Positions 1 through 64,000 of a stretch of DNA of 64,000 bases are shown in pieces (within the stretch, counting starts at the first letter, position 1; the number at the start of each line of letters is the position of its first letter). Under the pieces are notes generated by a model. It saw nothing but the letters and a program-made list of their open reading frames with translations, did no database searches and was not told the origin of the DNA. Source of the DNA: a virus; the IMG/VR virus record IMGVR_UViG_3300034158_000023, positions 62,001 to 126,000 of that record; one strand, 5' to 3'. Position numbers and translations under genes: made by a program.

Positions 1-2
1 GG

Positions 3-218
3 TTAGCAGGCCTCGAATTTATACCCATCGCGTTTGGTGGTACTAGAGCCGAAGCTTTAACTAAGTTAGAACTTAAATGTGCAAACTTTACCTATGACAC
101 ATATTCACAATTCCATTTCATTTTACAGAATTGGGATGTCTTCACTCGCAAAGTTCTACACAGAACACCTAGTGAAATCAGTGACTACCTAATCCAGTTC
201 CGTCAAGAATTCATGTAA
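3..218 (+). CDS. 3' end of an unidentified gene (partial)
   Basis: An open frame enters from the left edge and stops at TAA 216-218, giving 71 residues (starting LAGLEFIPIAFGG). No family is recognised. It ends 15 bases before the next start and uses the same codon style as the following genes, so it is probably the last part of a gene in the same plus-strand unit. The start lies outside the window. Confidence 0.7.
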   Translation, partial: LAGLEFIPIAFGGTRAEALTKLELKCANFTYDTYSQFHFILQNWDVFTRKVLHRTPSEISDYLIQFRQEFM

Positions 219-233
219 AAATAAGGAGGACTT

Positions 234-770
234 ATGTCCCAATCGCTACAAGTAAAACTTAATGCTCTTTGTGCAATCCACGTGCACGTACAGCAGTTCC
301 GAACTCAGCGTGGTATTCAACACGCGATGCAAGTGCTAAAGACCATAAGCTCTAGTTCCCCTAACCCAGTGGAAATCCCCCCTACAGGATTAGCACCCAA
401 TGAGTTAGTGCTCTTAGCCTTGGTGGATGGCGGAAGTCTGGCATTTACTGTAGGTGGTATGCAAGCAATTGCTGATCATTGGTTTAACTTCGCGTCGCGT
501 CTGGAATCCCCAGATAACGAATACACCCTACTCTGTGCTACTTTACTGCGTATCTCTGCTGAGTTAGAAGAGCAAGCCCCAGATAAAGATGTGATGCAAG
601 TGTATCAAAAGTTGTCAGGTGATATGTTGCTAAGTGCACTGAACATGAGCGATTTATCTTTAGACTTCATTGATCAGTTATTAAATGCGTATCAACTGAC
701 CTACCCAGATGAAACATATCCTAAAGCTCTAGAGCATCTAGACATTTTAGTAACGGCTTTGCTAAAGTAA
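234..770 (+). CDS. Hypothetical protein, 178 aa
   Basis: The start is supported by a strong AAGGAGG ribosome site just upstream. The protein looks mostly alpha-helical and acidic, with no signal peptide or membrane segment. No family is recognised. It is followed by a 70-base gap and another gene with the AAATAAAAGGA leader. Confidence 0.75.
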   Translation: MSQSLQVKLNALCAIHVHVQQFRTQRGIQHAMQVLKTISSSSPNPVEIPPTGLAPNELVLLALVDGGSLAFTVGGMQAIADHWFNFASRLESPDNEYTLLCATLLRISAELEEQAPDKDVMQVYQKLSGDMLLSALNMSDLSLDFIDQLLNAYQLTYPDETYPKALEHLDILVTALLK

Positions 771-842
771 CCGCGCTACAATTATACAACATTGCAAAAG
801 TTTTATTAACTATCCCGCACGTAAAATAAAAGGAAGATTACC

Positions 843-1763
843 ATGATCGACATTATTAAGAACCGTACGTTAGATGCAAACTTTAAGAAACTGAAGTTGA
901 TCACTAACGAAGAGTTAAAAGATTATCGCGTACAACTTAACGGTCCCTCTACATATATTCCGCATGTAGTAAATAAGAACACTGGTGAACCTGTCAGTGA
1001 CACGCATGTGGTTTTGTTAGATACTGTAACTAATGAACTCCGTGTGTTTGAGTGGACATCACCACCACCTGTTAACCCTGGCGTTGCACCAATGTACTAT
1101 GGCGTCGCGCCAATACTAATGGATTATTCTGGGCGTTATGTAGTTCCCCCAGTGGCAATGCATCCATCGTATATGCCTAATGGTCACAACTCGCCGCGCT
1201 ACACGCAAGACGTTATGCCAGATGATACGTATATAACCATGTTTCAACCACATGGTCCAGATACCATCGAACCGATGTTATCCATCGAAGGGCAGGTATT
1301 AAAAGACCAAACCAAGCTGAACACAGTCACGTTCAAACGCGTAACTTTACAAAACCAAATGGATGGCAAAGGGGTAACTTGGCGCTTACTTAACAACTAT
1401 TTATGTATTGTGCAAGAGTCTAGTGTGTGGTATCACTCCAATGCGGGGATGGCTCCATTAACTATTGATCAAGCAATTGAAATCGGTTTAAATCCGATTA
1501 TCGGTTTGTGTGATGCAAATGGGCTGCATGGGTTGGAAAGTAAATGGATAGCTCATGTTCCAACGTATAACCCCCTGATAGCATCGGAGAACGTGGTGAT
1601 TCCCTGTGATGGTAGCGGTGCCAACCAGTATCACTATCCTCAACCAGCACATGCGTTTCAAGAGGTTTTCCCGCAACATTTTCCGCACCCTAATCAAGTA
1701 GTGTTTGGAGAAGGTCAACCAGCAAGACCTATGCCTAAAGGGTACAGACGCGGTAATTACTAA
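843..1763 (+). CDS. Hypothetical protein, 306 aa, Pro/Tyr/His-rich
   Basis: It is preceded by AAATAAAAGGA and ends just before a strong hairpin terminator. The first 60 residues are helical/beta mixed. The middle and C-terminus are unusually rich in Pro, Tyr, His and Met (for example PPPVNPGVAPMYYGVAP near residue 75, and a basic tail ending PKGYRRGNY). No domain is recognised. The low-complexity character suggests an extended or binding protein, but the function is unknown. Confidence 0.75.
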   Translation: MIDIIKNRTLDANFKKLKLITNEELKDYRVQLNGPSTYIPHVVNKNTGEPVSDTHVVLLDTVTNELRVFEWTSPPPVNPGVAPMYYGVAPILMDYSGRYVVPPVAMHPSYMPNGHNSPRYTQDVMPDDTYITMFQPHGPDTIEPMLSIEGQVLKDQTKLNTVTFKRVTLQNQMDGKGVTWRLLNNYLCIVQESSVWYHSNAGMAPLTIDQAIEIGLNPIIGLCDANGLHGLESKWIAHVPTYNPLIASENVVIPCDGSGANQYHYPQPAHAFQEVFPQHFPHPNQVVFGEGQPARPMPKGYRRGNY

Positions 1764-1770
1764 GATGTTA

Positions 1771-1807
1771 AAATAAGGGGTGGGGAGTTACTCCCCCCTT
1801 ATTTTTT
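1771..1807 (+). terminator. Rho-independent terminator
   Basis: The arms AAATAAGGGG..GGGGAG and CTCCCC..CCTTATTT form a long stem, followed by a T run. It closes the unit ending at 1763 and lies directly before an early-type promoter. Confidence 0.85.
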
Positions 1808-1825
1808 GTATATTCAATTCATATG

Positions 1826-1850
1826 CAGGTATATATTACCCTTGTAGTGA
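1826..1850 (+). promoter_or_regulatory. Early-type promoter motif (TATATTAC)
   Basis: TATATTAC at 1832-1839 is followed by CCTTGTAGTG, in the short gap between a terminator and the gene at 1878. The octamer matches the motif reported for phiKZ early promoters read by the virion RNA polymerase. The same core with a similar following GTG recurs at other unit starts in this window. Confidence 0.6.
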
Positions 1851-1877
1851 AACCTAATAATAAAAGGATTGTAGTAG

Positions 1878-2615
1878 ATGTTAAAGCTAGTTAAATTAAA
1901 TGCTGATTATGGTACAACTTTAAACATGGCTAACAAAGGCGTAAGAAAAGTTGTAAGAATCCCACTGAAGTATTGGGAACTAAGAGCAGCACTATTTCCA
2001 TATTCTTTAGATGGTGAATTTGCAGTAGTTGTAGAATTAGCTAGAGGGGGTAATCGGGATTTCATTAAGTGTAACAAAGAAGGTTTAATAGAACTAGGCC
2101 GTCCTTATGAAAGTCCTACGTTTGTGGTATTGTGGAACTTTAAGTGCGACTTTGATGATAGTCAGGATTTCTCTATGTATCAGTCATCACATAGTACCCT
2201 AGCTTATTTAGTGTTTCCTCATCATTTTAAACTCGATGACAACCCTAACAAACTAGACTTCAAACATGCTTATGGCATCCCTACTTCCGAGTTTGTTAAC
2301 ATGCAGCATATGCGCATAGACACTCTACGTCAAAAACTAGAGCGTTCGGAAACTAGTTGGGCGTATCGTACACAAGAACCCACCTCACCAGAGTGGAGAT
2401 ACTATCCTTTCTTTACTCCTGACGGTATCGTTATGTATAAAGCTATAATCACTCGGGGATTAACTGCTACTGAAGTTAAGAACCATTTACATGGTGGTTA
2501 TCCAGGGATAGTTAAAGTTCCCCTAGTTAAAGACACCATTCCTATGGAAAGCGATTATCTATATTGTTGCGCTACTTTAAACCAGGTTAAGCGCCTGTAT
2601 GCCTCAGCAAATTAA
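1878..2615 (+). CDS. Hypothetical protein, 245 aa
   Basis: First gene after the promoter motif at 1832, with leader AATAATAAAAGGA. A mixed alpha/beta soluble protein with no recognised domain. It sits alone between a promoter and the hairpin at 2681, so it may be a single-gene early unit. Confidence 0.75.
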   Translation: MLKLVKLNADYGTTLNMANKGVRKVVRIPLKYWELRAALFPYSLDGEFAVVVELARGGNRDFIKCNKEGLIELGRPYESPTFVVLWNFKCDFDDSQDFSMYQSSHSTLAYLVFPHHFKLDDNPNKLDFKHAYGIPTSEFVNMQHMRIDTLRQKLERSETSWAYRTQEPTSPEWRYYPFFTPDGIVMYKAIITRGLTATEVKNHLHGGYPGIVKVPLVKDTIPMESDYLYCCATLNQVKRLYASAN

Positions 2616-2680
2616 AAAATATCTACACTACTTATGTAATGAGTAGCTGCTTACGATTACAACCACTCAAGTATAACCTC

Positions 2681-2710
2681 AAGCCAGCAGATTGCCCCTG
2701 CTGGCTTTTA
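2681..2710 (+). terminator. Hairpin terminator
   Basis: Perfect arms AAGCCAGCAG / CTGCTGGCTT are followed by a short TTTTA run, in the gap after the gene ending at 2615. Confidence 0.75.
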
Positions 2711-2736
2711 TGCTGGTACAATAAAAGGAAACCGCA

Positions 2737-3501
2737 ATGCAATTACAAAATTTGTTATTTGGCCATTTTGAATACTCGGTATATAACGATCACTTTACCC
2801 CCATTATAGAAGCTAAGCTTAGAAAAATGGAAATGAATGGGTATGTGGTGTTACGTACTACTGTACCTGATTCACATCACGTGATTCGCGTTATGGGTAA
2901 AGAAGGAGTAGACGCAGACTTACTGATCGATTTGTTTTATCCAACCAATATGATACACCACATCCGGTTCGGCGTGTATGTTTTAGGAGGTGCGTTATGT
3001 TGTTGGGGAGGGTATAAACTAATGCAACTTGACAGTTTAGGTAATTGTAGTACTCCTAAGGAATTGAGTGAGTATTTACACAGAACTTTTGATGAGCATA
3101 GCAAATCCGATATAGTGCCACCTCCGTATGTATCGTTGGTCATCAGTGAACTGCGAACTATGACTAATCGTTTCTTGACTACCTTACCTAAAAAGGCAAT
3201 CCCTAGACGTGTCCATTTAGCGGCGTTCTTACGTGAGTTCACCACATGGCACAGATCACTTAATTCAGGATGGGCTTCGCAATACGCTGTTAAGTCAATC
3301 ATAGGCGAAGAACTTAAGCGTGTCTGGTCAAATCCAGCTGTTAAAAGCTTACGCACCGATTTCATTACCGATGTGTACTTCGACAGTAGGATGAATATTG
3401 AATGGCGTTATTTACAAAACTTGCACATTAACTATCTGACTACTCTAGTACGGAGGATAGAAGGTGTGTGGGATCCAGTAGCACAATGTCAGGGGATTTA
3501 G
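2737..3501 (+). CDS. Hypothetical protein, 254 aa
   Basis: Start with leader ACAATAAAAGGA. No family is recognised. The C-terminal half is helical and basic (LLTTLPKKAIPRRVHL region). The next gene starts two bases after its stop, so the two are likely translationally coupled. Confidence 0.7.
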   Translation: MQLQNLLFGHFEYSVYNDHFTPIIEAKLRKMEMNGYVVLRTTVPDSHHVIRVMGKEGVDADLLIDLFYPTNMIHHIRFGVYVLGGALCCWGGYKLMQLDSLGNCSTPKELSEYLHRTFDEHSKSDIVPPPYVSLVISELRTMTNRFLTTLPKKAIPRRVHLAAFLREFTTWHRSLNSGWASQYAVKSIIGEELKRVWSNPAVKSLRTDFITDVYFDSRMNIEWRYLQNLHINYLTTLVRRIEGVWDPVAQCQGI

Positions 3502-3503
3502 CT

Positions 3504-4142
3504 ATGCGCGAGAATACCATTATTTTCAAAGGTCCAGCGGTACAGCTACTTCCACCCATAACTCGGAAAGTAGTGCCTTTGTATCTAACAGATGTGTTAG
3601 GCGAGCATACTTCAGTGATGTTATCCAAACCAGCAGATGGCACTGTAACTTTTTCTAAGTCTGGTGACACCTTAGAAGGTAAAGTAGAGTTATTCCCTAA
3701 CAACCACATAACTTTACCTGACATGGATGAAGCTGCATTTCATATACGTGGTATCGATGAGACCATTGAGTGTGTGGTGTATCTACCTCATTCAGATATG
3801 GTCACTCTTACTAAGTTAGATGAAACAACCCCTGACCGTGGATGGAGTTCTTATTTTCCATTACTGTTAGCTTTAAAGGTTGCTCAGGCTACGGCTAATA
3901 TACCTATTGTCTTCACGGGTAAACCGTCGTATACAACTGATGGTATTCCTGAAGACGTTATAGTTGGCCGTGCTACTCTGATAGTTGAGGACAAGGCATT
4001 AAAAGCGTTGATCAATTATAAACCAGAACATGCGCACTTAGTAGGGCGTCGGGTTACTATGGGTGGTAGTAGCACCCTAGGTACTATTGACAACAAAAGA
4101 ACATGGGTTTGGGATGACCTGAACTTTTTATCACTAAGTTAA
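3504..4142 (+). CDS. Hypothetical protein with a domain shared with the thymidylate synthase N-terminus
   Basis: The start at 3504 (MRENTIIF) is preferred over an upstream ATG because CAGGGGAT lies at the right distance and the upstream gene ends at 3501. The product is 212 aa. Its last ~100 residues match the N-terminal ~125 residues of the next gene: both carry DGIP-(E/V)-(D/N)-x-IVG, then an (I/V)-E-D strand, and end in W-(D/E)-D-(L/I)-x-FL. This looks like a domain duplication. No named family is recognised. The gene probably works with, or derives from, its neighbour. Confidence 0.75.
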   Translation: MRENTIIFKGPAVQLLPPITRKVVPLYLTDVLGEHTSVMLSKPADGTVTFSKSGDTLEGKVELFPNNHITLPDMDEAAFHIRGIDETIECVVYLPHSDMVTLTKLDETTPDRGWSSYFPLLLALKVAQATANIPIVFTGKPSYTTDGIPEDVIVGRATLIVEDKALKALINYKPEHAHLVGRRVTMGGSSTLGTIDNKRTWVWDDLNFLSLS

Positions 4143-4160
4143 TAATAAAAGGAATACGGT

Positions 4161-6080
4161 ATGACTACCACAGTACATAAATATTTATTTGCTCCCATTA
4201 ATGCTGCATACACATACAACGACGGTACGTGGATGTTACCTATGGCACTAGCTGTAAAGCTGGTTGCTGATACAGCCAGCGTGAAAAAACCTATTGCGGT
4301 TAGATGTAAAATGCAATGGGTTCTAGATGGCATTCCAGTTGAAAACATAGTAGGTGAAGTTCAATTCGTTATAGAGGACAACTATCTGTATGGCTTAGTT
4401 ACCTTTATGTCGCACTTTGAACACTCTGCTGAAATGCCCCTCCTGCATATGTGCGGCACAAAGAAAAGCTCTGCATTCTACGGTGAGTTGGGTGGTGCCT
4501 GGGAAGATATTGCATTCCTAGAAGCGTTTGGTGATCAAAAGCACGCTACACCTCGGTTTGAATTAGTTTCTCCAGTTGCTGACGCATCTATCGACCTAAC
4601 TGATAGTGAACGTCGTATTTATTGGAGTGATAAAGTAAGCATATACAACCCCCTACAGGAAAAAGGTACTATGCAACAGTATAAAGATTTAGTAGCTAAC
4701 GTTTACAAAAATGGTCGCGTTAAGAGCGACCGTACTGGGACTGGTACTTTAAGTGTATTCGGTGCACAGATGCGTTTTGATTTAACTAAAGGTTTCCCTT
4801 TAAACACTTTAAAGTCAACTCCTTTATATCTGATTGCCAATGAACTGATTTGGTTTTTAAGCGGTTCTACTGATGATCGTGATCTAGCACGAATGGATCG
4901 CATTCACCGTGAAGCTGTTAAAACTTCTAAGGAGCGTGCTAAAGCTGACGAGGTTGGTCAACTTACATTACTACAATATTTCTTCGGTTGTATGCCGAGA
5001 GATGCCTCCGTTGAAACACAGCAACAAACCCTGGCTTGTTTCTATGTGCTCCATCCTCAGTATAACAAACCCCACGTGGAATTAACTTTACGTGTAATCG
5101 GTGCAGTGATTCGCTACCTAGTTAGTTGTGACCTATACGTTTGGTTGTATGAGTTAGCCGACAAGCCTACGATTTGGGATGAGTGGGCTACTTATAACAC
5201 CAACTACTGTCGTGAGCAATTATGTTGGGTAGTTAACCGCGCCGAAAATGCCCCTGATGTACAAGACGAGGTCGATGCTATATTAACCAAGTTTAAAAAT
5301 TGGGAAGGTACGGTTGCTGATAAAAATAAGTGGTTCTATAATGCTGTAGTCGGCATTTCAGATAAATACGCATTTGATGTAGGGGACCTCGTGCATAGAA
5401 GGTCGATTGGACCTATGTACGGGAAACAATGGCGGTCGTTTAGTGATTATGAAGTAGACCAGATCACTAACGCTATTAAGACTTTACGTAGCAATCCTAC
5501 TAGCCGCCGTATCTGTATTTCTGCTTGGGATCCTACGTTGCTACCTATGGACGGTTTTACCCCACATGAAAACGTGGATCGTGGTGATATGGCATTAGCG
5601 CCGTGCCATGCGTTCTTCCAGTTTAACGCAGAAGAGTTAACACGGGAAGAGTTGATGTCTATGGAAAAGGTGCAGTTAGAAACAGCTTACTGTGCCCCTG
5701 AAGCATTGGGTTCTTTTATTGCGGATAAACAACTGCAAGGTAAAATCCCTAAGTATCGTTTAAGTTGCCAAGTTTATTGTCGTAGTCAAGATTTGTTCTT
5801 GGGTACTCCTTTCAACATCGCTTCTTATGCTTTACTGACTCACATGGTAGCCGCTGAAGTAGGTATGGATGTTGGTGATCTTGTATGGACTGGTGGTGAC
5901 GTACACCTGTACTCTAACCACTTAGAACAAGTGCAAGAAATGTTAAGTCGTGACTGTGTAGCATTACCTACTCTGATTTTACATAAAGGGGATAGCGGGT
6001 ACATGGAACTACAATCGACCGACATGGAGTTGATAGGTTACAATCCACATCCTGCAATCTCTGCACCAGTAGCAATCTAA
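4161..6080 (+). CDS. thyA: Thymidylate synthase with extra N-terminal domain and insertions
   Basis: Converts dUMP to dTMP with methylene-tetrahydrofolate, for phage DNA synthesis. The ThyA domain begins near residue 171 (MQQYKDLV). It shows RTGTGT at 191-196, WFLSGSTD near 231-238, TIWDEW at 337-342, GPMYGKQWR near 417-425, the phosphate-binding RRICISAWDP at 449-458, catalytic Cys482 in PCHAFFQF, SCQVY near 535, FLGTPFNIASYALLTHM near 546-562 and GGDVHLYSNHLEQ near 578. At 639 aa it is far longer than the usual ~264. There is a ~150-residue N-terminal domain duplicated from the upstream gene, about 95 extra residues before TIWDEW, and about 70 after it. All catalytic motifs are kept, so it is probably active. 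Leader TAATAATAAAAGGA. Confidence 0.95.
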   Translation: MTTTVHKYLFAPINAAYTYNDGTWMLPMALAVKLVADTASVKKPIAVRCKMQWVLDGIPVENIVGEVQFVIEDNYLYGLVTFMSHFEHSAEMPLLHMCGTKKSSAFYGELGGAWEDIAFLEAFGDQKHATPRFELVSPVADASIDLTDSERRIYWSDKVSIYNPLQEKGTMQQYKDLVANVYKNGRVKSDRTGTGTLSVFGAQMRFDLTKGFPLNTLKSTPLYLIANELIWFLSGSTDDRDLARMDRIHREAVKTSKERAKADEVGQLTLLQYFFGCMPRDASVETQQQTLACFYVLHPQYNKPHVELTLRVIGAVIRYLVSCDLYVWLYELADKPTIWDEWATYNTNYCREQLCWVVNRAENAPDVQDEVDAILTKFKNWEGTVADKNKWFYNAVVGISDKYAFDVGDLVHRRSIGPMYGKQWRSFSDYEVDQITNAIKTLRSNPTSRRICISAWDPTLLPMDGFTPHENVDRGDMALAPCHAFFQFNAEELTREELMSMEKVQLETAYCAPEALGSFIADKQLQGKIPKYRLSCQVYCRSQDLFLGTPFNIASYALLTHMVAAEVGMDVGDLVWTGGDVHLYSNHLEQVQEMLSRDCVALPTLILHKGDSGYMELQSTDMELIGYNPHPAISAPVAI

Positions 6081-6090
6081 ACGGCAAACT

Positions 6091-6114
6091 AGGTAGAGGC
6101 TTCGGCCTCTACCT
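6091..6114 (+). terminator. Perfect hairpin after thyA
   Basis: AGGTAGAGG and CCTCTACCT arms surround a C(TTCG)G tetraloop. There is no T run, so it may be an RNA-end stabiliser or weak terminator rather than a classical intrinsic terminator. Confidence 0.6.
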
Positions 6115-6143
6115 ATGACCACTTAAAATAAAAGGAATAACGA

Positions 6144-7319
6144 ATGACCACGATTTGTTGGGATGGTAAATACTTAGCCTCTGATAGTCACGCTACGTCG
6201 GTAATTACTAATGAAATTAACGAAGCTATCAAAATACATTGCCCTAAGTTTGTTTACATTGGAGAAGATAAAATCTTGGCAGTGGCTTTTGCTGGACGTA
6301 TAGCGGCGATGCGAAAGTTTGCTGAGTTACTTACATCAGCTAATGCCAAAGTACAATTGCAAGATATCATGGACTTATGTGGGGTTATCAGATCAGGGGA
6401 AAAGTTCTCGGCTATTATCTTGACTGAAGGTGATGATTATATCCTAGAATACAGACATCACCGAGTTAAGGGATTCTCCGCAACCTTTAGTAGAATGGTT
6501 GTAACCAAGATCAAAAACAAATTACCTATGGTGATTGGTTCAGGTACTCGCACCCTAGGTAAATATTCTGGCTTGGGATTAACTGCGCCAGCAATGGTTC
6601 TTGTAGCGATTGGACTAGATGGTTTCAGCACAGGAGGAACCGTTAGTTATTTAACTAAAGATGATCTAGATTACAAGAATCGATCACACTTAACCGAAGA
6701 GGAGTACGCAAAAGTTGAGAAACTTTTGCGTACTTTGTTAGTAGGTACTAAACCTCATAAACAGGAACCACGATTAATTATCGAACCTGTGTACGAAGAA
6801 CGTCTAATCGATATAGTGGAAGAGGCTGGGAAGTTTTTTGAGAGAATGCAAGAAGCGACTAAACCAACCGTACTCAAAACGATTATCTCGTGGGGTAATT
6901 TCAACCTTGGGGAGCAGATAGATGGTAACGCAGAACTCGCAAAGTGGCTTAGTGCAAGTCCAGTCTTAGTGAAGCGGATATCTGAAGGACAGCTATATGG
7001 GGAGTGGATTAGTCCAGGTAGTCAGTCGCTCATAGAAATAGAGGAAGGTAAACGTTCCAAATACAACAATGATGAAACAACCGCTGGAATCTACTTCTTA
7101 GACCCTGACAAAATTTGCCTTAGGGTAGTGGAGTTTAGTTGGGTGGTTACCCAACAACCAGATGTGCAAGTTCTGAATATTATTGCTCACCTAACACCGT
7201 ATGGTCCGCATGCTGATAAGTTGACAGAACTAACTGTCGCTAAATGTAGGATGCGAGCATTTCCTAGAGTTGAACGCAACCAGGAACTTACTTACGTTAC
7301 TGTAGATTTAATATGTTAA
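6144..7319 (+). CDS. Ntn-hydrolase (HslV/proteasome beta-like) protein with C-terminal extension
   Basis: 391 aa. The N-terminus MTTICWDGKYLASDSHAT resembles the start of HslV and phage Ntn hydrolases, where removal of Met exposes a nucleophilic Thr (here Thr2). It is followed by a basic segment (IKIHCPKFVYIGEDKILAVAFAG) and a later GSGTRTLGKYSG segment, as in the HslV fold. The Ntn-like part covers about 1-180, and the remaining ~210 residues are unassigned. The expected role is a threonine-type peptidase or amidohydrolase, but activity is not shown. Related, more diverged proteins occur at 14015-17035. It is a single gene between hairpins with leader AAATAAAAGGA. Confidence 0.7.
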   Translation: MTTICWDGKYLASDSHATSVITNEINEAIKIHCPKFVYIGEDKILAVAFAGRIAAMRKFAELLTSANAKVQLQDIMDLCGVIRSGEKFSAIILTEGDDYILEYRHHRVKGFSATFSRMVVTKIKNKLPMVIGSGTRTLGKYSGLGLTAPAMVLVAIGLDGFSTGGTVSYLTKDDLDYKNRSHLTEEEYAKVEKLLRTLLVGTKPHKQEPRLIIEPVYEERLIDIVEEAGKFFERMQEATKPTVLKTIISWGNFNLGEQIDGNAELAKWLSASPVLVKRISEGQLYGEWISPGSQSLIEIEEGKRSKYNNDETTAGIYFLDPDKICLRVVEFSWVVTQQPDVQVLNIIAHLTPYGPHADKLTELTVAKCRMRAFPRVERNQELTYVTVDLIC

Positions 7320-7323
7320 AACT

Positions 7324-7349
7324 AAGAAGCCTTCGGGCTTCTTTTTTTG
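7324..7349 (+). terminator. Rho-independent terminator
   Basis: AGAAGCC-TTCG-GGCTTCT stem followed by a run of T, directly after the stop at 7319. Confidence 0.9.
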
Positions 7350-7367
7350 TCCGTTCCCAGCACATTT

Positions 7368-7395
7368 TAAGTATATATTACCTTAGTGTTAACCA
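7368..7395 (+). promoter_or_regulatory. Early-type promoter motif (TATATTAC)
   Basis: TATATTAC at 7374-7381 is followed by CTTAGTGTTAAC, between a terminator and the gene at 7420. It is nearly the same as the motifs at 1832 and 23451. Confidence 0.65.
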
Positions 7396-7419
7396 CATTA
7401 ATAATAAAAGGAATACCCA

Positions 7420-7953
7420 ATGTCACCACGTAAATTACAGCATTACCTACCAGGGTTTAAATTAGTTAATTTAATCCAAGGAGTAGCTCCTTACTTTGTA
7501 GTACCTGTAGGAGGCAAGCCTCCAGAAACTATAGAGGAGATGACTAAGTGGCCTATCCACTATCAGTTCACTGTTAAAACCGTATACGCTGCTTACCCAG
7601 AAGTCCCACGTGTTAAAATGGATAAAGCTGTTTATCGAGGGTTGTCCGATTTAGAACTAATTGCTACCTTAAAACAAATGGGCATTCCACTACCTAAGAA
7701 GTTTGCGCAGATATGTGATTGGGATCGTACGTATTTAACTGAACGAGTAAACTACATAGAGTGCGCGTTCACCATTACCCACCGTATGTGTGCAGAGCGC
7801 TTTAGCTTCCAGTTCAGACATACGCTAGCTAGTTACCATAACGCTATGGTAAGTGCATTGAAGGTAAGAACTGTGCTTTCGTATACCTTCCACACTAAAG
7901 GAAAGTTAGACAACTTTGTGTTGGCAGACGATTTGCATACTAAGATCTGGTAA
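7420..7953 (+). CDS. Hypothetical protein, 177 aa
   Basis: First gene after the promoter motif at 7374, leader AATAATAAAAGGA. A basic, mixed alpha/beta soluble protein, with no domain recognised. By position it is probably an early gene. Confidence 0.75.
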   Translation: MSPRKLQHYLPGFKLVNLIQGVAPYFVVPVGGKPPETIEEMTKWPIHYQFTVKTVYAAYPEVPRVKMDKAVYRGLSDLELIATLKQMGIPLPKKFAQICDWDRTYLTERVNYIECAFTITHRMCAERFSFQFRHTLASYHNAMVSALKVRTVLSYTFHTKGKLDNFVLADDLHTKIW

Positions 7954-8024
7954 TTTATCTTAAATTATTGTAAGGGTTCATGTATGAACCCAATCTATCG
8001 TCAAACGCCTGTAAGGACTCCTGA

Positions 8025-8228
8025 ATGAAAACCTCTTATACTAAATTAGCCATTTCGTTTTTTCGTAATAACTACCCTAAAACAGAAGATGAATTGTTTT
8101 TTGATTGGACAGCCACTGTAACTCATAACGCCGCTGTTGCTGCTGGCTCTGAGAATATGACTGAAACTGACAAAGCTGAGTACTTAGCAGCACTTGCAGC
8201 ATTTGCCAAGGAGCATCCAAATGCCTGA
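8025..8228 (+). CDS. Small acidic hypothetical protein, 67 aa
   Basis: Start preceded by GTAAGGA. Helical and Ala-rich (EYLAALAAFAKEHPNA). Its stop overlaps the start of the next gene (ATGCCTGA), a sign of translational coupling. Function unknown. Confidence 0.7.
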   Translation: MKTSYTKLAISFFRNNYPKTEDELFFDWTATVTHNAAVAAGSENMTETDKAEYLAALAAFAKEHPNA

Positions 8229-9354
8229 AGATAAAAAAGATGATTTAAACCCTATCCCCAACGAACCACCGTGTTTTAAATATGTGGATCTTGCCAAAAG
8301 AGAACCAGTGGAAGAAATGTTGTCTTTATACGCTGGTAATTGGGTAGACACTCCTAACACTTGGGCAGGTGACATAGATTTACTAAAGACACTAAAATAC
8401 CAGTCGCCCTTCCATAAGAGCGATGTTACTTACAACCCAGCATTTGGTGTAGTGCCAGATATAACCGAGATAGGAAAGCAGGCCCATGCGTCGGTATCTC
8501 AATTACCAGCCACTATACATTTCCCTAAACCTGAATTACGTGACCATATAGTTACTGCGGTAAGAGAAATGGCAGACAGAATGCTTACAGCAAGTAAGTA
8601 TAACCCACAAGACCTTGTGCTAGCTATAGGTCACCAACAACCAGCCATCGGTCAGTACACTCTAAGGATGCCAAAATATAGAGATCCAGTTGGTGTTCCT
8701 ATTTTTAATGTTGAGGAGACTGGAACTATTGCACAGTTTCTCTCTAACTGGATGGCGATGCTTTCTGACTGCGACACAAAGGTAGGAGAGCACATTTTAG
8801 ATGACTTCATTGAGGCACACAGTGAAGTGCTAAAAATAGTTACTACTGCTACGCCATATTTACGTCGGGGCAATTGGTACTTTCGTCAACAGTTTGGTCA
8901 TGGCAGCAGAGTAGAAATACACAATGCCCAATACGCCGGATGTAAGAAAAAGCGACATCATCGAGCTCTAGTCGTACGAGTGGAGTGTCCTAACATTCTG
9001 GAAGTGTGCGGAGATGAATTTGATGCTTGTGAACTTAAACTTGCAAGTCTCTTGAAAGGACTGCCAGCTAAAGTAACAGTATCAGCACACTACGGGGTGC
9101 TTCGTATTAAAATGCGTTGGAACCGCAACGTGCAGAACCTGTTTCTAAAAATGCTCGGTGTTTCGATACTCCCTGAGATCAACGATATGCTGCAAACCGT
9201 ATTACCGCCCCAACAAACCAAAGTCGTAGAGACGCCTAACCCAGAAGCGCTAGTGGGTAGAGGACTATCTGAACACTACATCCACTTAGACCCATGGGAT
9301 GAGATGGACTTTATTCCTAATATCGATAACCAAGAGACTGATGACAATGAATGA
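8221..9354 (+). CDS. Hypothetical protein, 377 aa
   Basis: The start at 8221 (MPEDKKDD) is chosen because AAGGAG lies 8-10 bases upstream and it overlaps the previous stop. Soluble alpha/beta protein with a basic cluster (GCKKKRHHR) near residue 245 and a very acidic C-terminus (NQETDDNE). It is coupled to the exonuclease gene that follows. No family is recognised; a nucleic-acid role is possible only by context. Confidence 0.7.
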   Translation: MPEDKKDDLNPIPNEPPCFKYVDLAKREPVEEMLSLYAGNWVDTPNTWAGDIDLLKTLKYQSPFHKSDVTYNPAFGVVPDITEIGKQAHASVSQLPATIHFPKPELRDHIVTAVREMADRMLTASKYNPQDLVLAIGHQQPAIGQYTLRMPKYRDPVGVPIFNVEETGTIAQFLSNWMAMLSDCDTKVGEHILDDFIEAHSEVLKIVTTATPYLRRGNWYFRQQFGHGSRVEIHNAQYAGCKKKRHHRALVVRVECPNILEVCGDEFDACELKLASLLKGLPAKVTVSAHYGVLRIKMRWNRNVQNLFLKMLGVSILPEINDMLQTVLPPQQTKVVETPNPEALVGRGLSEHYIHLDPWDEMDFIPNIDNQETDDNE

Positions 9355-10033
9355 TGCCAGATCAGACGTAGTGGTAATAGATCTAGAAACTGGATCAATG
9401 ACACCAGATGCTGTAATCTTTACCATAGGAGCAGTACGCTTTAACCCAGATGCACCGTATGCACCAACAGTTGTACACTTGCGTGAAACTGGTTTGTACA
9501 TGTACGTTAAGGTACCTAAGCAGTTAATTATGGGTCGTGTGACTGATAGCGACACAGTAGATATCTGGTGGCCTAATCAGTCTTCTGCGGCTCAAGCTGA
9601 GAAAGACAAAGCTTATAGCGATGAAGCCGTAGAGTTAAACGTAGCGTTACAAGTGTTATCTGATTACATCAAACCAGATGACCGAGTTTATGCGCGCGGG
9701 CAAGATTTTGAACGCGAGATACTAACTAGTGCATACAAGATGGTAGGTGGACGTTTCTTTAGACGTTACAATAAAATCTTTGATGTACGTAGTTGGATTG
9801 AAGCGTATGCGGGTAATAACTCTGGCATCTACGAGTTGTTAGATCACGTAGGGTTGGTATCTCATGTGTCTATAGATGACTGTATCCGTGATGCACTGGA
9901 AATGTATTTCAGTCGTAAAGAGTTCATGAATGCGGCCGTATCAGATCCAGATAATGTCAGAATGGTGTTGGAGTCATTAGGTGAAGTTATGGATGAGTTA
10001 GAAGAAAAGGAGCTAAGCGATGGAGGAAAGTGA
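9341..10033 (+). CDS. DEDD 3'-5' exonuclease (RNase T/DnaQ-like)
   Basis: The likely start is ATG 9341 or 9347, overlapping the previous stop. It is about 230 aa. Exo I motif VVIDLETGSM gives the Asp-x-Glu pair (residues 14 and 16), followed by a hydrophobic IFTIGAVRF strand. Exo II is likely in DDRVYARGQDFEREIL, and Exo III in HVSIDDCIRDALEMY (His and Asp of the DEDDh type). The layout resembles the phage/bacterial exoribonuclease family that includes RNase AS (Rv2179c-like) and T4 DexA. Substrate (RNA or DNA) is uncertain. It might supply exonuclease activity to the split DNA polymerase, but no link is seen beyond the same genome. Confidence 0.8.
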   Translation: MTMNDARSDVVVIDLETGSMTPDAVIFTIGAVRFNPDAPYAPTVVHLRETGLYMYVKVPKQLIMGRVTDSDTVDIWWPNQSSAAQAEKDKAYSDEAVELNVALQVLSDYIKPDDRVYARGQDFEREILTSAYKMVGGRFFRRYNKIFDVRSWIEAYAGNNSGIYELLDHVGLVSHVSIDDCIRDALEMYFSRKEFMNAAVSDPDNVRMVLESLGEVMDELEEKELSDGGK

Positions 10034-10589
10034 ATTAGGTAATGGTGGGTTTCATTGGTTTCCTAATCAAGGGCTGGATAGTCCTATTGATTTAAACCGA
10101 GGGGTTAGCTACGGGTATGCTAAAAATCGTACCTATATTGGTGTGCGTAAGATGCTTCCAGTTACTCATCGAACACACCCTTGGTTAGCTATGGCGTTTG
10201 ACACTATGGTTAACGACTGCGATGTAGTAGTTAACTATGCTGAACTTAAAGAAGGTGACAATAAGCGACACTGTTTAACTATTGGGGTATTGACACCAGT
10301 AGAGTTCAGACCGTTTATGCGAACTATGGCTGCTGATATGTCATCTAAGTTTAGTGAGCGCTTAGCACTAGGAGTTTTCTCGCCTAGAAGTTCTCTACGT
10401 TGTACCTACATAGGGGAAGAGCCGTATGTAGGCACGGTCGATCAATGGCACTTTAAATTCACTGGTAAAGTTAATGCCCAAGACAAAAACTTTCGTGAAT
10501 TAGCTCGGTTATTCCAGCACTCGTTTTACACGTTAGAAGATAAAACTAGAAAAGTAAGTACCAAAATTAATCATACAGGAAAATGGTAA
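10020..10589 (+). CDS. Hypothetical protein, 189 aa
   Basis: Starts inside the end of the exonuclease gene with GGAG upstream, so it is coupled to it. Soluble alpha/beta protein with no recognised domain. Ends one base before the next start. Confidence 0.7.
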   Translation: MEESELGNGGFHWFPNQGLDSPIDLNRGVSYGYAKNRTYIGVRKMLPVTHRTHPWLAMAFDTMVNDCDVVVNYAELKEGDNKRHCLTIGVLTPVEFRPFMRTMAADMSSKFSERLALGVFSPRSSLRCTYIGEEPYVGTVDQWHFKFTGKVNAQDKNFRELARLFQHSFYTLEDKTRKVSTKINHTGKW

Positions 10590-10590
10590 A

Positions 10591-11997
10591 ATGGAAAAGA
10601 CTACCACATTCGTAGAAACGTTTATTGAACAACGTTTAGATTTAGCAGTTGCTGCTAATCCAGATATCACAAATTACCCAATGATGTCGTTACCGCAATT
10701 TATTCAAACTGTGGTTTCGCCTACGGCTACAAACATTGAGTTTAACTTGCGTTTCATGTTCGATGAAAAAGCTGAGTTAAACAGTAAGCGTGGCCAACGC
10801 ACCTTAGACTATTTAGCATCATTAGCGCAAGCTATTATGGGCTTTAGTCATGCACGTGGTGATTTAAGATGGGATAGTCTGGCTGTTACTGAGCACATCA
10901 AAAACACGGCTTGTTCTTTAGGGTTAGTCGAGATGGCTGAAGGTGGGTTTACCTTCGTTACTCGTCAGTACACGGAGGTAGCTAATACATATCTCCAAAA
11001 TCGTAATGACGATACTGCTCGCGCTGTGTTGGTTAGCTTTACTGAGTTAACAGTAGCATGTTTTACTCAACTGGTTAGATTTGCACAATATGCGGAAACC
11101 ACTGGCCGTGAAGATACTTTCCCTGCACCAGTGTATTTTGATCTGGCAGTAGGTAAGGCCAAGTTTAAAACTCTGGGTGAAGTTACCCATCATCAAGCGT
11201 ATGTGAAGTTACTTAAATGCGCCATTGCTGAAACTAGTAAGATTAACTCCATCGCTGGTAAACCACCGTTACCCCCAGTTACTGAGTTAACTCCAGAGGT
11301 CTTAGAAGAAATAACTAAGTTGTCTCTGGTGCAAATACCAATAGTGATTTCAGAAATGAATGAAGCTATCGTTTCCTTAAAAGCTGGTAACGTTAGTCCT
11401 TACAACTTTAGTGGGCTTCGTGACGATGTTCAAGACATCCTATTCACGGCTGCTGGCGGTATGGGTTACATTAACATACCAGGGCTAGAACCTAAACTTT
11501 GTTTTGAGAAGATCTGTAATGATGTTATCGATGTAAACTATTTACACGACGTTGAACGCATCATTTTCTTATTTGAAGCAATGTTAATCGACCTCAATGC
11601 GTTATCTGAAGATTTACCGAAGTGGAATGGTCCTAAGGGACTTGAAGTGTTGTACGGTATCTACTACACGCTGTTTATGGTAACTGCTGAGCTAGGGCGC
11701 TTATACGGCTATAGTGTTAACTCTGATTGGGAGGAAGTGTGTTGCTCTAACTACACTAAGTTTGATAGTGAGTTTGAAGACATCGGTCCTTCATGTAAGA
11801 AGTACATAGACAAAGGTATTGTCATAGTACCTACGTTAAGTCCTTGTGGTGAGTACTATGCGTACATCGTGCCTTACGATCAGTGCGTAGATGGTAAGCA
11901 TTATCCACAGGGTAAGTACCTCAAGTCACATAAGTTCCAAGAGCCAGTGTACAGTCGTCCTAAGATGCGTGCGATTCGTTCTACTATGGTTGGTTAA
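10591..11997 (+). CDS. MazG-like all-alpha NTP pyrophosphatase-type protein, 468 aa
   Basis: The protein is almost entirely helical. Around residues 250-300 an ExxEA helix (ISEMNEAIVSL) is followed by RDDVQDILFTAAGGMGY, the ExxE...D/ExxD pattern of MazG/HisE-type nucleotide pyrophosphatases. Further on, GIYYTLFMVTAELGRLYGY followed by CSNYTKF resembles the end of phage MazG-like domains (SNMTKF). This suggests one or two all-alpha NTP-PPase repeats that could hydrolyse (d)NTPs or alarmones. N-terminal ~230 residues are unassigned. Moderate confidence; the metal ligands need a profile search. Confidence 0.5.
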   Translation: MEKTTTFVETFIEQRLDLAVAANPDITNYPMMSLPQFIQTVVSPTATNIEFNLRFMFDEKAELNSKRGQRTLDYLASLAQAIMGFSHARGDLRWDSLAVTEHIKNTACSLGLVEMAEGGFTFVTRQYTEVANTYLQNRNDDTARAVLVSFTELTVACFTQLVRFAQYAETTGREDTFPAPVYFDLAVGKAKFKTLGEVTHHQAYVKLLKCAIAETSKINSIAGKPPLPPVTELTPEVLEEITKLSLVQIPIVISEMNEAIVSLKAGNVSPYNFSGLRDDVQDILFTAAGGMGYINIPGLEPKLCFEKICNDVIDVNYLHDVERIIFLFEAMLIDLNALSEDLPKWNGPKGLEVLYGIYYTLFMVTAELGRLYGYSVNSDWEEVCCSNYTKFDSEFEDIGPSCKKYIDKGIVIVPTLSPCGEYYAYIVPYDQCVDGKHYPQGKYLKSHKFQEPVYSRPKMRAIRSTMVG

Positions 11998-12002
11998 TCT
12001 AT

Positions 12003-12026
12003 GGAGGGAGGGGTAACGCCCTCCCT
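12003..12026 (+). terminator. Hairpin in gene gap
   Basis: GGAGGGAGGG and GCCCTCCCT arms pair between two genes, but no T run follows. It may be an RNA stabiliser or weak terminator. Confidence 0.45.
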
Positions 12027-12044
12027 GTATACCGGGAGTTTAAA

Positions 12045-12977
12045 ATGGATACAGTACAAGTAAAGATTGTAAAGATTATAGGTTATGCTAATGGAGTTGT
12101 GAAATTATTAGGAGTGAATGTAAATGAAGGGGGCGTTTCCATACAGTTCAGTTGTGTACCCCTAGCTACCCTGTCTATAGGTGATGTACTTACAGTGCCC
12201 AATCCAATGGAACAAGGTGCTGTGTTGCGCAACACCTTGATAGGTAACCCAGTGGCTATATATACGTTAGAACTTGCGCAGTTGGATCTAATGAGTAGAA
12301 GTACCGAGGGGTTTGATTGGGCGACTGCAACTTTAGCTAAGGAACGCGGAGAAGCTGAAAAGGGGATTGTCTCTTTGGTTATGGATGAATGTCCTTATAA
12401 TACCTTTATTTTAGGCTCTTTTAGTGACCCTGGAATGTGTGTGTCAGAACCAGGCATCTCCCTGGCTAACCCACATAAATTAAGTGCAGTAGCGCCTGTC
12501 AGTGAGGTACGACATCCCTATAGTCTTGGGGTACTTCGCGGCGAGGCTATGGTATTTGGTAAGGGTAATGCTGGTAGTGGTTCCATTCTCAATGACAACG
12601 CTAAAGCAGCTGTTATCCCAGAACCACCAGAAGTTGTCCACGGTTTAAAGGCATACATGGAAGCTTTTGGTATAGTTACCGCAAGACTCATTAAGATCAT
12701 TACAGACGACGTTGATCGTAATGTAACAGCTGCTGACCTGTTAACTTATATTAACTGGGGGACTCAGTTAATACAACAACGGTATAAGGTAGTACTTACC
12801 TCTAATACAATCCCATTTGGTTTGAACTTAATAGGACTTGATACGCTAAGACTACGCATACATGTATTTTTAGCCGATCCAAATGATTCTAATCTAGTGA
12901 GCATCGCCGATGAAATTCAAAAATTCATTGAACGTTTACCTCATGCCGAAGTCACTACACTTTCGAAACAAATCTAG
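12045..12977 (+). CDS. Hypothetical protein sharing an N-terminal beta domain with 13643 and 15229
   Basis: 310 aa. The first ~60 residues (VQVKIVKIIGYANGVVKLLG then a hydrophobic strand region) resemble the N-termini of the proteins at 13643 (FTVLKIAGVKGGMLSV) and 15229 (ISATIVTILGFSSGALTAQL), suggesting a shared small beta domain. A Gly/Ser-rich linker (GKGNAGSGSIL) near residue 180 leads to a helical C-terminus. No known family. It may belong to the same system as the Ntn cassettes just downstream. Confidence 0.65.
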   Translation: MDTVQVKIVKIIGYANGVVKLLGVNVNEGGVSIQFSCVPLATLSIGDVLTVPNPMEQGAVLRNTLIGNPVAIYTLELAQLDLMSRSTEGFDWATATLAKERGEAEKGIVSLVMDECPYNTFILGSFSDPGMCVSEPGISLANPHKLSAVAPVSEVRHPYSLGVLRGEAMVFGKGNAGSGSILNDNAKAAVIPEPPEVVHGLKAYMEAFGIVTARLIKIITDDVDRNVTAADLLTYINWGTQLIQQRYKVVLTSNTIPFGLNLIGLDTLRLRIHVFLADPNDSNLVSIADEIQKFIERLPHAEVTTLSKQI

Positions 12978-13000
12978 CTATATATCACCATAGTGGATAA
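12975..13000 (+). promoter_or_regulatory. Early-type promoter-like motif (TATATCAC)
   Basis: TATATCAC at 12981-12988 is followed by CATAGTGGATAA, matching the spacing TATATyAy...GTG seen at 1832, 7374 and 20447. It lies right after the stop at 12977 and before the gene at 13051. Confidence 0.5.
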
Positions 13001-13050
13001 ACCCATAAGGGCTAACCGTTTTTACCATTATTATAAAAGGAGTTGTGACA

Positions 13051-13572
13051 ATGTTTAACACGTATAACCATATAGGAACAGTAACCAATATGTTCTTATC
13101 GGAAGCTATTAAAACAGCTCCAGTTAAAGGCATTGATGCTGACCCATTGGTACGTGAGTTATGTGAATGGATTTGTTATGAAACTAAAGGAGTTACAGTA
13201 TTTTCGTGTGAGGGACATGACCGACCTTACTCGGAAGGATATGTCATGATATCTTGGCCAACGATGTTGTCGTGTCCCCTTGTAGTAAGTACATTACAAG
13301 CAGCAATCGATACGCACTTAACCCCGTTGAAAAAGAAGAAACAACTATCTGCTTTCGTGGCTATGGCAGTAGACAATCGTATAGGTACGTCATCGGATTT
13401 CACATTCCGCTTTAAATACAAACACAATGACCGCACCTTTTCTATGCGTGCCATTTGTCGTGTATTGAAACAAGTGATGCAGGATATCGACGCGTTAGAT
13501 AACCCCGTGACTCCGGTAGAGTTAGATGAAGAAGTTGATGTCAATGTGTCTATGTATGACCTAGGTGCATAA
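13051..13572 (+). CDS. Hypothetical protein, 173 aa
   Basis: The ATG at 13051 (MFNTYNHIG) is chosen over a GTG two codons earlier because of the AAAAGGAG site. It contains ICYETKGVTVFSCEGHD with two Cys and a His, and a very acidic end (ELDEEVDVNVSMYD). No family is recognised. Confidence 0.7.
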   Translation: MFNTYNHIGTVTNMFLSEAIKTAPVKGIDADPLVRELCEWICYETKGVTVFSCEGHDRPYSEGYVMISWPTMLSCPLVVSTLQAAIDTHLTPLKKKKQLSAFVAMAVDNRIGTSSDFTFRFKYKHNDRTFSMRAICRVLKQVMQDIDALDNPVTPVELDEEVDVNVSMYDLGA

Positions 13573-13642
13573 AAGTTAAAAAATATTTCAACCATTAATT
13601 AAATGTAAGACCATCGTTCAATTATAAAAGGGAAAGTTTACT

Positions 13643-13945
13643 ATGTCTAAGAAATTCACTGTATTAAAAATCGCTGGTGTTAAAGGCGGTATGTTGTCTG
13701 TTGATTTAATTGCTCATGAGAAAGTCGGCGTTGAGATCAACGTACTGCTTGCTCCAGATGATGCAATCAAAGAAGGTCTGATCATCACTGGTGATTTAGC
13801 AGAAGGTAAAAAATACTCTGTCAAGTTGAAAGACGGCGAAGCTACCGTTACTGCGATCAAAGGTTATACTGCTGGTAAAGTAGTTAACGCTACAGGCGGC
13901 AATGGTTGCTCACAAAGCAAAGTTACCATGATGGATAACATGTAA
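13643..13945 (+). CDS. Small protein with GxGC tail, first Ntn cassette
   Basis: 100 aa, leader ATTATAAAAGGG. Residues ~1-60 form a predicted beta domain like those of 12045 and 15229. The tail is GGNGCSQSKVTMMDNM. The cognate gene of the second cassette (15229) ends RRGQGCAYAEKAKINF, so a Gly-x-Gly-Cys about 12-13 residues before the end is shared. It is followed by a terminator and then two genes, at least the first Ntn-like. It may be a substrate, cargo or regulator of that complex; this is inference. Strongly biased, well-used codons suggest high expression. Confidence 0.75.
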   Translation: MSKKFTVLKIAGVKGGMLSVDLIAHEKVGVEINVLLAPDDAIKEGLIITGDLAEGKKYSVKLKDGEATVTAIKGYTAGKVVNATGGNGCSQSKVTMMDNM

Positions 13946-13960
13946 GCACTCACCACATTA

Positions 13961-13985
13961 GAGAGAGGGTTACCTCTCTCTTTTT
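13961..13985 (+). terminator. Rho-independent terminator
   Basis: GAGAGAGG-GTTA-CCTCTCTC stem followed by TTTTT. It separates the small GxGC gene from the Ntn-like pair and would let the small gene be expressed at a higher level. Confidence 0.8.
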
Positions 13986-14014
13986 GCGCGTATAATAAAA
14001 TAAAAGGATGACGT

Positions 14015-14551
14015 ATGTCTGTAGTCATATTAGAGAACGGTAAGGTAATGTCTGATAACATAACCTACGTTACTGGCAGACGAACCACTGGCACTAAACA
14101 GTGGAAGAACGACCGACTAGTGATTGCAATGGTTGGTATGATACCAGGTAGAATCCTGGCTAAGAAAATGGTTGACTTCGCAGATGAGTTACTCACTAAG
14201 TATTACAGTGGTGAAGAAGTAAACTTTTTAGACCTGGCTTCAATGATGCCACTCCCTGCTCCTGATATAAAGCGCCACAATCTCCTCATCGTGTTAGGTA
14301 CTCACACTGACGTTTGGGTGATTGAGGTAATTAACGAAAAGGGTAAAATGATACCAACTGTATCAGAGTTAGAAATAGAAGCATTCTTTGCTGATGGTGC
14401 TGGATGCATACATGCTAATTTCATGCATCTCAACGGTATAGATATTGAAAAAGAGTTCCACCGTGCTACAGTCTATGAAATAGAAGTAGGTGGTATTACC
14501 CATGTTACTGATCTACGTGGTTTAGTGCCATTTGAGGGGGCGATATGTTAA
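14015..14551 (+). CDS. Ntn-hydrolase-like (proteasome-like) protein B
   Basis: 178 aa, leader AAATAAAAGGA. MSVVILENGKVMSDNITYVTGRR is a short beta hairpin start like the Ntn-like protein at 15819 (MSVIALHQGVLHADS). Met removal would leave Ser at position 1, a possible but unproven nucleophile. KQWKNDRLVIAMVG follows, in the place of the HslV lysine-containing strand. The similarity to HslV is weak and rests on the pattern and on the parallel cassette. Its last bases overlap the start of 14545, suggesting a co-translated pair. Confidence 0.55.
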   Translation: MSVVILENGKVMSDNITYVTGRRTTGTKQWKNDRLVIAMVGMIPGRILAKKMVDFADELLTKYYSGEEVNFLDLASMMPLPAPDIKRHNLLIVLGTHTDVWVIEVINEKGKMIPTVSELEIEAFFADGAGCIHANFMHLNGIDIEKEFHRATVYEIEVGGITHVTDLRGLVPFEGAIC

Positions 14552-15186
14552 TTTATAATGGGTACCTTATTACTGGTCACGTGTATCGCCAAATAAGTAA
14601 TGGGATAGCGTACGTTAACAAGACGGGATTAAGTCCCTCTAATGATGGCTTAGCGTTAGGGTTTAAAGCTGCTCTTGGGTACGTACATCCCCGCAACGGT
14701 TTTTCAGCCTCCCAACAACTTGGTTTCAGTAACATTGTAAGTCCAGTTTGTATGTTCCGACAGGTAAATGGTGCAGGTCGAACCACCACCGACATAAACC
14801 CCATATTACATGACGTCATATCTTTTGGTGCATCTAGAGGCAGTTTCCAAGATCTCTTTATGTTGGGGATAGAACTTAAGCTAGACATTCTAGATGTAGT
14901 TAAAACAGCGTACCTGGCGGGGGGAGATATGGTACAAGGTGTTAGCGTATTAGATCTTTTTGCCCATTTTGATAAATACCCTTGTGGGGAAATAGAGGCA
15001 GTTGGTGATGCTACATTTATAGCAAAGCACCAAGAGTTCCTAGCGCAAGTTAAAGCTAACCGTAAAACCTTAGGGTTAGATGTAAGTTGGGGTAATCTTG
15101 ACTCGGAAGGATATGTAATTGATCCTGAAGGCAAGAACCCCAAAGTGGCTGAAAGTAAGCCAAGTAAGAAAGCTCCAAAGCAATAA
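14545..15186 (+). CDS. Partner of Ntn-like protein B, possibly an inactive Ntn subunit
   Basis: 213 aa, overlapping the previous gene. The start MLIYNGYLITG matches that of 16370 (MILYKGLLIYP). The second half LGIELKLDILDVVKTAYL...VLDLFAHFDKYP matches LALGADIMDAVKVIW...IVDLVPHFERYP in 16370. The beta-hairpin start and late helix-strand pattern also resemble the Ntn-like neighbours, so it could be an alpha-type companion. The C-terminus is lysine-rich (ESKPSKKAPKQ). No catalytic residue can be assigned. Confidence 0.55.
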   Translation: MLIYNGYLITGHVYRQISNGIAYVNKTGLSPSNDGLALGFKAALGYVHPRNGFSASQQLGFSNIVSPVCMFRQVNGAGRTTTDINPILHDVISFGASRGSFQDLFMLGIELKLDILDVVKTAYLAGGDMVQGVSVLDLFAHFDKYPCGEIEAVGDATFIAKHQEFLAQVKANRKTLGLDVSWGNLDSEGYVIDPEGKNPKVAESKPSKKAPKQ

Positions 15187-15228
15187 AACAAACCATCCAA
15201 ACCACCATTAAATAAAAGGGACACTACA

Positions 15229-15750
15229 ATGTCTAAAACTACCATTAGCGCAACAATCGTTACAATCCTTGGTTTTTCATCAGGTGCTTTAACGGCACAA
15301 CTTAATGTCCCTGTCGAAGGTAGCGACGACAGGAAATATGTGGAACTTCAAATTAAGGCTGAACAAGAGTTCTCAGTACCTTTAGATGTAGTAATCGAAG
15401 AACACTTACTTAACAGTGAAGAAGTCTTAATACTGTCAGTCAATGAGTTCGGTACTTACCTATTAGAAACTGAAGCAGACATCGAAGCCCAATTTAAAGC
15501 CGATGATATCGCCATCCGAGAAGCAATGGCTTCATCTGGTGAAGCTGGTGCTCCGGCAACTGAGTCTACTGAAAAACCAGGTCTCTTGGGTAAAGCTGCT
15601 GCTGCCGTAGCAAGTGTCGCTACCGCTGTGGGCATTGGTACTAAAACAGCTGAAGCTAAAACTGAATCCCGCTCTGCGGCTGCTTCTACTGCAACTCCAC
15701 GCCGTGGTCAAGGCTGCGCTTATGCAGAAAAAGCTAAGATCAATTTCTAA
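15229..15750 (+). CDS. Small protein with GxGC tail, second Ntn cassette
   Basis: 173 aa, leader AAATAAAAGGG. Three parts are seen: the N-terminal beta domain (1-65) shared with 13643 and 12045; an Ala-rich middle, including GLLGKAAAAVASVATAVGIG around residues 118-138, which could be a membrane-active or amphipathic helix; and a tail RRGQGCAYAEKAKINF that parallels the GxGC tail of 13643. It is followed by a hairpin and an Ntn-like pair. Function unknown; candidate substrate or targeting partner. Confidence 0.75.
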   Translation: MSKTTISATIVTILGFSSGALTAQLNVPVEGSDDRKYVELQIKAEQEFSVPLDVVIEEHLLNSEEVLILSVNEFGTYLLETEADIEAQFKADDIAIREAMASSGEAGAPATESTEKPGLLGKAAAAVASVATAVGIGTKTAEAKTESRSAAASTATPRRGQGCAYAEKAKINF

Positions 15751-15760
15751 GTCATAAACT

Positions 15761-15784
15761 GTGGGAGAGCTACGGCTCTCCCAC
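15761..15784 (+). terminator. Strong hairpin after 15229
   Basis: GTGGGAGAGC and GCTCTCCCAC arms with loop TACG. There is no T run, but it occupies the same position as the terminator after the first cassette's small gene. Confidence 0.6.
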
Positions 15785-15818
15785 TATGCCATTTACCTAA
15801 AATAAAAGGAATACTGTT

Positions 15819-16373
15819 ATGTCAGTCATTGCACTGCATCAAGGGGTTCTCCATGCTGACTCGTTAGCTCTGGTTGATTGCCACCCACATCAGATACAAA
15901 AGTTATACCAGACCAAACGTGTAGCGTTAGCGCACGTTGGGGAACTGTTAACTAAAGCAGAAGCGGATAAAATTTTAGCATTGTTCACTGATCAGATCCA
16001 ATACACTGGTACTATTGATGCTAAAGCACTGATGGAGACTTTAAATCGTAATCATTACATACACACAGATTTTATCTTGGTTACCCGAGATAAAGCCTTC
16101 CGAGTTAGTTTACACCATCCTGGACCACAGCCATCTGCATTTAATGTGGAAGGTGTACCTATTGGTATGGCTACTAACAATTTAGACGTACACTGTATCG
16201 AACTCTCTCCTATGGCTACCTACATGAATGGCAGCTGTGTGAGTTATTTAAAGGTGGCACTAGAGTTAGGGTATCCAGTAGTGGAAGCAGTTGCTAAAAT
16301 GAAACCATTTACCAGTTTAAATGGTCCTATTACTCATAGCGTGAAGTTATCAGAACTGGAGGCTATAGCATGA
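15819..16373 (+). CDS. Ntn-hydrolase-like (proteasome-like) protein C
   Basis: 184 aa. MSVIALHQGVLHADSLAL resembles the N-terminal hairpin of HslV/Ntn proteins (G-x-(V/L)-xx-AD). Met removal would leave Ser at the N-terminus. QKLYQTKRVALAHVG matches in pattern the K-x-(K/R)-(V/I)-x-x-x-x-x-G segment of HslV. Later, SYLKVALELGYPVVEAV resembles the terminal helix region of its partner gene. Likely an Ntn-fold protein; peptidase activity is unproven. Overlaps 16370 by four bases (ATGA). Confidence 0.6.
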   Translation: MSVIALHQGVLHADSLALVDCHPHQIQKLYQTKRVALAHVGELLTKAEADKILALFTDQIQYTGTIDAKALMETLNRNHYIHTDFILVTRDKAFRVSLHHPGPQPSAFNVEGVPIGMATNNLDVHCIELSPMATYMNGSCVSYLKVALELGYPVVEAVAKMKPFTSLNGPITHSVKLSELEAIA

Positions 16374-17035
16374 TTTTATATAAAGGGTTGTTGATCTACC
16401 CCATTAACTTTTTTAATTCTGGGTATGTTAGAACTAGACCTATCGCGCCAGTTGCTATAACTGAGTATGGTTGTGGTATGGGGATTTCCTACGGGGACAT
16501 TAAGAAACGCCTAGAACCTGTGGCACAGAAACCTAAGCCCGTACCAGATTTGTCCAGTCAGCCTGGTGGACCTACGTCATTTCCCCAACCTAACCCAATG
16601 AATGGAAATGGCGTGCCTGGGGTATATACTCCGTATCGGCATAGAACAGACCGACCAAGCGATATGTGGAACATGACCTTAATTACCAGTCCTGTAACTG
16701 TGCTAGCAATTAACAGTATGTCTAGTGATGGAGTTAAGTCTAGAAATCTTTTTTCTACGTTAGCAGACTTCTGGCATGAAACTGGTTATGAAGTTGAGTA
16801 CAGTTTGGCTTTAGGTGCTGATATAATGGATGCTGTTAAAGTTATCTGGCAGACGGACGAAATTGGTATAGTAGATTTAGTGCCCCACTTCGAACGATAT
16901 CCAACAACGAAAGTTTATTCTCCGTTAAGTGACTATGAACTTAAAATAGAACAAACTCTCATTTTAGACTTGCAACATGATGCCGTTCGAAACAAAATCT
17001 TGGAAGACTACAAAGACAGTGTTAAAATATTTTAA
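16370..17035 (+). CDS. Partner of Ntn-like protein C, possibly an inactive Ntn subunit
   Basis: 221 aa, overlapping the previous gene by ATGA. The start MILYKGLLIYP and the segment LALGADIMDAVKVIW...HFERYP align with 14545. It differs by a Pro/Asn/Gly-rich insert at about 60-100 (PKPVPDLSSQPGGPTSFPQP), probably a flexible loop. With 15819 it forms the second Ntn-like pair. No catalytic residues assigned. Confidence 0.55.
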   Translation: MILYKGLLIYPINFFNSGYVRTRPIAPVAITEYGCGMGISYGDIKKRLEPVAQKPKPVPDLSSQPGGPTSFPQPNPMNGNGVPGVYTPYRHRTDRPSDMWNMTLITSPVTVLAINSMSSDGVKSRNLFSTLADFWHETGYEVEYSLALGADIMDAVKVIWQTDEIGIVDLVPHFERYPTTKVYSPLSDYELKIEQTLILDLQHDAVRNKILEDYKDSVKIF

Positions 17036-17080
17036 CCAGTAATGAAGTGTGGATCTAATAATAAAAGGAAGTTGTGGGAA

Positions 17081-17188
17081 ATGGAAGAAGAGTCGGCTAA
17101 AACGGAATTTGCGTGTTACGTCCACATGAGTGTGGCGTGCACAATCATTTTAGCATCGTGGTTTTTAATACTCACGGTAGCATTTTAA
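17081..17188 (+). CDS. Small single-pass membrane protein, 35 aa
   Basis: ATG at 17081, preceded by the full AATAATAAAAGGA leader, opens a 35-codon frame ending TAA 17188. The N-terminus is acidic (MEEESAKTEF), and residues ~16-35 (SVACTIILASWFLILTVAF) form one membrane helix. The leader at the usual position supports translation. Its function could be inner-membrane modulation of the host; this is inference. Confidence 0.65.
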   Translation: MEEESAKTEFACYVHMSVACTIILASWFLILTVAF

Positions 17189-17206
17189 GAATAAAAGGAG
17201 TTCGGT

Positions 17207-17833
17207 ATGGAAAATTTTAACGAGATGCATAAACTGTTTGCTAAGGTAGCTACAGACTTTCTGCGTTTTTATGGACTAGTAGCTAAAGATGCCGTTGCTA
17301 AGAACTGGGATCCTGAGTTAAGTCTGTTACAAAACATCGACAAAGAAATTAACTCGCATGACTGTGGTTTAGCTGCTTTAGCTATGGCAATTAAATTATA
17401 CCACAGTTCCCCTAAGATAGGACATGAATTCCTAGATATCGGCAACAACGAAAATCATTGGTATATCAGTTGGTGGAATGGTATTGCCGCTGACAATACT
17501 CTATATTGGGATACGTCGGTAGCATTGTTGCCACCTACAGAGAATGCGACCTCCTTACGTGGATATCGAGAAGGGTGTGTGTTAGATGAAGACGACATTG
17601 AAGACGCGACTTACGCCATCTTAAATAACGATGGTTATGGTCAGGCTATTCTATACCAATGGCTGCACTTAAGTTGCCCAGACGTGGAATATGAAACCAC
17701 TGGTGATGACACTACAGATCTAATCAATTTGATACGTGCTATCTTTGATAATCCATTTATGTTCGCTGGTGCGTTTCCTAACTCTGAAAATAACGATTGT
17801 ATCTATAGTAACCGGGATAAGGTAAGAGCGTAA
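17207..17833 (+). CDS. Possible papain-like cysteine peptidase, 208 aa
   Basis: Leader GAATAAAAGGAG. Residues HDCGLAALAMAIKLY place Cys53 at the start of a helix, followed by ENHWYISWW (His84) and YWDTS (Asp102). The Cys-helix / His-strand / Asp order is that of papain-like and transglutaminase-like folds. The remainder is acidic and unassigned. No family match can be named, so activity is a guess. It overlaps the next gene (TAATG). Confidence 0.45.
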   Translation: MENFNEMHKLFAKVATDFLRFYGLVAKDAVAKNWDPELSLLQNIDKEINSHDCGLAALAMAIKLYHSSPKIGHEFLDIGNNENHWYISWWNGIAADNTLYWDTSVALLPPTENATSLRGYREGCVLDEDDIEDATYAILNNDGYGQAILYQWLHLSCPDVEYETTGDDTTDLINLIRAIFDNPFMFAGAFPNSENNDCIYSNRDKVRA

Positions 17834-18057
17834 TGCCATATAACCACTTTTGGTATCACGTTGGTGTATGTACACTTGCAATCATGGCAGTGCTTATAGC
17901 TATTATGGTTAGCATTGAAGTATATCGATATGGTATTTGTAGTGACCCTGATCGTTATGATAAATGTAAACGAATTAACACTAAACTGTACACGATCGCC
18001 TTAATCTTGTTACTAGTTAATGTTGGTGCACTTATGATAAGTCTTAGCTTAACATAG
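17833..18057 (+). CDS. Two-pass membrane protein, 74 aa
   Basis: Start overlaps the previous stop. Two hydrophobic segments, about residues 8-28 and 50-72, are separated by a charged loop with Lys/Arg/Asp (YDKCKRINTK). Inner-membrane protein of unknown role, last gene before a terminator. Confidence 0.7.
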   Translation: MPYNHFWYHVGVCTLAIMAVLIAIMVSIEVYRYGICSDPDRYDKCKRINTKLYTIALILLLVNVGALMISLSLT

Positions 18058-18063
18058 CTAAGC

Positions 18064-18097
18064 AGAAAGACCCCTTCTCAGGGTCTTTCTTTTTTTG
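18064..18097 (+). terminator. Rho-independent terminator
   Basis: AGAAAGACCC / GGGTCTTTCT stem followed by TTTTTTT. Ends the unit with the Ntn cassettes and membrane genes. Confidence 0.92.
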
Positions 18098-18107
18098 CAA
18101 ACAAGGC

Positions 18108-18135
18108 TAAGCATATATTATCAAAGTAGTATAAC
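18108..18135 (+). promoter_or_regulatory. Early-type promoter motif (TATATTAT)
   Basis: TATATTAT at 18114-18121 then CAAAGTAGTATAAC, directly after a terminator and before the gene at 18159. Same layout as 1832 and 7374. Confidence 0.55.
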
Positions 18136-18158
18136 ACTCACAATAAAAGGTAAACCAC

Positions 18159-20395
<2,237 letters not shown>

Positions 20396-20398
20396 ACT

Positions 20399-20422
20399 AG
20401 AGGGCTTCGGCCCTCTTTTTTT
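20399..20422 (+). terminator. Rho-independent terminator after ligA
   Basis: AGAGGGC-TTCG-GCCCTCT stem with seven T. Confidence 0.93.
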
Positions 20423-20439
20423 GCTGTCTCCAAAAGGAT

Positions 20440-20470
20440 GTAAATATATATCATCTTGGTGAACAATACC
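20440..20470 (+). promoter_or_regulatory. Early-type promoter-like motif (TATATCAT)
   Basis: TATATCAT at 20447-20454 is followed by CTTGGTGAACAAT. It lies between the ligA terminator and the gene at 20500. Confidence 0.5.
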
Positions 20471-20499
20471 TGTTCTATAAATTATAAAAGGAATACCAC

Positions 20500-21489
20500 A
20501 TGTTCGGAATATGCCCAGATAAATTAGCACTAGTTGCTCGCTTGAAATCTTTAGATGTAACTATGTTCAGTAAGCACGAATGTACCACTATCAAATCTGC
20601 CATTACCTTTATTGCAGTTGAGTGTGTGATTCGCCCTCGTTCTGAATTGGCTCCTAGACTTCGTCAGATGCTGCCACTGAGCGACAAAGCTTTAGTTAAA
20701 GCCTTAGCTGGCTTTAACCTCAAAGTCTCCGCTATGGATCGTTTACGCGTTATGCGTGAACATGTAAAACACATGGATGGTTATTATCTTCCTAGCACTA
20801 AAGTGCTAAACGAGATGTATAACGATCTTAACATCCCAGATTACCCATTTGAGGATATCAACCAGATCCCTACAGAAAAGCAACGTGCTATTCTGATTAC
20901 CTCAGGGATTGCTGAGCAAGACATCAATTACGATCCTGCTAACGTAATGGGACCTGATGATTTGCATCCATCTATCAACATCGCTTTAGATGTGATTGAC
21001 AACATCTATTTCGAAAGTAACCCAGAAGACCAGCGCTTACGTAGTGCGTTAAAGAAAGCTAAACACCGCGTGTTGGTGTCTGGCATTCTAAACCCTAACA
21101 AAGCTATCCCAGGCTATTTCTTCCGTAACTTACGTGTTAAGAAAATGACTGAGATGATCAAAGCTGCTGAAGGATATGCTAACCATGCTAATGGCCATGA
21201 TGTTGCTAAAGTAATGGCAATCCATGTGGCTATGGCTGTTGGTTATACTACCCCAACTGCTCGCACTCACTCCACCGCTGCTCTGCAAACCTTGCAGTAC
21301 GATGTTAAGGATTTCGTAGATAACGTTTATCCTCTAACATCGCTATCTAAAATTCCTACTCAGGAACAATTAGATTGGCAAGCCAAGTACGGCTATGCTC
21401 AGAAGATCCAAACCCGCACTCCTAAAGTTTCTACTGGAGTAGAAGACAAGCTTGACAACAACGTACGTAAATTTGTACGTAAAGTGTAA
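20500..21489 (+). CDS. Hypothetical protein, 329 aa, probably well expressed
   Basis: Leader AATTATAAAAGGA. Largely helical, basic at the C-terminus (NNVRKFVRKV). No domain is recognised. Its codons are more uniform than in many neighbours, and it follows its own promoter motif, so it may be an abundant early protein. Not a chimallin by length or sequence as far as can be judged. Confidence 0.75.
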   Translation: MFGICPDKLALVARLKSLDVTMFSKHECTTIKSAITFIAVECVIRPRSELAPRLRQMLPLSDKALVKALAGFNLKVSAMDRLRVMREHVKHMDGYYLPSTKVLNEMYNDLNIPDYPFEDINQIPTEKQRAILITSGIAEQDINYDPANVMGPDDLHPSINIALDVIDNIYFESNPEDQRLRSALKKAKHRVLVSGILNPNKAIPGYFFRNLRVKKMTEMIKAAEGYANHANGHDVAKVMAIHVAMAVGYTTPTARTHSTAALQTLQYDVKDFVDNVYPLTSLSKIPTQEQLDWQAKYGYAQKIQTRTPKVSTGVEDKLDNNVRKFVRKV

Positions 21490-21513
21490 TTACTTAAATA
21501 AAAGGAAATGTCT

Positions 21514-21882
21514 ATGCTAGCTACACCTATACTGATTATGGTTACTGTAATCAACCGAGCTGGTTGCCCAGCTTATCACAACGAATTTGGTTTTGGTATC
21601 GATTACACTGATAAAGAACTAGCCACTGCCTCTATCAGCTCAGTAATAAAAACTACTGAAACTTTACCTGTTCGTAACTTAACCTCTGTGCCTAAAGACT
21701 ATGTCGCAGATTTTAAACAGAAGTTTGAAGCATACGACTTTGAAAAAGCTATTGCCGAAGGTTGGGATAGTATTATTGAAAGTCCAGGGGAACATGTTGT
21801 AAAAGTCCAGATTGGTAATCTAGACATTATTCTAGAATACAATTATTCCCCTGTAGATGATTCCAACAAAGCGCTTCATTAA
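21514..21882 (+). CDS. Hypothetical protein, 122 aa
   Basis: ATG 21514 is preferred to ATG 21508 because AAAAGGA then sits about 8 bases upstream. Acidic alpha/beta protein of unknown role, probably in one unit with the gene before it. Confidence 0.65.
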   Translation: MLATPILIMVTVINRAGCPAYHNEFGFGIDYTDKELATASISSVIKTTETLPVRNLTSVPKDYVADFKQKFEAYDFEKAIAEGWDSIIESPGEHVVKVQIGNLDIILEYNYSPVDDSNKALH

Positions 21883-21905
21883 CATAAATGTAAAATGTGT
21901 TTTAT

Positions 21906-21928
21906 TTTACACAGAGTATCTATTATAT
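21906..21928. repeat. 23-bp repeat, copy 1
   Basis: Begins TTTACACAGAG and ends CTATTATAT. An identical 23-bp copy lies at 63964-63986, upstream of a minus-strand gene. AT-rich and intergenic in both cases, so a promoter or protein-binding site is likely. The surrounding 190-bp gap (21883-22073) holds no ORF; it also has a partly palindromic CTAGGCGCTAG at about 21957. Confidence 0.7.
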
Positions 21929-22013
21929 ACATCTTTACCTCTTGTAGCTCTGGCTCTAGGCGCTAGCCCATTTGCCGTAATATATAAAGAGAGATGTTTA
22001 CACTAGTATAATA

Positions 22014-22033
22014 GGGAGGGGATAAACCCTCCC
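22014..22033 (+). terminator. Hairpin before the QueC-like gene
   Basis: GGGAGGG / CCCTCCC arms with a 6-base loop and no T run. It may be the end of a short transcript from the 21.9 kb promoter-like region, or a leader structure. Confidence 0.4.
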
Positions 22034-22073
22034 GTTATGCTGTCTTACTATTAAAATAAAAGGATTAAAGTAG

Positions 22074-23012
22074 ATGGAAAACACAAAAGACATATTGATG
22101 CATTCAATATTAAACCACCTGCCTACTGGTGTACCACTACTGGTATTAAGTGGAGGATTCGATAGTTCACTGATAGCACAGTTACTAGTGGAATCTAACC
22201 ATGTGTTCGATGTGGTGTACGTAGACTACGAGTCTACTGGTGCAAATAAACGAATTCGAGAAAAGAAAGCATACGAAACTATTTTAGCTAAGTATGAACA
22301 CAACATCAGGAATCACATCGTTCAGCCTATTGATGGGGTTTCAGCAAGAGCGGACATTAGGCTAAGGTATCAGCAACCATGGGCACACGCAACAGCTGCT
22401 GCTATAAATACTAAGCTAGATACTAGTTGTGTGTTAACTGGGATCCTCTTAACGGATGAGAACAAGTTCGATGACACTTTTAAGTTAGCGTACCTAGGAG
22501 CGTTACAAACCTTTCATCCGCAATACTGGTCTATGGACAATCATCCGAAGTGTTTATCTCCGCTTCGAAATGTAGAGAAAGCTAATGTCTTAGAAATGGT
22601 AAACCCCGACTTGGCTCAACACTTAACTTTTTGTGAGTCGTTTGGCGTAGATGACAATTGCGGGAAATGTAATTCCTGTAAAGCTTTCTACAGTACGCTT
22701 ATGAGAAAAACGATGCATACTCCCACTAAGGTAGTGTTGCTGCGTCAAGCTAACCGTATGGATGGGTTAATGCGTTATCTATACGCACTTAAACAGCTTG
22801 GGGATAACCTACTAATCGAACTAGGTATAAACCCTAACTGTAAAGCGTGGAAAGATATTGCCGATGAACATCTTAGTCGTCAGTTACCAGAAAAACCTCC
22901 TGAGGTTCACCCTGGGGATATAGGTCTACCAGCCGTAACTGACGTAATATTGGATAGAGCTCCGAAGGACTCTGCACTAGGAGAAGAATCATGCACGCCA
23001 CAATCCGTTTAG
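22074..23012 (+). CDS. QueC-like PP-loop enzyme (7-cyano-7-deazaguanine synthase family)
   Basis: 312 aa. The ATP-binding PP-loop SGGFDSS lies at 26-32. A later zinc motif has Cys187, Cys196, Cys199 and Cys202 (FCESFGVDDNCGKCNSCKAF), the 9-3-3 spacing of QueC. LSPLRNVEKANVL matches the QueC (T/S)P(L/F)...dKa segment. QueC makes preQ0 for tRNA queuosine, and some phages use preQ0 derivatives to modify their DNA. No QueD, QueE, FolE or DpdA-like gene is seen here, so the pathway is incomplete in this window. Substrate is inferred. Leader AAATAAAAGGA. Confidence 0.7.
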   Translation: MENTKDILMHSILNHLPTGVPLLVLSGGFDSSLIAQLLVESNHVFDVVYVDYESTGANKRIREKKAYETILAKYEHNIRNHIVQPIDGVSARADIRLRYQQPWAHATAAAINTKLDTSCVLTGILLTDENKFDDTFKLAYLGALQTFHPQYWSMDNHPKCLSPLRNVEKANVLEMVNPDLAQHLTFCESFGVDDNCGKCNSCKAFYSTLMRKTMHTPTKVVLLRQANRMDGLMRYLYALKQLGDNLLIELGINPNCKAWKDIADEHLSRQLPEKPPEVHPGDIGLPAVTDVILDRAPKDSALGEESCTPQSV

Positions 23013-23431
23013 TAGAACATATGCTAATGGCTCGTGTGCAGTATTGTGGTAACGCAATACTGTTAAGGGCATGCACAGACTCTCTGTATCGCCTCAGGAT
23101 GGATAGTATCATCACTCCTAAGCTTGCGGTACCAGATTACTTTTGCGAGGCTATAATCTCTTCTGATGATCAGCTGTTAAAAGAAGCTCATCGATACGTG
23201 TACAATGCAAATAAAGGACACGTAGTAATTTTAGTGAAGCGACATCTTAAATTAGTTGGGGTTCCTCAGCTAGCGCACAATTTAAAGTTGCCGCCCGCTA
23301 AATCCCCAGCCTTTGAAACTGGCTTAGGTATGTGGGGTATGTACCCTTTAACTCAAATGGTTAAAGACGTAGAACCACATCCAACTCAGATGCAGGTAGA
23401 CTTCCTGTATCAACATCGACTCATTGGGTAA
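22991..23431 (+). CDS. Hypothetical protein, 146 aa
   Basis: Begins inside the end of the QueC-like gene with AGGAGAAG upstream, so coupled to it. Soluble, basic, no family recognised. It might act in the same pathway but nothing in the sequence shows it. Confidence 0.65.
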   Translation: MHATIRLVEHMLMARVQYCGNAILLRACTDSLYRLRMDSIITPKLAVPDYFCEAIISSDDQLLKEAHRYVYNANKGHVVILVKRHLKLVGVPQLAHNLKLPPAKSPAFETGLGMWGMYPLTQMVKDVEPHPTQMQVDFLYQHRLIG

Positions 23432-23446
23432 CTCCAATGAAACGTA

Positions 23447-23475
23447 GTTATATATTACCTACGTGTATAAACATA
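23447..23475 (+). promoter_or_regulatory. Early-type promoter motif (TATATTAC)
   Basis: TATATTAC at 23451-23458 followed by CTACGTGTATAAAC, in the gap before the small gene at 23504. One of the three best matches to the window consensus. Confidence 0.65.
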
Positions 23476-23503
23476 ACTAATCATATCTGCTTAGAGGGAC
23501 GCT

Positions 23504-23620
23504 ATGTCAAACCCGATTAGCCTTTATCCCAAGGATGAGATGTTTACATCTAACCTATTTGGAGCTCAGAATTATGCAACCATTACTAGCGACACAAACA
23601 CCCATGAACCACTCGGGTAA
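23504..23620 (+). CDS. Small protein, 38 aa, overlapping the next gene
   Basis: ATG 23504 with AGAGGGA upstream opens 38 codons (MSNPISLYPKDEMFTSNLFG...) to TAA 23618-23620. It overlaps the next gene by 47 bases in another frame. It is the first start codon with a ribosome site after the promoter motif at 23451. Function unknown; it may serve to couple translation of the next gene. Confidence 0.5.
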   Translation: MSNPISLYPKDEMFTSNLFGAQNYATITSDTNTHEPLG

Positions 23621-24065
23621 ATATTTAAATGTATGCCAGGAAGTAGAAACTCTTTTAAAGGGAGTTAGATCAACTCCTAGAGTACCTGGCACCGTAAGTG
23701 TAAAGAAGATATCTACTGATATGCTTTACGCTGCACTAGACAGCTGCGATGCATTAGGCAACGGTGATCTGTATCATCGGGTAATGCAAACGCACAATGT
23801 ATTAGGATTTGAAAACCTAATAGTATACCACGGTATTATCTTAGGTAAAGAAGCTGACCTATCTCAGCTGCATGCGCCTAATGACCCTACGTCAATTCCG
23901 GTAAGGGGTATGATGATACCTAAAGGGTATGTTGTATACGCATTCATTCTGATCAAAGCTTTATTGCAACGATTAGAGTTAGTGAGTAATCGACAAACGT
24001 CAATCGTAGTTAAGATATTTCTGGGTAACACTTTATCCTACTTATCTTACTGCATAACTCAATAA
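23574..24065 (+). CDS. Hypothetical protein, 163 aa
   Basis: The start at 23574 (MQPLLATQ) has GGAGCTC upstream at a workable distance. The longer frame upstream lacks a ribosome site. Helical soluble protein with a hydrophobic stretch near the C-terminus (VVKIFLGNTLSYLSYC). No family recognised. Confidence 0.65.
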   Translation: MQPLLATQTPMNHSGKYLNVCQEVETLLKGVRSTPRVPGTVSVKKISTDMLYAALDSCDALGNGDLYHRVMQTHNVLGFENLIVYHGIILGKEADLSQLHAPNDPTSIPVRGMMIPKGYVVYAFILIKALLQRLELVSNRQTSIVVKIFLGNTLSYLSYCITQ

Positions 24066-24144
24066 ACTGTAAAAAAATACTCACTCTCCTTATTACTTGA
24101 GTGAGTATTACTTTTGATACTCAAAATAAAAGGGAAACCGCAAC

Positions 24145-24618
24145 ATGTCTAAAGAATTAAGTCAAGAAGTAAAACTAGCCGCAGGTATTTTAGCAGAAGG
24201 TGTTACTGTTAATGCTGAAACTGGTGACGTTACATTCGCCAAAGAAGCCGTAGAAAAAGCTATCGAAGGTTTGTGTCTGACTGAAGCCTTAACTGTGTAT
24301 CAAAAGTCAATGCCTCTGCTGGTAGCTGCTGCTAAAGTCGCCACAGCTGAAAGTGCTAAGCCTGCGATGCAGTCTAATCCTGAATTGGCTGTAGCTGTTT
24401 CAAACATCAAAATGGGTACAGACACACTGAACACCAAGCTATATCGTTCACGTGAAAACTTTAACCCAGGCACTGGCACCAAAACAACTGCTCATTGGGG
24501 CACATCGTCATCCATTACCACAGTGGTGACTAAACCTAATGGTCAAAACAAACTCGCCGCAGCACACATCGCTGCAATGTATTCTGACATGGCTGCTGAC
24601 GTAACCATCGAAGCATAA
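24145..24618 (+). CDS. Hypothetical protein, 157 aa, Ala/Thr-rich
   Basis: Leader CAAAATAAAAGGG. N-terminal half helical and acidic, C-terminal half Gly/Thr/Ser-rich (NPGTGTKTTAHWGTSSSITT). Uniform, well-used codons and a following strong terminator suggest a highly expressed product. Function unknown. Confidence 0.75.
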   Translation: MSKELSQEVKLAAGILAEGVTVNAETGDVTFAKEAVEKAIEGLCLTEALTVYQKSMPLLVAAAKVATAESAKPAMQSNPELAVAVSNIKMGTDTLNTKLYRSRENFNPGTGTKTTAHWGTSSSITTVVTKPNGQNKLAAAHIAAMYSDMAADVTIEA

Positions 24619-24640
24619 GTACAGGCGGTAATGTAAACTG

Positions 24641-24671
24641 AATAAAGGGGCTTCGGCTCCTTTATTTTTTT
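24641..24671 (+). terminator. Rho-independent terminator
   Basis: AATAAAGGGGC-TTCG-GCTCCTTTATT stem followed by a T run. Confidence 0.9.
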
Positions 24672-24682
24672 GGACTATCCCT

Positions 24683-25066
24683 ATGCGTTTATACACTTTA
24701 CAGATGGCAAAATGGCGTAAAGCTAAAGAGCTAGGCATTCCAGTTTTAGATACCACCGTTAAATCTGGAGAACTTACGTTTGCACCTAGTTGGCAAATAG
24801 TCAGAGCAGTTAAAGACGGCATATCGCTTAGTGGTATCCATGTATCACCAGAACAAGACTACATAGATCGGTATAAAGTACTGATGAATGAGAGTTGGCG
24901 TAACAACCAAGCCAGATGGTTAGAGGTTGCTGCGATGCCTGATGTGGCGCTTATGTGTTACTGTAAGGCAGGGGATTTCTGTCACCGTGTATTGCTTATT
25001 AAGTATTTTGAATCCCTGTGTGCCAAGTACGGAATCCCGTTCGAATACATGGGAGAGATACAATAA
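24683..25066 (+). CDS. DUF488-like protein, 127 aa
   Basis: The C-terminal MCYCKAGDFCHRVLL matches the conserved (L/M)CYE...CHR ending of the DUF488 family, and the N-terminal RLYTLQMAKWRKAKEL fits the phage-type variant. The biochemical role of the family is not settled. Starts right after a terminator, so it must have its own promoter or be expressed by read-through. Confidence 0.65.
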   Translation: MRLYTLQMAKWRKAKELGIPVLDTTVKSGELTFAPSWQIVRAVKDGISLSGIHVSPEQDYIDRYKVLMNESWRNNQARWLEVAAMPDVALMCYCKAGDFCHRVLLIKYFESLCAKYGIPFEYMGEIQ

Positions 25067-25098
25067 TATGTTAAACTACAACTATACGGGAAATAACC

Positions 25099-25656
25099 AT
25101 GACAAGTGATGAACTAAACTCCAGAATGGAATCACTGATTTCCGCCCTGCACGCTATAGAAAGTTCTAATATTGCAATCCCTTTGCGTCCTGAAGTGGAT
25201 TACGATGATGTAATTTTGATCGTAGCAGATAGCGATAATCGTCAATTACAAAGTTTAACGTTACTGAAAGAACGTTTCAGTAAATGTTATCGTGAGGATG
25301 TATCTATACCTGAAGTTATAGATTTCATTTCCTTGTTCGTGAATGCCTTGGATGTAGCGGCATTTTTAGGTAGTGAACTACTAGTCAATGGGGAACAACG
25401 ATTAGTGGCTTCTGCCGTGAAGAAATTGAAAGCTGCTGGGTTTACCATTGAGTCTCTTAACTGTATATTAGGGGAAGGTAAATCATACGTTGCTATCAGG
25501 ACGTCTAAAGGTTTAATCGTGGTACATTTAAACCATGAACACAACCACTCATACACCTCAGCGTTAGCGTGGAACGATGAACTCAACCAAGAGCGCATCC
25601 AACAACGAACTACGTGTGTAGGTTTCTGGGGTAAACTCCTGAACATGTTTAAATGA
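25099..25656 (+). CDS. Hypothetical protein, 185 aa
   Basis: Acidic alpha/beta protein with a His-rich segment (HLNHEHNHSY) near residue 145 that could bind metal. No family recognised. Same unit as the DUF488-like gene. Confidence 0.7.
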   Translation: MTSDELNSRMESLISALHAIESSNIAIPLRPEVDYDDVILIVADSDNRQLQSLTLLKERFSKCYREDVSIPEVIDFISLFVNALDVAAFLGSELLVNGEQRLVASAVKKLKAAGFTIESLNCILGEGKSYVAIRTSKGLIVVHLNHEHNHSYTSALAWNDELNQERIQQRTTCVGFWGKLLNMFK

Positions 25657-25670
25657 TACCTGTCATATCT

Positions 25671-25690
25671 GTAGGAGGTAGCCCTCCTAC
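25671..25690 (+). terminator. Hairpin after 25099 gene
   Basis: GTAGGAGG-TAGC-CCTCCTAC, a perfect stem without a T run, followed by TATGCCGTC. Confidence 0.5.
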
Positions 25691-25713
25691 ATATGCCGTC
25701 TCCAATCATTTGT

Positions 25714-25740
25714 AAATATATATAGTCATTGTGTTATAGA
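25714..25740 (+). promoter_or_regulatory. Early-type promoter-like motif (TATATAGT)
   Basis: AAATATATATAGTCATTGTGTTATAG, between a hairpin and the gene at 25766. Degenerate copy of the TATATTAC...GTGT pattern. Confidence 0.45.
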
Positions 25741-25765
25741 AACATAAAACAAAAGGAAATATGTA

Positions 25766-26395
25766 ATGAACGAAGCTATTCTTAAATTCGCCGCAACCTT
25801 TAAAGTAGCGGCTACCTCAGTAGATGAAGACGTAGCAGAGGATCGTGCAGCAGCCACGTTCCTAGGGTATGTGTTAGGTGACCCTGGTGCTATCGTAGCT
25901 AAACCGCCAGAGTATACTCCTCTGCAAACTATCCTGCGTGGGCTAAGATCTGCGTTGTTAATGCGTGTTGCACCGTTCTGCTTACACAAAATCGGTGATG
26001 GTCTATATGCTCATGCAACCGATACCAATGATGTACGTTTTTCTGAACTACACCGTTGTTGGGCTGATATGCGACAAGCCCTGTGGTTAAGCGCTCCTAA
26101 TGCCCCAGTGAAAATGTTAGATGCTGTGGCAGTAGAAGATGCGTTCCATCTGCTCTTCGATCTAATCTTTAATGATTATTTCATTGAAGAAGTCGATGAA
26201 GATGTATTGAAAGCGTTCCACAAGTATGCTGATGTAGCTAAAGAAATGGCCTATGACAACATGGGCGATATCGGGTTACAAGGCGATGCAGCAGAAGAGT
26301 TTGTAGAACAGCGTACTCGCGCTTTCAACACTCTGATGTTTATCTGTGAAAAAGAAGCAACCGCAGAACCAGTAAAAATGATGGACGCTAAGTAG
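25766..26395 (+). CDS. Hypothetical protein, 209 aa
   Basis: Leader ACAAAAGGA. Mostly helical and acidic, no recognised domain. First gene of a three-gene unit ending at 27251. Confidence 0.7.
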   Translation: MNEAILKFAATFKVAATSVDEDVAEDRAAATFLGYVLGDPGAIVAKPPEYTPLQTILRGLRSALLMRVAPFCLHKIGDGLYAHATDTNDVRFSELHRCWADMRQALWLSAPNAPVKMLDAVAVEDAFHLLFDLIFNDYFIEEVDEDVLKAFHKYADVAKEMAYDNMGDIGLQGDAAEEFVEQRTRAFNTLMFICEKEATAEPVKMMDAK

Positions 26396-26403
26396 TTAAA
26401 CTG

Positions 26404-26427
26404 TAGGGTCTAGGTATTAGACCCTAT
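26404..26427 (+). terminator. Hairpin in gene gap
   Basis: TAGGGTC and GACCCTA arms around a 9-base loop, no T run. May be an RNA processing or stabilising element. Confidence 0.4.
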
Positions 26428-26458
26428 AACTGTGATTATTATTGAAAAGGAATTTATC

Positions 26459-26656
26459 ATGATTAACGTAACTGATTTTATCCGTCATCGTTTTAACCTG
26501 AGTGACTTCACTCAAATCCGTTTAGTAGAAGACAACATCATTGTACATGGTGTACGTATTGGTCGTATACATAACGCCCAAGATACTACATTGATAACAT
26601 TATCAGGTAGTGCCGAAGTAGTAGACTTAAACAAGTTCAGCAATTTATCCTATTAG
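26459..26656 (+). CDS. Small hypothetical protein, 65 aa
   Basis: The start at 26459 (MINVTDFIRHRF) is chosen because AAAAGGA lies just upstream; the longer frame would place that site inside the gene. Beta-rich, no family. Confidence 0.6.
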   Translation: MINVTDFIRHRFNLSDFTQIRLVEDNIIVHGVRIGRIHNAQDTTLITLSGSAEVVDLNKFSNLSY

Positions 26657-26672
26657 AATAAAAGGAAACTCC

Positions 26673-27251
26673 ATGAAATACCACGTATTAGATTTAAGCT
26701 TTTTAGAAGCACTTCAGTTAGGGATAGAACGTTATCTAACTTGCAAACGTAACATCACTCCAATTAATCTACTATCGCTGGATCCAGAAGTAGTAGAACG
26801 TGAGATGGCATTCACGTTGACGGAGTACCGTTTTAATGAAGATGTAAAAGCACCGTTCAATTACGTACTGTCACAGGTAATGAATAATACCTCTCGCATT
26901 GATGCAGGTAATGCTAATGTGATTGGGCAATTAATGTTAGCAGCGTTAAAAGCAGATGGTTGCTATGAACGCGATATCGAAGATGTGTACATGAGCAGAG
27001 TAGCAACTGCTGCAAGTTCAATGGCACATCTTTTAACTGGTGAGTCTAAGGAGTGCATGCGAGCGTGTATAATCTCCGAGGTTACCATTCGCACGTTATT
27101 TTCCTGTGGACTTAACAACACCCCTAAAACAGAAGACCGCTGCCATAAACACTTGGCGGTGTTTAATTTAAACGCAACACTAGATGCTGAAATCATGACT
27201 TCAGTTATGGATCGCATTGCTAAGATTGAAGCTATGTTTTTAGCCGAGTAA
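26673..27251 (+). CDS. Hypothetical protein, 192 aa
   Basis: Leader GAATAAAAGGA. Helical protein, no domain recognised. Last plus-strand gene before the convergent tail genes. Confidence 0.7.
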   Translation: MKYHVLDLSFLEALQLGIERYLTCKRNITPINLLSLDPEVVEREMAFTLTEYRFNEDVKAPFNYVLSQVMNNTSRIDAGNANVIGQLMLAALKADGCYERDIEDVYMSRVATAASSMAHLLTGESKECMRACIISEVTIRTLFSCGLNNTPKTEDRCHKHLAVFNLNATLDAEIMTSVMDRIAKIEAMFLAE

Positions 27252-27263
27252 TATAAGGCGGCA

Positions 27264-27298
27264 AAAAGAGAGAGCTCAGGCTCTCTCTTTATTTTTTT
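27264..27298. terminator. Terminator at convergent junction
   Basis: AAAGAGAGAGC-TCAG-GCTCTCTCTTT with T run on the plus strand and A run on the other side, so it can stop transcription from both directions between 27251 and the minus-strand tube gene. Confidence 0.88.
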
Positions 27299-27303
27299 GC
27301 TTT

Positions 27304-28179
27304 TTATTGACTTACACGTTCATCTGCAATTTCACGTACAGAAGCAGCGTAACCGTTTTGAGCTTTGATATCAGCATCGATCTCACTGATAAAGGCTTCA
27401 CGGTTGTAAGTACTAACACCAGTTAATGAGATTTCATCCCATAGACGTTGTGCTAACAACTTAGGACCCATACCTACCTGCTGAATAGACGTGAATTCAA
27501 TACTGTGTTCAGTAGACTGACCAGCAGCAGTGATATCACGATCACCAATGTACTCACCAGAAGTTTTAGGCATCATGTTTGTAATCAAGAATGCTTTAAC
27601 AACTGTACGGTGCAATGGATCAAACTCAGCGTACAAGCAGCTAGCTGCTGTGTAGTCTGGTAACAAATCTGTAGGGCCACTACCGATATCGTAAAGTGAA
27701 GTAACTTCAGCAACACCAGTTTCAGCAACACCGATTAAATAGCGTACCCAACCATCGAAGAAAGCATGGATAGGCATACCGTATTTTTCGATGAACGTAT
27801 GCACAGGGATAGAACGTTCACGAGTAACTTTCGCGATATCTTCCTGCACTTCACCACCGGGGCCAATTTCGTTAGAAACGTATTCAACGTTCACGGTACC
27901 GTTCAAACCAGTAATCGTGCGTGAACCAGTTTCCATTAGCTTACGGAATGTGCGGTGCCATAAATCTGGATCAGGCAAATCGTTGAAACCACGTGGTGAG
28001 TTCAACACGAAGCACTGAAGCGGACGACGTACGTACGCAGAGTTAGATACATAACCTTTAAGGTCAGCAGCTAAACCCATTTGACCAGCTTTACTTCCGC
28101 CTACATCAACCGCTGGAGTGATCAGGGCACTACCATACCCAGTGCCAGGGGCTAACAGCGTATCTTGTAATCTACTCAT
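27304..28179 (-). CDS. Tail tube protein (phiKZ gp30-like by position)
   Basis: 291 aa, beta-rich soluble protein encoded directly after the sheath in the same operon, one base overlapping. In phiKZ-like phages a ~290-residue tube protein follows the sheath gene, and this size and order fit. No motif proves it. Regular codon use suggests a highly expressed structural protein. Confidence 0.7.
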   Translation of the reverse strand: MSRLQDTLLAPGTGYGSALITPAVDVGGSKAGQMGLAADLKGYVSNSAYVRRPLQCFVLNSPRGFNDLPDPDLWHRTFRKLMETGSRTITGLNGTVNVEYVSNEIGPGGEVQEDIAKVTRERSIPVHTFIEKYGMPIHAFFDGWVRYLIGVAETGVAEVTSLYDIGSGPTDLLPDYTAASCLYAEFDPLHRTVVKAFLITNMMPKTSGEYIGDRDITAAGQSTEHSIEFTSIQQVGMGPKLLAQRLWDEISLTGVSTYNREAFISEIDADIKAQNGYAASVREIADERVSQ

Positions 28180-30230
28180 TATTTCAGATCCTCAAGACGA
28201 TGAGTGACAACTGTAGATGAAGCTACAGTTTTAGAATTGTTGCCATAGAAATGGATGCGGCAACTCCAGCTATAACCACGAGCATCATCAGCTGGCGTGT
28301 AGAATGTTTCAGGTATAAACACACCACGGCCATCAAAACGGAACTGGATGTACTGGTTAAGCAATTCGTTAGAACGCTTGATGAACTGATCGTTGGTTAG
28401 ACGAGCATTACCAGTTAAACGTTTCCACACTTGGAATGCAACAGTGTTAAGCTCACAGACGATCTGCATGTTGATGTCGTTGTTCAGGATAGAACTGTCA
28501 TCATCATAAACAGTTTGAACCGCAGGACAGAAAGCATCACGCGTATCAAAGTCTTCAAACCAAACAATACCGTTGTCCCAATCACGGTTACGTACGTTGG
28601 TAGGTTTATCTAAGTTCGTTAGATCCACCATGTACTTAACGCGGTTACCTGGATCCCCGTCATAAGCGTAGGCAGACTTCATCTTACCATCGCCAGCACC
28701 TAAGTACTTAGCACGCCAAATCGCAATCTCAAACACACCTGGCAAGAACTCTTCATAAGCTGAGTTAGCCAAACGACCTGCATGCGCAACTACGATACCA
28801 CGACAAGCGCTAGTACCGAAATAAGACGATTCAGGTTGAGAACGAATAGCCGCACGTAAACCGATACCTACAGAGGAGTCATCAGCAATACTGTTTAAAG
28901 GTGCGCCGAATGTCTGACAGGCTAAAGCAATGTGAGCGTTAGGACGCACAGCTAAGATCTTAGGGATCATAAGCTTAGTATCCATACCGAAGCCAGTGTC
29001 ATAGAACGCACTGAATGGGTAACGCGCTTTGTTGCCATACAGGTATTCACCTGAACCGAAGTTGCTTAACTTAGCAGCTACAGCAGCATCGAATGCTTCT
29101 AATGTAAGATCACCATCATTACCACCAGAGCAGTAATGGATTGATTCAGCATTCATGCTCACGCCACCATCTAACACGCCTTTAAGCACGAATGAGTGGT
29201 AAGCATAACCGCCAAGTGTACGACCTTGGAAAATGTCAGCTAAGAAAACATCTTCAGGAGCAGTGCTACCTAAATCAGATAATTCTTTTTCTGCATTGTA
29301 GATCAGACCAGAAACCATAGCTACGTTAGCATGGTAAGTGTAGATCGTTGAGAATGGACCAAACGCTGGAACACCAGTTGAACGATCTTTAAGATCACGG
29401 TAAGCTTTAAGCGCAACTTTATCAATAAACATTTCGCGATTAACACGAGCGTTTAATGTTTTAGGCTTAAGCATGAAATCTACAGAAGGAGCACCAGTTA
29501 AAGTGCGAACAACTACTGGTGAGGTACGTGGGTTAACACGTTCTACGATTTCCATGCGAACCAGCAAAGACTTCTCACTGATTACTAACTCTTCATCCAC
29601 AGGGCTAGTGCCAGTGTTATAAAGAGGATACATTTTAATACCGTAGTTGTCACCGAATTTACCGAATGAAGAAACTTCATATTCGAATAAAGGGATCAAA
29701 CGTGACTGTACTGCGCCATCAACTAAAGAACCAACAGTCTCTTGAGCAGTACCTAACGCGCCAGTTACTGGACGGATTACGTATTTGCCGACAAAACCTG
29801 GAACTGTAGTCCCAGTTGGAATTTTTGCTTTATCTGCATCTAACTCAAACGCACCAGATGGTAAACGTTGATAAGTTGGAACTTCAGTGGCTAACAGATC
29901 GATACACACTTGTAGTGTAGCTGTCTTAGCACCGTTGGGTTTGATGCGTTCAATCATACACGCGTTAGCGTTTTGATTCATTACATCTAACAAAGCTGTA
30001 GCGTGATTGTAGTAAGGGCTACTAGGATCAAATGTTTTTGCGCCTAGCATCACTTTCAAACCATCGCCATGTCCAATGAAAGGCGTTGTTTCACCACGTT
30101 CAGCGAGGGTGAAAATAAAAGGGGTGTGGATTGCGCGCGGTTCATCTACTGTTACAGGAGCGCGAGCAGAAACATCCTGCGTGCCTGTATAGTAGATGAA
30201 CGGCATTGCATTTTTAATATTGTCAGTCAT
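28179..30230 (-). CDS. Contractile tail sheath protein (phiKZ gp29-like)
   Basis: 683 aa, close to the ~695 of the phiKZ sheath. The N-terminus begins MTDNIKNAMPFIYYTGTQDVSARAPVTV. The C-terminal region has LTGNARLTNDQFIKRSNELLNQYIQFRFDGRG...SWSCRIHFYG, the helix-plus-strand end seen in sheath proteins that forms the contact arms. Codon use is highly biased, as expected for a protein made in hundreds of copies. The ribosome site TGGAG precedes the start. First gene of a minus-strand two-gene unit with the tube. Confidence 0.85.
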   Translation of the reverse strand: MTDNIKNAMPFIYYTGTQDVSARAPVTVDEPRAIHTPFIFTLAERGETTPFIGHGDGLKVMLGAKTFDPSSPYYNHATALLDVMNQNANACMIERIKPNGAKTATLQVCIDLLATEVPTYQRLPSGAFELDADKAKIPTGTTVPGFVGKYVIRPVTGALGTAQETVGSLVDGAVQSRLIPLFEYEVSSFGKFGDNYGIKMYPLYNTGTSPVDEELVISEKSLLVRMEIVERVNPRTSPVVVRTLTGAPSVDFMLKPKTLNARVNREMFIDKVALKAYRDLKDRSTGVPAFGPFSTIYTYHANVAMVSGLIYNAEKELSDLGSTAPEDVFLADIFQGRTLGGYAYHSFVLKGVLDGGVSMNAESIHYCSGGNDGDLTLEAFDAAVAAKLSNFGSGEYLYGNKARYPFSAFYDTGFGMDTKLMIPKILAVRPNAHIALACQTFGAPLNSIADDSSVGIGLRAAIRSQPESSYFGTSACRGIVVAHAGRLANSAYEEFLPGVFEIAIWRAKYLGAGDGKMKSAYAYDGDPGNRVKYMVDLTNLDKPTNVRNRDWDNGIVWFEDFDTRDAFCPAVQTVYDDDSSILNNDINMQIVCELNTVAFQVWKRLTGNARLTNDQFIKRSNELLNQYIQFRFDGRGVFIPETFYTPADDARGYSWSCRIHFYGNNSKTVASSTVVTHRLEDLK

Positions 30231-30327
30231 CTGTTGAACTCCAGTGAAACTGCGGGTTATGGTATGGCCGTGCTAACACGTCATAGTATCTCTATACTAG
30301 TGGCACATTAATGGAGCGTAAAGAATT
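30231..30327. promoter_or_regulatory. Divergent promoter region
   Basis: This 97-base gap separates the minus-strand sheath operon from the plus-strand virion genes, so it must hold outward-facing promoters. TAGTATCTCTATACTA around 30284-30299 is a near-palindrome that could serve either direction. No TATATTAC core is seen, consistent with late control. Confidence 0.45.
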
Positions 30328-31245
30328 ATGTATTTAACCCCACAGAAAACCACTGCACTGAAAAACATGCAGTATGGGAAAGTAACACATGCATTAGAAC
30401 TGGCTAAAATCGGAGGTTCTTTAGAACCCCTTCCGCCGGGAGTTGCCCATGCAGATTTTAAGATTTTAGCTGTGTTTAACAAGACCGCTGCTACTAATCA
30501 AATCCCTCCATTTACGCAACCATTCGTGCTACATTCTGGTGAAGTCGTAATAGATCTAAGACCTTACTGGTCTCAAATCTCCAATTCGATTGAGTTAGGT
30601 AAAGCTATAACAAGTGGCCCAGCCAAAACTCTTATTGACTACACTAAATTGATGACACTCTGGTTAGAAAGTGAAAGTACACGCAACAGGTTACTCACCT
30701 TAGGTGATTTACCTATTCATACTTATTCTTACTGGCTCGGAGAATCTATCTCAAGAACTATCTCGGCTGACCCTATAACTCAAAGAGAGATAGTGGAGCT
30801 AGCGGCGTGGTTTTATCATTGTTTATTCCAAGATGAGAACGCTTCGTTATCTGAAGATTACGTTTATCGGATGGCTGGTAAAATCACCAGAATCTCTTGG
30901 GGTAACATAGAATCTGTAGTATCGATGATTAATACCGTCGGAGTACTGAAAGATTTGCATGCATTTAGCAACGCTGTGGTTGGTTTACAGAGCTTACGTA
31001 CTGACAAAGTTAACGTGGGTTTAATAGTGACAGCCATGATAGGTAGCTGGTTTGGTTCCAGTAGCGCTAAAGAAATCGCTGCGGTAGCAATTGAGTATCC
31101 ACCTGCTTTCTTAGCGATGTTGCATAGTGCATGTACCGATTCATTCTTCCGTAAGTCACCTTTGTTTGAAATTGCTAAACGTGCCGATAAAAATGGTAAG
31201 TTCTCAGAGTTTAGCCGAGTGTATTCGAATGTCTTACATAGATAA
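30328..31245 (+). CDS. Virion-associated protein next to the sheath (phiKZ gp28-like by position)
   Basis: 305 aa, mostly helical, no recognised motif. It is the first gene opposite the sheath and precedes a 904-residue structural gene. In phiKZ the sheath is flanked by virion proteins in this order, so a tail completion or assembly role is plausible by context only. Confidence 0.55.
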   Translation: MYLTPQKTTALKNMQYGKVTHALELAKIGGSLEPLPPGVAHADFKILAVFNKTAATNQIPPFTQPFVLHSGEVVIDLRPYWSQISNSIELGKAITSGPAKTLIDYTKLMTLWLESESTRNRLLTLGDLPIHTYSYWLGESISRTISADPITQREIVELAAWFYHCLFQDENASLSEDYVYRMAGKITRISWGNIESVVSMINTVGVLKDLHAFSNAVVGLQSLRTDKVNVGLIVTAMIGSWFGSSSAKEIAAVAIEYPPAFLAMLHSACTDSFFRKSPLFEIAKRADKNGKFSEFSRVYSNVLHR

Positions 31246-31256
31246 GGAATTGACAC

Positions 31257-33971
31257 ATGCTCAAGTACCTCTTAAAGCACGCAATCGCTAACGTTTGGTG
31301 TAGCCCATTCCAAGACGATCAAGCGTTACTGTTGCTTTCTAGAGTCAGTCCTATAGAACGCTATCGTGATTACTATTACGATAGATGGGAAAGGGTGGCT
31401 CTTCCAACTTTGAAAGAAGATTACCACGTTTATCAGATTGGGCAGAACAACCAAACCCGACTGAACTTATCTACTAAGTTTAACGTTTGGGTAAATGCAG
31501 CTGAAATCTGTGCCACCAACTCAATGACAATTGAATTCTATTTGGGTACTGGGATACAGTTATGTCGTAGCAGAGTATGGATAATGCTGGGTGAGGATTA
31601 CAACTACACCGTGGCTATCCAGATGCAGGATACTATTGCAAACATAGACTATGTCGAAGTATTCATGCGTGTTTATAAGAACGCATACTTCGGTAGTGAT
31701 ATGGATACAGTGGGTGCTGTAAAGATTGCCTGTAATGGTGGATTAATTACCTCTAATGCGCAAGCCCTAGCGTTACAACAAGAATACCTAGGGTTTAAAG
31801 CCAAGCCTAAAGGTTTTGCCTATGCCTTTAATAATGGTTTCTACGTAGATAACTTCTTACCTGATCAAGTTAAGGTAGGGGATCACGTTGAGTACCTGTA
31901 CGATGCTAGTGTAGACGAGGTAGTGGATTTTAAAATCGATGACTTGTTAACATTCACATCTGAACTAGATGGGCAGTTAAAGTTCTTGCTACATCCACCT
32001 AAGAAATTAGACAGCATTGATTATCGCGATGATATCGATTTATGGATTATCAAGAAATCTAGTGGTGGTCGCTTTAAAGGTCGTTACTACAACCGTAATG
32101 CTGAGGTCAGCGTTAGGATGGTAACTCATCGTGATTGGTCTGTACCTACTAGCTTTGTGCAAGCAGTGATAGACAGTGAGCCAGAATGGTTAAATACAAC
32201 TGGTTTATATTTACGAGTAGTTATCCGTAAGGCAGGTTACAATCGTCCTCTAGTGGATGAGCATCACCGCATTAAAGAACTCTATAAGCTTACAGATGCT
32301 GCTATCATTAGAGCAATGATTGGTTTAGATTCTACTGTGGTAGAATGGACTGCGGCAACTTTAGAGAAATCGGCATATACTCGCATCATGCGGAGTTTCT
32401 TTAAAGACTTGTCTGCTGTGGAAGTGTTGTACGCTTATGGTTATAATGCTACAGCCAAACTGGTAGGTGATACCCCAGTGATGGTCAAGTATGGTTCTTT
32501 CAAAGTACCTATTGGTTATCAGTGGAAATCTACGGTTTATGAATACGATGAACAAGGTTTACTAACTGGATGGAGATATCACAGTAATGGTGATACTTAC
32601 TACCCAATGGTTAGCACTACTAAAATGGTAGAGTTTGTGGATGGTGAAGGTGGGCGCTTAGCTGACTTCCAATTATCCAAATCTATTTGTGTGGTGGATA
32701 AGCTAAGTTCGTATCGGTTCTATGTGAGTCCTATCAACGTTGCAGGTGTACCCTTTAACGACTGGAAAGACGTTACTGATGACCCTGACTACTACACGGT
32801 TGGCTCTAGTGGGATTGTGTCGTGGAAGATTGACCCTAGTGGTCAGTTAGGTGTGGTTAAAGGGAACTCTAAGTTTATTTCTTACGACTTAGATATTGCT
32901 GAGTACAACCACGTTTATAAGTTTACTCTGAACCACTCTAGTCAACAAGCGCAAGTGCTACACATTCCACCTGGTCGTTTAGACATTTGGATGAACGGCC
33001 GTGCTTTGGTAGAGAACATTGACTACTTCGTTAATTACCCAGAAGTTGTTGTATGTAACAAAGAGTATTTGAAAACTGGTAAACAGTCATTTACTATTCG
33101 TGGTTATCACTTCTGTAAAGAAGACATGACTAGAGAGCTTTCGTCTCAACGTGGTTACATCAAACACGGTTTCATGTCAGTGAATAACATCTACGACTTA
33201 CGTGATGACAAAGTGGTTCGTGTTGTAGCGGCAGGTAGAACTTTCCATAGAGATCAAGTTTCCTTTGCAGAAGATCAGCGCTTAGTGACAGCTAATGGAC
33301 TTACTAATGGTAGACCATATTTAATCCAAGATGTCATTGTTCCAGTTCGCGGGGTTATAGATTACGATACTTATCCATTAAGAGCGTCGTCAATAGACCT
33401 AGATGAACGTGTAAGCGATTATCTCACGTCAAAGCTACCTGAGCTTAACACAGATGGTGAATCCGGTATTATCAATCACTACGAGCTTTATAGCCCTACT
33501 ATGGGTAGATTGATATACGACATGGGTATGGGTTTAGTGTTACCTTTAATAGGGACAGCACCTGAATCTGAAGTTGCTAAACTGATGTTGCCTTATTTAC
33601 ATCTTTTAATAGCTGACCCTTGTCGTCAAGATATGGATTTCAGATATTTGTCTATACATCCACACCCATCTAAGTTTGTTCTGACAGTAACTCAAATGAC
33701 TTATGTGTTCTTACAGCGTATCAACATGCTGTATCTATACAACCGAGTTAATCTGAGTCACTTCTTAGCAATCGAAGGTGAAGGTGAGACAGTCCCTGAA
33801 GTACCACCACCACCAGTGATCCCTGATCCAGACCCTATTCCTGTCCCTCCTGCTAGAACCTTAATAGCAGATGAGACAGGGGTAGTACCTATAAGTGAAA
33901 TAGCTAACGTAAAAGTTTCTGTTACTGATACAAAAGTTTACGGGGCATTGGTGTCACTCACGCCATATTAA
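31257..33971 (+). CDS. Large virion/tail protein, 904 aa
   Basis: A large beta-rich protein. The main part (1-840) is unassigned. A proline-rich linker at about 847-873 (VPEVPPPPVIPDPDPIPVPP) leads to a short C-terminal beta segment ending VYGALVSLTPY. Such a linker often joins a virion-bound body to an exposed tip. It sits directly before the fibre genes, so a baseplate or fibre-anchor role is likely but inferred. Confidence 0.65.
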   Translation: MLKYLLKHAIANVWCSPFQDDQALLLLSRVSPIERYRDYYYDRWERVALPTLKEDYHVYQIGQNNQTRLNLSTKFNVWVNAAEICATNSMTIEFYLGTGIQLCRSRVWIMLGEDYNYTVAIQMQDTIANIDYVEVFMRVYKNAYFGSDMDTVGAVKIACNGGLITSNAQALALQQEYLGFKAKPKGFAYAFNNGFYVDNFLPDQVKVGDHVEYLYDASVDEVVDFKIDDLLTFTSELDGQLKFLLHPPKKLDSIDYRDDIDLWIIKKSSGGRFKGRYYNRNAEVSVRMVTHRDWSVPTSFVQAVIDSEPEWLNTTGLYLRVVIRKAGYNRPLVDEHHRIKELYKLTDAAIIRAMIGLDSTVVEWTAATLEKSAYTRIMRSFFKDLSAVEVLYAYGYNATAKLVGDTPVMVKYGSFKVPIGYQWKSTVYEYDEQGLLTGWRYHSNGDTYYPMVSTTKMVEFVDGEGGRLADFQLSKSICVVDKLSSYRFYVSPINVAGVPFNDWKDVTDDPDYYTVGSSGIVSWKIDPSGQLGVVKGNSKFISYDLDIAEYNHVYKFTLNHSSQQAQVLHIPPGRLDIWMNGRALVENIDYFVNYPEVVVCNKEYLKTGKQSFTIRGYHFCKEDMTRELSSQRGYIKHGFMSVNNIYDLRDDKVVRVVAAGRTFHRDQVSFAEDQRLVTANGLTNGRPYLIQDVIVPVRGVIDYDTYPLRASSIDLDERVSDYLTSKLPELNTDGESGIINHYELYSPTMGRLIYDMGMGLVLPLIGTAPESEVAKLMLPYLHLLIADPCRQDMDFRYLSIHPHPSKFVLTVTQMTYVFLQRINMLYLYNRVNLSHFLAIEGEGETVPEVPPPPVIPDPDPIPVPPARTLIADETGVVPISEIANVKVSVTDTKVYGALVSLTPY

Positions 33972-33985
33972 AAAAAGGATTAATT

Positions 33986-36925
33986 ATGCACAACCTAAGA
34001 CTCGAGGGTAGTGGTAAATTAATCGTTAAACGTAATGGAGTCGTCCGCGCTGAGAAGGCGGACGACAATATGCTGTTAAACGGTTTTTACACTAAGTTAA
34101 TTTTACAGCAACCTCATTTAGAATTAAAAGCTGCGGCTAAAGTAGGCATGGGTTACGATGCAGGTGTAGGTAGCATGACTGCTCTACAAACTGGACTACA
34201 ACCTACGTCAGGGTTATGGCCTACTGCATTTCTTACTCCAGATGGAGTCGCTCAGTTAATAGATGGTAAGTTGGTAGTTAAAGGGTTCTTTAACTTTACT
34301 TTTGAACCTGGGCAGATTGTAGGACCATTAGTAGAATACGGTATAGACTTGTCTGGCAATACCAGACCAGATATGTTTGACGTGGACACTCGTCTAGTCA
34401 TAATGTCTGGTGCTGACTTACCTCTACCTATGCAAATTACTGCACAAGACCAGGTCTTGATCTCGTACAAAATTACCCTGACTATAGATCTAGTTCAACC
34501 ATCAAAAACTATTTCCGTGGATTATGATGGGACACCAGTACAACATCAAGTAAAACTGAATATTAGTAAAGTCGGTGATATCATTGACTATATTAATATC
34601 TTAGGGTCGAAACCATCTAATGTAACTCCAAAGATTATGGTATCTCCTGAGACACCAACTGACCCATTAGTTGAGTTTAATCCAACTGAACAAGCTCTGG
34701 TAGGTGAGGCGATACTGACTAAAACTGCAACGGGTGCTTATGTGCCTGTCACGTTAGGAGACAACGTAACATTTGATGCAGGTGTGAACGTCGTCACGTT
34801 TACTGACAGCTGGTATCAACTAGTGTTTATCCCTCCGATAATGAAAACGGCTCAACAGAACGTTAGCTTCACTATTGGTCAAGGCATTTATGAAATTGAA
34901 GAACCTCCAGTGGTGGTTAACCAATCAATTAGTAAATGGAAGTTAGCTGGCAGTTCTCCATATATATCACTAGTGTATTTAATTGGTCACGATAGTACTC
35001 CAGCTTTAGATAACGGTGAAATGCAGATTGCACTTACCCATAGTCAAAACTCTAAATCTCCTGGGGGTACGACAATACCTCTATTGGAAACCGGGTTCTT
35101 TACTGCATGTAACTATGCCGACGACTATTTAGAGGATTTCTCAGTAGGGTTCGCATTTGCCAGCTTTGCTGGCAAACATGCAAGTTTTCTAGAGATAGCT
35201 GCTGAATACGACATTACTTCATATGTGCGGTATGGTGGGGGTGAATTGAAGTTAATTTATCTATGGGACAATGACTACGAAAGTCCAAGAGCATATATCG
35301 TCAATGCTGATGGGTCTGTAGGTGTACCGTATGAGAACTTAAACCATCAAAAATTATATAGGTTAGTGGGCTGGAACAGAGAATATGGAGGTGAGGCATT
35401 CCAGTTGGAAATTGCAAGTTTCGGAGAATCGCAACTTACAGAAAAACTACCATTGCTGAAAATATCAGAATTCCACGAGGGGGTTGCTCCAGAAATTGGA
35501 TACAAAACAACCTTTGGCTTCGGTACTTGGGGTTTAAATCTAACTCACAAAACTGACCCAGCTAAAAGTTTGAGCATGGAACACAACTTTTACATCACTG
35601 GTAACGTGAGTAGCTCGGGAATATGGAAACATAGCCAAGGCATTGGTAAGTTCATTGACACTCGTCCATTTGATAACAGTAACGTGGAGGTAGCAGAACT
35701 AAATGGAGTTCAATTGGCACTGGGCGTATATTTAGAATCAGTGTCAAACCCTACTTTAACCACTAGTTTATCTTTAGATAAAATGCACGTGGACACTATC
35801 CAAATGTTACTAACAGAAGGAGACGATGTTTATTTAGCATTTGGGGTAGGTGGCGAGACAACCGAAGATTTCGATAAATATGATTATTATATTTATGTTG
35901 GGATCGCAGACTCGCCAAACTTAGGAATAACATTAAAATGTGTAAAGAACACTAGCGGAGAGCTTAACTGGCACGCCATATATGGTTTTGGCGAAATGGT
36001 AAAATCACCAGAATCTATCGATAGCTTCACGCATGTTCAACATAGGGCAGGTGTGTGTGGTTTTAAAGTATCTGAGTGGTTAGCCGATACCATTGGGAAT
36101 TTTACTGATATACCCAAAGGTTTTGCAGGTAAACGACTAATTGAAACTTATGACATTAGAATATTTGCCAAGCCCAAAGTAACTACTACGAACCCCATGG
36201 TGATTGCCACTAAATTAAAACTAGTAGGTTCTCCTTATAGACATAATCCAAATGGTTGGATATTCGCGGAGGAGTATGGTCTTTATTGGTTTGGAACTGA
36301 CACCGATGTAGTTATGAATTCTAACGACTCGGCAGAAGTAGGTGTTTTGGTATTTCCGTATGACGATTATTCAGACGGAACTATGGTGCCGGATACTAGC
36401 CGTGAACGTGCGACTAGGATCGGCAATAAGTACGTCGTTCCTGGGCACAGGGCATATATTGCCGTTGCAGCGGACGTTTTTAGTTATTCTAAATACCCAG
36501 AAAAGAACATTCTAGAGTTGTGTGACGTGTTTTTAGAATTAACTTTATCAGATGGAGTGGTAAGAAAGTCTAAGTTTATAGCTACTAACAATAATTGGTA
36601 TTCTTTTGTTCCTGAATCCTCTACAAACCCTGGTACCTACCCTGAGCGAGATACATTTTACGAAGTTCCATTCCACGACCAAGGTGCTAATTCTGGTTAT
36701 GCCGCGGGTGGCCCAGTGTCCCTTCTAAACCAGATGGCGCTAGCTGAAACCCCATATCGTGAATTAGACTCTACTAGAACTTGGTTAGATAGCGCCTTTA
36801 TGGAATCTGGCAATTTACCAATTTCTCTAACTAGTGAGGTCATGACACTGACCGTTAAACTAATTTCCAAAGTTTACGATGTAGCAGACGTAGAGGTTAC
36901 TTCTGTCATTGAATTAACCGCATAA
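33986..36925 (+). CDS. Tail-fibre-like protein 1, 979 aa
   Basis: The N-terminal ~175 residues (MHNLRLEGSGKLIVKRNGVV...KVGMGYD...VVKGFFNFTF..EYGIDLSGN...VLISYKITL) recur in five other genes up to 42433 and are probably the virion attachment domain. The remaining ~800 residues are beta-rich with at least one repeat module near the C-terminus (LELTLSDGVVRKSKFI...VMTLTVKLI) that resembles modules in 42433. Likely receptor-binding fibre. Confidence 0.75.
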   Translation: MHNLRLEGSGKLIVKRNGVVRAEKADDNMLLNGFYTKLILQQPHLELKAAAKVGMGYDAGVGSMTALQTGLQPTSGLWPTAFLTPDGVAQLIDGKLVVKGFFNFTFEPGQIVGPLVEYGIDLSGNTRPDMFDVDTRLVIMSGADLPLPMQITAQDQVLISYKITLTIDLVQPSKTISVDYDGTPVQHQVKLNISKVGDIIDYINILGSKPSNVTPKIMVSPETPTDPLVEFNPTEQALVGEAILTKTATGAYVPVTLGDNVTFDAGVNVVTFTDSWYQLVFIPPIMKTAQQNVSFTIGQGIYEIEEPPVVVNQSISKWKLAGSSPYISLVYLIGHDSTPALDNGEMQIALTHSQNSKSPGGTTIPLLETGFFTACNYADDYLEDFSVGFAFASFAGKHASFLEIAAEYDITSYVRYGGGELKLIYLWDNDYESPRAYIVNADGSVGVPYENLNHQKLYRLVGWNREYGGEAFQLEIASFGESQLTEKLPLLKISEFHEGVAPEIGYKTTFGFGTWGLNLTHKTDPAKSLSMEHNFYITGNVSSSGIWKHSQGIGKFIDTRPFDNSNVEVAELNGVQLALGVYLESVSNPTLTTSLSLDKMHVDTIQMLLTEGDDVYLAFGVGGETTEDFDKYDYYIYVGIADSPNLGITLKCVKNTSGELNWHAIYGFGEMVKSPESIDSFTHVQHRAGVCGFKVSEWLADTIGNFTDIPKGFAGKRLIETYDIRIFAKPKVTTTNPMVIATKLKLVGSPYRHNPNGWIFAEEYGLYWFGTDTDVVMNSNDSAEVGVLVFPYDDYSDGTMVPDTSRERATRIGNKYVVPGHRAYIAVAADVFSYSKYPEKNILELCDVFLELTLSDGVVRKSKFIATNNNWYSFVPESSTNPGTYPERDTFYEVPFHDQGANSGYAAGGPVSLLNQMALAETPYRELDSTRTWLDSAFMESGNLPISLTSEVMTLTVKLISKVYDVADVEVTSVIELTA

Positions 36926-36935
36926 GGACATTACA

Positions 36936-38054
36936 ATGATACCATTATTACCTAGCTGGGATGAAAATGATAACATGAGTGCTCCATATGTGGGGCCAAT
37001 AAAACGACCTGCCCCTAAGGGAGAATGGGAGAATGCGACATTCTCCCTAGGGCCCTTAAATTATGGAGCACCTGAACAACATTTAGCGCAAAGATGGTGG
37101 GCTATCTATTCTGAGATCCATGAAGGGGTAACCTACCTTTATATAGTTCCAGCTAACCTTGACGGTAGTGGATGGGGAAGACCTAGACGGATTCTTGATT
37201 TCTACTACGCTAGAATTATTATAGGTATTACCTTTGGATTTAATCACCGTGGCCTTGCCATAATTGGGTTACACCACAACGATAACTACGGTCCACCTAA
37301 TGCAACTTCAGTTTTCTATCCCGTTAAGGATAGTGCAGGAGCATATGCGGTAAGGATTATGTATTTAATGGATGCCAAAGGAGTAGTAATAGCGTGCGAA
37401 AAACCAGAGTATGTTGAAGGGGTAGAAAGAGTAACCTACCTTTTTTACAAGGATCCAAATAACGTATTAACTTACCTTACTGACAATGGTACTGAAAATT
37501 GGAGTAATACTAATGCAGTTAAAAGTAGAGAACTGGGCCCGTCTTGGGAAATTCTGCATGGGGGTTATCGCATAGACGGTAAGTTTCAATTAGCTTATCG
37601 ACATGATGCAAACGACCCATTACCACCAGATGTTCTACCTCCGGAAAGTTATACTTACGGGGAGTTGCTATCATCTCCTTATCCATATAAGGCTCCAGTA
37701 GAAATTAACCCTATCCCTAAAGCTAGTGTCTCTACTGCTACTGTGACAACAGTTACACCTACAGTGGAAACCGCAAACGTGGCTAGACCGATGGGTACGA
37801 TAACTGGCATTTTAATCACGGAACCGTTGATTAATTTACCTATAGTAGAACAGATACCAGTTGCTAAAGCTAAGATTGACTCGATGTCAGTAGAGAATAC
37901 GATTCTAGTTACTCCAGTGACTGAAACGTTACCTACTACATTACCATTGGCTATGGGAGTCAAGTTAACAACCACTAGGGTGGGCGATGAAGCAGTTAGT
38001 ACTACCACCATTGGCGTACCAACCATCAGTAACATAACCGTTACTAATCTCTAA
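36936..38054 (+). CDS. Fibre-associated protein, beta-rich head and Thr/Val-rich tail, 372 aa
   Basis: Residues 1-235 are beta-rich with repeated Trp/Tyr strands (WWAIYSEIHEGVTYLYIVPANLDGSGWG, then later HGGYRIDGKFQLAYRHD), resembling the 41793 protein, so a propeller-like or sialidase-like fold is possible. From about residue 245 the chain is almost only Thr, Val, Ile, Pro and Ala, an unusual low-complexity tail. It sits between fibre genes 1 and 2. Confidence 0.65.
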   Translation: MIPLLPSWDENDNMSAPYVGPIKRPAPKGEWENATFSLGPLNYGAPEQHLAQRWWAIYSEIHEGVTYLYIVPANLDGSGWGRPRRILDFYYARIIIGITFGFNHRGLAIIGLHHNDNYGPPNATSVFYPVKDSAGAYAVRIMYLMDAKGVVIACEKPEYVEGVERVTYLFYKDPNNVLTYLTDNGTENWSNTNAVKSRELGPSWEILHGGYRIDGKFQLAYRHDANDPLPPDVLPPESYTYGELLSSPYPYKAPVEINPIPKASVSTATVTTVTPTVETANVARPMGTITGILITEPLINLPIVEQIPVAKAKIDSMSVENTILVTPVTETLPTTLPLAMGVKLTTTRVGDEAVSTTTIGVPTISNITVTNL

Positions 38055-38064
38055 GGAGGTCAGG

Positions 38065-38973
38065 ATGTTTAACAATTTGAAAGCTACTGGTGCTGGTGTG
38101 TTAACCGTTAAAGGTCCCACCAAAGAAGTTAGCGTAAAGAGTGGTAATCACATCTTACAAAACTTCTGGACATTAATGGCTGATAATACCATGCGCTCTA
38201 CAGTGGTTGCTATGTGTAAAATTGGCACTGGTACCACAGCTACTACCTCTGCTACAGTAGGGTTAGCCAACAAGGTAACATTACTTAATGGTGCCCAACC
38301 AACCAGAAGCACTGAAGGGGAAACTGCTAAAACTTTAAACAGCGGTGCGCAGATAGAAGCTAAATTGATATTTAAGTTCACTTTCTCTGCTGGTAGTTAT
38401 CAGGGTAGCTTAACTGAGTACGGTTTAGACTTTACATCTAGTGCTAATAGCTCACTGACGCATACCCGTGTATTGATTGGTGAAACTGGCCCTATTGAGC
38501 AATTGGTAATTGGGCTAGAAGACAGTATGGAATTAGAGTACACGATTACTCTAGTTGCTGACACTGTTAGCGCTCCTATTGAGTTTCAGTTGATGATTGA
38601 TGGCACTCCTGTAACACATACTGCGGAATGGATTTGGAGTACGCTGAAGAAGTCTACTGCTTATTTGGAGTTGTTTGGTGGGAAGGATGGGTGTTCGTTA
38701 TACAAGTTACCAGCTAAACCTACCGCATTAGTTGATCCAGTACCTAGCGCTACTGCCTATGTTAGTTGTCCTTTTTCTAGGGCATACGACGGACAGGCTA
38801 AGAAATCGTCATTGACCTTTAAGCTTACACCTTTTGCAGGTAATGAACCAGGCGGGTATAACTATTTGCGTTGCTATAGTTCTAGTGTATCTACTGGTGG
38901 ATGGTATATCAATCCGCCAATCGCTAAAACTGGTCTACAGGAATTAGTAGTAACCCTAGAGGAGTTATCATGA
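38065..38973 (+). CDS. Tail-fibre-like protein 2, 302 aa
   Basis: Ribosome site AAGGAGG. It has the shared N-terminal domain (GAGVLTVKGPTKEV...HILQNFWTLM...MCKIGTGTTATTSATVGL...LTEYGLDF...LELEYTITLVADTV), then a short variable C-terminus beginning near IDGTPVTHTAEWIW. Short enough to be an attachment domain plus one receptor-binding module. Confidence 0.72.
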   Translation: MFNNLKATGAGVLTVKGPTKEVSVKSGNHILQNFWTLMADNTMRSTVVAMCKIGTGTTATTSATVGLANKVTLLNGAQPTRSTEGETAKTLNSGAQIEAKLIFKFTFSAGSYQGSLTEYGLDFTSSANSSLTHTRVLIGETGPIEQLVIGLEDSMELEYTITLVADTVSAPIEFQLMIDGTPVTHTAEWIWSTLKKSTAYLELFGGKDGCSLYKLPAKPTALVDPVPSATAYVSCPFSRAYDGQAKKSSLTFKLTPFAGNEPGGYNYLRCYSSSVSTGGWYINPPIAKTGLQELVVTLEELS

Positions 38974-39911
38974 ATTTACCGCAATGGGAAATCCTAGGTA
39001 CAACTAAGGCTAAGGTCATCCATGAAGATGGTAGCGTGGATGTAAATGTTTATAACAATAAAATATTAAATAGTTTTTATAATTGGATCGTATCTAAACA
39101 AAACGTATACCAATTAAATCCTACATTGAAGTTAGGTACTGGCACCAGTGAAACAGACTTAGGGATGAGTGGGTTAGAAAGTCTTATCACTTTGACTAGT
39201 GGTAGTTGGCCAGCTATCCCTGTAACTGCTGGTACCACGGTGGGAGATTTTATTGAGAATGATACCGTGGTTTCTATAAAGACCACGTTTGTATTCATTT
39301 TCAAGAAAGGTCAGGTGGTAGATACGCTATCTGAATATGGGATGTCTATGGCTGCCGCTGGTGGTTCTCTAGTAGACACTCGTGTTAAGGTAACTGACAG
39401 TCAAGGTAATCCAGCGACAATAACCGTGTTGGGTACAGACCAGTTAGTAATTGAGTACACGTTAGAATTACGTGCTCCAAAAGTCGTACCTCCATTTGTA
39501 GTGCCAGTAGTTACTAACGGCGTATCAGTTGACCACACCTTCCAATTCGTGTGGGGTCCTTGGAGGAACTTTGCTGCTTACCTGAATATGGTAGGTGGTT
39601 ACATGAATGGTGGTTCCTCAGCGGCCTCTATGTTGACGGCCAACGTAAGCAGTTTTGCAGCAGACTTTGCATCACAAACTGCTTATGGTACTACCGCAGG
39701 ATTGGTATCAGTTGTGCAACAGAACGCAACTGAATTGTTTATCGACTATACCTTTGGTAGTACTAAAGGTAATCAGGCGTCTGGAATTAACTACCTTTCC
39801 GCAAATGCGTACAGTGGTGAATGGTGGAGATACAACATTACGCCACCTATAGCTAAAGCTGAAGGACAAGAGTTAAAATTCAGACTATCTATGGCTAAAA
39901 GGGGAAGTTGA
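38970..39911 (+). CDS. Tail-fibre-like protein 3, 313 aa
   Basis: Overlaps the previous gene by four bases. The shared domain is clear (LNSFYNWIV...TLKLGTGTSETDLGMSGLESL...SEYGMSM...LVIEYTLELRAP), followed by NGVSVDHTFQFVWG, equivalent to the junction in gene 2, and a distinct C-terminus. Confidence 0.72.
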   Translation: MNLPQWEILGTTKAKVIHEDGSVDVNVYNNKILNSFYNWIVSKQNVYQLNPTLKLGTGTSETDLGMSGLESLITLTSGSWPAIPVTAGTTVGDFIENDTVVSIKTTFVFIFKKGQVVDTLSEYGMSMAAAGGSLVDTRVKVTDSQGNPATITVLGTDQLVIEYTLELRAPKVVPPFVVPVVTNGVSVDHTFQFVWGPWRNFAAYLNMVGGYMNGGSSAASMLTANVSSFAADFASQTAYGTTAGLVSVVQQNATELFIDYTFGSTKGNQASGINYLSANAYSGEWWRYNITPPIAKAEGQELKFRLSMAKRGS

Positions 39912-39913
39912 TT

Positions 39914-40864
39914 ATGTTTAGTACCCCAAAAGTAATACAAATGGGAGGAGTGTTCTCTGTCGGTAAAATCGCCGACGGGGAATGTTTACCACCGTGCGAA
40001 GTTGCTCATAACGCACTACTTAGTAACTTCTTAAATTACTTGATCACTAGCGATCTTTTTACTGGCGATCAACATTGCATTAAAATAGGCTACAGTGATT
40101 ACCCTAACGACGCTACTACGGTAAGTATTGTAGATGGGGTTCACTCTGCTAACGACTATGAAAACACTGGGGTAGAGGAATTACTATCTAGGAATGTTAC
40201 GTTTGACGGACTGACTCGGGTGATTACTATCCGTGAAATCTACCGCAGACGCTTTAATGAGGGTTTAATAACTAAACCCATCAAAGAAATAGGGGTAGAT
40301 CTATTTAGACCTAATGCTGGCTCCAGAGTGTGCGCCAGAACAGTTTTAGCTACCCCTGTGATTGTTGAACCAGGAGAAGGGATATACGTTGATTACGACA
40401 TTACCTGTCTATTACAATTACCTCCTGAGTCTTCTACGGTAGTAGTTACCCAAGGCGAGACCACTACAGAACACACAGTTCTTTTCAGAGTAGAGGATAT
40501 CCCAACTCTGTCTATCTTTAAGGCACTAGTGTCTGCTGGATCTAGTAATAGTGAAGATGCCGCTATGGGATGGAATGACTACGAGACATTTAATCTGAAT
40601 TTTGTTAAATGGATTTTCCCTGGTTACTTTAACTACCCATTGGAAAAGCCAACATTAACTAAAACCGTAGTCAATAAAGTAGTTACCTCCAAATGGGCAT
40701 TCTCCCCAAGTCAAGCTAATGGCGCTCCTGCTAAGGGCTACATTTCAGTTGTGCAGACTAACAAGAGGTTTACTTACATCTTCCAGCCAGGCATCCCTAA
40801 GAACTCTAACATTAAGGTAGAGTTTACTTTTGTGGATGACTACAGTGGTATCCAAACACTCTAA
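39914..40864 (+). CDS. Tail-fibre-like protein 4, 316 aa
   Basis: ATG 39914 is chosen, with GGGGAAG upstream; an in-frame TTG at 39908 overlaps the previous stop and is less likely. Shared domain more diverged (LLSNFLNYLI...CIKIGYSDYPNDAT...EIGVDLFRP...IYVDYDITC), then a TTEHTVLF junction and an own C-terminus. Confidence 0.7.
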   Translation: MFSTPKVIQMGGVFSVGKIADGECLPPCEVAHNALLSNFLNYLITSDLFTGDQHCIKIGYSDYPNDATTVSIVDGVHSANDYENTGVEELLSRNVTFDGLTRVITIREIYRRRFNEGLITKPIKEIGVDLFRPNAGSRVCARTVLATPVIVEPGEGIYVDYDITCLLQLPPESSTVVVTQGETTTEHTVLFRVEDIPTLSIFKALVSAGSSNSEDAAMGWNDYETFNLNFVKWIFPGYFNYPLEKPTLTKTVVNKVVTSKWAFSPSQANGAPAKGYISVVQTNKRFTYIFQPGIPKNSNIKVEFTFVDDYSGIQTL

Positions 40865-40873
40865 GGAATAAGT

Positions 40874-41782
40874 ATGTTATTAAAAGCCCCCAAAGTGGAA
40901 ATGGTTGCGTATGCAGACGTATCTATCTTGGGGTCACCCGACCCCAAGATACGTGTTCACAATAGTCTTCTGCCAGCTGGTCTAGCTTACCTAATGTCTG
41001 ATGCAATTTCGGTATCTAGTACCCCGTATATTAAGTTTGGCACCAACAACACCCCTAACGCTCCAGGAATGACTGGATTGCAGGCAATTATCTCAGCTAA
41101 TAACTACGCTCAAGATGGGCGTGCCACGTATGTGGAAGTTAAGTCGTATGTCGATAATGGAAATGGTACTTCCACTTCTAAAATCACATATAACGTAGTA
41201 ACTGGCATGGGTAAGGTTTTAGGTGAGGTTGGTGAACTAGGTATAGATTTTGCTAGAACCGATGATGCAGTAGTACACACTCGTTTAGCTCTAGCAACTA
41301 AACTAAACGTTACTGCTGAAAATCAAATTCGTGTAGAGTACACATTTGAGATGACCTACCCTAATACGCCATTAGTGGAAACTATCGATATGGATATTGA
41401 CGGAGTGATCACTCAGATTACTGCTACCCATACGTTAGTTAACCTTAGTATCATGGAACCAGTATTCTTAATGTGTCACTGCCTTATAGCTGGCAATAAC
41501 TGGCGTGTAACTGGGTCTGTACCTACTGATAAAACTGCGTATCAGACGATGGTAACTACTACACCAGTGAAAACTACTGAAGTGGCAGGGAAACTAAGTA
41601 TAGTGAAGGTTACCTTTCACTTACAAGACTGTAACTACGTTGGAGGTATTAAGCACGTGCAATATGGGTATAATTCTAAACCCTTTGCAAGTGTCCAGTT
41701 CTCTACCCCTATTCCAAAAGACAACACTAAAGAACTAGAATTAAAATTCATTAAAGACTTTAGTGGATTCCCTGTTCTATAA
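40874..41782 (+). CDS. Tail-fibre-like protein 5, 302 aa
   Basis: Shared domain: LPAGLAYLM, then YIKFGTNNTPNAPGMTGLQAI, ELGIDFARTDD and IRVEYTFEMTYP. The junction ITATHTLVNL precedes a C-terminus that ends FIKDFSGFPVL, like FVDDYSGIQTL of protein 4, so 4 and 5 are the closest pair. Confidence 0.72.
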   Translation: MLLKAPKVEMVAYADVSILGSPDPKIRVHNSLLPAGLAYLMSDAISVSSTPYIKFGTNNTPNAPGMTGLQAIISANNYAQDGRATYVEVKSYVDNGNGTSTSKITYNVVTGMGKVLGEVGELGIDFARTDDAVVHTRLALATKLNVTAENQIRVEYTFEMTYPNTPLVETIDMDIDGVITQITATHTLVNLSIMEPVFLMCHCLIAGNNWRVTGSVPTDKTAYQTMVTTTPVKTTEVAGKLSIVKVTFHLQDCNYVGGIKHVQYGYNSKPFASVQFSTPIPKDNTKELELKFIKDFSGFPVL

Positions 41783-41792
41783 AGGAGCGAAT

Positions 41793-42413
41793 ATGTTACC
41801 TTCACCTGGCACATGGACATCTAACCCGACCAAGTTACCTATGGTTGGAGGAAATACAGATTTGCCGATTTTAGTAAATCGTACGTTAGCTAACACTTGC
41901 TTAGGACCAGTTGACGTCAATGTGAGTGATGGCGATCTAACGAAAAGAGTTTGGGGGATTAAAATTGATGATGGTGAATTCATCGCGATATTAAGAACCG
42001 CAGATGAAACTGGATGGGAAAAAGAAGTGTCGTTATTTACAACGACTGGGGACTGTTTGTACCCTAGCTTAACCTTTGACCAACTAGGGAAACCTTTAGT
42101 TACATTCATGCGTGGTGGTCATGGGTGGCTGTGGTGGTTTAACCCAATTACTGCTACTAACGAAGTTAGAGATATGGGAGCCGTGGATTCCATTACTATT
42201 GCTATCGATTACCCATATGCAAACTTATCAGCGGAAACTGATGTCACTATTTTCACTTTAAGTGCTGGAGCTTTAAGTTACCGCATTCAACGTGATCGTT
42301 ATGACGTTATATACGACGGTAATGCAGACCTACCAGGAGCCATACTGTTTGGTGGTGGTTTACGGTCTGATAACACCTTCCGGTTACTCTACGGTGTACC
42401 TGTTGTGAGCTAA
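41793..42413 (+). CDS. Fibre-associated beta-rich protein, 206 aa
   Basis: The start at 41793 (MLPSPGTWTSN) is chosen because AAAGGAG lies just upstream. Trp/Gly-rich strands (KRVWGIKIDDGEFIAILRTADETGWEK, FMRGGHGWLWWFNP) and the ending GGGLRSDNTFRLLYGVP parallel the 36936 protein, suggesting a second copy without the Thr/Val tail. Probably a beta-propeller-like virion part; inference. Confidence 0.65.
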   Translation: MLPSPGTWTSNPTKLPMVGGNTDLPILVNRTLANTCLGPVDVNVSDGDLTKRVWGIKIDDGEFIAILRTADETGWEKEVSLFTTTGDCLYPSLTFDQLGKPLVTFMRGGHGWLWWFNPITATNEVRDMGAVDSITIAIDYPYANLSAETDVTIFTLSAGALSYRIQRDRYDVIYDGNADLPGAILFGGGLRSDNTFRLLYGVPVVS

Positions 42414-42432
42414 TGCCTATTCGGAGATAAAG

Positions 42433-44817
42433 ATGAACATAGAAGCACCTGTAGGTAAATTCGTTGGTCGTCCTACGTTAATTGTAACCCACGCTGATGG
42501 AAGCGAAGAATCCAGAACGGTTACCAATGCACCACTTAAGAAAATCTTTGATGCTATCTTAGCTGGTACAAGTTTTTTAAGTATCTACCCAATCATTAAA
42601 GTGGGCGTAGGTACTACTCCAACCACAGCGTCAACCTCGTTTATGGAATTACCCATAAAACCAGCTGGCGCTAACTATAACCTTAACTCTACAAAATCGG
42701 CGAATGTTAGTCCTAAGGTGTATTCCCCTGATGGTAAGACACTATCATACACGTATACATACGTTCAAACATTTAACCTTGGTGCTATCGTTGGTCTTAT
42801 CACTGAAGTAGGGTTAGATACCAGAAGTAAAAACAACACCGGAGAAGTAGATTTTAGAGCAGTGTTAGACAGCGGTGTTAACGTGTATGCGGACAGTCAG
42901 TTAAAAGTATTCTACGCATTTGACATTAGTGTCACCATAGGTGCACCTTTTGTAATGCCTATCAGTGTTGGCGGCGTGTCCACTGATTTCACCATCACTC
43001 CCACTTTTATGCAAGGCACCACGTTAGACATTAATCAAATACTAACACCGCCGTCATCAGTGTGGGTGGAAGACCTAGATACAATTGCATCAGGAGCTCT
43101 GTGGAGATCTGCTCAGTCCATGAATGTGTCCTCTGGACATGGGGTTTATGAATTTATTCCAGACTCTTCTAAGATAGCAGTTAAGTTTAACTCTACTGGT
43201 AGCAAGTGTAACACCACGTCTGCAACAATTAAATGGATCGCATTTAATGACCAACGCCCATTAGTTGGGTATAAAATAGAACCGCCGTTACCCAAGTCTA
43301 CCCTTCAAGCCTTGAAGTTGAAAGTGACCTTTGACTACGACGCAGTTAACCCATGGTACGATTCACCGTTACCTCCAGATCCAGTAGATCCTCCTGAGGA
43401 CACCCCAGATGTAATCCCTATGGATTTAGTGGATACTGCTGATACTGGACACACTCTGGAATCACTCGGACAGTACGGCTTAGATTATCCTAATCAGATA
43501 GTTAGAGCCAACGATGAGTTAGAGATAATGTTCTATGCAGGGGCTCCCTCATTTAAGGACAACTCTCATGTGGCAATGGAAGGAAAAGAAGCATGGGTAA
43601 GTAGTACCCTATCGTCAATTGGTTTTGGTTTCGGTATGTGGGGACTTGATCCAGCCACGGATAACATGTTAGCTCGTTATAACTGTTACGTGGAATTAAC
43701 TGATGGGGCAACCACTAAGCGCGCCAAGTTAGTAATTAATGAAGACCCTACTGATCCAGCATTTAAGTGGTATACGTACGCTAAAGAAACTTCCCCTGGG
43801 ATGTTTTCTAAAACTGACTACCTCACTCCTGAGTACTCAGATTTTTACAATGAGTACATCAATGATGGGGGTGGTTTGCAATACGCATTTGGTAGCGGTT
43901 TACCAGCTGTGGATGATACCTACTATGGTACTAATCCTGATGCCCTATGGTTAATATCTATTTTCTATCCTAATGCAGCAGAGTGGCCTGTAGCTATCAG
44001 TGGAAGAACTCTAGCCTTCCGCATGAAAGCTATACCTAAGAATGTAGCTAAAACTCCAGTGCAGTTAACTATGGATGTACACTTCGATATCCCTAAACCT
44101 GTAGAACCTGAAGTTCCAGCAGAAGGGGTGGATACCGTTGATACCAATCGTATATGGGGGGCATCTAATTTTGTAGACGCCGCGCACATGGAAGTTCGGA
44201 ATAACGACGAATTGGAATTGATGTTTGCTTTAAACCGTGGAGCAACTGGAGACAACGGTTCAGAACCGTTTGCACCTACGGTTAAGAATGGTAACACTTG
44301 GACAGCTAATGGTTCTGCTTCAGAAATGTATTTAGGTTTCAACATGTATCAGAACTTTGATATCACAACCCAAGACATCACTGATCGCTACGACCTATAT
44401 GTTGATTTGCTACATTCCACTGGCAACAAAACTGCTAAGTATGTGCGCATAGTAGAAGAAACCTACCCAGGTCTGTATCTACAATGTCCAGATGGGCAAG
44501 GTGGGTACTCCAACGATTCATTAAATGCAGCCGAACAAGGTTTTTACGATACCCACGAGGTTAACCCCACTACAATTAACTTTGCTGGCTTCCAAGAAAA
44601 CATCATGTTTATATACCCACCAAATGTTGGAGAACCAGACCCCGAATTAAATCCTGTGGAATTTATGGCAAGGGTAGTTCGAACGTTCTATAGATCTACT
44701 GGAGTAGTTCCGTTTGACCTTTCCAACGCAACTATACAAATTAGATTGCGAGCTGTTCCTAAGGATACCGCTAAGGCAACTGTGCAGTTTACGGCAACGG
44801 TTAATCTGACGGCTTGA
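42433..44817 (+). CDS. Tail-fibre-like protein 6 with repeated C-terminal modules, 794 aa
   Basis: The N-terminal ~175 residues carry the shared domain (LKKIFDAILAG...IIKVGVGTTPTTAS...ITEVGLDTRS...KVFYAFDISV). A proline/aspartate linker follows at about 313-330 (LPPDPVDPPEDTP). Two related modules come next, about 335-555 and 565-794, each with NDELE(I/L)MF, F.MW/NM, a (Y/V)DL or CY strand, DFYNEY/GFYDTH, and an ending (F/I)R(M/L)(K/R)A(I/V)PK(N/D)xAK. The longest fibre of the second half of the array. Confidence 0.75.
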   Translation: MNIEAPVGKFVGRPTLIVTHADGSEESRTVTNAPLKKIFDAILAGTSFLSIYPIIKVGVGTTPTTASTSFMELPIKPAGANYNLNSTKSANVSPKVYSPDGKTLSYTYTYVQTFNLGAIVGLITEVGLDTRSKNNTGEVDFRAVLDSGVNVYADSQLKVFYAFDISVTIGAPFVMPISVGGVSTDFTITPTFMQGTTLDINQILTPPSSVWVEDLDTIASGALWRSAQSMNVSSGHGVYEFIPDSSKIAVKFNSTGSKCNTTSATIKWIAFNDQRPLVGYKIEPPLPKSTLQALKLKVTFDYDAVNPWYDSPLPPDPVDPPEDTPDVIPMDLVDTADTGHTLESLGQYGLDYPNQIVRANDELEIMFYAGAPSFKDNSHVAMEGKEAWVSSTLSSIGFGFGMWGLDPATDNMLARYNCYVELTDGATTKRAKLVINEDPTDPAFKWYTYAKETSPGMFSKTDYLTPEYSDFYNEYINDGGGLQYAFGSGLPAVDDTYYGTNPDALWLISIFYPNAAEWPVAISGRTLAFRMKAIPKNVAKTPVQLTMDVHFDIPKPVEPEVPAEGVDTVDTNRIWGASNFVDAAHMEVRNNDELELMFALNRGATGDNGSEPFAPTVKNGNTWTANGSASEMYLGFNMYQNFDITTQDITDRYDLYVDLLHSTGNKTAKYVRIVEETYPGLYLQCPDGQGGYSNDSLNAAEQGFYDTHEVNPTTINFAGFQENIMFIYPPNVGEPDPELNPVEFMARVVRTFYRSTGVVPFDLSNATIQIRLRAVPKDTAKATVQFTATVNLTA

Positions 44818-44837
44818 TAATAGTTTGAATAGCACAC

Positions 44838-44862
44838 AGAGGGCTTCGGCCCTCTTCTTAAT
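44838..44862 (+). terminator. Terminator after the fibre array
   Basis: AGAGGGC-TTCG-GCCCTCTT stem followed by a short T/C run, separating the fibres from 44877. Confidence 0.75.
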
Positions 44863-44876
44863 TTCAGGAGCATGGC

Positions 44877-46553
44877 ATGGCCGAAATAATGCAAGGCACT
44901 GTTCCAGTATTTTCGCCTAACCAAGGTTATAGACAGTGGTTAATGAGTGAGATCTTTACTGGTCCAAATGGCAAAGGTAATATGGTTCCAAACGTAGATG
45001 ATACTATCATGGATTATACCCGTGGTATCCTACGTGTTATAACCTCTGATCCTACAACTGGTTTATCTACTTGGGTAGACTGGAAAGTTCCTACCTCAGG
45101 TGAGTATGACCAAGAAGATGTTCTGTTAGGCATTGGCCCCGGTCCAGATTATGAGTTGGCCAGATGTTACATTAACCAATCTGTTACACCGCATACGTTG
45201 GCGGTTAATACCCATCTACACACTTACGGTAGCCGTACCAAGTATTGTAAGATTTTCTTAGGTACTGATATTACGTCTGGCAATGCCCGTGTGATCTCAG
45301 CGATGTATAATCAATCTGGTCAGTACGTCAGTGAAAACATCCCAATGGTGTTAGCTGAACATAACGAAGTCACTAACTACACTAAGCAGGCTCCTGCTGT
45401 AGGTTATACCAACGATAAGCTGAAAGATGGTGAAACGGTAACGATCGTGTTCTATAACGATCTAGCTGGTGTGGTTGGTTACAATAAACTGATCGTAGCT
45501 AATACCCAGTTTATCCGTAAAGCAGAAGCCAGTCAGTTGTACATCACTGACATCAGTTTAGAAAGTCCATTCTTAGCTGATAGTGAAGCCAACACTTTGT
45601 ATGCGCCATTGAACTTACCTGTAGAAGCACTAACCTTAACAGGTCGTGTACATTACAGTAACGGTTCTATCATGGACGTACCTATCAACAAAGGTAAGAT
45701 GCAGCTGTATGGTTTAGAAAACTACATAGCTACGATCATCGGACAACCTGCGCCATTAAGTTTAATCTACAACCTAGATGCCAATGAAGCATCTTTAAAT
45801 GTGTTAGGTGATACTACTAAACACATAGAGAAGAAATACACTATTCGTACCACAGATGTTGTAGGTGCTTACAGTGTTAAACTTTTTGTTGTGCCTAAGT
45901 GGGTGAATCCAGCGAGTGGTTGGCGTTTAGAGTATATCCTGTATAACTTAGACCGTGGTGATTTCTACTACGCTACTCCATTCGTGGAAGCTGGTATTAA
46001 CTCTGCTGTTTATGATCCATTGTTATACGGTGTATCTCAGAACTTAGTAGTGGCTGTAGACCTTAACAAGGTAGACCCTCGACTAAAACCGTTCCGCCAT
46101 GTGCAGAGCTTTAAGATTGCATTGATGAACAATGGTATAGCAGACGCTACGCCGTATCTGTTAGCCTATGACCCTGGTCAAACCCCAGAATATGGTGCTA
46201 ACTTAAGTGCGCGTTTAAAACTTATAGCCATCTCACAATGGCAAATGGACATTTCTCAAGGTAAGTTATCTTTAGCAGAATGGTTGAGTGTTGTGTATAA
46301 CCCAATCAAACCGCTATATGACCCAACGACAGAAAGTGGTCCATTAGTTCCCACTCACTTCGTGACCAGCATTAACGGTATTAGAACTGAATATCCTATC
46401 GGCGATTGGAACAAACAACTCCCATCACAAACAGGTGGTGTGATTGGTGCTCCGGTAATCATTGAGTGGGTTAGAAAGACAGCAGGTGCTACATTGCAGT
46501 TAGGATGTAGTGGTCTTAAGATTTTCCAAATCCTTAATGCGGGACCGCAATAA
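44877..46553 (+). CDS. Virion structural protein upstream of terminase, 558 aa
   Basis: Beta-rich protein with strongly biased codons, as in the sheath gene. No motif. In phiKZ-like genomes structural genes lie beside the terminase, so a virion role is likely. Ribosome site CAGGAGC. Confidence 0.6.
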   Translation: MAEIMQGTVPVFSPNQGYRQWLMSEIFTGPNGKGNMVPNVDDTIMDYTRGILRVITSDPTTGLSTWVDWKVPTSGEYDQEDVLLGIGPGPDYELARCYINQSVTPHTLAVNTHLHTYGSRTKYCKIFLGTDITSGNARVISAMYNQSGQYVSENIPMVLAEHNEVTNYTKQAPAVGYTNDKLKDGETVTIVFYNDLAGVVGYNKLIVANTQFIRKAEASQLYITDISLESPFLADSEANTLYAPLNLPVEALTLTGRVHYSNGSIMDVPINKGKMQLYGLENYIATIIGQPAPLSLIYNLDANEASLNVLGDTTKHIEKKYTIRTTDVVGAYSVKLFVVPKWVNPASGWRLEYILYNLDRGDFYYATPFVEAGINSAVYDPLLYGVSQNLVVAVDLNKVDPRLKPFRHVQSFKIALMNNGIADATPYLLAYDPGQTPEYGANLSARLKLIAISQWQMDISQGKLSLAEWLSVVYNPIKPLYDPTTESGPLVPTHFVTSINGIRTEYPIGDWNKQLPSQTGGVIGAPVIIEWVRKTAGATLQLGCSGLKIFQILNAGPQ

Positions 46554-46572
46554 CTATTAAGCCGAGGTACTC

Positions 46573-48771
46573 ATGATTCTTTTCAAAGAAGATTGGGCTA
46601 GATTCCCCTCGGCTGTTGTAGACTATGGTACTACTAACAAATCGTTTTTAGAGTTTGCTGCACTCCTAGATAAAATGGGAGTGCAGAATAGTACTTTTGC
46701 CCTTAGTCTCATGCAGCCGGAATTGTCAGGGGTTGACATCTACAATCCCAACATTACCACCGAACAAAAAATGATGGTCATTAGAGAAGTACCCTACAAC
46801 GTATGGTATTTTCTAAGGGAAGTAGCTAGAGTACCTCCTATTGCTGGTATTGATCCTGTACAGTTCAGAGCCAACCGTGCGAACATTTCCATGGTCTGGT
46901 CTTTCTTTAACCAAGTGGATTATGTATTAATCCAACCACGACAAACCGGTAAGTCTGTATCTACAGACTGTTTATCCACTTACTTGTATTTGTTCAAAAT
47001 GTATAACTCGCGTATGATGTTGTTGACTAAAGACGACACCCTACGTAGCGATAACGTTGCGCGTTTACGTAAGATGCGTGGGTATTTCCCACCATGGTTA
47101 GTACTGGATGATAAGAGCGATGCTGCCAACACTACGACTGTAACCTACAACTTAAGGAAGAACGTTTACAGAACAGCAGTTGGGCAGAACAGTGAAGATG
47201 GCGCACTTAAAGTTGGTCGTGGTGCTTCTGTACCTTATTACCACGATGACGAAGGCCCATTCCGTCCATTTACAGATATCACAGTACCAGCAGCAGCATC
47301 AGCGATGGATGCCGCGATAGATGAAGCAAGACGTAACGGTATCCCTAATGGTAAGATCTTTACAACTACTGCTGGTAAGATTAACAGCCGTAGCGGTAAT
47401 TACTATTACAACAAAATCTTCAGACCTGCTGCGAAGTGGGATGAAATGTATTATGATTTACAAAACCGTGATGAGCTACATCGTGTAATTAAGTCTGCTT
47501 CTAAAAGACGTCAGATGGAAGATGGTGTTAACGAGAAAGATGTGTACCCTACATTGACTATCGCTGGCGTGTTTTCACATAGGCAGTTAGGTTATACAGA
47601 TGCTTGGCTATACGAGAAAATCGTTGCAGCTAGATCTGATGGCGACGCAGCCGACCGTGACTACTTCAACCGCTGGACATACGGTGGTTTGACTTCACCC
47701 TTTACAGCAGACGTTACACAGAACATTCTGCACTCAGAACGTCCTCATGACTGGGTAGAGATTACTGACTCAGGGTTTGTCATCAGGTGGTATAAACCTA
47801 AAGAAGGGTTTGAACAATATCTAGCCAACACTCACTTAGCCCTAGGTTTAGATACCTCAGATGCTATCGGTCGAGATGGTGTTTCATTAGTGTATGTAGA
47901 TCAACAAGACTTAGCGGTAGTAGGTGTGGCTAGTATCAACAATGCTAGTATCCCTAAGATTGCTACGTTTGTGGCTAAACTGTTATTGAAGTATCTTAAC
48001 ACCACTCTAGTGATTGAGAAAAAGTCTTCTGCTCAAACGTTTATCGATACCTGTATTAGTTTACTAGCTTCTGCTGGTATAGATCCACTTACACGTATTT
48101 ATAACCGAGTAGTAGATGAGAAATCGGTTCGTTTAAACGATTGGGACTTACTGAAGAAAACTCCTAACGCTAGACGTAATGATAGCTTCTATGACAAATG
48201 GCGTTCATCTTTTGGTTTTAATACCACAGGTGCATCACGTGATTTATTATACTCAACTGTATTGGTTAGTGCTGCTAAACACTCAGCGTCATTGATTGCT
48301 GACTCTACGTTATCTGAAGAACTACGTTCTCTAGAGATTCGTAATGGTCGTATCGATCACGCTAGCGGCGGTCACGACGATACTGTAATCGCATGGTTAT
48401 TGTGTCACTGGTTCTTTATGTATGGTAAGAATCTAAGTCACTACGGTATTGATACTCGTAAAATGTTACTCAAAGTTGGACGTAACGGTGAAGTAGCAAC
48501 TCCTGAAGTAATCAAAGCTCGTGAGAGACAAGAATATCTAAGGGAAGAGCTCGACAGAGTGTCAGAAGAGTTAAAAAATACTACAAGTCCTTATTTATTA
48601 GTAGGACTTGAGCTGAAAGTTGCTAAAATACTTTCAGAGCTAGACACCGAAGGATCAGATATCACATTGGATGGTATCTTAGCCAAAGCTAAAAATGAAA
48701 GGGCGCTACGTCGTAATACTACACGTAAGTCGTCTATACAAAGAAACCACAGGAGTTCCCCATGGAATTAG
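46573..48771 (+). CDS. terL: Terminase large subunit
   Basis: 732 aa DNA-packaging motor. The ATPase domain has Walker A QPRQTGKS at 121-128 (Lys127), and Walker B in VPYYHDDEGPF (Asp226, Glu227). The nuclease domain has Asp427 in LALGLDTSDAIGRDG, Glu482 in TLVIEKKSS and the Asp602/Asp603 pair in DHASGGHDDTVIAW, the three acidic sites of RNase H-type terminase nucleases. The C-terminal ~90 residues are charged and helical, probably a portal-contact tail. No small subunit is recognised. Located next to structural genes as expected. Confidence 0.95.
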   Translation: MILFKEDWARFPSAVVDYGTTNKSFLEFAALLDKMGVQNSTFALSLMQPELSGVDIYNPNITTEQKMMVIREVPYNVWYFLREVARVPPIAGIDPVQFRANRANISMVWSFFNQVDYVLIQPRQTGKSVSTDCLSTYLYLFKMYNSRMMLLTKDDTLRSDNVARLRKMRGYFPPWLVLDDKSDAANTTTVTYNLRKNVYRTAVGQNSEDGALKVGRGASVPYYHDDEGPFRPFTDITVPAAASAMDAAIDEARRNGIPNGKIFTTTAGKINSRSGNYYYNKIFRPAAKWDEMYYDLQNRDELHRVIKSASKRRQMEDGVNEKDVYPTLTIAGVFSHRQLGYTDAWLYEKIVAARSDGDAADRDYFNRWTYGGLTSPFTADVTQNILHSERPHDWVEITDSGFVIRWYKPKEGFEQYLANTHLALGLDTSDAIGRDGVSLVYVDQQDLAVVGVASINNASIPKIATFVAKLLLKYLNTTLVIEKKSSAQTFIDTCISLLASAGIDPLTRIYNRVVDEKSVRLNDWDLLKKTPNARRNDSFYDKWRSSFGFNTTGASRDLLYSTVLVSAAKHSASLIADSTLSEELRSLEIRNGRIDHASGGHDDTVIAWLLCHWFFMYGKNLSHYGIDTRKMLLKVGRNGEVATPEVIKARERQEYLREELDRVSEELKNTTSPYLLVGLELKVAKILSELDTEGSDITLDGILAKAKNERALRRNTTRKSSIQRNHRSSPWN

Positions 48772-49304
48772 TACAAGTAACGTTTGACGATGTTAAAGCA
48801 CAGGCAGAAGCGGAAAAGAATTTCATTGCTAACATCATTGCAGCAAATGAAATCCAAATTGACTGGATGAAACATAGTCCCTCTTTTGATATGGAAACCT
48901 TCCCACTTGGTTTTGACATAGAAGGTTGGTTAGCTGAAGTAGAGGCCAAAACTCCTGAAGGTCAGGCGTTACCAGGCAGTGAAGAGTTTGAACTGTTTGC
49001 TCGTGCTTTAACTCTAACTGCTATTACTACCCGTTTAACAATTCCAGAAAAATACGTATTGTTAGATCACTACGTATCTGCTGCTGCTAGAGCATTGGTG
49101 GTAACACACGAAGCTGTAGAAAAAGCTAAGGCTGAATTGGTGGCAACTAAAGTCGCACAACAAGGCCAAGGTTTTAACGTGATGACAAGTCCTATAGTGG
49201 ATGATACAACACAGTTAATCCGTGAGTGTCATGAAGCTACGATGGCTAAGCTCAATGCAATGCCAGCTACGGTTGATATTCCAGTATCGGCACAAGTAGA
49301 ATAA
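48762..49304 (+). CDS. Hypothetical protein after terminase, 180 aa
   Basis: Overlaps the end of terL with AGGAG upstream, so coupled to it. Helical, acidic. No family. Could be a packaging or head accessory protein by position. Confidence 0.65.
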   Translation: MELVQVTFDDVKAQAEAEKNFIANIIAANEIQIDWMKHSPSFDMETFPLGFDIEGWLAEVEAKTPEGQALPGSEEFELFARALTLTAITTRLTIPEKYVLLDHYVSAAARALVVTHEAVEKAKAELVATKVAQQGQGFNVMTSPIVDDTTQLIRECHEATMAKLNAMPATVDIPVSAQVE

Positions 49305-49319
49305 AAACCAGCATAAACG

Positions 49320-49339
49320 AGGAGCTCCTAGGAGCTCCT
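49320..49339. terminator. Double palindrome at convergent junction, copy 1
   Basis: AGGAGCTCCT occurs twice in tandem between a plus gene ending at 49304 and a minus gene ending at 49348. The whole 20 bp is also a palindrome. An identical 20-bp element lies at 62821-62840, also between convergent genes. Probably a bidirectional terminator. Confidence 0.65.
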
Positions 49340-49347
49340 CTATGCCG

Positions 49348-50589
49348 TCATCTATAGTGGGACATAGTAAGTGTCCTAAGTACTATGTAAAGTATCACAG
49401 CGGTGCGCTCAGGACGTGTGGGTACTGAACTCTTACGACCACTCCCTTCCTTAACTACTTTATCCCCCAGTTTCCTTAATAAAAGAACCTTAGACTCGTT
49501 TACTCGAGAACCTACTAGCATGGCTTTTAACTTCTCGATCACCAAACCTAAATCTTTAGTAGAGATTTTATTTTTAGTTAAGAAATCAAACGCATACAGA
49601 ATAGTTTCAGATAGTAACTGATCGATGTACGCTTTACGTTTATCGCGGATGTTATTACAAATCCATTCTAACGTAGACTTAACAGCTCTTGGATCAGCAG
49701 AGTTAATACCATTACAGATGATATCAATCAACTCTTGTTTGATGAATGAACTAGGTTCTTCAGTTAAGTCGTACAAGTACCGATGATACTGAGTGAAAGA
49801 ACGAGAGATGTCTTTAATAACAATCCCATCTTCAATCTGCATAATCTGTGAAGTGGTAATAGTTTTACCGTTAGCATCCCTAACTAAATAGAATACTTTG
49901 GTTTGTGCTTTCACTACGTTACGGATACGAGTTTGTACGTCAGATAAGAAATAAGCCTGAGCATCAAAAGGTAATGTAAGTAAACCTTTTCTGTGTACGC
50001 TTGTATGACCTACAGCATCCACTGAGCGAGCATGTATCAATGCGCCCCATGTACCTAACTGCTTAATCATGAACTGCATGCTAAGAGTGTTATAGGTGGC
50101 TTTAGCGATAGCTTCATTAGCAGGATACGCAAAGTAGTTAGACAGCAAAGAACTTAAGAACTTGTAATGCAACAACTTACAAATAACTACAGCACCTTCT
50201 TCACGCTGACTTTGTGATAATGATTTCTCAGTTAAGAATCTGTGGATCAAATACGACATAGCTAAGTTAATCGTACTAGATACAACTTTGTGGTCAGGGT
50301 TAATAACTGGCACTAGTAGACCTTTTTCATCAGGTATCTTAAGACTAGCTAAGTCACTCTGTAAGGCCACATCGTCAATCTCCATGATGTCATCAAACCA
50401 CTCATCACGGTCAGCATCTAACCACTTGATTGGGTACACACCTAACAGCCCAGAACCAAAGAAACTAATGTGGTCTGAGTTCTTAGTTACAAATTGTAGA
50501 TCTTTAGCTTTAATAGCCTTAAGTAATTTTGCGTCAATTTTCAACTTAACGCAGTGTGCATCAAACACCTCTTTAACTGCGAATGTCAT
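49348..50589 (-). CDS. Hypothetical protein, 413 aa
   Basis: Mostly helical with a basic C-terminus (SGRKSSVPTRPERT). Regular codons, like the structural genes. No domain recognised. A virion or internal protein is possible by codon style only. Confidence 0.65.
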   Translation of the reverse strand: MTFAVKEVFDAHCVKLKIDAKLLKAIKAKDLQFVTKNSDHISFFGSGLLGVYPIKWLDADRDEWFDDIMEIDDVALQSDLASLKIPDEKGLLVPVINPDHKVVSSTINLAMSYLIHRFLTEKSLSQSQREEGAVVICKLLHYKFLSSLLSNYFAYPANEAIAKATYNTLSMQFMIKQLGTWGALIHARSVDAVGHTSVHRKGLLTLPFDAQAYFLSDVQTRIRNVVKAQTKVFYLVRDANGKTITTSQIMQIEDGIVIKDISRSFTQYHRYLYDLTEEPSSFIKQELIDIICNGINSADPRAVKSTLEWICNNIRDKRKAYIDQLLSETILYAFDFLTKNKISTKDLGLVIEKLKAMLVGSRVNESKVLLLRKLGDKVVKEGSGRKSSVPTRPERTAVILYIVLRTLTMSHYR

Positions 50590-50639
50590 TATAGGTACCC
50601 CAATTCAGTAAGTTACATACGATACTAACTGGAAAAGAT

Positions 50640-50665
50640 TGTAGATATATATTGTTTTAGTAGTA
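50640..50665 (+). promoter_or_regulatory. Early-type promoter-like motif (TATATTGT)
   Basis: TATATTGT at 50648-50655 followed by TTTAGTAGTAAG, in the divergent gap, facing the gene at 50713. Confidence 0.45.
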
Positions 50666-50712
50666 AGAAAGCATAAAGCTTTCTAAATTTAAAACTATAA
50701 AAGGATTACATC

Positions 50713-51237
50713 ATGAACTTCAAAACAGATATGAACGTTGCTAGCTTACGTGTAAAAGCTCAAGCAGTAAATGAGTACACCGTTAGCATACGCAGCAAAG
50801 CGGTAGATTTGATCTCTGCGCTTTACAACAAAGATCCGGTTGCTGATCTACTCCCATCTCCTGATGATATCCTAGGATTCGTCATAGGCATGGAGCAACG
50901 CGCAATGTGCGTGTATACGGTTCGTGCTGACCTGGAATCAACAGTTGCTTCTGTGCCATTCCTAGTAATATCTGACCAGAAAGTATTAGAGAAAGGTATT
51001 GCAGTAATACAGAGCTATTGCGACATGTTGGAAGGGGAAGCTCATCCCAATCCAATGTTAGATCAAGCGATAGGCGGGTTAGCCTCAACGTTTTTCAAGA
51101 CACTACTTGAAGATGAAAATCTTAGCGTAGCTGACTTGAAAGAAGGGCTGGAGTCACAAGGTCTCCCACAGCACTTCATCACTGCTGTAATGCACAGACT
51201 AAACGTCGTGGTTGCATATTTAGCGGCTAACGCTTAA
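50713..51237 (+). CDS. Hypothetical protein, 174 aa
   Basis: Leader CTATAAAAGGA. Helical acidic protein, no domain. First plus gene after a divergent gap. Confidence 0.7.
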   Translation: MNFKTDMNVASLRVKAQAVNEYTVSIRSKAVDLISALYNKDPVADLLPSPDDILGFVIGMEQRAMCVYTVRADLESTVASVPFLVISDQKVLEKGIAVIQSYCDMLEGEAHPNPMLDQAIGGLASTFFKTLLEDENLSVADLKEGLESQGLPQHFITAVMHRLNVVVAYLAANA

Positions 51238-51249
51238 TATCTCACATTA

Positions 51250-51269
51250 GGATGGGGACGTCCCCATCC
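51250..51269 (+). terminator. Perfect palindromic hairpin
   Basis: GGATGGGGAC-GTCCCCATCC followed by TTCCTT. Lies before the ribosome site of the next gene, so either weak terminator or leader hairpin. Confidence 0.5.
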
Positions 51270-51299
51270 TTCCTTATTCAGTTCACAGGAGGTTCGGCC

Positions 51300-51833
51300 A
51301 TGGATAAATCTATCCAAGTACTACAACACAATCTTGGCGTTGTAGCTAGACGGTTAGGCGTTAAAGTGCAATTGACTGATGAGTCAGTGGCTAGAGCTGA
51401 CAAGCTCGCTATTGGACATGGTCTCTTTAGTGGTAACCGGAGCACTGCATTTGCTCTGGTAGCACTAAAGGTACTGCAACATAAGTTCGGTGCTAAGTTA
51501 GGCTTCGCTGAGCTTAACATTGTACTGAAGAGCCTCGCAGCTGCGCACGATAAGTGTGTGCTGGGCGATGAAGCTTTCCGCACGGTGGTTATAACTCACA
51601 CCGTCAGCTTAAGTAAGATGCACAGTTTACCCCCTCTAGGGTTGACTGAAGCCATCATGCGAGCTGAGGATATCATTGAGGTGTGTAAGGTTTATCATGT
51701 TGCACGTGCAACAGAAAAGACCCCACCACATAAAGTTGGTGTAAGTTTAGCGCAAGCTATTCTAGCCACCATGCGTCCTAAAGTCCTGGGGTTACAGCCA
51801 GGACGCGTCGATGACGAGTTAGGGTACATGTAA
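51300..51833 (+). CDS. Hypothetical protein, 177 aa
   Basis: The start at 51300 (MDKSIQVLQHN) is chosen for the AGGAGG site 9 bases upstream. Helical, basic, no family recognised. Followed by a strong terminator. Confidence 0.7.
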   Translation: MDKSIQVLQHNLGVVARRLGVKVQLTDESVARADKLAIGHGLFSGNRSTAFALVALKVLQHKFGAKLGFAELNIVLKSLAAAHDKCVLGDEAFRTVVITHTVSLSKMHSLPPLGLTEAIMRAEDIIEVCKVYHVARATEKTPPHKVGVSLAQAILATMRPKVLGLQPGRVDDELGYM

Positions 51834-51863
51834 AATAACCCCCTCTCAAGGGGTTATTTTTTT
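51832..51863 (+). terminator. Rho-independent terminator
   Basis: AAAATAACCCC / GGGGTTATTTT stem with a 7-base loop and a T run. Confidence 0.9.
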
Positions 51864-51881
51864 GTGTCTTTTTACAGAGAC

Positions 51882-51980
51882 GGCATAAAAAGCAGACCGA
51901 AGTCTGCTCGTTACGCCAGAGCTCATTCTGGTAAGGCAGTCGTATGACTTAGCGCGATAGTTACGTTATTGGTTTATGCC
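51882..51980 (+). ncRNA. Candidate structured RNA, about 99 nt
   Basis: An 8-bp outer stem GGCATAAA (51882-51889) / TTTATGCC (51973-51980) encloses three perfect hairpins: AGCAGAC/GTCTGCT with a CGAA loop (51891-51908), CCAGA/TCTGG (51916-51931) and AGTC/GACT (51938-51949). The layout is cloverleaf-like but lacks a T-arm TTCGAATC, so it is not a normal tRNA. It fills a 292-base gap without genes (51834-52125). The strand is not certain. Could be a phage non-coding RNA or a tRNA-like decoy; no family recognised. Confidence 0.55.
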
Positions 51981-52125
51981 ACTATGGACTACCGACGTAT
52001 CCGCGAATTGTTGCCTCTTAAGGAGCGTGTACTGATACTTACGGAGTAATGTACATACTATTATATTAATTTACTCGTGTGCCTAATAGGTTGAGGTATT
52101 GTTTGATTACTTATAGGAGTTAACC

Positions 52126-52440
52126 ATGCATGAGCAAATTGAGTTAGGTCTAGATAGTCAGGCTAGTCAAAACACTACAGACCATTTTATATGTAGTACA
52201 AGCAATGCCCCAGAAGAGATTTATGTTACTACCGAGTACAACGGTAAAGACCCTATCATTGTACATGGCCCCTTAGAGTACCACATGGAAAACGGTAAGG
52301 TAATCGTTAGAATAGGAGAGTGTGTCATAGCTTCTATATATCGAATGCAAACTGTTATTAACTTTAAATTGTTCGGGGGACATAGTGCAGTGTCATTGTT
52401 AAATTTTTTAAGTGAGATAAGGAAAGATAATGATTTATGA
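52126..52440 (+). CDS. Hypothetical protein, 104 aa
   Basis: Ribosome site AGGAG at a good distance. Beta-rich, acidic. Overlaps the next gene's start. No family. A TATATTAA at 52062-52069 lies in the gap upstream and could be its promoter. Confidence 0.65.
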   Translation: MHEQIELGLDSQASQNTTDHFICSTSNAPEEIYVTTEYNGKDPIIVHGPLEYHMENGKVIVRIGECVIASIYRMQTVINFKLFGGHSAVSLLNFLSEIRKDNDL

Positions 52441-52975
52441 CAGTATGTCAGTAAACCCACAAGGTGACGTATCATTTCATTTAGGTTCTCAGTTAGTAGC
52501 TGTAGCTGGCAGTGCGTATAACCTAAATGACTACGTGATTATCTGTAAGGTGAATGGTAAACTGGAACATCTATATATTCGAGTAGGTGCTGCTACGCAC
52601 AGTGTAGATGAAAAAACAGAAATAGCTAGAGCTATCCTTACTGCGTATCTAACCTATCTAGTGGGCAATGATAAGTTTACCTGTGAGTTTATAACGCAAG
52701 GATTTATTAAGTTAAATGAAGATCCTTTCTCACTGAATCAGCACATTACAATCAATTCTAAATTAATCGCATTAGTTATTAAATCGGATTATAGTAAAGT
52801 CCTTATAACCCCAACCACGGTTGCATTACAATCTACTATCGGTAGTGTCTATATGTTAGACATTATGGATGGTGAGTTAATAAATGCTTTAGGTGTAGAA
52901 CCCCTAGCATTAATAGCTACCGCGTCGTGGTTATGTATGGCTTACGAACAATGGAGAAACTCGTTATGCATTTAA
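52430..52975 (+). CDS. Hypothetical protein, 181 aa
   Basis: Starts in the end of the previous gene (AAGGAAAG upstream). Beta-rich soluble protein, with a C-terminal hydrophobic helix (EPLALIATASWLCMAYEQW). No family. Confidence 0.65.
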   Translation: MIYDSMSVNPQGDVSFHLGSQLVAVAGSAYNLNDYVIICKVNGKLEHLYIRVGAATHSVDEKTEIARAILTAYLTYLVGNDKFTCEFITQGFIKLNEDPFSLNQHITINSKLIALVIKSDYSKVLITPTTVALQSTIGSVYMLDIMDGELINALGVEPLALIATASWLCMAYEQWRNSLCI

Positions 52976-54072
52976 AGAAACTAGGGCGGTTGTTAGTATT
53001 AGAACTGCTAAACCGTGAGAATGAAACTGAACTAACATTTGACGACGTGGTGTTTAAAACTCCCACTCCGTTAGTAGTTAATGAAGGTATTCGTAATACC
53101 TCGCTCACTGTAAGCCACGTGGTAGGTAGTAACTACCGTGAAGAACAAACCGTTAAATACTGGCGTTTAGACATAGGTAAAATAGTTACAGAACCATTTC
53201 GTGTTATTCCAGGTATTGGTGTAACTAGTACTAAAGATATCGTGAATCTTTTAAATGATTTCTATGATCTAGCGTTAGACCAAGAAGACATCATTTATGA
53301 AACTATCGATACTACCACTTTACCTGTGCAGTATAAGTTAAAGACTAACAGTCTCTCTTATGCGTATATAGGCACAGTTGATTTAGAGTTGTCTAATGAG
53401 TTAATTCCACTGCGAACTGTAGTGAGAACAAACGTACTGGATGACTATCTAACTGCCGTATTAGACGATACGCTAAAAGGTAATGTGATTGGTGCAATTA
53501 ATGGCGAGTTGCTAGATTTCAACTCAGTGCAAGATGTTAATTTCTCAGTTGCGGAGAATGGGGAAATCCAAACCGCTTTAGCTGTAGCTACTGGCACCGA
53601 CGTTAACGTAGGACCTAATGTTCTAAGTATTGCTCCAGTGATGAATATCCAAGTTGCAGAAACTGGTAACTGGGTATTACTATTCTGTACGTCGTTGCTC
53701 ACGACGAACCGCTTAGCAGACGATAGTAAGTTCACCGAGTTTGTTGATACTACTATCAAGATTACTCACCCGCAATCGACGCTAAGTTACGTGTACTCTT
53801 TGCAATACGATATCTTAAGCGGTAACTATGCATGGCTAAGTGATAAAGTTAATACTGCTTTAGTGCCTCAGGTAGTTAAGCGAGTAACTAATGCAACGTT
53901 GCACCATTTCTTAGACATGGAAGTTCTATTAACTAATCTGTTTGGTCCTTATGTAACCAGTACGGATTGGTCAGTGTTAGGCACCTTTGAGATAGAAGTT
54001 AAATGTGCCCCTAGGCTTGCTGGGTACATCAAACCGATTATTTATAACTTTACGGTAAACGCTACAGTTTAA
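52966..54072 (+). CDS. Hypothetical, probably structural, 368 aa
   Basis: The ATG at 52966 (MHLKKLGRLL) is chosen, with GGAG upstream and overlap with the preceding stop; the longer reading starts at a GTG. A short basic helical start is followed by beta-rich repeats (YKLKTNSLSYAYIGTVDLEL...). The strand-rich pattern suggests a virion or adhesion domain, but no family is named. Confidence 0.6.
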   Translation: MHLKKLGRLLVLELLNRENETELTFDDVVFKTPTPLVVNEGIRNTSLTVSHVVGSNYREEQTVKYWRLDIGKIVTEPFRVIPGIGVTSTKDIVNLLNDFYDLALDQEDIIYETIDTTTLPVQYKLKTNSLSYAYIGTVDLELSNELIPLRTVVRTNVLDDYLTAVLDDTLKGNVIGAINGELLDFNSVQDVNFSVAENGEIQTALAVATGTDVNVGPNVLSIAPVMNIQVAETGNWVLLFCTSLLTTNRLADDSKFTEFVDTTIKITHPQSTLSYVYSLQYDILSGNYAWLSDKVNTALVPQVVKRVTNATLHHFLDMEVLLTNLFGPYVTSTDWSVLGTFEIEVKCAPRLAGYIKPIIYNFTVNATV

Positions 54073-54080
54073 ACGGCATA

Positions 54081-54104
54081 GAGAGGGAGCCTTAGCTCCC
54101 TCTC
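54081..54104. terminator. Terminator at convergent junction
   Basis: GAGAGGGAGC-CTTA-GCTCCCTCTC, a perfect stem between the plus gene ending 54072 and the minus gene ending 54107. Short T run on the plus side. Confidence 0.75.
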
Positions 54105-54106
54105 CT

Positions 54107-54943
54107 TTATCCGCCAAATGCTCCCACACGTAATCGAATATCTCTTTGCATTCTGCGAGTGTCTGCTAAGAATACTTGTTTACGCCACTTGGTAGTGTAG
54201 TACTCTTGGAATAACTCTTCTGCATCTCGGTATTCTTCAATGATTTCTTTGAACTTACCTAGTTCACGTCCACCATGTAAAACGCCCATATCCATTTCGA
54301 TTATGTAGAAGTTGTAGATGAATGCTTTTACAGCACGAATACACAACTGTGAAAAACTAGGCCAGTAAGGTTCAGGCACCATTGTAAAGTTAGCGTCATT
54401 CGACACATAACAGCGTAGGAAGCCGTTAATTACTCTGGGTAACCAACCCTCTATACAGATTACGTTCTCGTCTATAATCGACGTATAGGGGTTCTCAGTT
54501 TCAGCGATAGGTGACATACTGTTCATAGCTCGTTGAGCCATACCTAGCATAGGAGACATACCGTTTTGTAAGTTCTGGTTAGACATACCAAAACCTAACT
54601 GAGACAATGGACCGTTAGCATGACCATAGATCAATGACTCAACTGAAGTAATCCGTCTACCGTTGGTGTACGACTTAGGAATACGATAGATAGCGTTCCT
54701 AGGAGGCACCAGTTCAGGCTGTAACCCCATTAAGGATATCTCTACCAGGTTAGGGCCTGCTGCATCACACAGAGGTCTAACACGATCGTTAATAACTAAC
54801 GCTAAGATAGCTTCTCTGATGGCAACATCAGTTAAATAGAAACCTCTGGTGTTAGGTTCATAAACGGTAGAAAATACACGTTTTAAAATTTCAGGCGGGA
54901 TGGAGTGTCTGATTTCCCGCAATGCTGTTTCTATAGCACTCAT
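54107..54943 (-). CDS. Hypothetical protein, 278 aa
   Basis: Helical protein with a Met/Asn/Gln/Gly-rich middle (GFGMSNQNLQNGMSPMLGMAQ near 115-140) that is likely flexible, and a charged coiled-coil-like C-terminus (FKEIIEEYRDAEELFQEYYTTKWRK). A head or neck component is possible; no match can be named. Confidence 0.65.
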   Translation of the reverse strand: MSAIETALREIRHSIPPEILKRVFSTVYEPNTRGFYLTDVAIREAILALVINDRVRPLCDAAGPNLVEISLMGLQPELVPPRNAIYRIPKSYTNGRRITSVESLIYGHANGPLSQLGFGMSNQNLQNGMSPMLGMAQRAMNSMSPIAETENPYTSIIDENVICIEGWLPRVINGFLRCYVSNDANFTMVPEPYWPSFSQLCIRAVKAFIYNFYIIEMDMGVLHGGRELGKFKEIIEEYRDAEELFQEYYTTKWRKQVFLADTRRMQRDIRLRVGAFGG

Positions 54944-54974
54944 AATCTACCCTCGATCAAAAATTATTGGGGTT

Positions 54975-54998
54975 GGTTAATATATGTAAGAATATCTT
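54975..54998 (+). promoter_or_regulatory. Weak early-type promoter-like motif upstream of phuZ
   Basis: TATATGTA at 54981-54988 then AGAATATC. Poorer match than the others. Confidence 0.3.
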
Positions 54999-55026
54999 TT
55001 TTCATAAAACACTAAAGGAAAATATC

Positions 55027-55998
55027 ATGACCCTAGAAAAAGCAGTAGGTACTTTACGCATTTATGGCTGTGGCGGCACTGGTGTAAAACGTGCTCATCC
55101 ATTTCAGAGACAGCCACATAACGAAGGCTTAGCAGACGTCTCCGTTACTTATGTTGATACCAGTATGTCCGACTTTGCAAAGGACATCGATTTAGAGGAC
55201 TGTTTCCTCACTGAAGATACTGACGGTAGCGGTTCTAAACGAAGCGCAAACCCACACATCATTAGCAGCGTGATCCGTCAGGTTCCTGTAAAGTTTGCTC
55301 CAGGTGACGTTAACGTGGTAATTATGTCAGGTAGTGGTGGTAGTGGTTCAGTGATCGGTCCTTTACTTTGTAAAGAGTTGTTGATGCGTGATGCGCCAAC
55401 TATTGCCATCGTGGTGCTCAGTACTGTTAGTCAGTTAGCAATCACGAACTGCTTAGATACCATCAAAACTTTAGCAGGCCAATCACGGTTAGCTAACAAG
55501 CCACTGATTGCTATTTTCCACAACAATGGTGCCAACACCGATATAGACGCTGTAGATGAAGCAATCTACAATCAAATCACAGCGTTGCAAATCCTAGCAA
55601 GTCGATCACATAGGGGTTTAGATACCGCTGACGTAGCTAACGTGTTGAACTACACCAATGTAATTGACTTAGAACCACAGTTGTCTACTATGGACATCGT
55701 TACATCAGTGGAAGAACTCGCTGAAGTGTCATACCCAGTAACTGTATGTACAGTAGCTAAGAAAGCTCCAGACTTGTCGTCTATCGGTATAGAGCACTGC
55801 TGTGATGGTATTATGCAACACACTTACAGCGATGTAGATGAGCTACACTTCGCAACTAGTATCACTGAACTACCTAATGTAGTCAAGATGCTAGAATCGG
55901 CATTACTTAGAGTCAAAGAGCGTACTGGTTCAAGACCTACCACTGTTAAACTGGTAGATGCCAATACACTCCCAGATGACGGTTTGTTTTTCAGCTAG
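55027..55998 (+). CDS. phuZ: Phage tubulin PhuZ
   Basis: 323 aa (PhuZ of 201phi2-1 is 315). The start at 55027 (MTLEKAVGTLRIYG) has AAAGGA upstream. GTP-binding signatures: GCGGTG at 14-19 and SGSGGSGSV at 101-109, where PhuZ has LGGGSGSV. Further agreement with PhuZ covers VIGPLLCKEL, DTIKTL, the T7-loop NNGANTDIDAVDEAI (Asp177 as GTPase residue), and GLDTADVANVLNYT (PhuZ DVANWVRFT). PhuZ filaments centre the phage nucleus and carry capsids. The C-terminal tail is short (DDGLFFS) but keeps two acidic residues, which in PhuZ tails support filament contacts. The signature Gly-to-Ser changes are unusual. Confidence 0.9.
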   Translation: MTLEKAVGTLRIYGCGGTGVKRAHPFQRQPHNEGLADVSVTYVDTSMSDFAKDIDLEDCFLTEDTDGSGSKRSANPHIISSVIRQVPVKFAPGDVNVVIMSGSGGSGSVIGPLLCKELLMRDAPTIAIVVLSTVSQLAITNCLDTIKTLAGQSRLANKPLIAIFHNNGANTDIDAVDEAIYNQITALQILASRSHRGLDTADVANVLNYTNVIDLEPQLSTMDIVTSVEELAEVSYPVTVCTVAKKAPDLSSIGIEHCCDGIMQHTYSDVDELHFATSITELPNVVKMLESALLRVKERTGSRPTTVKLVDANTLPDDGLFFS

Positions 55999-56007
55999 GA
56001 GGCAACA

Positions 56008-56421
56008 ATGGCTAAAAGAGCAGCAAAGATCTTTTTGGGTGGTACCTGCAAAGGCGTCGATTGGCGCGCTGCGGTAATGCCAAAGATGATGAATGGTTAT
56101 TTCAATCCACATGTTACTGATCGTGAGTATCAAGAGTCTGACCGCGAAGAAGAGTTATTGCAACGCCGTTACGATTGTACCCACATGTGTTATGTTATCA
56201 CTAGTGGATCAGTTGGTTTCTACAGCGTAGCAGAAGCTACTGAAGATGTGGTATTACGACCTCACATCACGTACGTTTGTTTCTATGAAGATCCTGAAAA
56301 TCCATGGTCAGAGGAACAAAAGGTGTCTGTAGCCGCTACTAAAGCTATGTACGCTCAGTACACTAATAAAGTGTACGACGACCTAGAAGATCTAGTGGAT
56401 GCATTAAACCAAGTGCATTAG
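56008..56421 (+). CDS. Nucleoside 2-deoxyribosyltransferase-like protein
   Basis: 137 aa, AGGAGG upstream, 9 bases after phuZ. KIFLGGTCKGVDWRAAVMPKM...YFNPHV and CTHMCYVITSGSVGFYSVAEATED match the Nuc_deoxyri_tr2 family pattern (IFLGGTC-xx-WR ... YFNP ... YVI-xxxx-YSxxE). The family swaps bases on deoxynucleosides, and related folds cleave NAD-like N-glycosides. The YSVAE glutamate is the likely catalytic residue. Substrate unknown; placement with phuZ may point to nucleotide salvage or counter-defence. Confidence 0.75.
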   Translation: MAKRAAKIFLGGTCKGVDWRAAVMPKMMNGYFNPHVTDREYQESDREEELLQRRYDCTHMCYVITSGSVGFYSVAEATEDVVLRPHITYVCFYEDPENPWSEEQKVSVAATKAMYAQYTNKVYDDLEDLVDALNQVH

Positions 56422-56488
56422 TAGTAATGGTATGTACTGACATGTGGTAGTCGGCACATTCCTTTTATTTAATCTAGCAATTTGCTTA

Positions 56489-56513
56489 GCCACCTTAGGG
56501 TGGCTTTTTTTGC
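56489..56513 (+). terminator. Rho-independent terminator
   Basis: AGCCACC-TTAG-GGTGGCT followed by a T run. Ends the phuZ unit. The rest of the gap to 56640 shows no ORF. Confidence 0.92.
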
Positions 56514-56640
56514 TCTTATTTAACCAGAAGCATTTTAAGCCACTTTTTATAGTTTTGGCTACCTATCTACTAGGTTTCCAATAAAGTTGCTTATGGTGTG
56601 TTATATTTTATTTAAACACCACATATATGAAAGACTATGC

Positions 56641-56672
56641 ACACATATATTATCCTATTGATGGTACTATAA
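56641..56672 (+). promoter_or_regulatory. Early-type promoter motif (TATATTAT)
   Basis: ACACATATATTATCCTATTGATGGTAC, core TATATTAT at 56646-56653, in front of the small-gene array. Confidence 0.5.
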
Positions 56673-56686
56673 TAAAAGGATTATCT

Positions 56687-57031
56687 ATGACTCCAAAAGT
56701 TGCATTAGACGCCCACTACTTTAATTTAGCAGAACCTTTATCTGAGTACGTTAAAGAACAGGGCTGCCAAGGTGTCACTAAAGAAATACTACAAAGTGCG
56801 CTATGCGAATCGTTAGATAGAACTAATCTAGTAGCTATTTATAACGACATTGTTTTATCTCCTGATGAAAATCGCATTGCCACTAGATTATCGCGGTACT
56901 TGGATAAGTTCTCCTACGGATTCCTGGAAGCCAATATACCTGCTGGCCAAAATGGATTAATTGATGTACACACGGTTAAGATGACAAGTGCGTACGGAGT
57001 TGTTTTAATACAGAGAATGGACAATGTCTAA
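56687..57031 (+). CDS. Small array protein 1, 114 aa
   Basis: The start at 56687 (MTPKVALDAHYF) follows AATAAAAGGA. Helical body with LSRYLDKFSYGFLE near residue 70, then a final beta strand YGVVLIQRM. The same pattern (helix with R/L...F, then a last strand) is seen in the following genes, suggesting diverged paralogues. Overlaps the next start. Confidence 0.6.
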   Translation: MTPKVALDAHYFNLAEPLSEYVKEQGCQGVTKEILQSALCESLDRTNLVAIYNDIVLSPDENRIATRLSRYLDKFSYGFLEANIPAGQNGLIDVHTVKMTSAYGVVLIQRMDNV

Positions 57032-57545
57032 AATCGTCATATCCCACTGGGAATCAACTAGCATGATGATGCATGCTACTGGCTCATTTCTAAAGAAATA
57101 TGAAATACCTATTCTGGCTGTACCTAGATCTAAGGAGATTCTTGGCTTATTTGCAGTAGAGTTTGTGGATGGTATCCTACGCGAGATATCCAATTGGTTA
57201 CCTAGTCCAAAGGTTGATCCTGGGTTGTTAAGTTTGATGCGGCTGATGCCAGAGCTTAGACCGATTAGTGATCACCCGCTGTTCCATGATTACTCGTGCG
57301 ATGTGTTAGAAGCCTATCGTCAACAACTGCATGACGCTTTCATAGCTACTAATATTGATTGGGCTTGGGCGGAGTACAAAATCGTTAAGTTTGATGAACG
57401 TTCTATAACAGTTGAATATTTAGGGGATAGACGTATCCTGGAATGGGAACGTTCTAATAAAATAAAAGAAATTGCTCACGTGAGAGCTAATTATGCAGCA
57501 GGTAAAACAACAATATGTTATCCCAATGGATTTTTACGAGATTAA
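57024..57545 (+). CDS. Small array protein 2, 173 aa
   Basis: Starts in the end of the previous gene. Its middle has VLEAYRQQLHDAFIATNIDW and KFDERSITVEYLG, equivalent to the helix and last strand of the array pattern, plus an extra ~45-residue C-terminus. No family recognised. Confidence 0.6.
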   Translation: MSKIVISHWESTSMMMHATGSFLKKYEIPILAVPRSKEILGLFAVEFVDGILREISNWLPSPKVDPGLLSLMRLMPELRPISDHPLFHDYSCDVLEAYRQQLHDAFIATNIDWAWAEYKIVKFDERSITVEYLGDRRILEWERSNKIKEIAHVRANYAAGKTTICYPNGFLRD

Positions 57546-57891
57546 ATTTACTGAGGTGATACACCAACACAGCAGAAGATTAAACTCCGTAATAGATTTC
57601 ACTACACACATAGGTGAAATACTTCGAGGGGTGTTTGGCTTAGAACCAAGAGAAGGGTTACGAGATGGAGACTTTAAATACGATTTAGTCGCTATGGGAG
57701 TCCCTCCAGTAACAGCTGATTTAATCATCATCAGCCTGCTCAGGTTCTTAGAACATGCCCTAGTAGATCTACTGGAAGAAAAAGCCCACTATGATAATTA
57801 TAGTTGGGAATATCATAAAAGTGGAATTTTAGTTATTACGAGCGTGGAATATGAAAACAGCAGTGATAAACCTCAGAGAGCACTTAGTTAG
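57493..57891 (+). CDS. Small array protein 3, 132 aa
   Basis: Overlaps the previous gene by 53 bases; start ATG 57493 with GAGAG upstream (ATG 57526 is an alternative). Helical (LLRFLEHALVDLLEEKAHY), then the strand GILVITSVEYE. Confidence 0.58.
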   Translation: MQQVKQQYVIPMDFYEIKFTEVIHQHSRRLNSVIDFTTHIGEILRGVFGLEPREGLRDGDFKYDLVAMGVPPVTADLIIISLLRFLEHALVDLLEEKAHYDNYSWEYHKSGILVITSVEYENSSDKPQRALS

Positions 57892-58255
57892 GTGCGTAGG
57901 TTTACCGCTGGTTAGTGAGGTACCACTAGCTTTATTACTTAAATACGTTTGCACTTATCACAGTTACTTAAACTTAAGTGCCGATGTAGAAATGGCGTTA
58001 GATCAGTTCCACAACTACTTAGAAGTAGAACTGTCTGCACCTGTTAGTAATAAAGTTAGTGCTCTATCCACCTATGCCGTCGGTAAGCCTGATAGCTTCG
58101 TCAGAGATGTCAGAGTCTCCGTGCAAGTGTTAGCCAATAGGTTATATCCTGCACTGGAACAACTGTGTGTAGCTTCAGAAACCCCTAACTGGATGATGAT
58201 AGATTTTGTAGATTTTAACGTAACCAGTTGTAGTTTAGTCGTGAGGGTGAACTAA
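57851..58255 (+). CDS. Small array protein 4, 134 aa
   Basis: Overlaps the previous gene by 41 bases. Helical with SVQVLANRLYPALEQL and a final strand SCSLVVRVN. Part of the overlapping run. Confidence 0.58.
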   Translation: MKTAVINLREHLVRCVGLPLVSEVPLALLLKYVCTYHSYLNLSADVEMALDQFHNYLEVELSAPVSNKVSALSTYAVGKPDSFVRDVRVSVQVLANRLYPALEQLCVASETPNWMMIDFVDFNVTSCSLVVRVN

Positions 58256-58707
58256 TGTATGAACATCCTATTTTTATCTTCCAGATACCTATACAAGATA
58301 AAACACCACGAATAGATATGCTTCTAAGCAGTCCGTATATAGACAGAGAGTATATGTTATTCTATGTTTGTTACCTGCACATGACAGTGTATCAACGACA
58401 ACAACCCCTCCATCCAACATTAGTGGACATCAGTGCTAATCTATGTGATGAGTTGATTCAACATGCTCCTCCACCTAATTTGTTTAACAGTACCTACGCA
58501 GATGAATATACTGTTGAGGTAGAATGTTATCAATTTTGGTTTAAGGTAGCGGAAAGGTTAACTGAAACTATCGAGGATGTTAGAGAACTAATAGCACACG
58601 AACTTGGTAGCATCCCTTTAGGAATAGACGAGACTCATGTAGTCGATAGAGCGTATATAACTAGAGGTATACTAAACGTGGTGTTTAAGATGGGAGCAGT
58701 TATGTGA
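58255..58707 (+). CDS. Small array protein 5, 150 aa
   Basis: One-base overlap (TAATG) with the previous gene. Helical (YQFWFKVAERLTETIEDV) and final strand GILNVVFKMG. Confidence 0.58.
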   Translation: MYEHPIFIFQIPIQDKTPRIDMLLSSPYIDREYMLFYVCYLHMTVYQRQQPLHPTLVDISANLCDELIQHAPPPNLFNSTYADEYTVEVECYQFWFKVAERLTETIEDVRELIAHELGSIPLGIDETHVVDRAYITRGILNVVFKMGAVM

Positions 58708-59105
58708 GAACAGTCTTAACGTTTTCAGCTTTAGATTTATTCCTTGAGGTAGAGTGTCATCTACATTCAATGAACTACGTCAGGTACTCGGCGGATGATT
58801 TTATCCACCTAACTTTGATGTCATATGAACACGACACCATAAGAGAACTTGAAGACGGTGACGTGGAGACGTTAGTGGATAGTTTGTTTTTGAATGCTGA
58901 GGATTGTCGGAATCAGTATTCAGGGGAAGTGCCACTGTACGAAGATATATTCTTAACGTCCGTGTTGTTCTGTAAAGTTAGGGAAAGACTTAATTTTGAG
59001 TTACAGGCACTGAATGATCTTAATTACATTGAGTTCTATCAGGTGTTTGTAGGCAGAGCTCAAATCACAATTGTATATGAAGCTCCACGAGGTTTATATA
59101 GATGA
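58704..59105 (+). CDS. Small array protein 6, 133 aa, GTG start
   Basis: GTG at 58704 overlaps the previous stop (ATGTGA). Acidic helical protein (VLFCKVRERLNFELQAL) with final strand AQITIVYE. The frame is supported by its overlap with both neighbours. Confidence 0.58.
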   Translation: MRTVLTFSALDLFLEVECHLHSMNYVRYSADDFIHLTLMSYEHDTIRELEDGDVETLVDSLFLNAEDCRNQYSGEVPLYEDIFLTSVLFCKVRERLNFELQALNDLNYIEFYQVFVGRAQITIVYEAPRGLYR

Positions 59106-59539
59106 CAGATCAAGTAAAGGTGCATATCACTTATGTTAGACCAGTGAAAGAACCAGTGTATTATAATCATAACAGGAAAGACCGTTTTATTAACGCCCTC
59201 CCTACGAACATACAAGAAGTTCGTGTGATAGATAGGGACTATAGTCGTGAACTGTTCATGCGATTAGTCTACGTTATGCGGTATCAAAATGATCACGTGT
59301 ATACGGAGTTTATGGCACAGGCAGTTTGCGACTTGTTAAACCATTCTAGGGGGCTCAGTCCATATCAACTACAACGAGCTTTAGAAATTGATGACACCAC
59401 AACCCTAGAACTATTGGAAATCTTATACCAGTTTGAACGCGACGTAGTGTCTACATTTGCTCCTAACGTACCTTTACGTGATGTGATGTATTATATAGAT
59501 CCTACGACTAAAACCCTGTTAATTATTGTAAGGCGGTAA
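59102..59539 (+). CDS. Small array protein 7, 145 aa
   Basis: ATGA overlap. Basic N-terminus, helical middle (LLEILYQFERDVVSTF) and final strand TLLIIVRR. The last member with the array pattern. Confidence 0.58.
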   Translation: MTDQVKVHITYVRPVKEPVYYNHNRKDRFINALPTNIQEVRVIDRDYSRELFMRLVYVMRYQNDHVYTEFMAQAVCDLLNHSRGLSPYQLQRALEIDDTTTLELLEILYQFERDVVSTFAPNVPLRDVMYYIDPTTKTLLIIVRR

Positions 59540-59542
59540 CAG

Positions 59543-59953
59543 ATGAGCGAATTATTAAAATTGGGCGACGTAGTAAACTTTGAAGTTTACCCTACAGCCG
59601 TATTGGGTAACGATTTCAAAAACATGACAGTAGCAGCTATCTTAGATGCTGAGACTGCTCGTACTGCAATGCCTGGGGGCTTTGATGCTCAAGCTATGCA
59701 TGCTAACGTCTACAACACGTTACCTGAAGGCACCCCTAACAACTACACTCGTTACAACTACGTTAAACTGAAGTACCCTAACGGTTCGATTCGTATTTTA
59801 GGTATCCCTTGGATTAAACCTGAGTCGATCGTATCTAAAGTGGTAAGTCGTGGCGTGTTTACGATTGATGCGATAGGAGCTGCTGATGTAGCTATCATCC
59901 AACAAGCGATTGCTGGTGCAGGCTACAAAGTCAAAGAGTACGTGCTCGAATAA
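59543..59953 (+). CDS. Hypothetical protein, 136 aa
   Basis: Three bases after the array. Unlike those genes, it is beta-rich with regular codons (FEVYPTAVLGNDFKNMTVAAIL...YNYVKLKYPNGSIRILGIPWI), so it may be a highly expressed or virion-type protein. No family named. Confidence 0.65.
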   Translation: MSELLKLGDVVNFEVYPTAVLGNDFKNMTVAAILDAETARTAMPGGFDAQAMHANVYNTLPEGTPNNYTRYNYVKLKYPNGSIRILGIPWIKPESIVSKVVSRGVFTIDAIGAADVAIIQQAIAGAGYKVKEYVLE

Positions 59954-59967
59954 TAAAATATTTGAAG

Positions 59968-59985
59968 TATGTATATTATAGGACG
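59968..59985 (+). promoter_or_regulatory. Early-type promoter-like motif (TATATTAT)
   Basis: GTATGTATATTATAGGACG before the exported protein gene, core at 59972-59979. The context is short. Confidence 0.35.
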
Positions 59986-60002
59986 ATGCAGGGAGGTTAC
60001 AA

Positions 60003-60344
60003 ATGTCATTACGAAGAGCGTTAGTTATTTGTAGTGTAGGCCTTGCTCTTATGGGCGGCTCTAGTTACAGTAAAGCTGAAATGGTCTCCTTATTACCTGA
60101 ATTAAAATGTTATGACCATCCAACGTTGTTAGGTCGTAAGAGTTCAGATACGTTTAAAGACATTGTGTTACCTAAAGTGACTTTGAATGTTAGACTAATA
60201 AGAAAGCCAGGGAATGAACGTAGTGCACCCCCTACATCTAAAGAGCTCACCGAAGAAACCCTTGATATAACTCAGCGATTCGCCTTAGCCGACAGTTTTG
60301 GGCTGTCTAAGCTGCGATGCATCCAGAGCTATCAAGACAGATGA
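60003..60344 (+). CDS. Exported (signal-peptide) protein, 113 aa
   Basis: GGGAGG upstream. N-terminus MSLRRALVICSVGLALMGGSSYSKAEM has a basic start, a hydrophobic core and a SKA-EM signal peptidase I site near residue 25. The mature part has two Cys (about residues 36 and 106), possibly a disulphide. Probably periplasmic; could modify the envelope or block superinfection, which is inference. Confidence 0.65.
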   Translation: MSLRRALVICSVGLALMGGSSYSKAEMVSLLPELKCYDHPTLLGRKSSDTFKDIVLPKVTLNVRLIRKPGNERSAPPTSKELTEETLDITQRFALADSFGLSKLRCIQSYQDR

Positions 60345-60362
60345 CTCATGGTGAGAGGGTGC

Positions 60363-60518
60363 TGTATAGACACTTGTCAGAGAGCTTTGTGTTCATAGCG
60401 AGCACAAAGACGGTACGAGTGTCTATATAGGATTTATTTCGTCCACGGTTGTTCTTCTCGTATATCGTAGGGTATGTACGAATATAAGCAACAGGGTTTT
60501 CCTGTTGCTTTTTTTTGC
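60363..60518 (+). ncRNA. Candidate structured RNA with its own terminator
   Basis: A 10-bp perfect stem TATAGACACT (60365-60374) / AGTGTCTATA (60418-60427) encloses the hairpin CTTTGTG/CACAAAG (60385-60409). A further weak stem TCGTA/TACGA and a strong terminator follow. No ORF of useful length occurs between 60345 and 60581. Could be a non-coding RNA or 3' element of the exported-protein transcript. Confidence 0.55.
60486..60518 (+). terminator. Rho-independent terminator
   Basis: AAGCAACAGG-GTTT-TCCTGTTGCTT type stem followed by eight T. Confidence 0.93.
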
Positions 60519-60581
60519 CCGTTTTGAATTATAATTTACTATAACCCAGTATAAGTTGTAGGAACATTTGCGGAGTTACAG

Positions 60582-62819
60582 ATGACCAGTTACGACGATA
60601 CGATACCCAGTTACGATGAACTGCCAACAGTATGGCAGATTATGGGGACTGACCCTGTAATAGAAACAGTTAATCCATTTATAATGCCTGACAGCTACTA
60701 TGTGCGTGATCTTAACATGGTTGGTAGCGCAGTAGCACAGGCGGCTTTATATCTCTCTAAACGGACTGGAGACCCTATAGAGAAGTGTTTAACTTTCATT
60801 AAAGAGGAGATGAAACCTGGCGGTAAGTTTCCTTATAAAGATCCACGCATCCAGTATCTGGATTCTACTAATGAAGGTAACCGTACTTTAAAAGAAGGTA
60901 CGATGAGTGAGTTCTTATTAGAGGTCACTGAAAAGAAATACACCTTAGCTGCTAACTTAACAGCATATAACCATCCTGATGATAAAGAATCATTTACTGC
61001 TATGTATGCAGTAGGTGAGTATGCTAACCGTAAAGCCAACAAAGATAAACAACATCACTACGACCTGCTAGGCGACTCAGTGATGAAAGGTATCTACAAC
61101 AATCGCCAGAACCGTAACAAAATAAAACTAAACAGTATCTCTGGTGCCCACAACACAACCTCTAGCGCGTTATTCTGTCGTTCTACTCACAGTACTTTAA
61201 CTAGTACTACTCGTTGTGGTACTTCTAACACTAACGCTATGTTAGAACGTTTATTAGCAGGTAACAGACATTATTACGACTTAAATGCCGTACTGAATAA
61301 CATCACCAGTATTATCCACCTAGTGGACTTAGAGTTAGTTCAGAAAGCTATGGACGAGTATGGATTAGTTTATCCTACTACTGATGATTGTTTTAATGTA
61401 ATCAAACGTTCTACTGATTTATACTGGCAATGTAAAGATACCTCAGCAGAAACTGAGATTCGTGCCTTGTTAGATGCATTGACTCCAGTAGAAAGAGCAG
61501 CGTATCTTTATAACTGCGACATGCATTCACTGCGTACTTTAAACGATACGTTTGTACGCAGACTGTTTAAATCGTTATTAACCATTCCAGACAAAACTAG
61601 AATTCCATTTAAAGGGGATTGGATCAAACGTTTATCTGGTGATGATAAAGCTTTCATCAGTGTTAACGCATTCAACGTGTTAACTACAAGTAACCTGAAA
61701 GAAAGTACAGACGATGATAAAGAGATTGTAGACGCTAGCGGTTATGGTATCTATGCTACCTTTACTTACTTCGCTACGTTCTTCCAGGCGTTCTGGGTTA
61801 CTAAAGCTATGCCGTTTGAGATAGCTAGCTTCCCTGATTCTATACGACGTGTAAGTATCGCTTCTGATACTGACTCAGCTATCTTCACTAACCAAGATTG
61901 GGTAGAGTGGTACTTCGGTAAGATGAACTTTGGTCATGAAGGTTTGTGTATGGCTGCTGCGACTACTTATCTGTGTTCTCAAGTAGCTCAGCATGTGTTG
62001 GTACAGATGACTAGAAACTTTGGTTGTGCTGATAGACACATACGCGAATTCCAAATGAAGAACGAATTCTTGTTTAAGTTCTTCTCGTTGACCACGATGG
62101 CTAAACATTATTTTGCGGCTAAGCACACCTGTGAAGGTATCGTGTATGACGTACCAGACTGGGAGATTAAAGGTTCTAACTTAAAGAACACGAAAGCTAC
62201 AGCTGAGTTAATGGAAAGGTCTGATGGTCTCATTAAAGAAATAGCCCACAAAGTTATGGCTGGTGAGAAGATTCAACTGATTCCTATCCTTAAGGAGATT
62301 GCAGATAAAGAAACTGAGATCATCAACAGTATCAGGTCAGGTAGTACAGAGTTCTTTGCTACAGGACAGATTAAAGACTTTAACAGTTATAAGCAGAAAG
62401 AGAATGCTCCAGCTTGGCATAATTACTTACTGTGGTTAGAAGTCTTTGCTCCTAAGTATGGACAGACTCCTCCTCCAGCTTATACTGCTATTAAGGTTAA
62501 CATCGAGTGTGATACTGGCGGTAAGATGAGAGCGTGGTTTGATGACATGCCTGATCAAGAGTTAGCTACTCGTTTCCGTGAGTTTATGCTTAGGTATAAG
62601 AAAACTGCAATGACTGCGATTTGGTTACCTTCTGATCACGTTGGTGCTCACGGTATGCCAGATGAAATCATGATGGTTGTAAACGTACGTAAGATGATTA
62701 TCGGAATGATGAAGAGCTACTACTTGATCTTAGAGTCTCTAGGGTTCCATATCCTTAACTCTAACGATACAAGATTGATCTCTGATGACTTAGCTGGGTT
62801 TACTAAGAAAGCGGCATAA
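60582..62819 (+). CDS. Family B DNA polymerase, palm/thumb part (split gene)
   Basis: 745 aa. Motif B appears as KIKLNSISG (Lys180, Asn184, Gly188; the family pattern is KxxxNSxYG). Motif C is SDTDSAIF (Asp429-Ser432). A downstream AKHYFAAKHTCEGIVYD...WEIKGSNLKN at about 507-535 matches the KKRYAG...ExKGxxL region before the thumb. No exonuclease motifs and no motif A (DxxSLYPS) are seen, so the catalytic Asp of motif A must be in another protein. Motifs B and C are ~240 residues apart, far more than usual, so a large insertion splits the palm. Likely the replicative polymerase with a partner elsewhere. Confidence 0.8.
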   Translation: MTSYDDTIPSYDELPTVWQIMGTDPVIETVNPFIMPDSYYVRDLNMVGSAVAQAALYLSKRTGDPIEKCLTFIKEEMKPGGKFPYKDPRIQYLDSTNEGNRTLKEGTMSEFLLEVTEKKYTLAANLTAYNHPDDKESFTAMYAVGEYANRKANKDKQHHYDLLGDSVMKGIYNNRQNRNKIKLNSISGAHNTTSSALFCRSTHSTLTSTTRCGTSNTNAMLERLLAGNRHYYDLNAVLNNITSIIHLVDLELVQKAMDEYGLVYPTTDDCFNVIKRSTDLYWQCKDTSAETEIRALLDALTPVERAAYLYNCDMHSLRTLNDTFVRRLFKSLLTIPDKTRIPFKGDWIKRLSGDDKAFISVNAFNVLTTSNLKESTDDDKEIVDASGYGIYATFTYFATFFQAFWVTKAMPFEIASFPDSIRRVSIASDTDSAIFTNQDWVEWYFGKMNFGHEGLCMAAATTYLCSQVAQHVLVQMTRNFGCADRHIREFQMKNEFLFKFFSLTTMAKHYFAAKHTCEGIVYDVPDWEIKGSNLKNTKATAELMERSDGLIKEIAHKVMAGEKIQLIPILKEIADKETEIINSIRSGSTEFFATGQIKDFNSYKQKENAPAWHNYLLWLEVFAPKYGQTPPPAYTAIKVNIECDTGGKMRAWFDDMPDQELATRFREFMLRYKKTAMTAIWLPSDHVGAHGMPDEIMMVVNVRKMIIGMMKSYYLILESLGFHILNSNDTRLISDDLAGFTKKAA

Positions 62820-62820
62820 A

Positions 62821-62840
62821 AGGAGCTCCTAGGAGCTCCT
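62821..62840. terminator. Double palindrome at convergent junction, copy 2
   Basis: Same 20 bp as 49320-49339, again between a plus gene ending at 62819 and a minus gene ending at 62844. Likely bidirectional terminator. Confidence 0.65.
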
Positions 62841-62843
62841 TGT

Positions 62844-63908
62844 TTATGAAAACAATCTGTTGTAGATGAAGTCCATCTTCATGTTTACTAATGTAGATAG
62901 GACAGAATCACTATACCAGTTCTCATTGTTTAGTCGTTTAAAGACACGCTCAAATTCTACTAAGTGTTTGGAGTTCTCTGGGTTAGGTTTACATGTCCCT
63001 AACAGAATCAGATAATCCATAGTAGTTAAGCAGGCCATTGCTTTACCTAACCTAGTCGGTGCAAAGTATGGAGTTTGTGCGTAAGCCAATCCAGTCGTGC
63101 CACTAGGTAAAGGTACAGAACTCAATACGTCTGCCCACTCGTAACTTTGCTCAGTGAACCTGTCTCGCATAGCTGTGAGAACGTCATGAGTAAAGGTCTC
63201 AGATGAGGATAAAGAAAATGGAATACGTTTTAAAGTATCAGCTGGTTTGGGATATGTACCTTCCAGTATTCTTGACAACCTGTTCAACCACGCTACGTCA
63301 TTGTGACTACGTATCATGTTTGGCAATACCCAGTTAGCTATAAACTGTCCAGTTGTTTGTGGGTTATCAGGATAAACTTTAAGTTGATACTGACGCCAGC
63401 AAATAAACATGTACATTAACATTGCTGCATCTATACCGATTACGGAGAAGCTCTCTTCGTTGGTATTAGGAACACCGTTCAACAAAGTGTAAGTGATGTC
63501 AGTTCTACCATGAGAGAAAACTTTTAATGGTTCTAACTCATACCAAGGTTTATTGCTAGTACGATCTAACTCTACGGAAAGTAATACTTCCTCGTAGCCA
63601 TAAAACCATCCTTTGCGAGCAAGTTTAGCGGAATGGATGGCTCCACCAATCTTAAGTGCGTTACATACGCTAGGAGATACGGAATCACAAATATCGAAGA
63701 ACCTTTCTTTATCACCTGACCATACCACGTTCATGGTGTTAATTAAAGTAACAAGAGGATGGTTAGATCGAACAGTCTCTCCACTAGCCCTATAATAGTC
63801 AATGGCTCGAATGGTGTTCTCGTTAATCCGTTTTTGCACATAAGACATTTTAGGAAACACTAGCGAGCGACGATTGGCATCTAGCTTAGTTTTAAATAGT
63901 TTAATCAC
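62844..63908 (-). CDS. Hypothetical protein, 354 aa, GTG start
   Basis: Starts with GTG at 63908 (complement), with GAGG upstream on the minus strand. Helical, basic, no domain recognised. Convergent with the polymerase gene. The 23-bp repeat copy 2 lies about 55 bases upstream. Confidence 0.7.
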   Translation of the reverse strand: MIKLFKTKLDANRRSLVFPKMSYVQKRINENTIRAIDYYRASGETVRSNHPLVTLINTMNVVWSGDKERFFDICDSVSPSVCNALKIGGAIHSAKLARKGWFYGYEEVLLSVELDRTSNKPWYELEPLKVFSHGRTDITYTLLNGVPNTNEESFSVIGIDAAMLMYMFICWRQYQLKVYPDNPQTTGQFIANWVLPNMIRSHNDVAWLNRLSRILEGTYPKPADTLKRIPFSLSSSETFTHDVLTAMRDRFTEQSYEWADVLSSVPLPSGTTGLAYAQTPYFAPTRLGKAMACLTTMDYLILLGTCKPNPENSKHLVEFERVFKRLNNENWYSDSVLSTLVNMKMDFIYNRLFS

Positions 63909-63963
63909 GCTAATGTCCTCGAGGTTTAATGAATCTACATACGATAGCTTTAACCTGTAATAA

Positions 63964-63986
63964 TTTACACAGAGTATCTATTATAT
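63964..63986. repeat. 23-bp repeat, copy 2
   Basis: Identical to 21906-21928. Here it lies upstream of the minus-strand gene at 63908; read on that strand it contains TATAATAGATA, a -10-like sequence. A promoter or binding site is likely. Confidence 0.6.
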
Positions 63987-64000
63987 GTAACTAAACGAAT

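Follow-up and report, generated by a model that had tools for sequence, protein, structure and literature searches.

Two copies of a three-gene cassette lie in tandem at 13643-17035 of the phage DNA investigated here, each with the order small protein (S), hairpin, Ntn-type protein (N) and companion protein (C). We favour, as the rather probable reading, that this cassette encodes an enzyme module of the proteasome family in phiKZ-like jumbo phages, in which N would be the catalytic-type subunit, C its partner and the tail of S the target. That the two N proteins belong to the proteasome superfamily is well supported by profile searches, conserved catalytic positions and a structure model. The companions of the window are presumed members of a family which probably has a degenerate Ntn fold.

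Two diverged cassettes in the genome of a phiKZ-like phage

The window, that is the whole stretch of 64,000 nucleotides analysed, covers positions 62001-126000 of an IMG/VR phage record of 215,386 bases. The structural, tail-sheath, terminase and DNA-polymerase genes of this record match phage families. A 904-aa phiKZ-like head protein (31257-33971) led to 270 phage records, mostly phiKZ-like, and its best matches include Eowyn and PhiEaH1 with 36-39% identity. A nucleotide match was looked for with window positions 12000-20400 and none was found. Therefore, the source is a phiKZ-like jumbo phage, far from sequenced isolates. The features of the window relevant here are:

6144..7319, + strand: solo-type Ntn protein, 391 aa, with a C-terminal extension (phrog_1040 match; tree)
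13643..13945, + strand: S1, small protein, 100 aa, C-terminal tail ...TGGNGCSQSKVTMMDNM (ORF; tail and position as in the S genes of other cassettes)
13960..13981 (about), + strand: hairpin between S1 and N1 with a U-rich tail, terminator- or attenuator-like (9 bp, z -2.2)
14015..14551, + strand: N1, proteasome-like Ntn hydrolase of the cassette subfamily, Met-Ser start, 178 aa (profile; triad positions; tree)
14545..15186, + strand: C1, companion, presumed degenerate Ntn partner, 213 aa (synteny; overlap; similarity to C2)
15229..15750, + strand: S2, small protein, 173 aa, tail ...RRGQGCAYAEKAKINF (ORF; tail; non-significant S-profile match)
15761..15784, + strand: hairpin between S2 and N2 (10 bp, z -4.4)
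15819..16373, + strand: N2, proteasome-like Ntn hydrolase, Met-Ser start, 184 aa (profile; phrog_1040; AlphaFold2 model)
16370..17035, + strand: C2, companion, presumed degenerate Ntn partner, 221 aa (synteny; overlap; similarity to C1)

An earlier note on this DNA had described the order small, Ntn-like and companion protein as occurring twice, with start and stop overlaps coupling each N/C pair and a hairpin between each small gene and its pair. Indeed, all six ORFs are at their places, the reading frames overlap by 7 nt (N1/C1) and by 4 nt (N2/C2), and both hairpins are present. A lack of similarity between the cassettes in profile-profile comparison had been named beforehand as speaking against the whole idea. 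In pairwise BLASTP, N1 and N2 are similar with E=0.001 and C1 and C2 with E=5e-5, while S1 and S2 show no similarity. The similarity of the companions is carried mainly by the segment LGxxI(L/M)DxVK...HF(D/E)(K/R)YP, which had been pointed out as common to both. The whole 215-kb record has 332 ORFs with a length of 60-250 aa; only three of them show a GxGC motif within the last 25 residues, and two of these are S1 and S2. Judged by the ORFs, overlaps, hairpins, weak pairwise similarity and tails, the two cassettes are real and related, yet very divergent. Motif scans gave no third copy in the genome, which has two diverged cassettes and one solo Ntn protein. The latter, located outside both cassettes and belonging to the same superfamily as N1 and N2, matches phrog_1040 ('peptidase HslV family') with E 5e-16 in one search and 2e-19 in another.

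The N proteins belong to the proteasome superfamily

Scans of Pfam and PHROGs gave nothing significant for any of the six cassette proteins; in a search of the phage record N2 showed a weak match to phrog_1040 (E 0.013). Single-protein scans of IMG/VR with N1 and N2 and a tblastn of sequenced phages found no relatives either, and these were reached with the phiKZ-like head protein and the solo Ntn protein as starting points. Synteny with LigA (L011) was uninformative. A first profile that included N1 and N2 (A1) found N proteins in 18 of 42 related IMG/VR records. When twelve N proteins from other phages were combined into a profile, N2 (2.1e-12) and N1 (2.7e-10) were the top matches in the genome, the next unrelated ORF having an E-value of about 1. 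This profile was revised by adding Derbicus and Huxley and by removing two rows without a full cassette, the proteins of the window again being excluded. Among the 806 ORFs N2 then came first (E 3.1e-15), N1 second (2.3e-11) and the solo protein third (2.6e-9), followed by an unrelated ORF at 2.9.

The earlier note had derived the Ntn assignment from a short N-terminal motif and had recommended a profile search against Ntn families. Against PDB, profile A1 found mostly designed repeat proteins and no HslV. With a broader profile of 21 rows, those of the window included (A6), solved HslV structures were matched with E 2e-7 and an archaeal proteasome beta subunit with 2e-4, BPH being marginal. 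The top row of the A6 search was a designed repeat protein, which we took as an artefact.

All 31 N sequences compared start with Met-Ser or Met-Thr; the start codon of the Moabite protein is TTG. In one alignment (A5) Asp14 and Gly41 are found in every sequence and Lys28 in nearly all, and the equivalents of Met-Ser/Thr, Asp17, Lys33 and Gly47 are kept in the N proteins, including N1 and N2. Exposure of Ser1 by removal of the Met is assumed.

The AlphaFold2 model of N2 (11 sequences; pLDDT 83, pTM 0.81) is in line with these results. All 50 PDB matches listed by Foldseek are proteasome-superfamily structures, with a probability of 1.00 for the first ten. At this probability the model matches the 20S proteasome, Anbu and HslV, with a TM score of 0.50-0.59 for HslV and a sequence identity to the fold matches of about 10-14%. 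An unrelated fold had been named in advance as the finding that would speak against an Ntn sandwich; the motif-based assignment was thus right.

In a phylogenetic tree, N1 and N2 group with ten cassette N proteins (90/81), apart from the solo ones, and the solo protein of the window groups with the other solo N proteins. N1 and N2 are on long branches and should, therefore, not be taken as the result of a recent duplication.

The companion is probably a degenerate Ntn protein

A profile of the companion family matched in 13 of 52 records, once in each and always beside N, nine of its rows stemming from these same 52 records or near-identical phages and AH06 and SNUABM_54 being absent from it. 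No companion without N was found in the 52 records. For one family member, that of locus L124, a model was obtained with pLDDT 86 and pTM 0.84. Its best PDB match is BPH (probability 0.97, E 4e-3), then the 20S proteasome and HslV, in a weak superposition (TM about 0.3-0.42, rmsd about 8, every E at least 1e-3). In BFVD, the model matches uncharacterized proteins of PhiEaH1, Bosolaphorus, Derbicus, Huxley, RSF1 and RP12 and, at lower rank, a Caulobacter-phage 'Proteasome subunit beta'. A conserved Ser/Thr at position 2 is missing from the companions, hence the nucleophile is absent. These model matches and the absent nucleophile let us conclude that the family companion is probably a degenerate Ntn partner. 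A comparison of the Ntn and companion profiles gave a probability of 44% and E 2e-4 over the length, and 15% after the companion set had been changed, a link which is suggestive and unstable.

For C1 and C2 themselves no significant match was found to the family companion profile or to the Ntn profile. A profile of the C-terminal segment did not lift them above noise, and a regular expression derived from this segment failed on both. Therefore, the likeness of their HF(D/E)(K/R)YP to ELN(E/K)RFP, with which the family proteins end, is no more than suggestive. We presume C1 and C2 to be members of the companion family because of their position, coupling and short common ending, and as such they would share its Ntn fold. 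The earlier claim of a second related subunit is thus supported for the family, as judged from the L124 model with its weak TM scores; for C1 and C2 the profile tests were negative and it has synteny, coupling and the short motif in its favour.

The small protein and its C-terminal tail

The S proteins have a Gly-(Cys/Ser/Ala) C-terminal tail in common, as in RTGCLEARVQG, RSGCLEERVQA, GSGSTQAKQQRC, GTGSPDYSMKSQGI, GNGCSQSKVTMMDNM and GQGCAYAEKAKINF. In Derbicus and Huxley they end with R(S/G)ATPN(F/V)SI plus a few residues. The best match of an S profile in the genome was S2, with a non-significant E of 0.15; S1 had no significant match, and comparison of S1 and S2 with the S proteins of the family revealed no significant similarity. 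The separate hairpin between S and N suggests that S is made in excess. S may be a substrate or an adaptor of N/C.

Conservation of the cassette in other phages

About ten phiKZ-like lineages have the cassette order, with a single occurrence in each genome. S, hairpin, N and C follow each other in PhiEaH1/G016, Moabite/G022, AH06 and SNUABM_54 and at the IMG/VR loci L123/L127, L124/L125, L126 and L128. In Derbicus and Huxley the gene order alone was read, and it is S-N-C there too. A hairpin between S and N was present in 12 out of 12 cassettes examined, counting both of the window. An overlap of 1-8 nt joins N and C in all 11 pairs listed; SNUABM_54 and Derbicus have a small gap in its place. 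Variants of the arrangement were seen as well: in G002 no S was recognised beside N-C, in G035 a companion-like gene precedes two N genes, and several of the same phages carry solo N genes that lack both C and S. The neighbours of Noxifer gp241 were considered as a further cassette and rejected. A tandem pair of recognisable cassettes was found in none of the other records searched.

Possible mode of action and alternative explanations

According to the module that we favour, N would be a catalytic-type subunit with Ser1, or Thr1 in some relatives, as nucleophile after loss of the Met, and with Asp17 and Lys33 assisting. C, the product of the overlapping frame, would be a partner of degenerate Ntn fold without nucleophile which assembles with N, by analogy with proteasome beta and alpha subunits. 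S would be a separate product, probably in excess, small and probably beta-rich, with a flexible Gly-(Cys/Ser/Ala) tail that N/C may bind or cut, S being substrate, adaptor or activator. We infer an N/C complex with peptidase or transpeptidase activity; a heteromeric chamber with protease activity or a scaffold, as proposed earlier, would likewise be hypothetical. The phage record has no match to AAA_2 (PF07724), so an HslVU-like machine would need an unfoldase of the host.

Alternatively, N could be an HslV-like peptidase that works by itself or in homo-oligomers, with C as an unrelated coupled regulator or inhibitor and S as an independent abundant protein. We regard this as rather unlikely. 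The solo N genes, the hairpin which S has for itself and the failure to link C1 and C2 to the Ntn fold through their sequences fit such an explanation; it is at odds with the best folds of the companion model, with the 0 of 52 records that have C without N, and with the group of their own which the cassette N proteins form in the tree. The extreme divergence of the window N proteins and their long branches would be in keeping with an Ntn pair that is catalytically dead or residual and serves in structure or assembly, as a component of the virion or the phage nucleus. This appears quite improbable, as the catalytic positions, from Met-Ser/Thr to Gly47, are kept despite very low overall identity, which suggests selection for the chemistry. 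It is barely credible that the Ntn likeness is a coincidence among unrelated small genes: similarity between the cassettes is weak and a Pfam family is missing, but profile E-values of 1e-11 to 1e-15, the structure matches and the conserved synteny contradict it.

A more specific variant of the favoured module was considered by analogy. Connectase is an archaeal Ntn protein ligase which is specific for a peptide motif and has two helices inserted between S3 and S4. Its structure (6zvz) is among the fold matches of N2 with a probability of 0.93, a weaker structural match of lower rank, and it serves as an analogy for processing of the S tail only. By this analogy, an N/C heteromer might cut S after the tail glycine (Gly|Cys/Ser/Ala) and transfer the S domain to other proteins via a Ser1/Thr1 acyl-enzyme, which we consider a long shot. 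If true, it would be a ubiquitin-like modification carried out by a proteasome homologue, and this phage would have two such systems in parallel, each with its own S protein.

Relation to known systems

The earlier note knew of no phage system with this layout. This needs modification, since N is annotated in many phages and public phiKZ-like genomes contain the same gene order without comment. Moabite gp099 and PhiEaH1 gp117 belong, together with EL gp15 and SPN3US gp1, to phrog_1040 or the RefSeq 'peptidase HslV family' and are, like AH06 gp60, annotated 'proteasome-like hydrolase', of the same superfamily as N1 and N2. Moabite gp099, PhiEaH1 gp117 and AH06 gp60 stand in the same S-N-C order as in the window. 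In these public records N alone is annotated, companion and S are each a 'hypothetical protein', and the operon is undescribed. The claim stands insofar as the open-access literature searched, subscription papers being mostly outside the search, describes neither the three-gene operon nor its duplication. We also found no report in it on the function of phage proteasome homologues. The conserved operon gives this enzyme concrete partners, a probable dead subunit and a small tailed protein. If N and C assemble, phiKZ-like phages would encode a two-subunit complex of the proteasome type, with a possible substrate encoded adjacent to it, and the duplication in the window would point to a possible coexistence of two S specificities.

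HslV, BPH and the 20S proteasome share fold and catalytic residues with N, which is without a propeptide. HslV works as a dodecamer with the AAA+ unfoldase HslU, and a host HslU could serve the phage N. In the 20S proteasome active beta and inactive alpha rings are made of separate subunits; the family companion is proteasome-like in its model and has no nucleophile. HslV-like genes without HslU have been described in a Salmonella jumbo phage (PMC7823757). Furthermore, the proteasome homologues PPH, RPC and AAH of phages and hosts have been published (Fuchs et al. 2021, PMC8665760). According to the available part of that paper they resemble N in being phage-borne, without propeptide and with Ser/Thr1-Asp17-Lys33, and this part mentions neither a degenerate partner linked to them nor a small protein with a tail. 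PPH is given there as about 140 aa without helix H2 (PMC8665760), whereas N1 has 178 and N2 184 aa. The N2 model has helices 46-62 and 68-75 at the H1-H2 position, and N1 and N2 fall outside PPH as thus defined.

Ntn genes outside the cassettes

An Ntn gene also lies outside the two tandem cassettes, each of which consists of a small tailed protein (S), a hairpin, a proteasome-like Ntn hydrolase (N) and a companion:

6144-7319, + strand: solo Ntn protein, 391 aa

Its N-terminal half is HslV-like and matches phrog_1040, the PHROGs 'peptidase HslV family', with an E-value of 5e-16. The C-terminal half weakly resembles prohead protease families, namely Peptidase_S80 (E 0.004) and the head maturation protease PHROGs (E 2e-4). 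Judged from these matches, a fusion of an Ntn domain with a prohead protease is possible.

Other arrangements occur among phiKZ-like phages. Tandem pairs of adjoining Ntn genes were found in two records, at L137 845-2169, with a companion-like gene 5' of the pair, and at L142 1501-3069. PHIKZ289 of phiKZ (L166 2830-3561) gave a weak N-type match (E 2e-4), and no companion was recognised. In the 194 aa S protein of Huxley (L174 861-1445) the domain appears to be present twice, both copies being N-terminal to the tail.

A repeated sequence element

AATAAAAGGA occurs 15 times in the window (for instance, at 13999, 15801, 17060 and 17190), compared to 0.16 expected instances, and 14 of the 15 copies are on the + strand. 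Start codons directly follow several copies, and the element is a candidate for a common ribosome-binding site or promoter-like element.

Other genes of the window

3468-6080: region including a thymidylate-synthase-like protein of 639 aa; towards its N-terminus this protein is similar to the C-terminal part of the ORF before it
22074-23012: QueC-like protein of queuosine biosynthesis (E 4e-17)
33986-44817: divergent tandem paralogues of one family, within presumed structural genes (members at 33986, 38065, 38970, 39908, 40874 and 42433)
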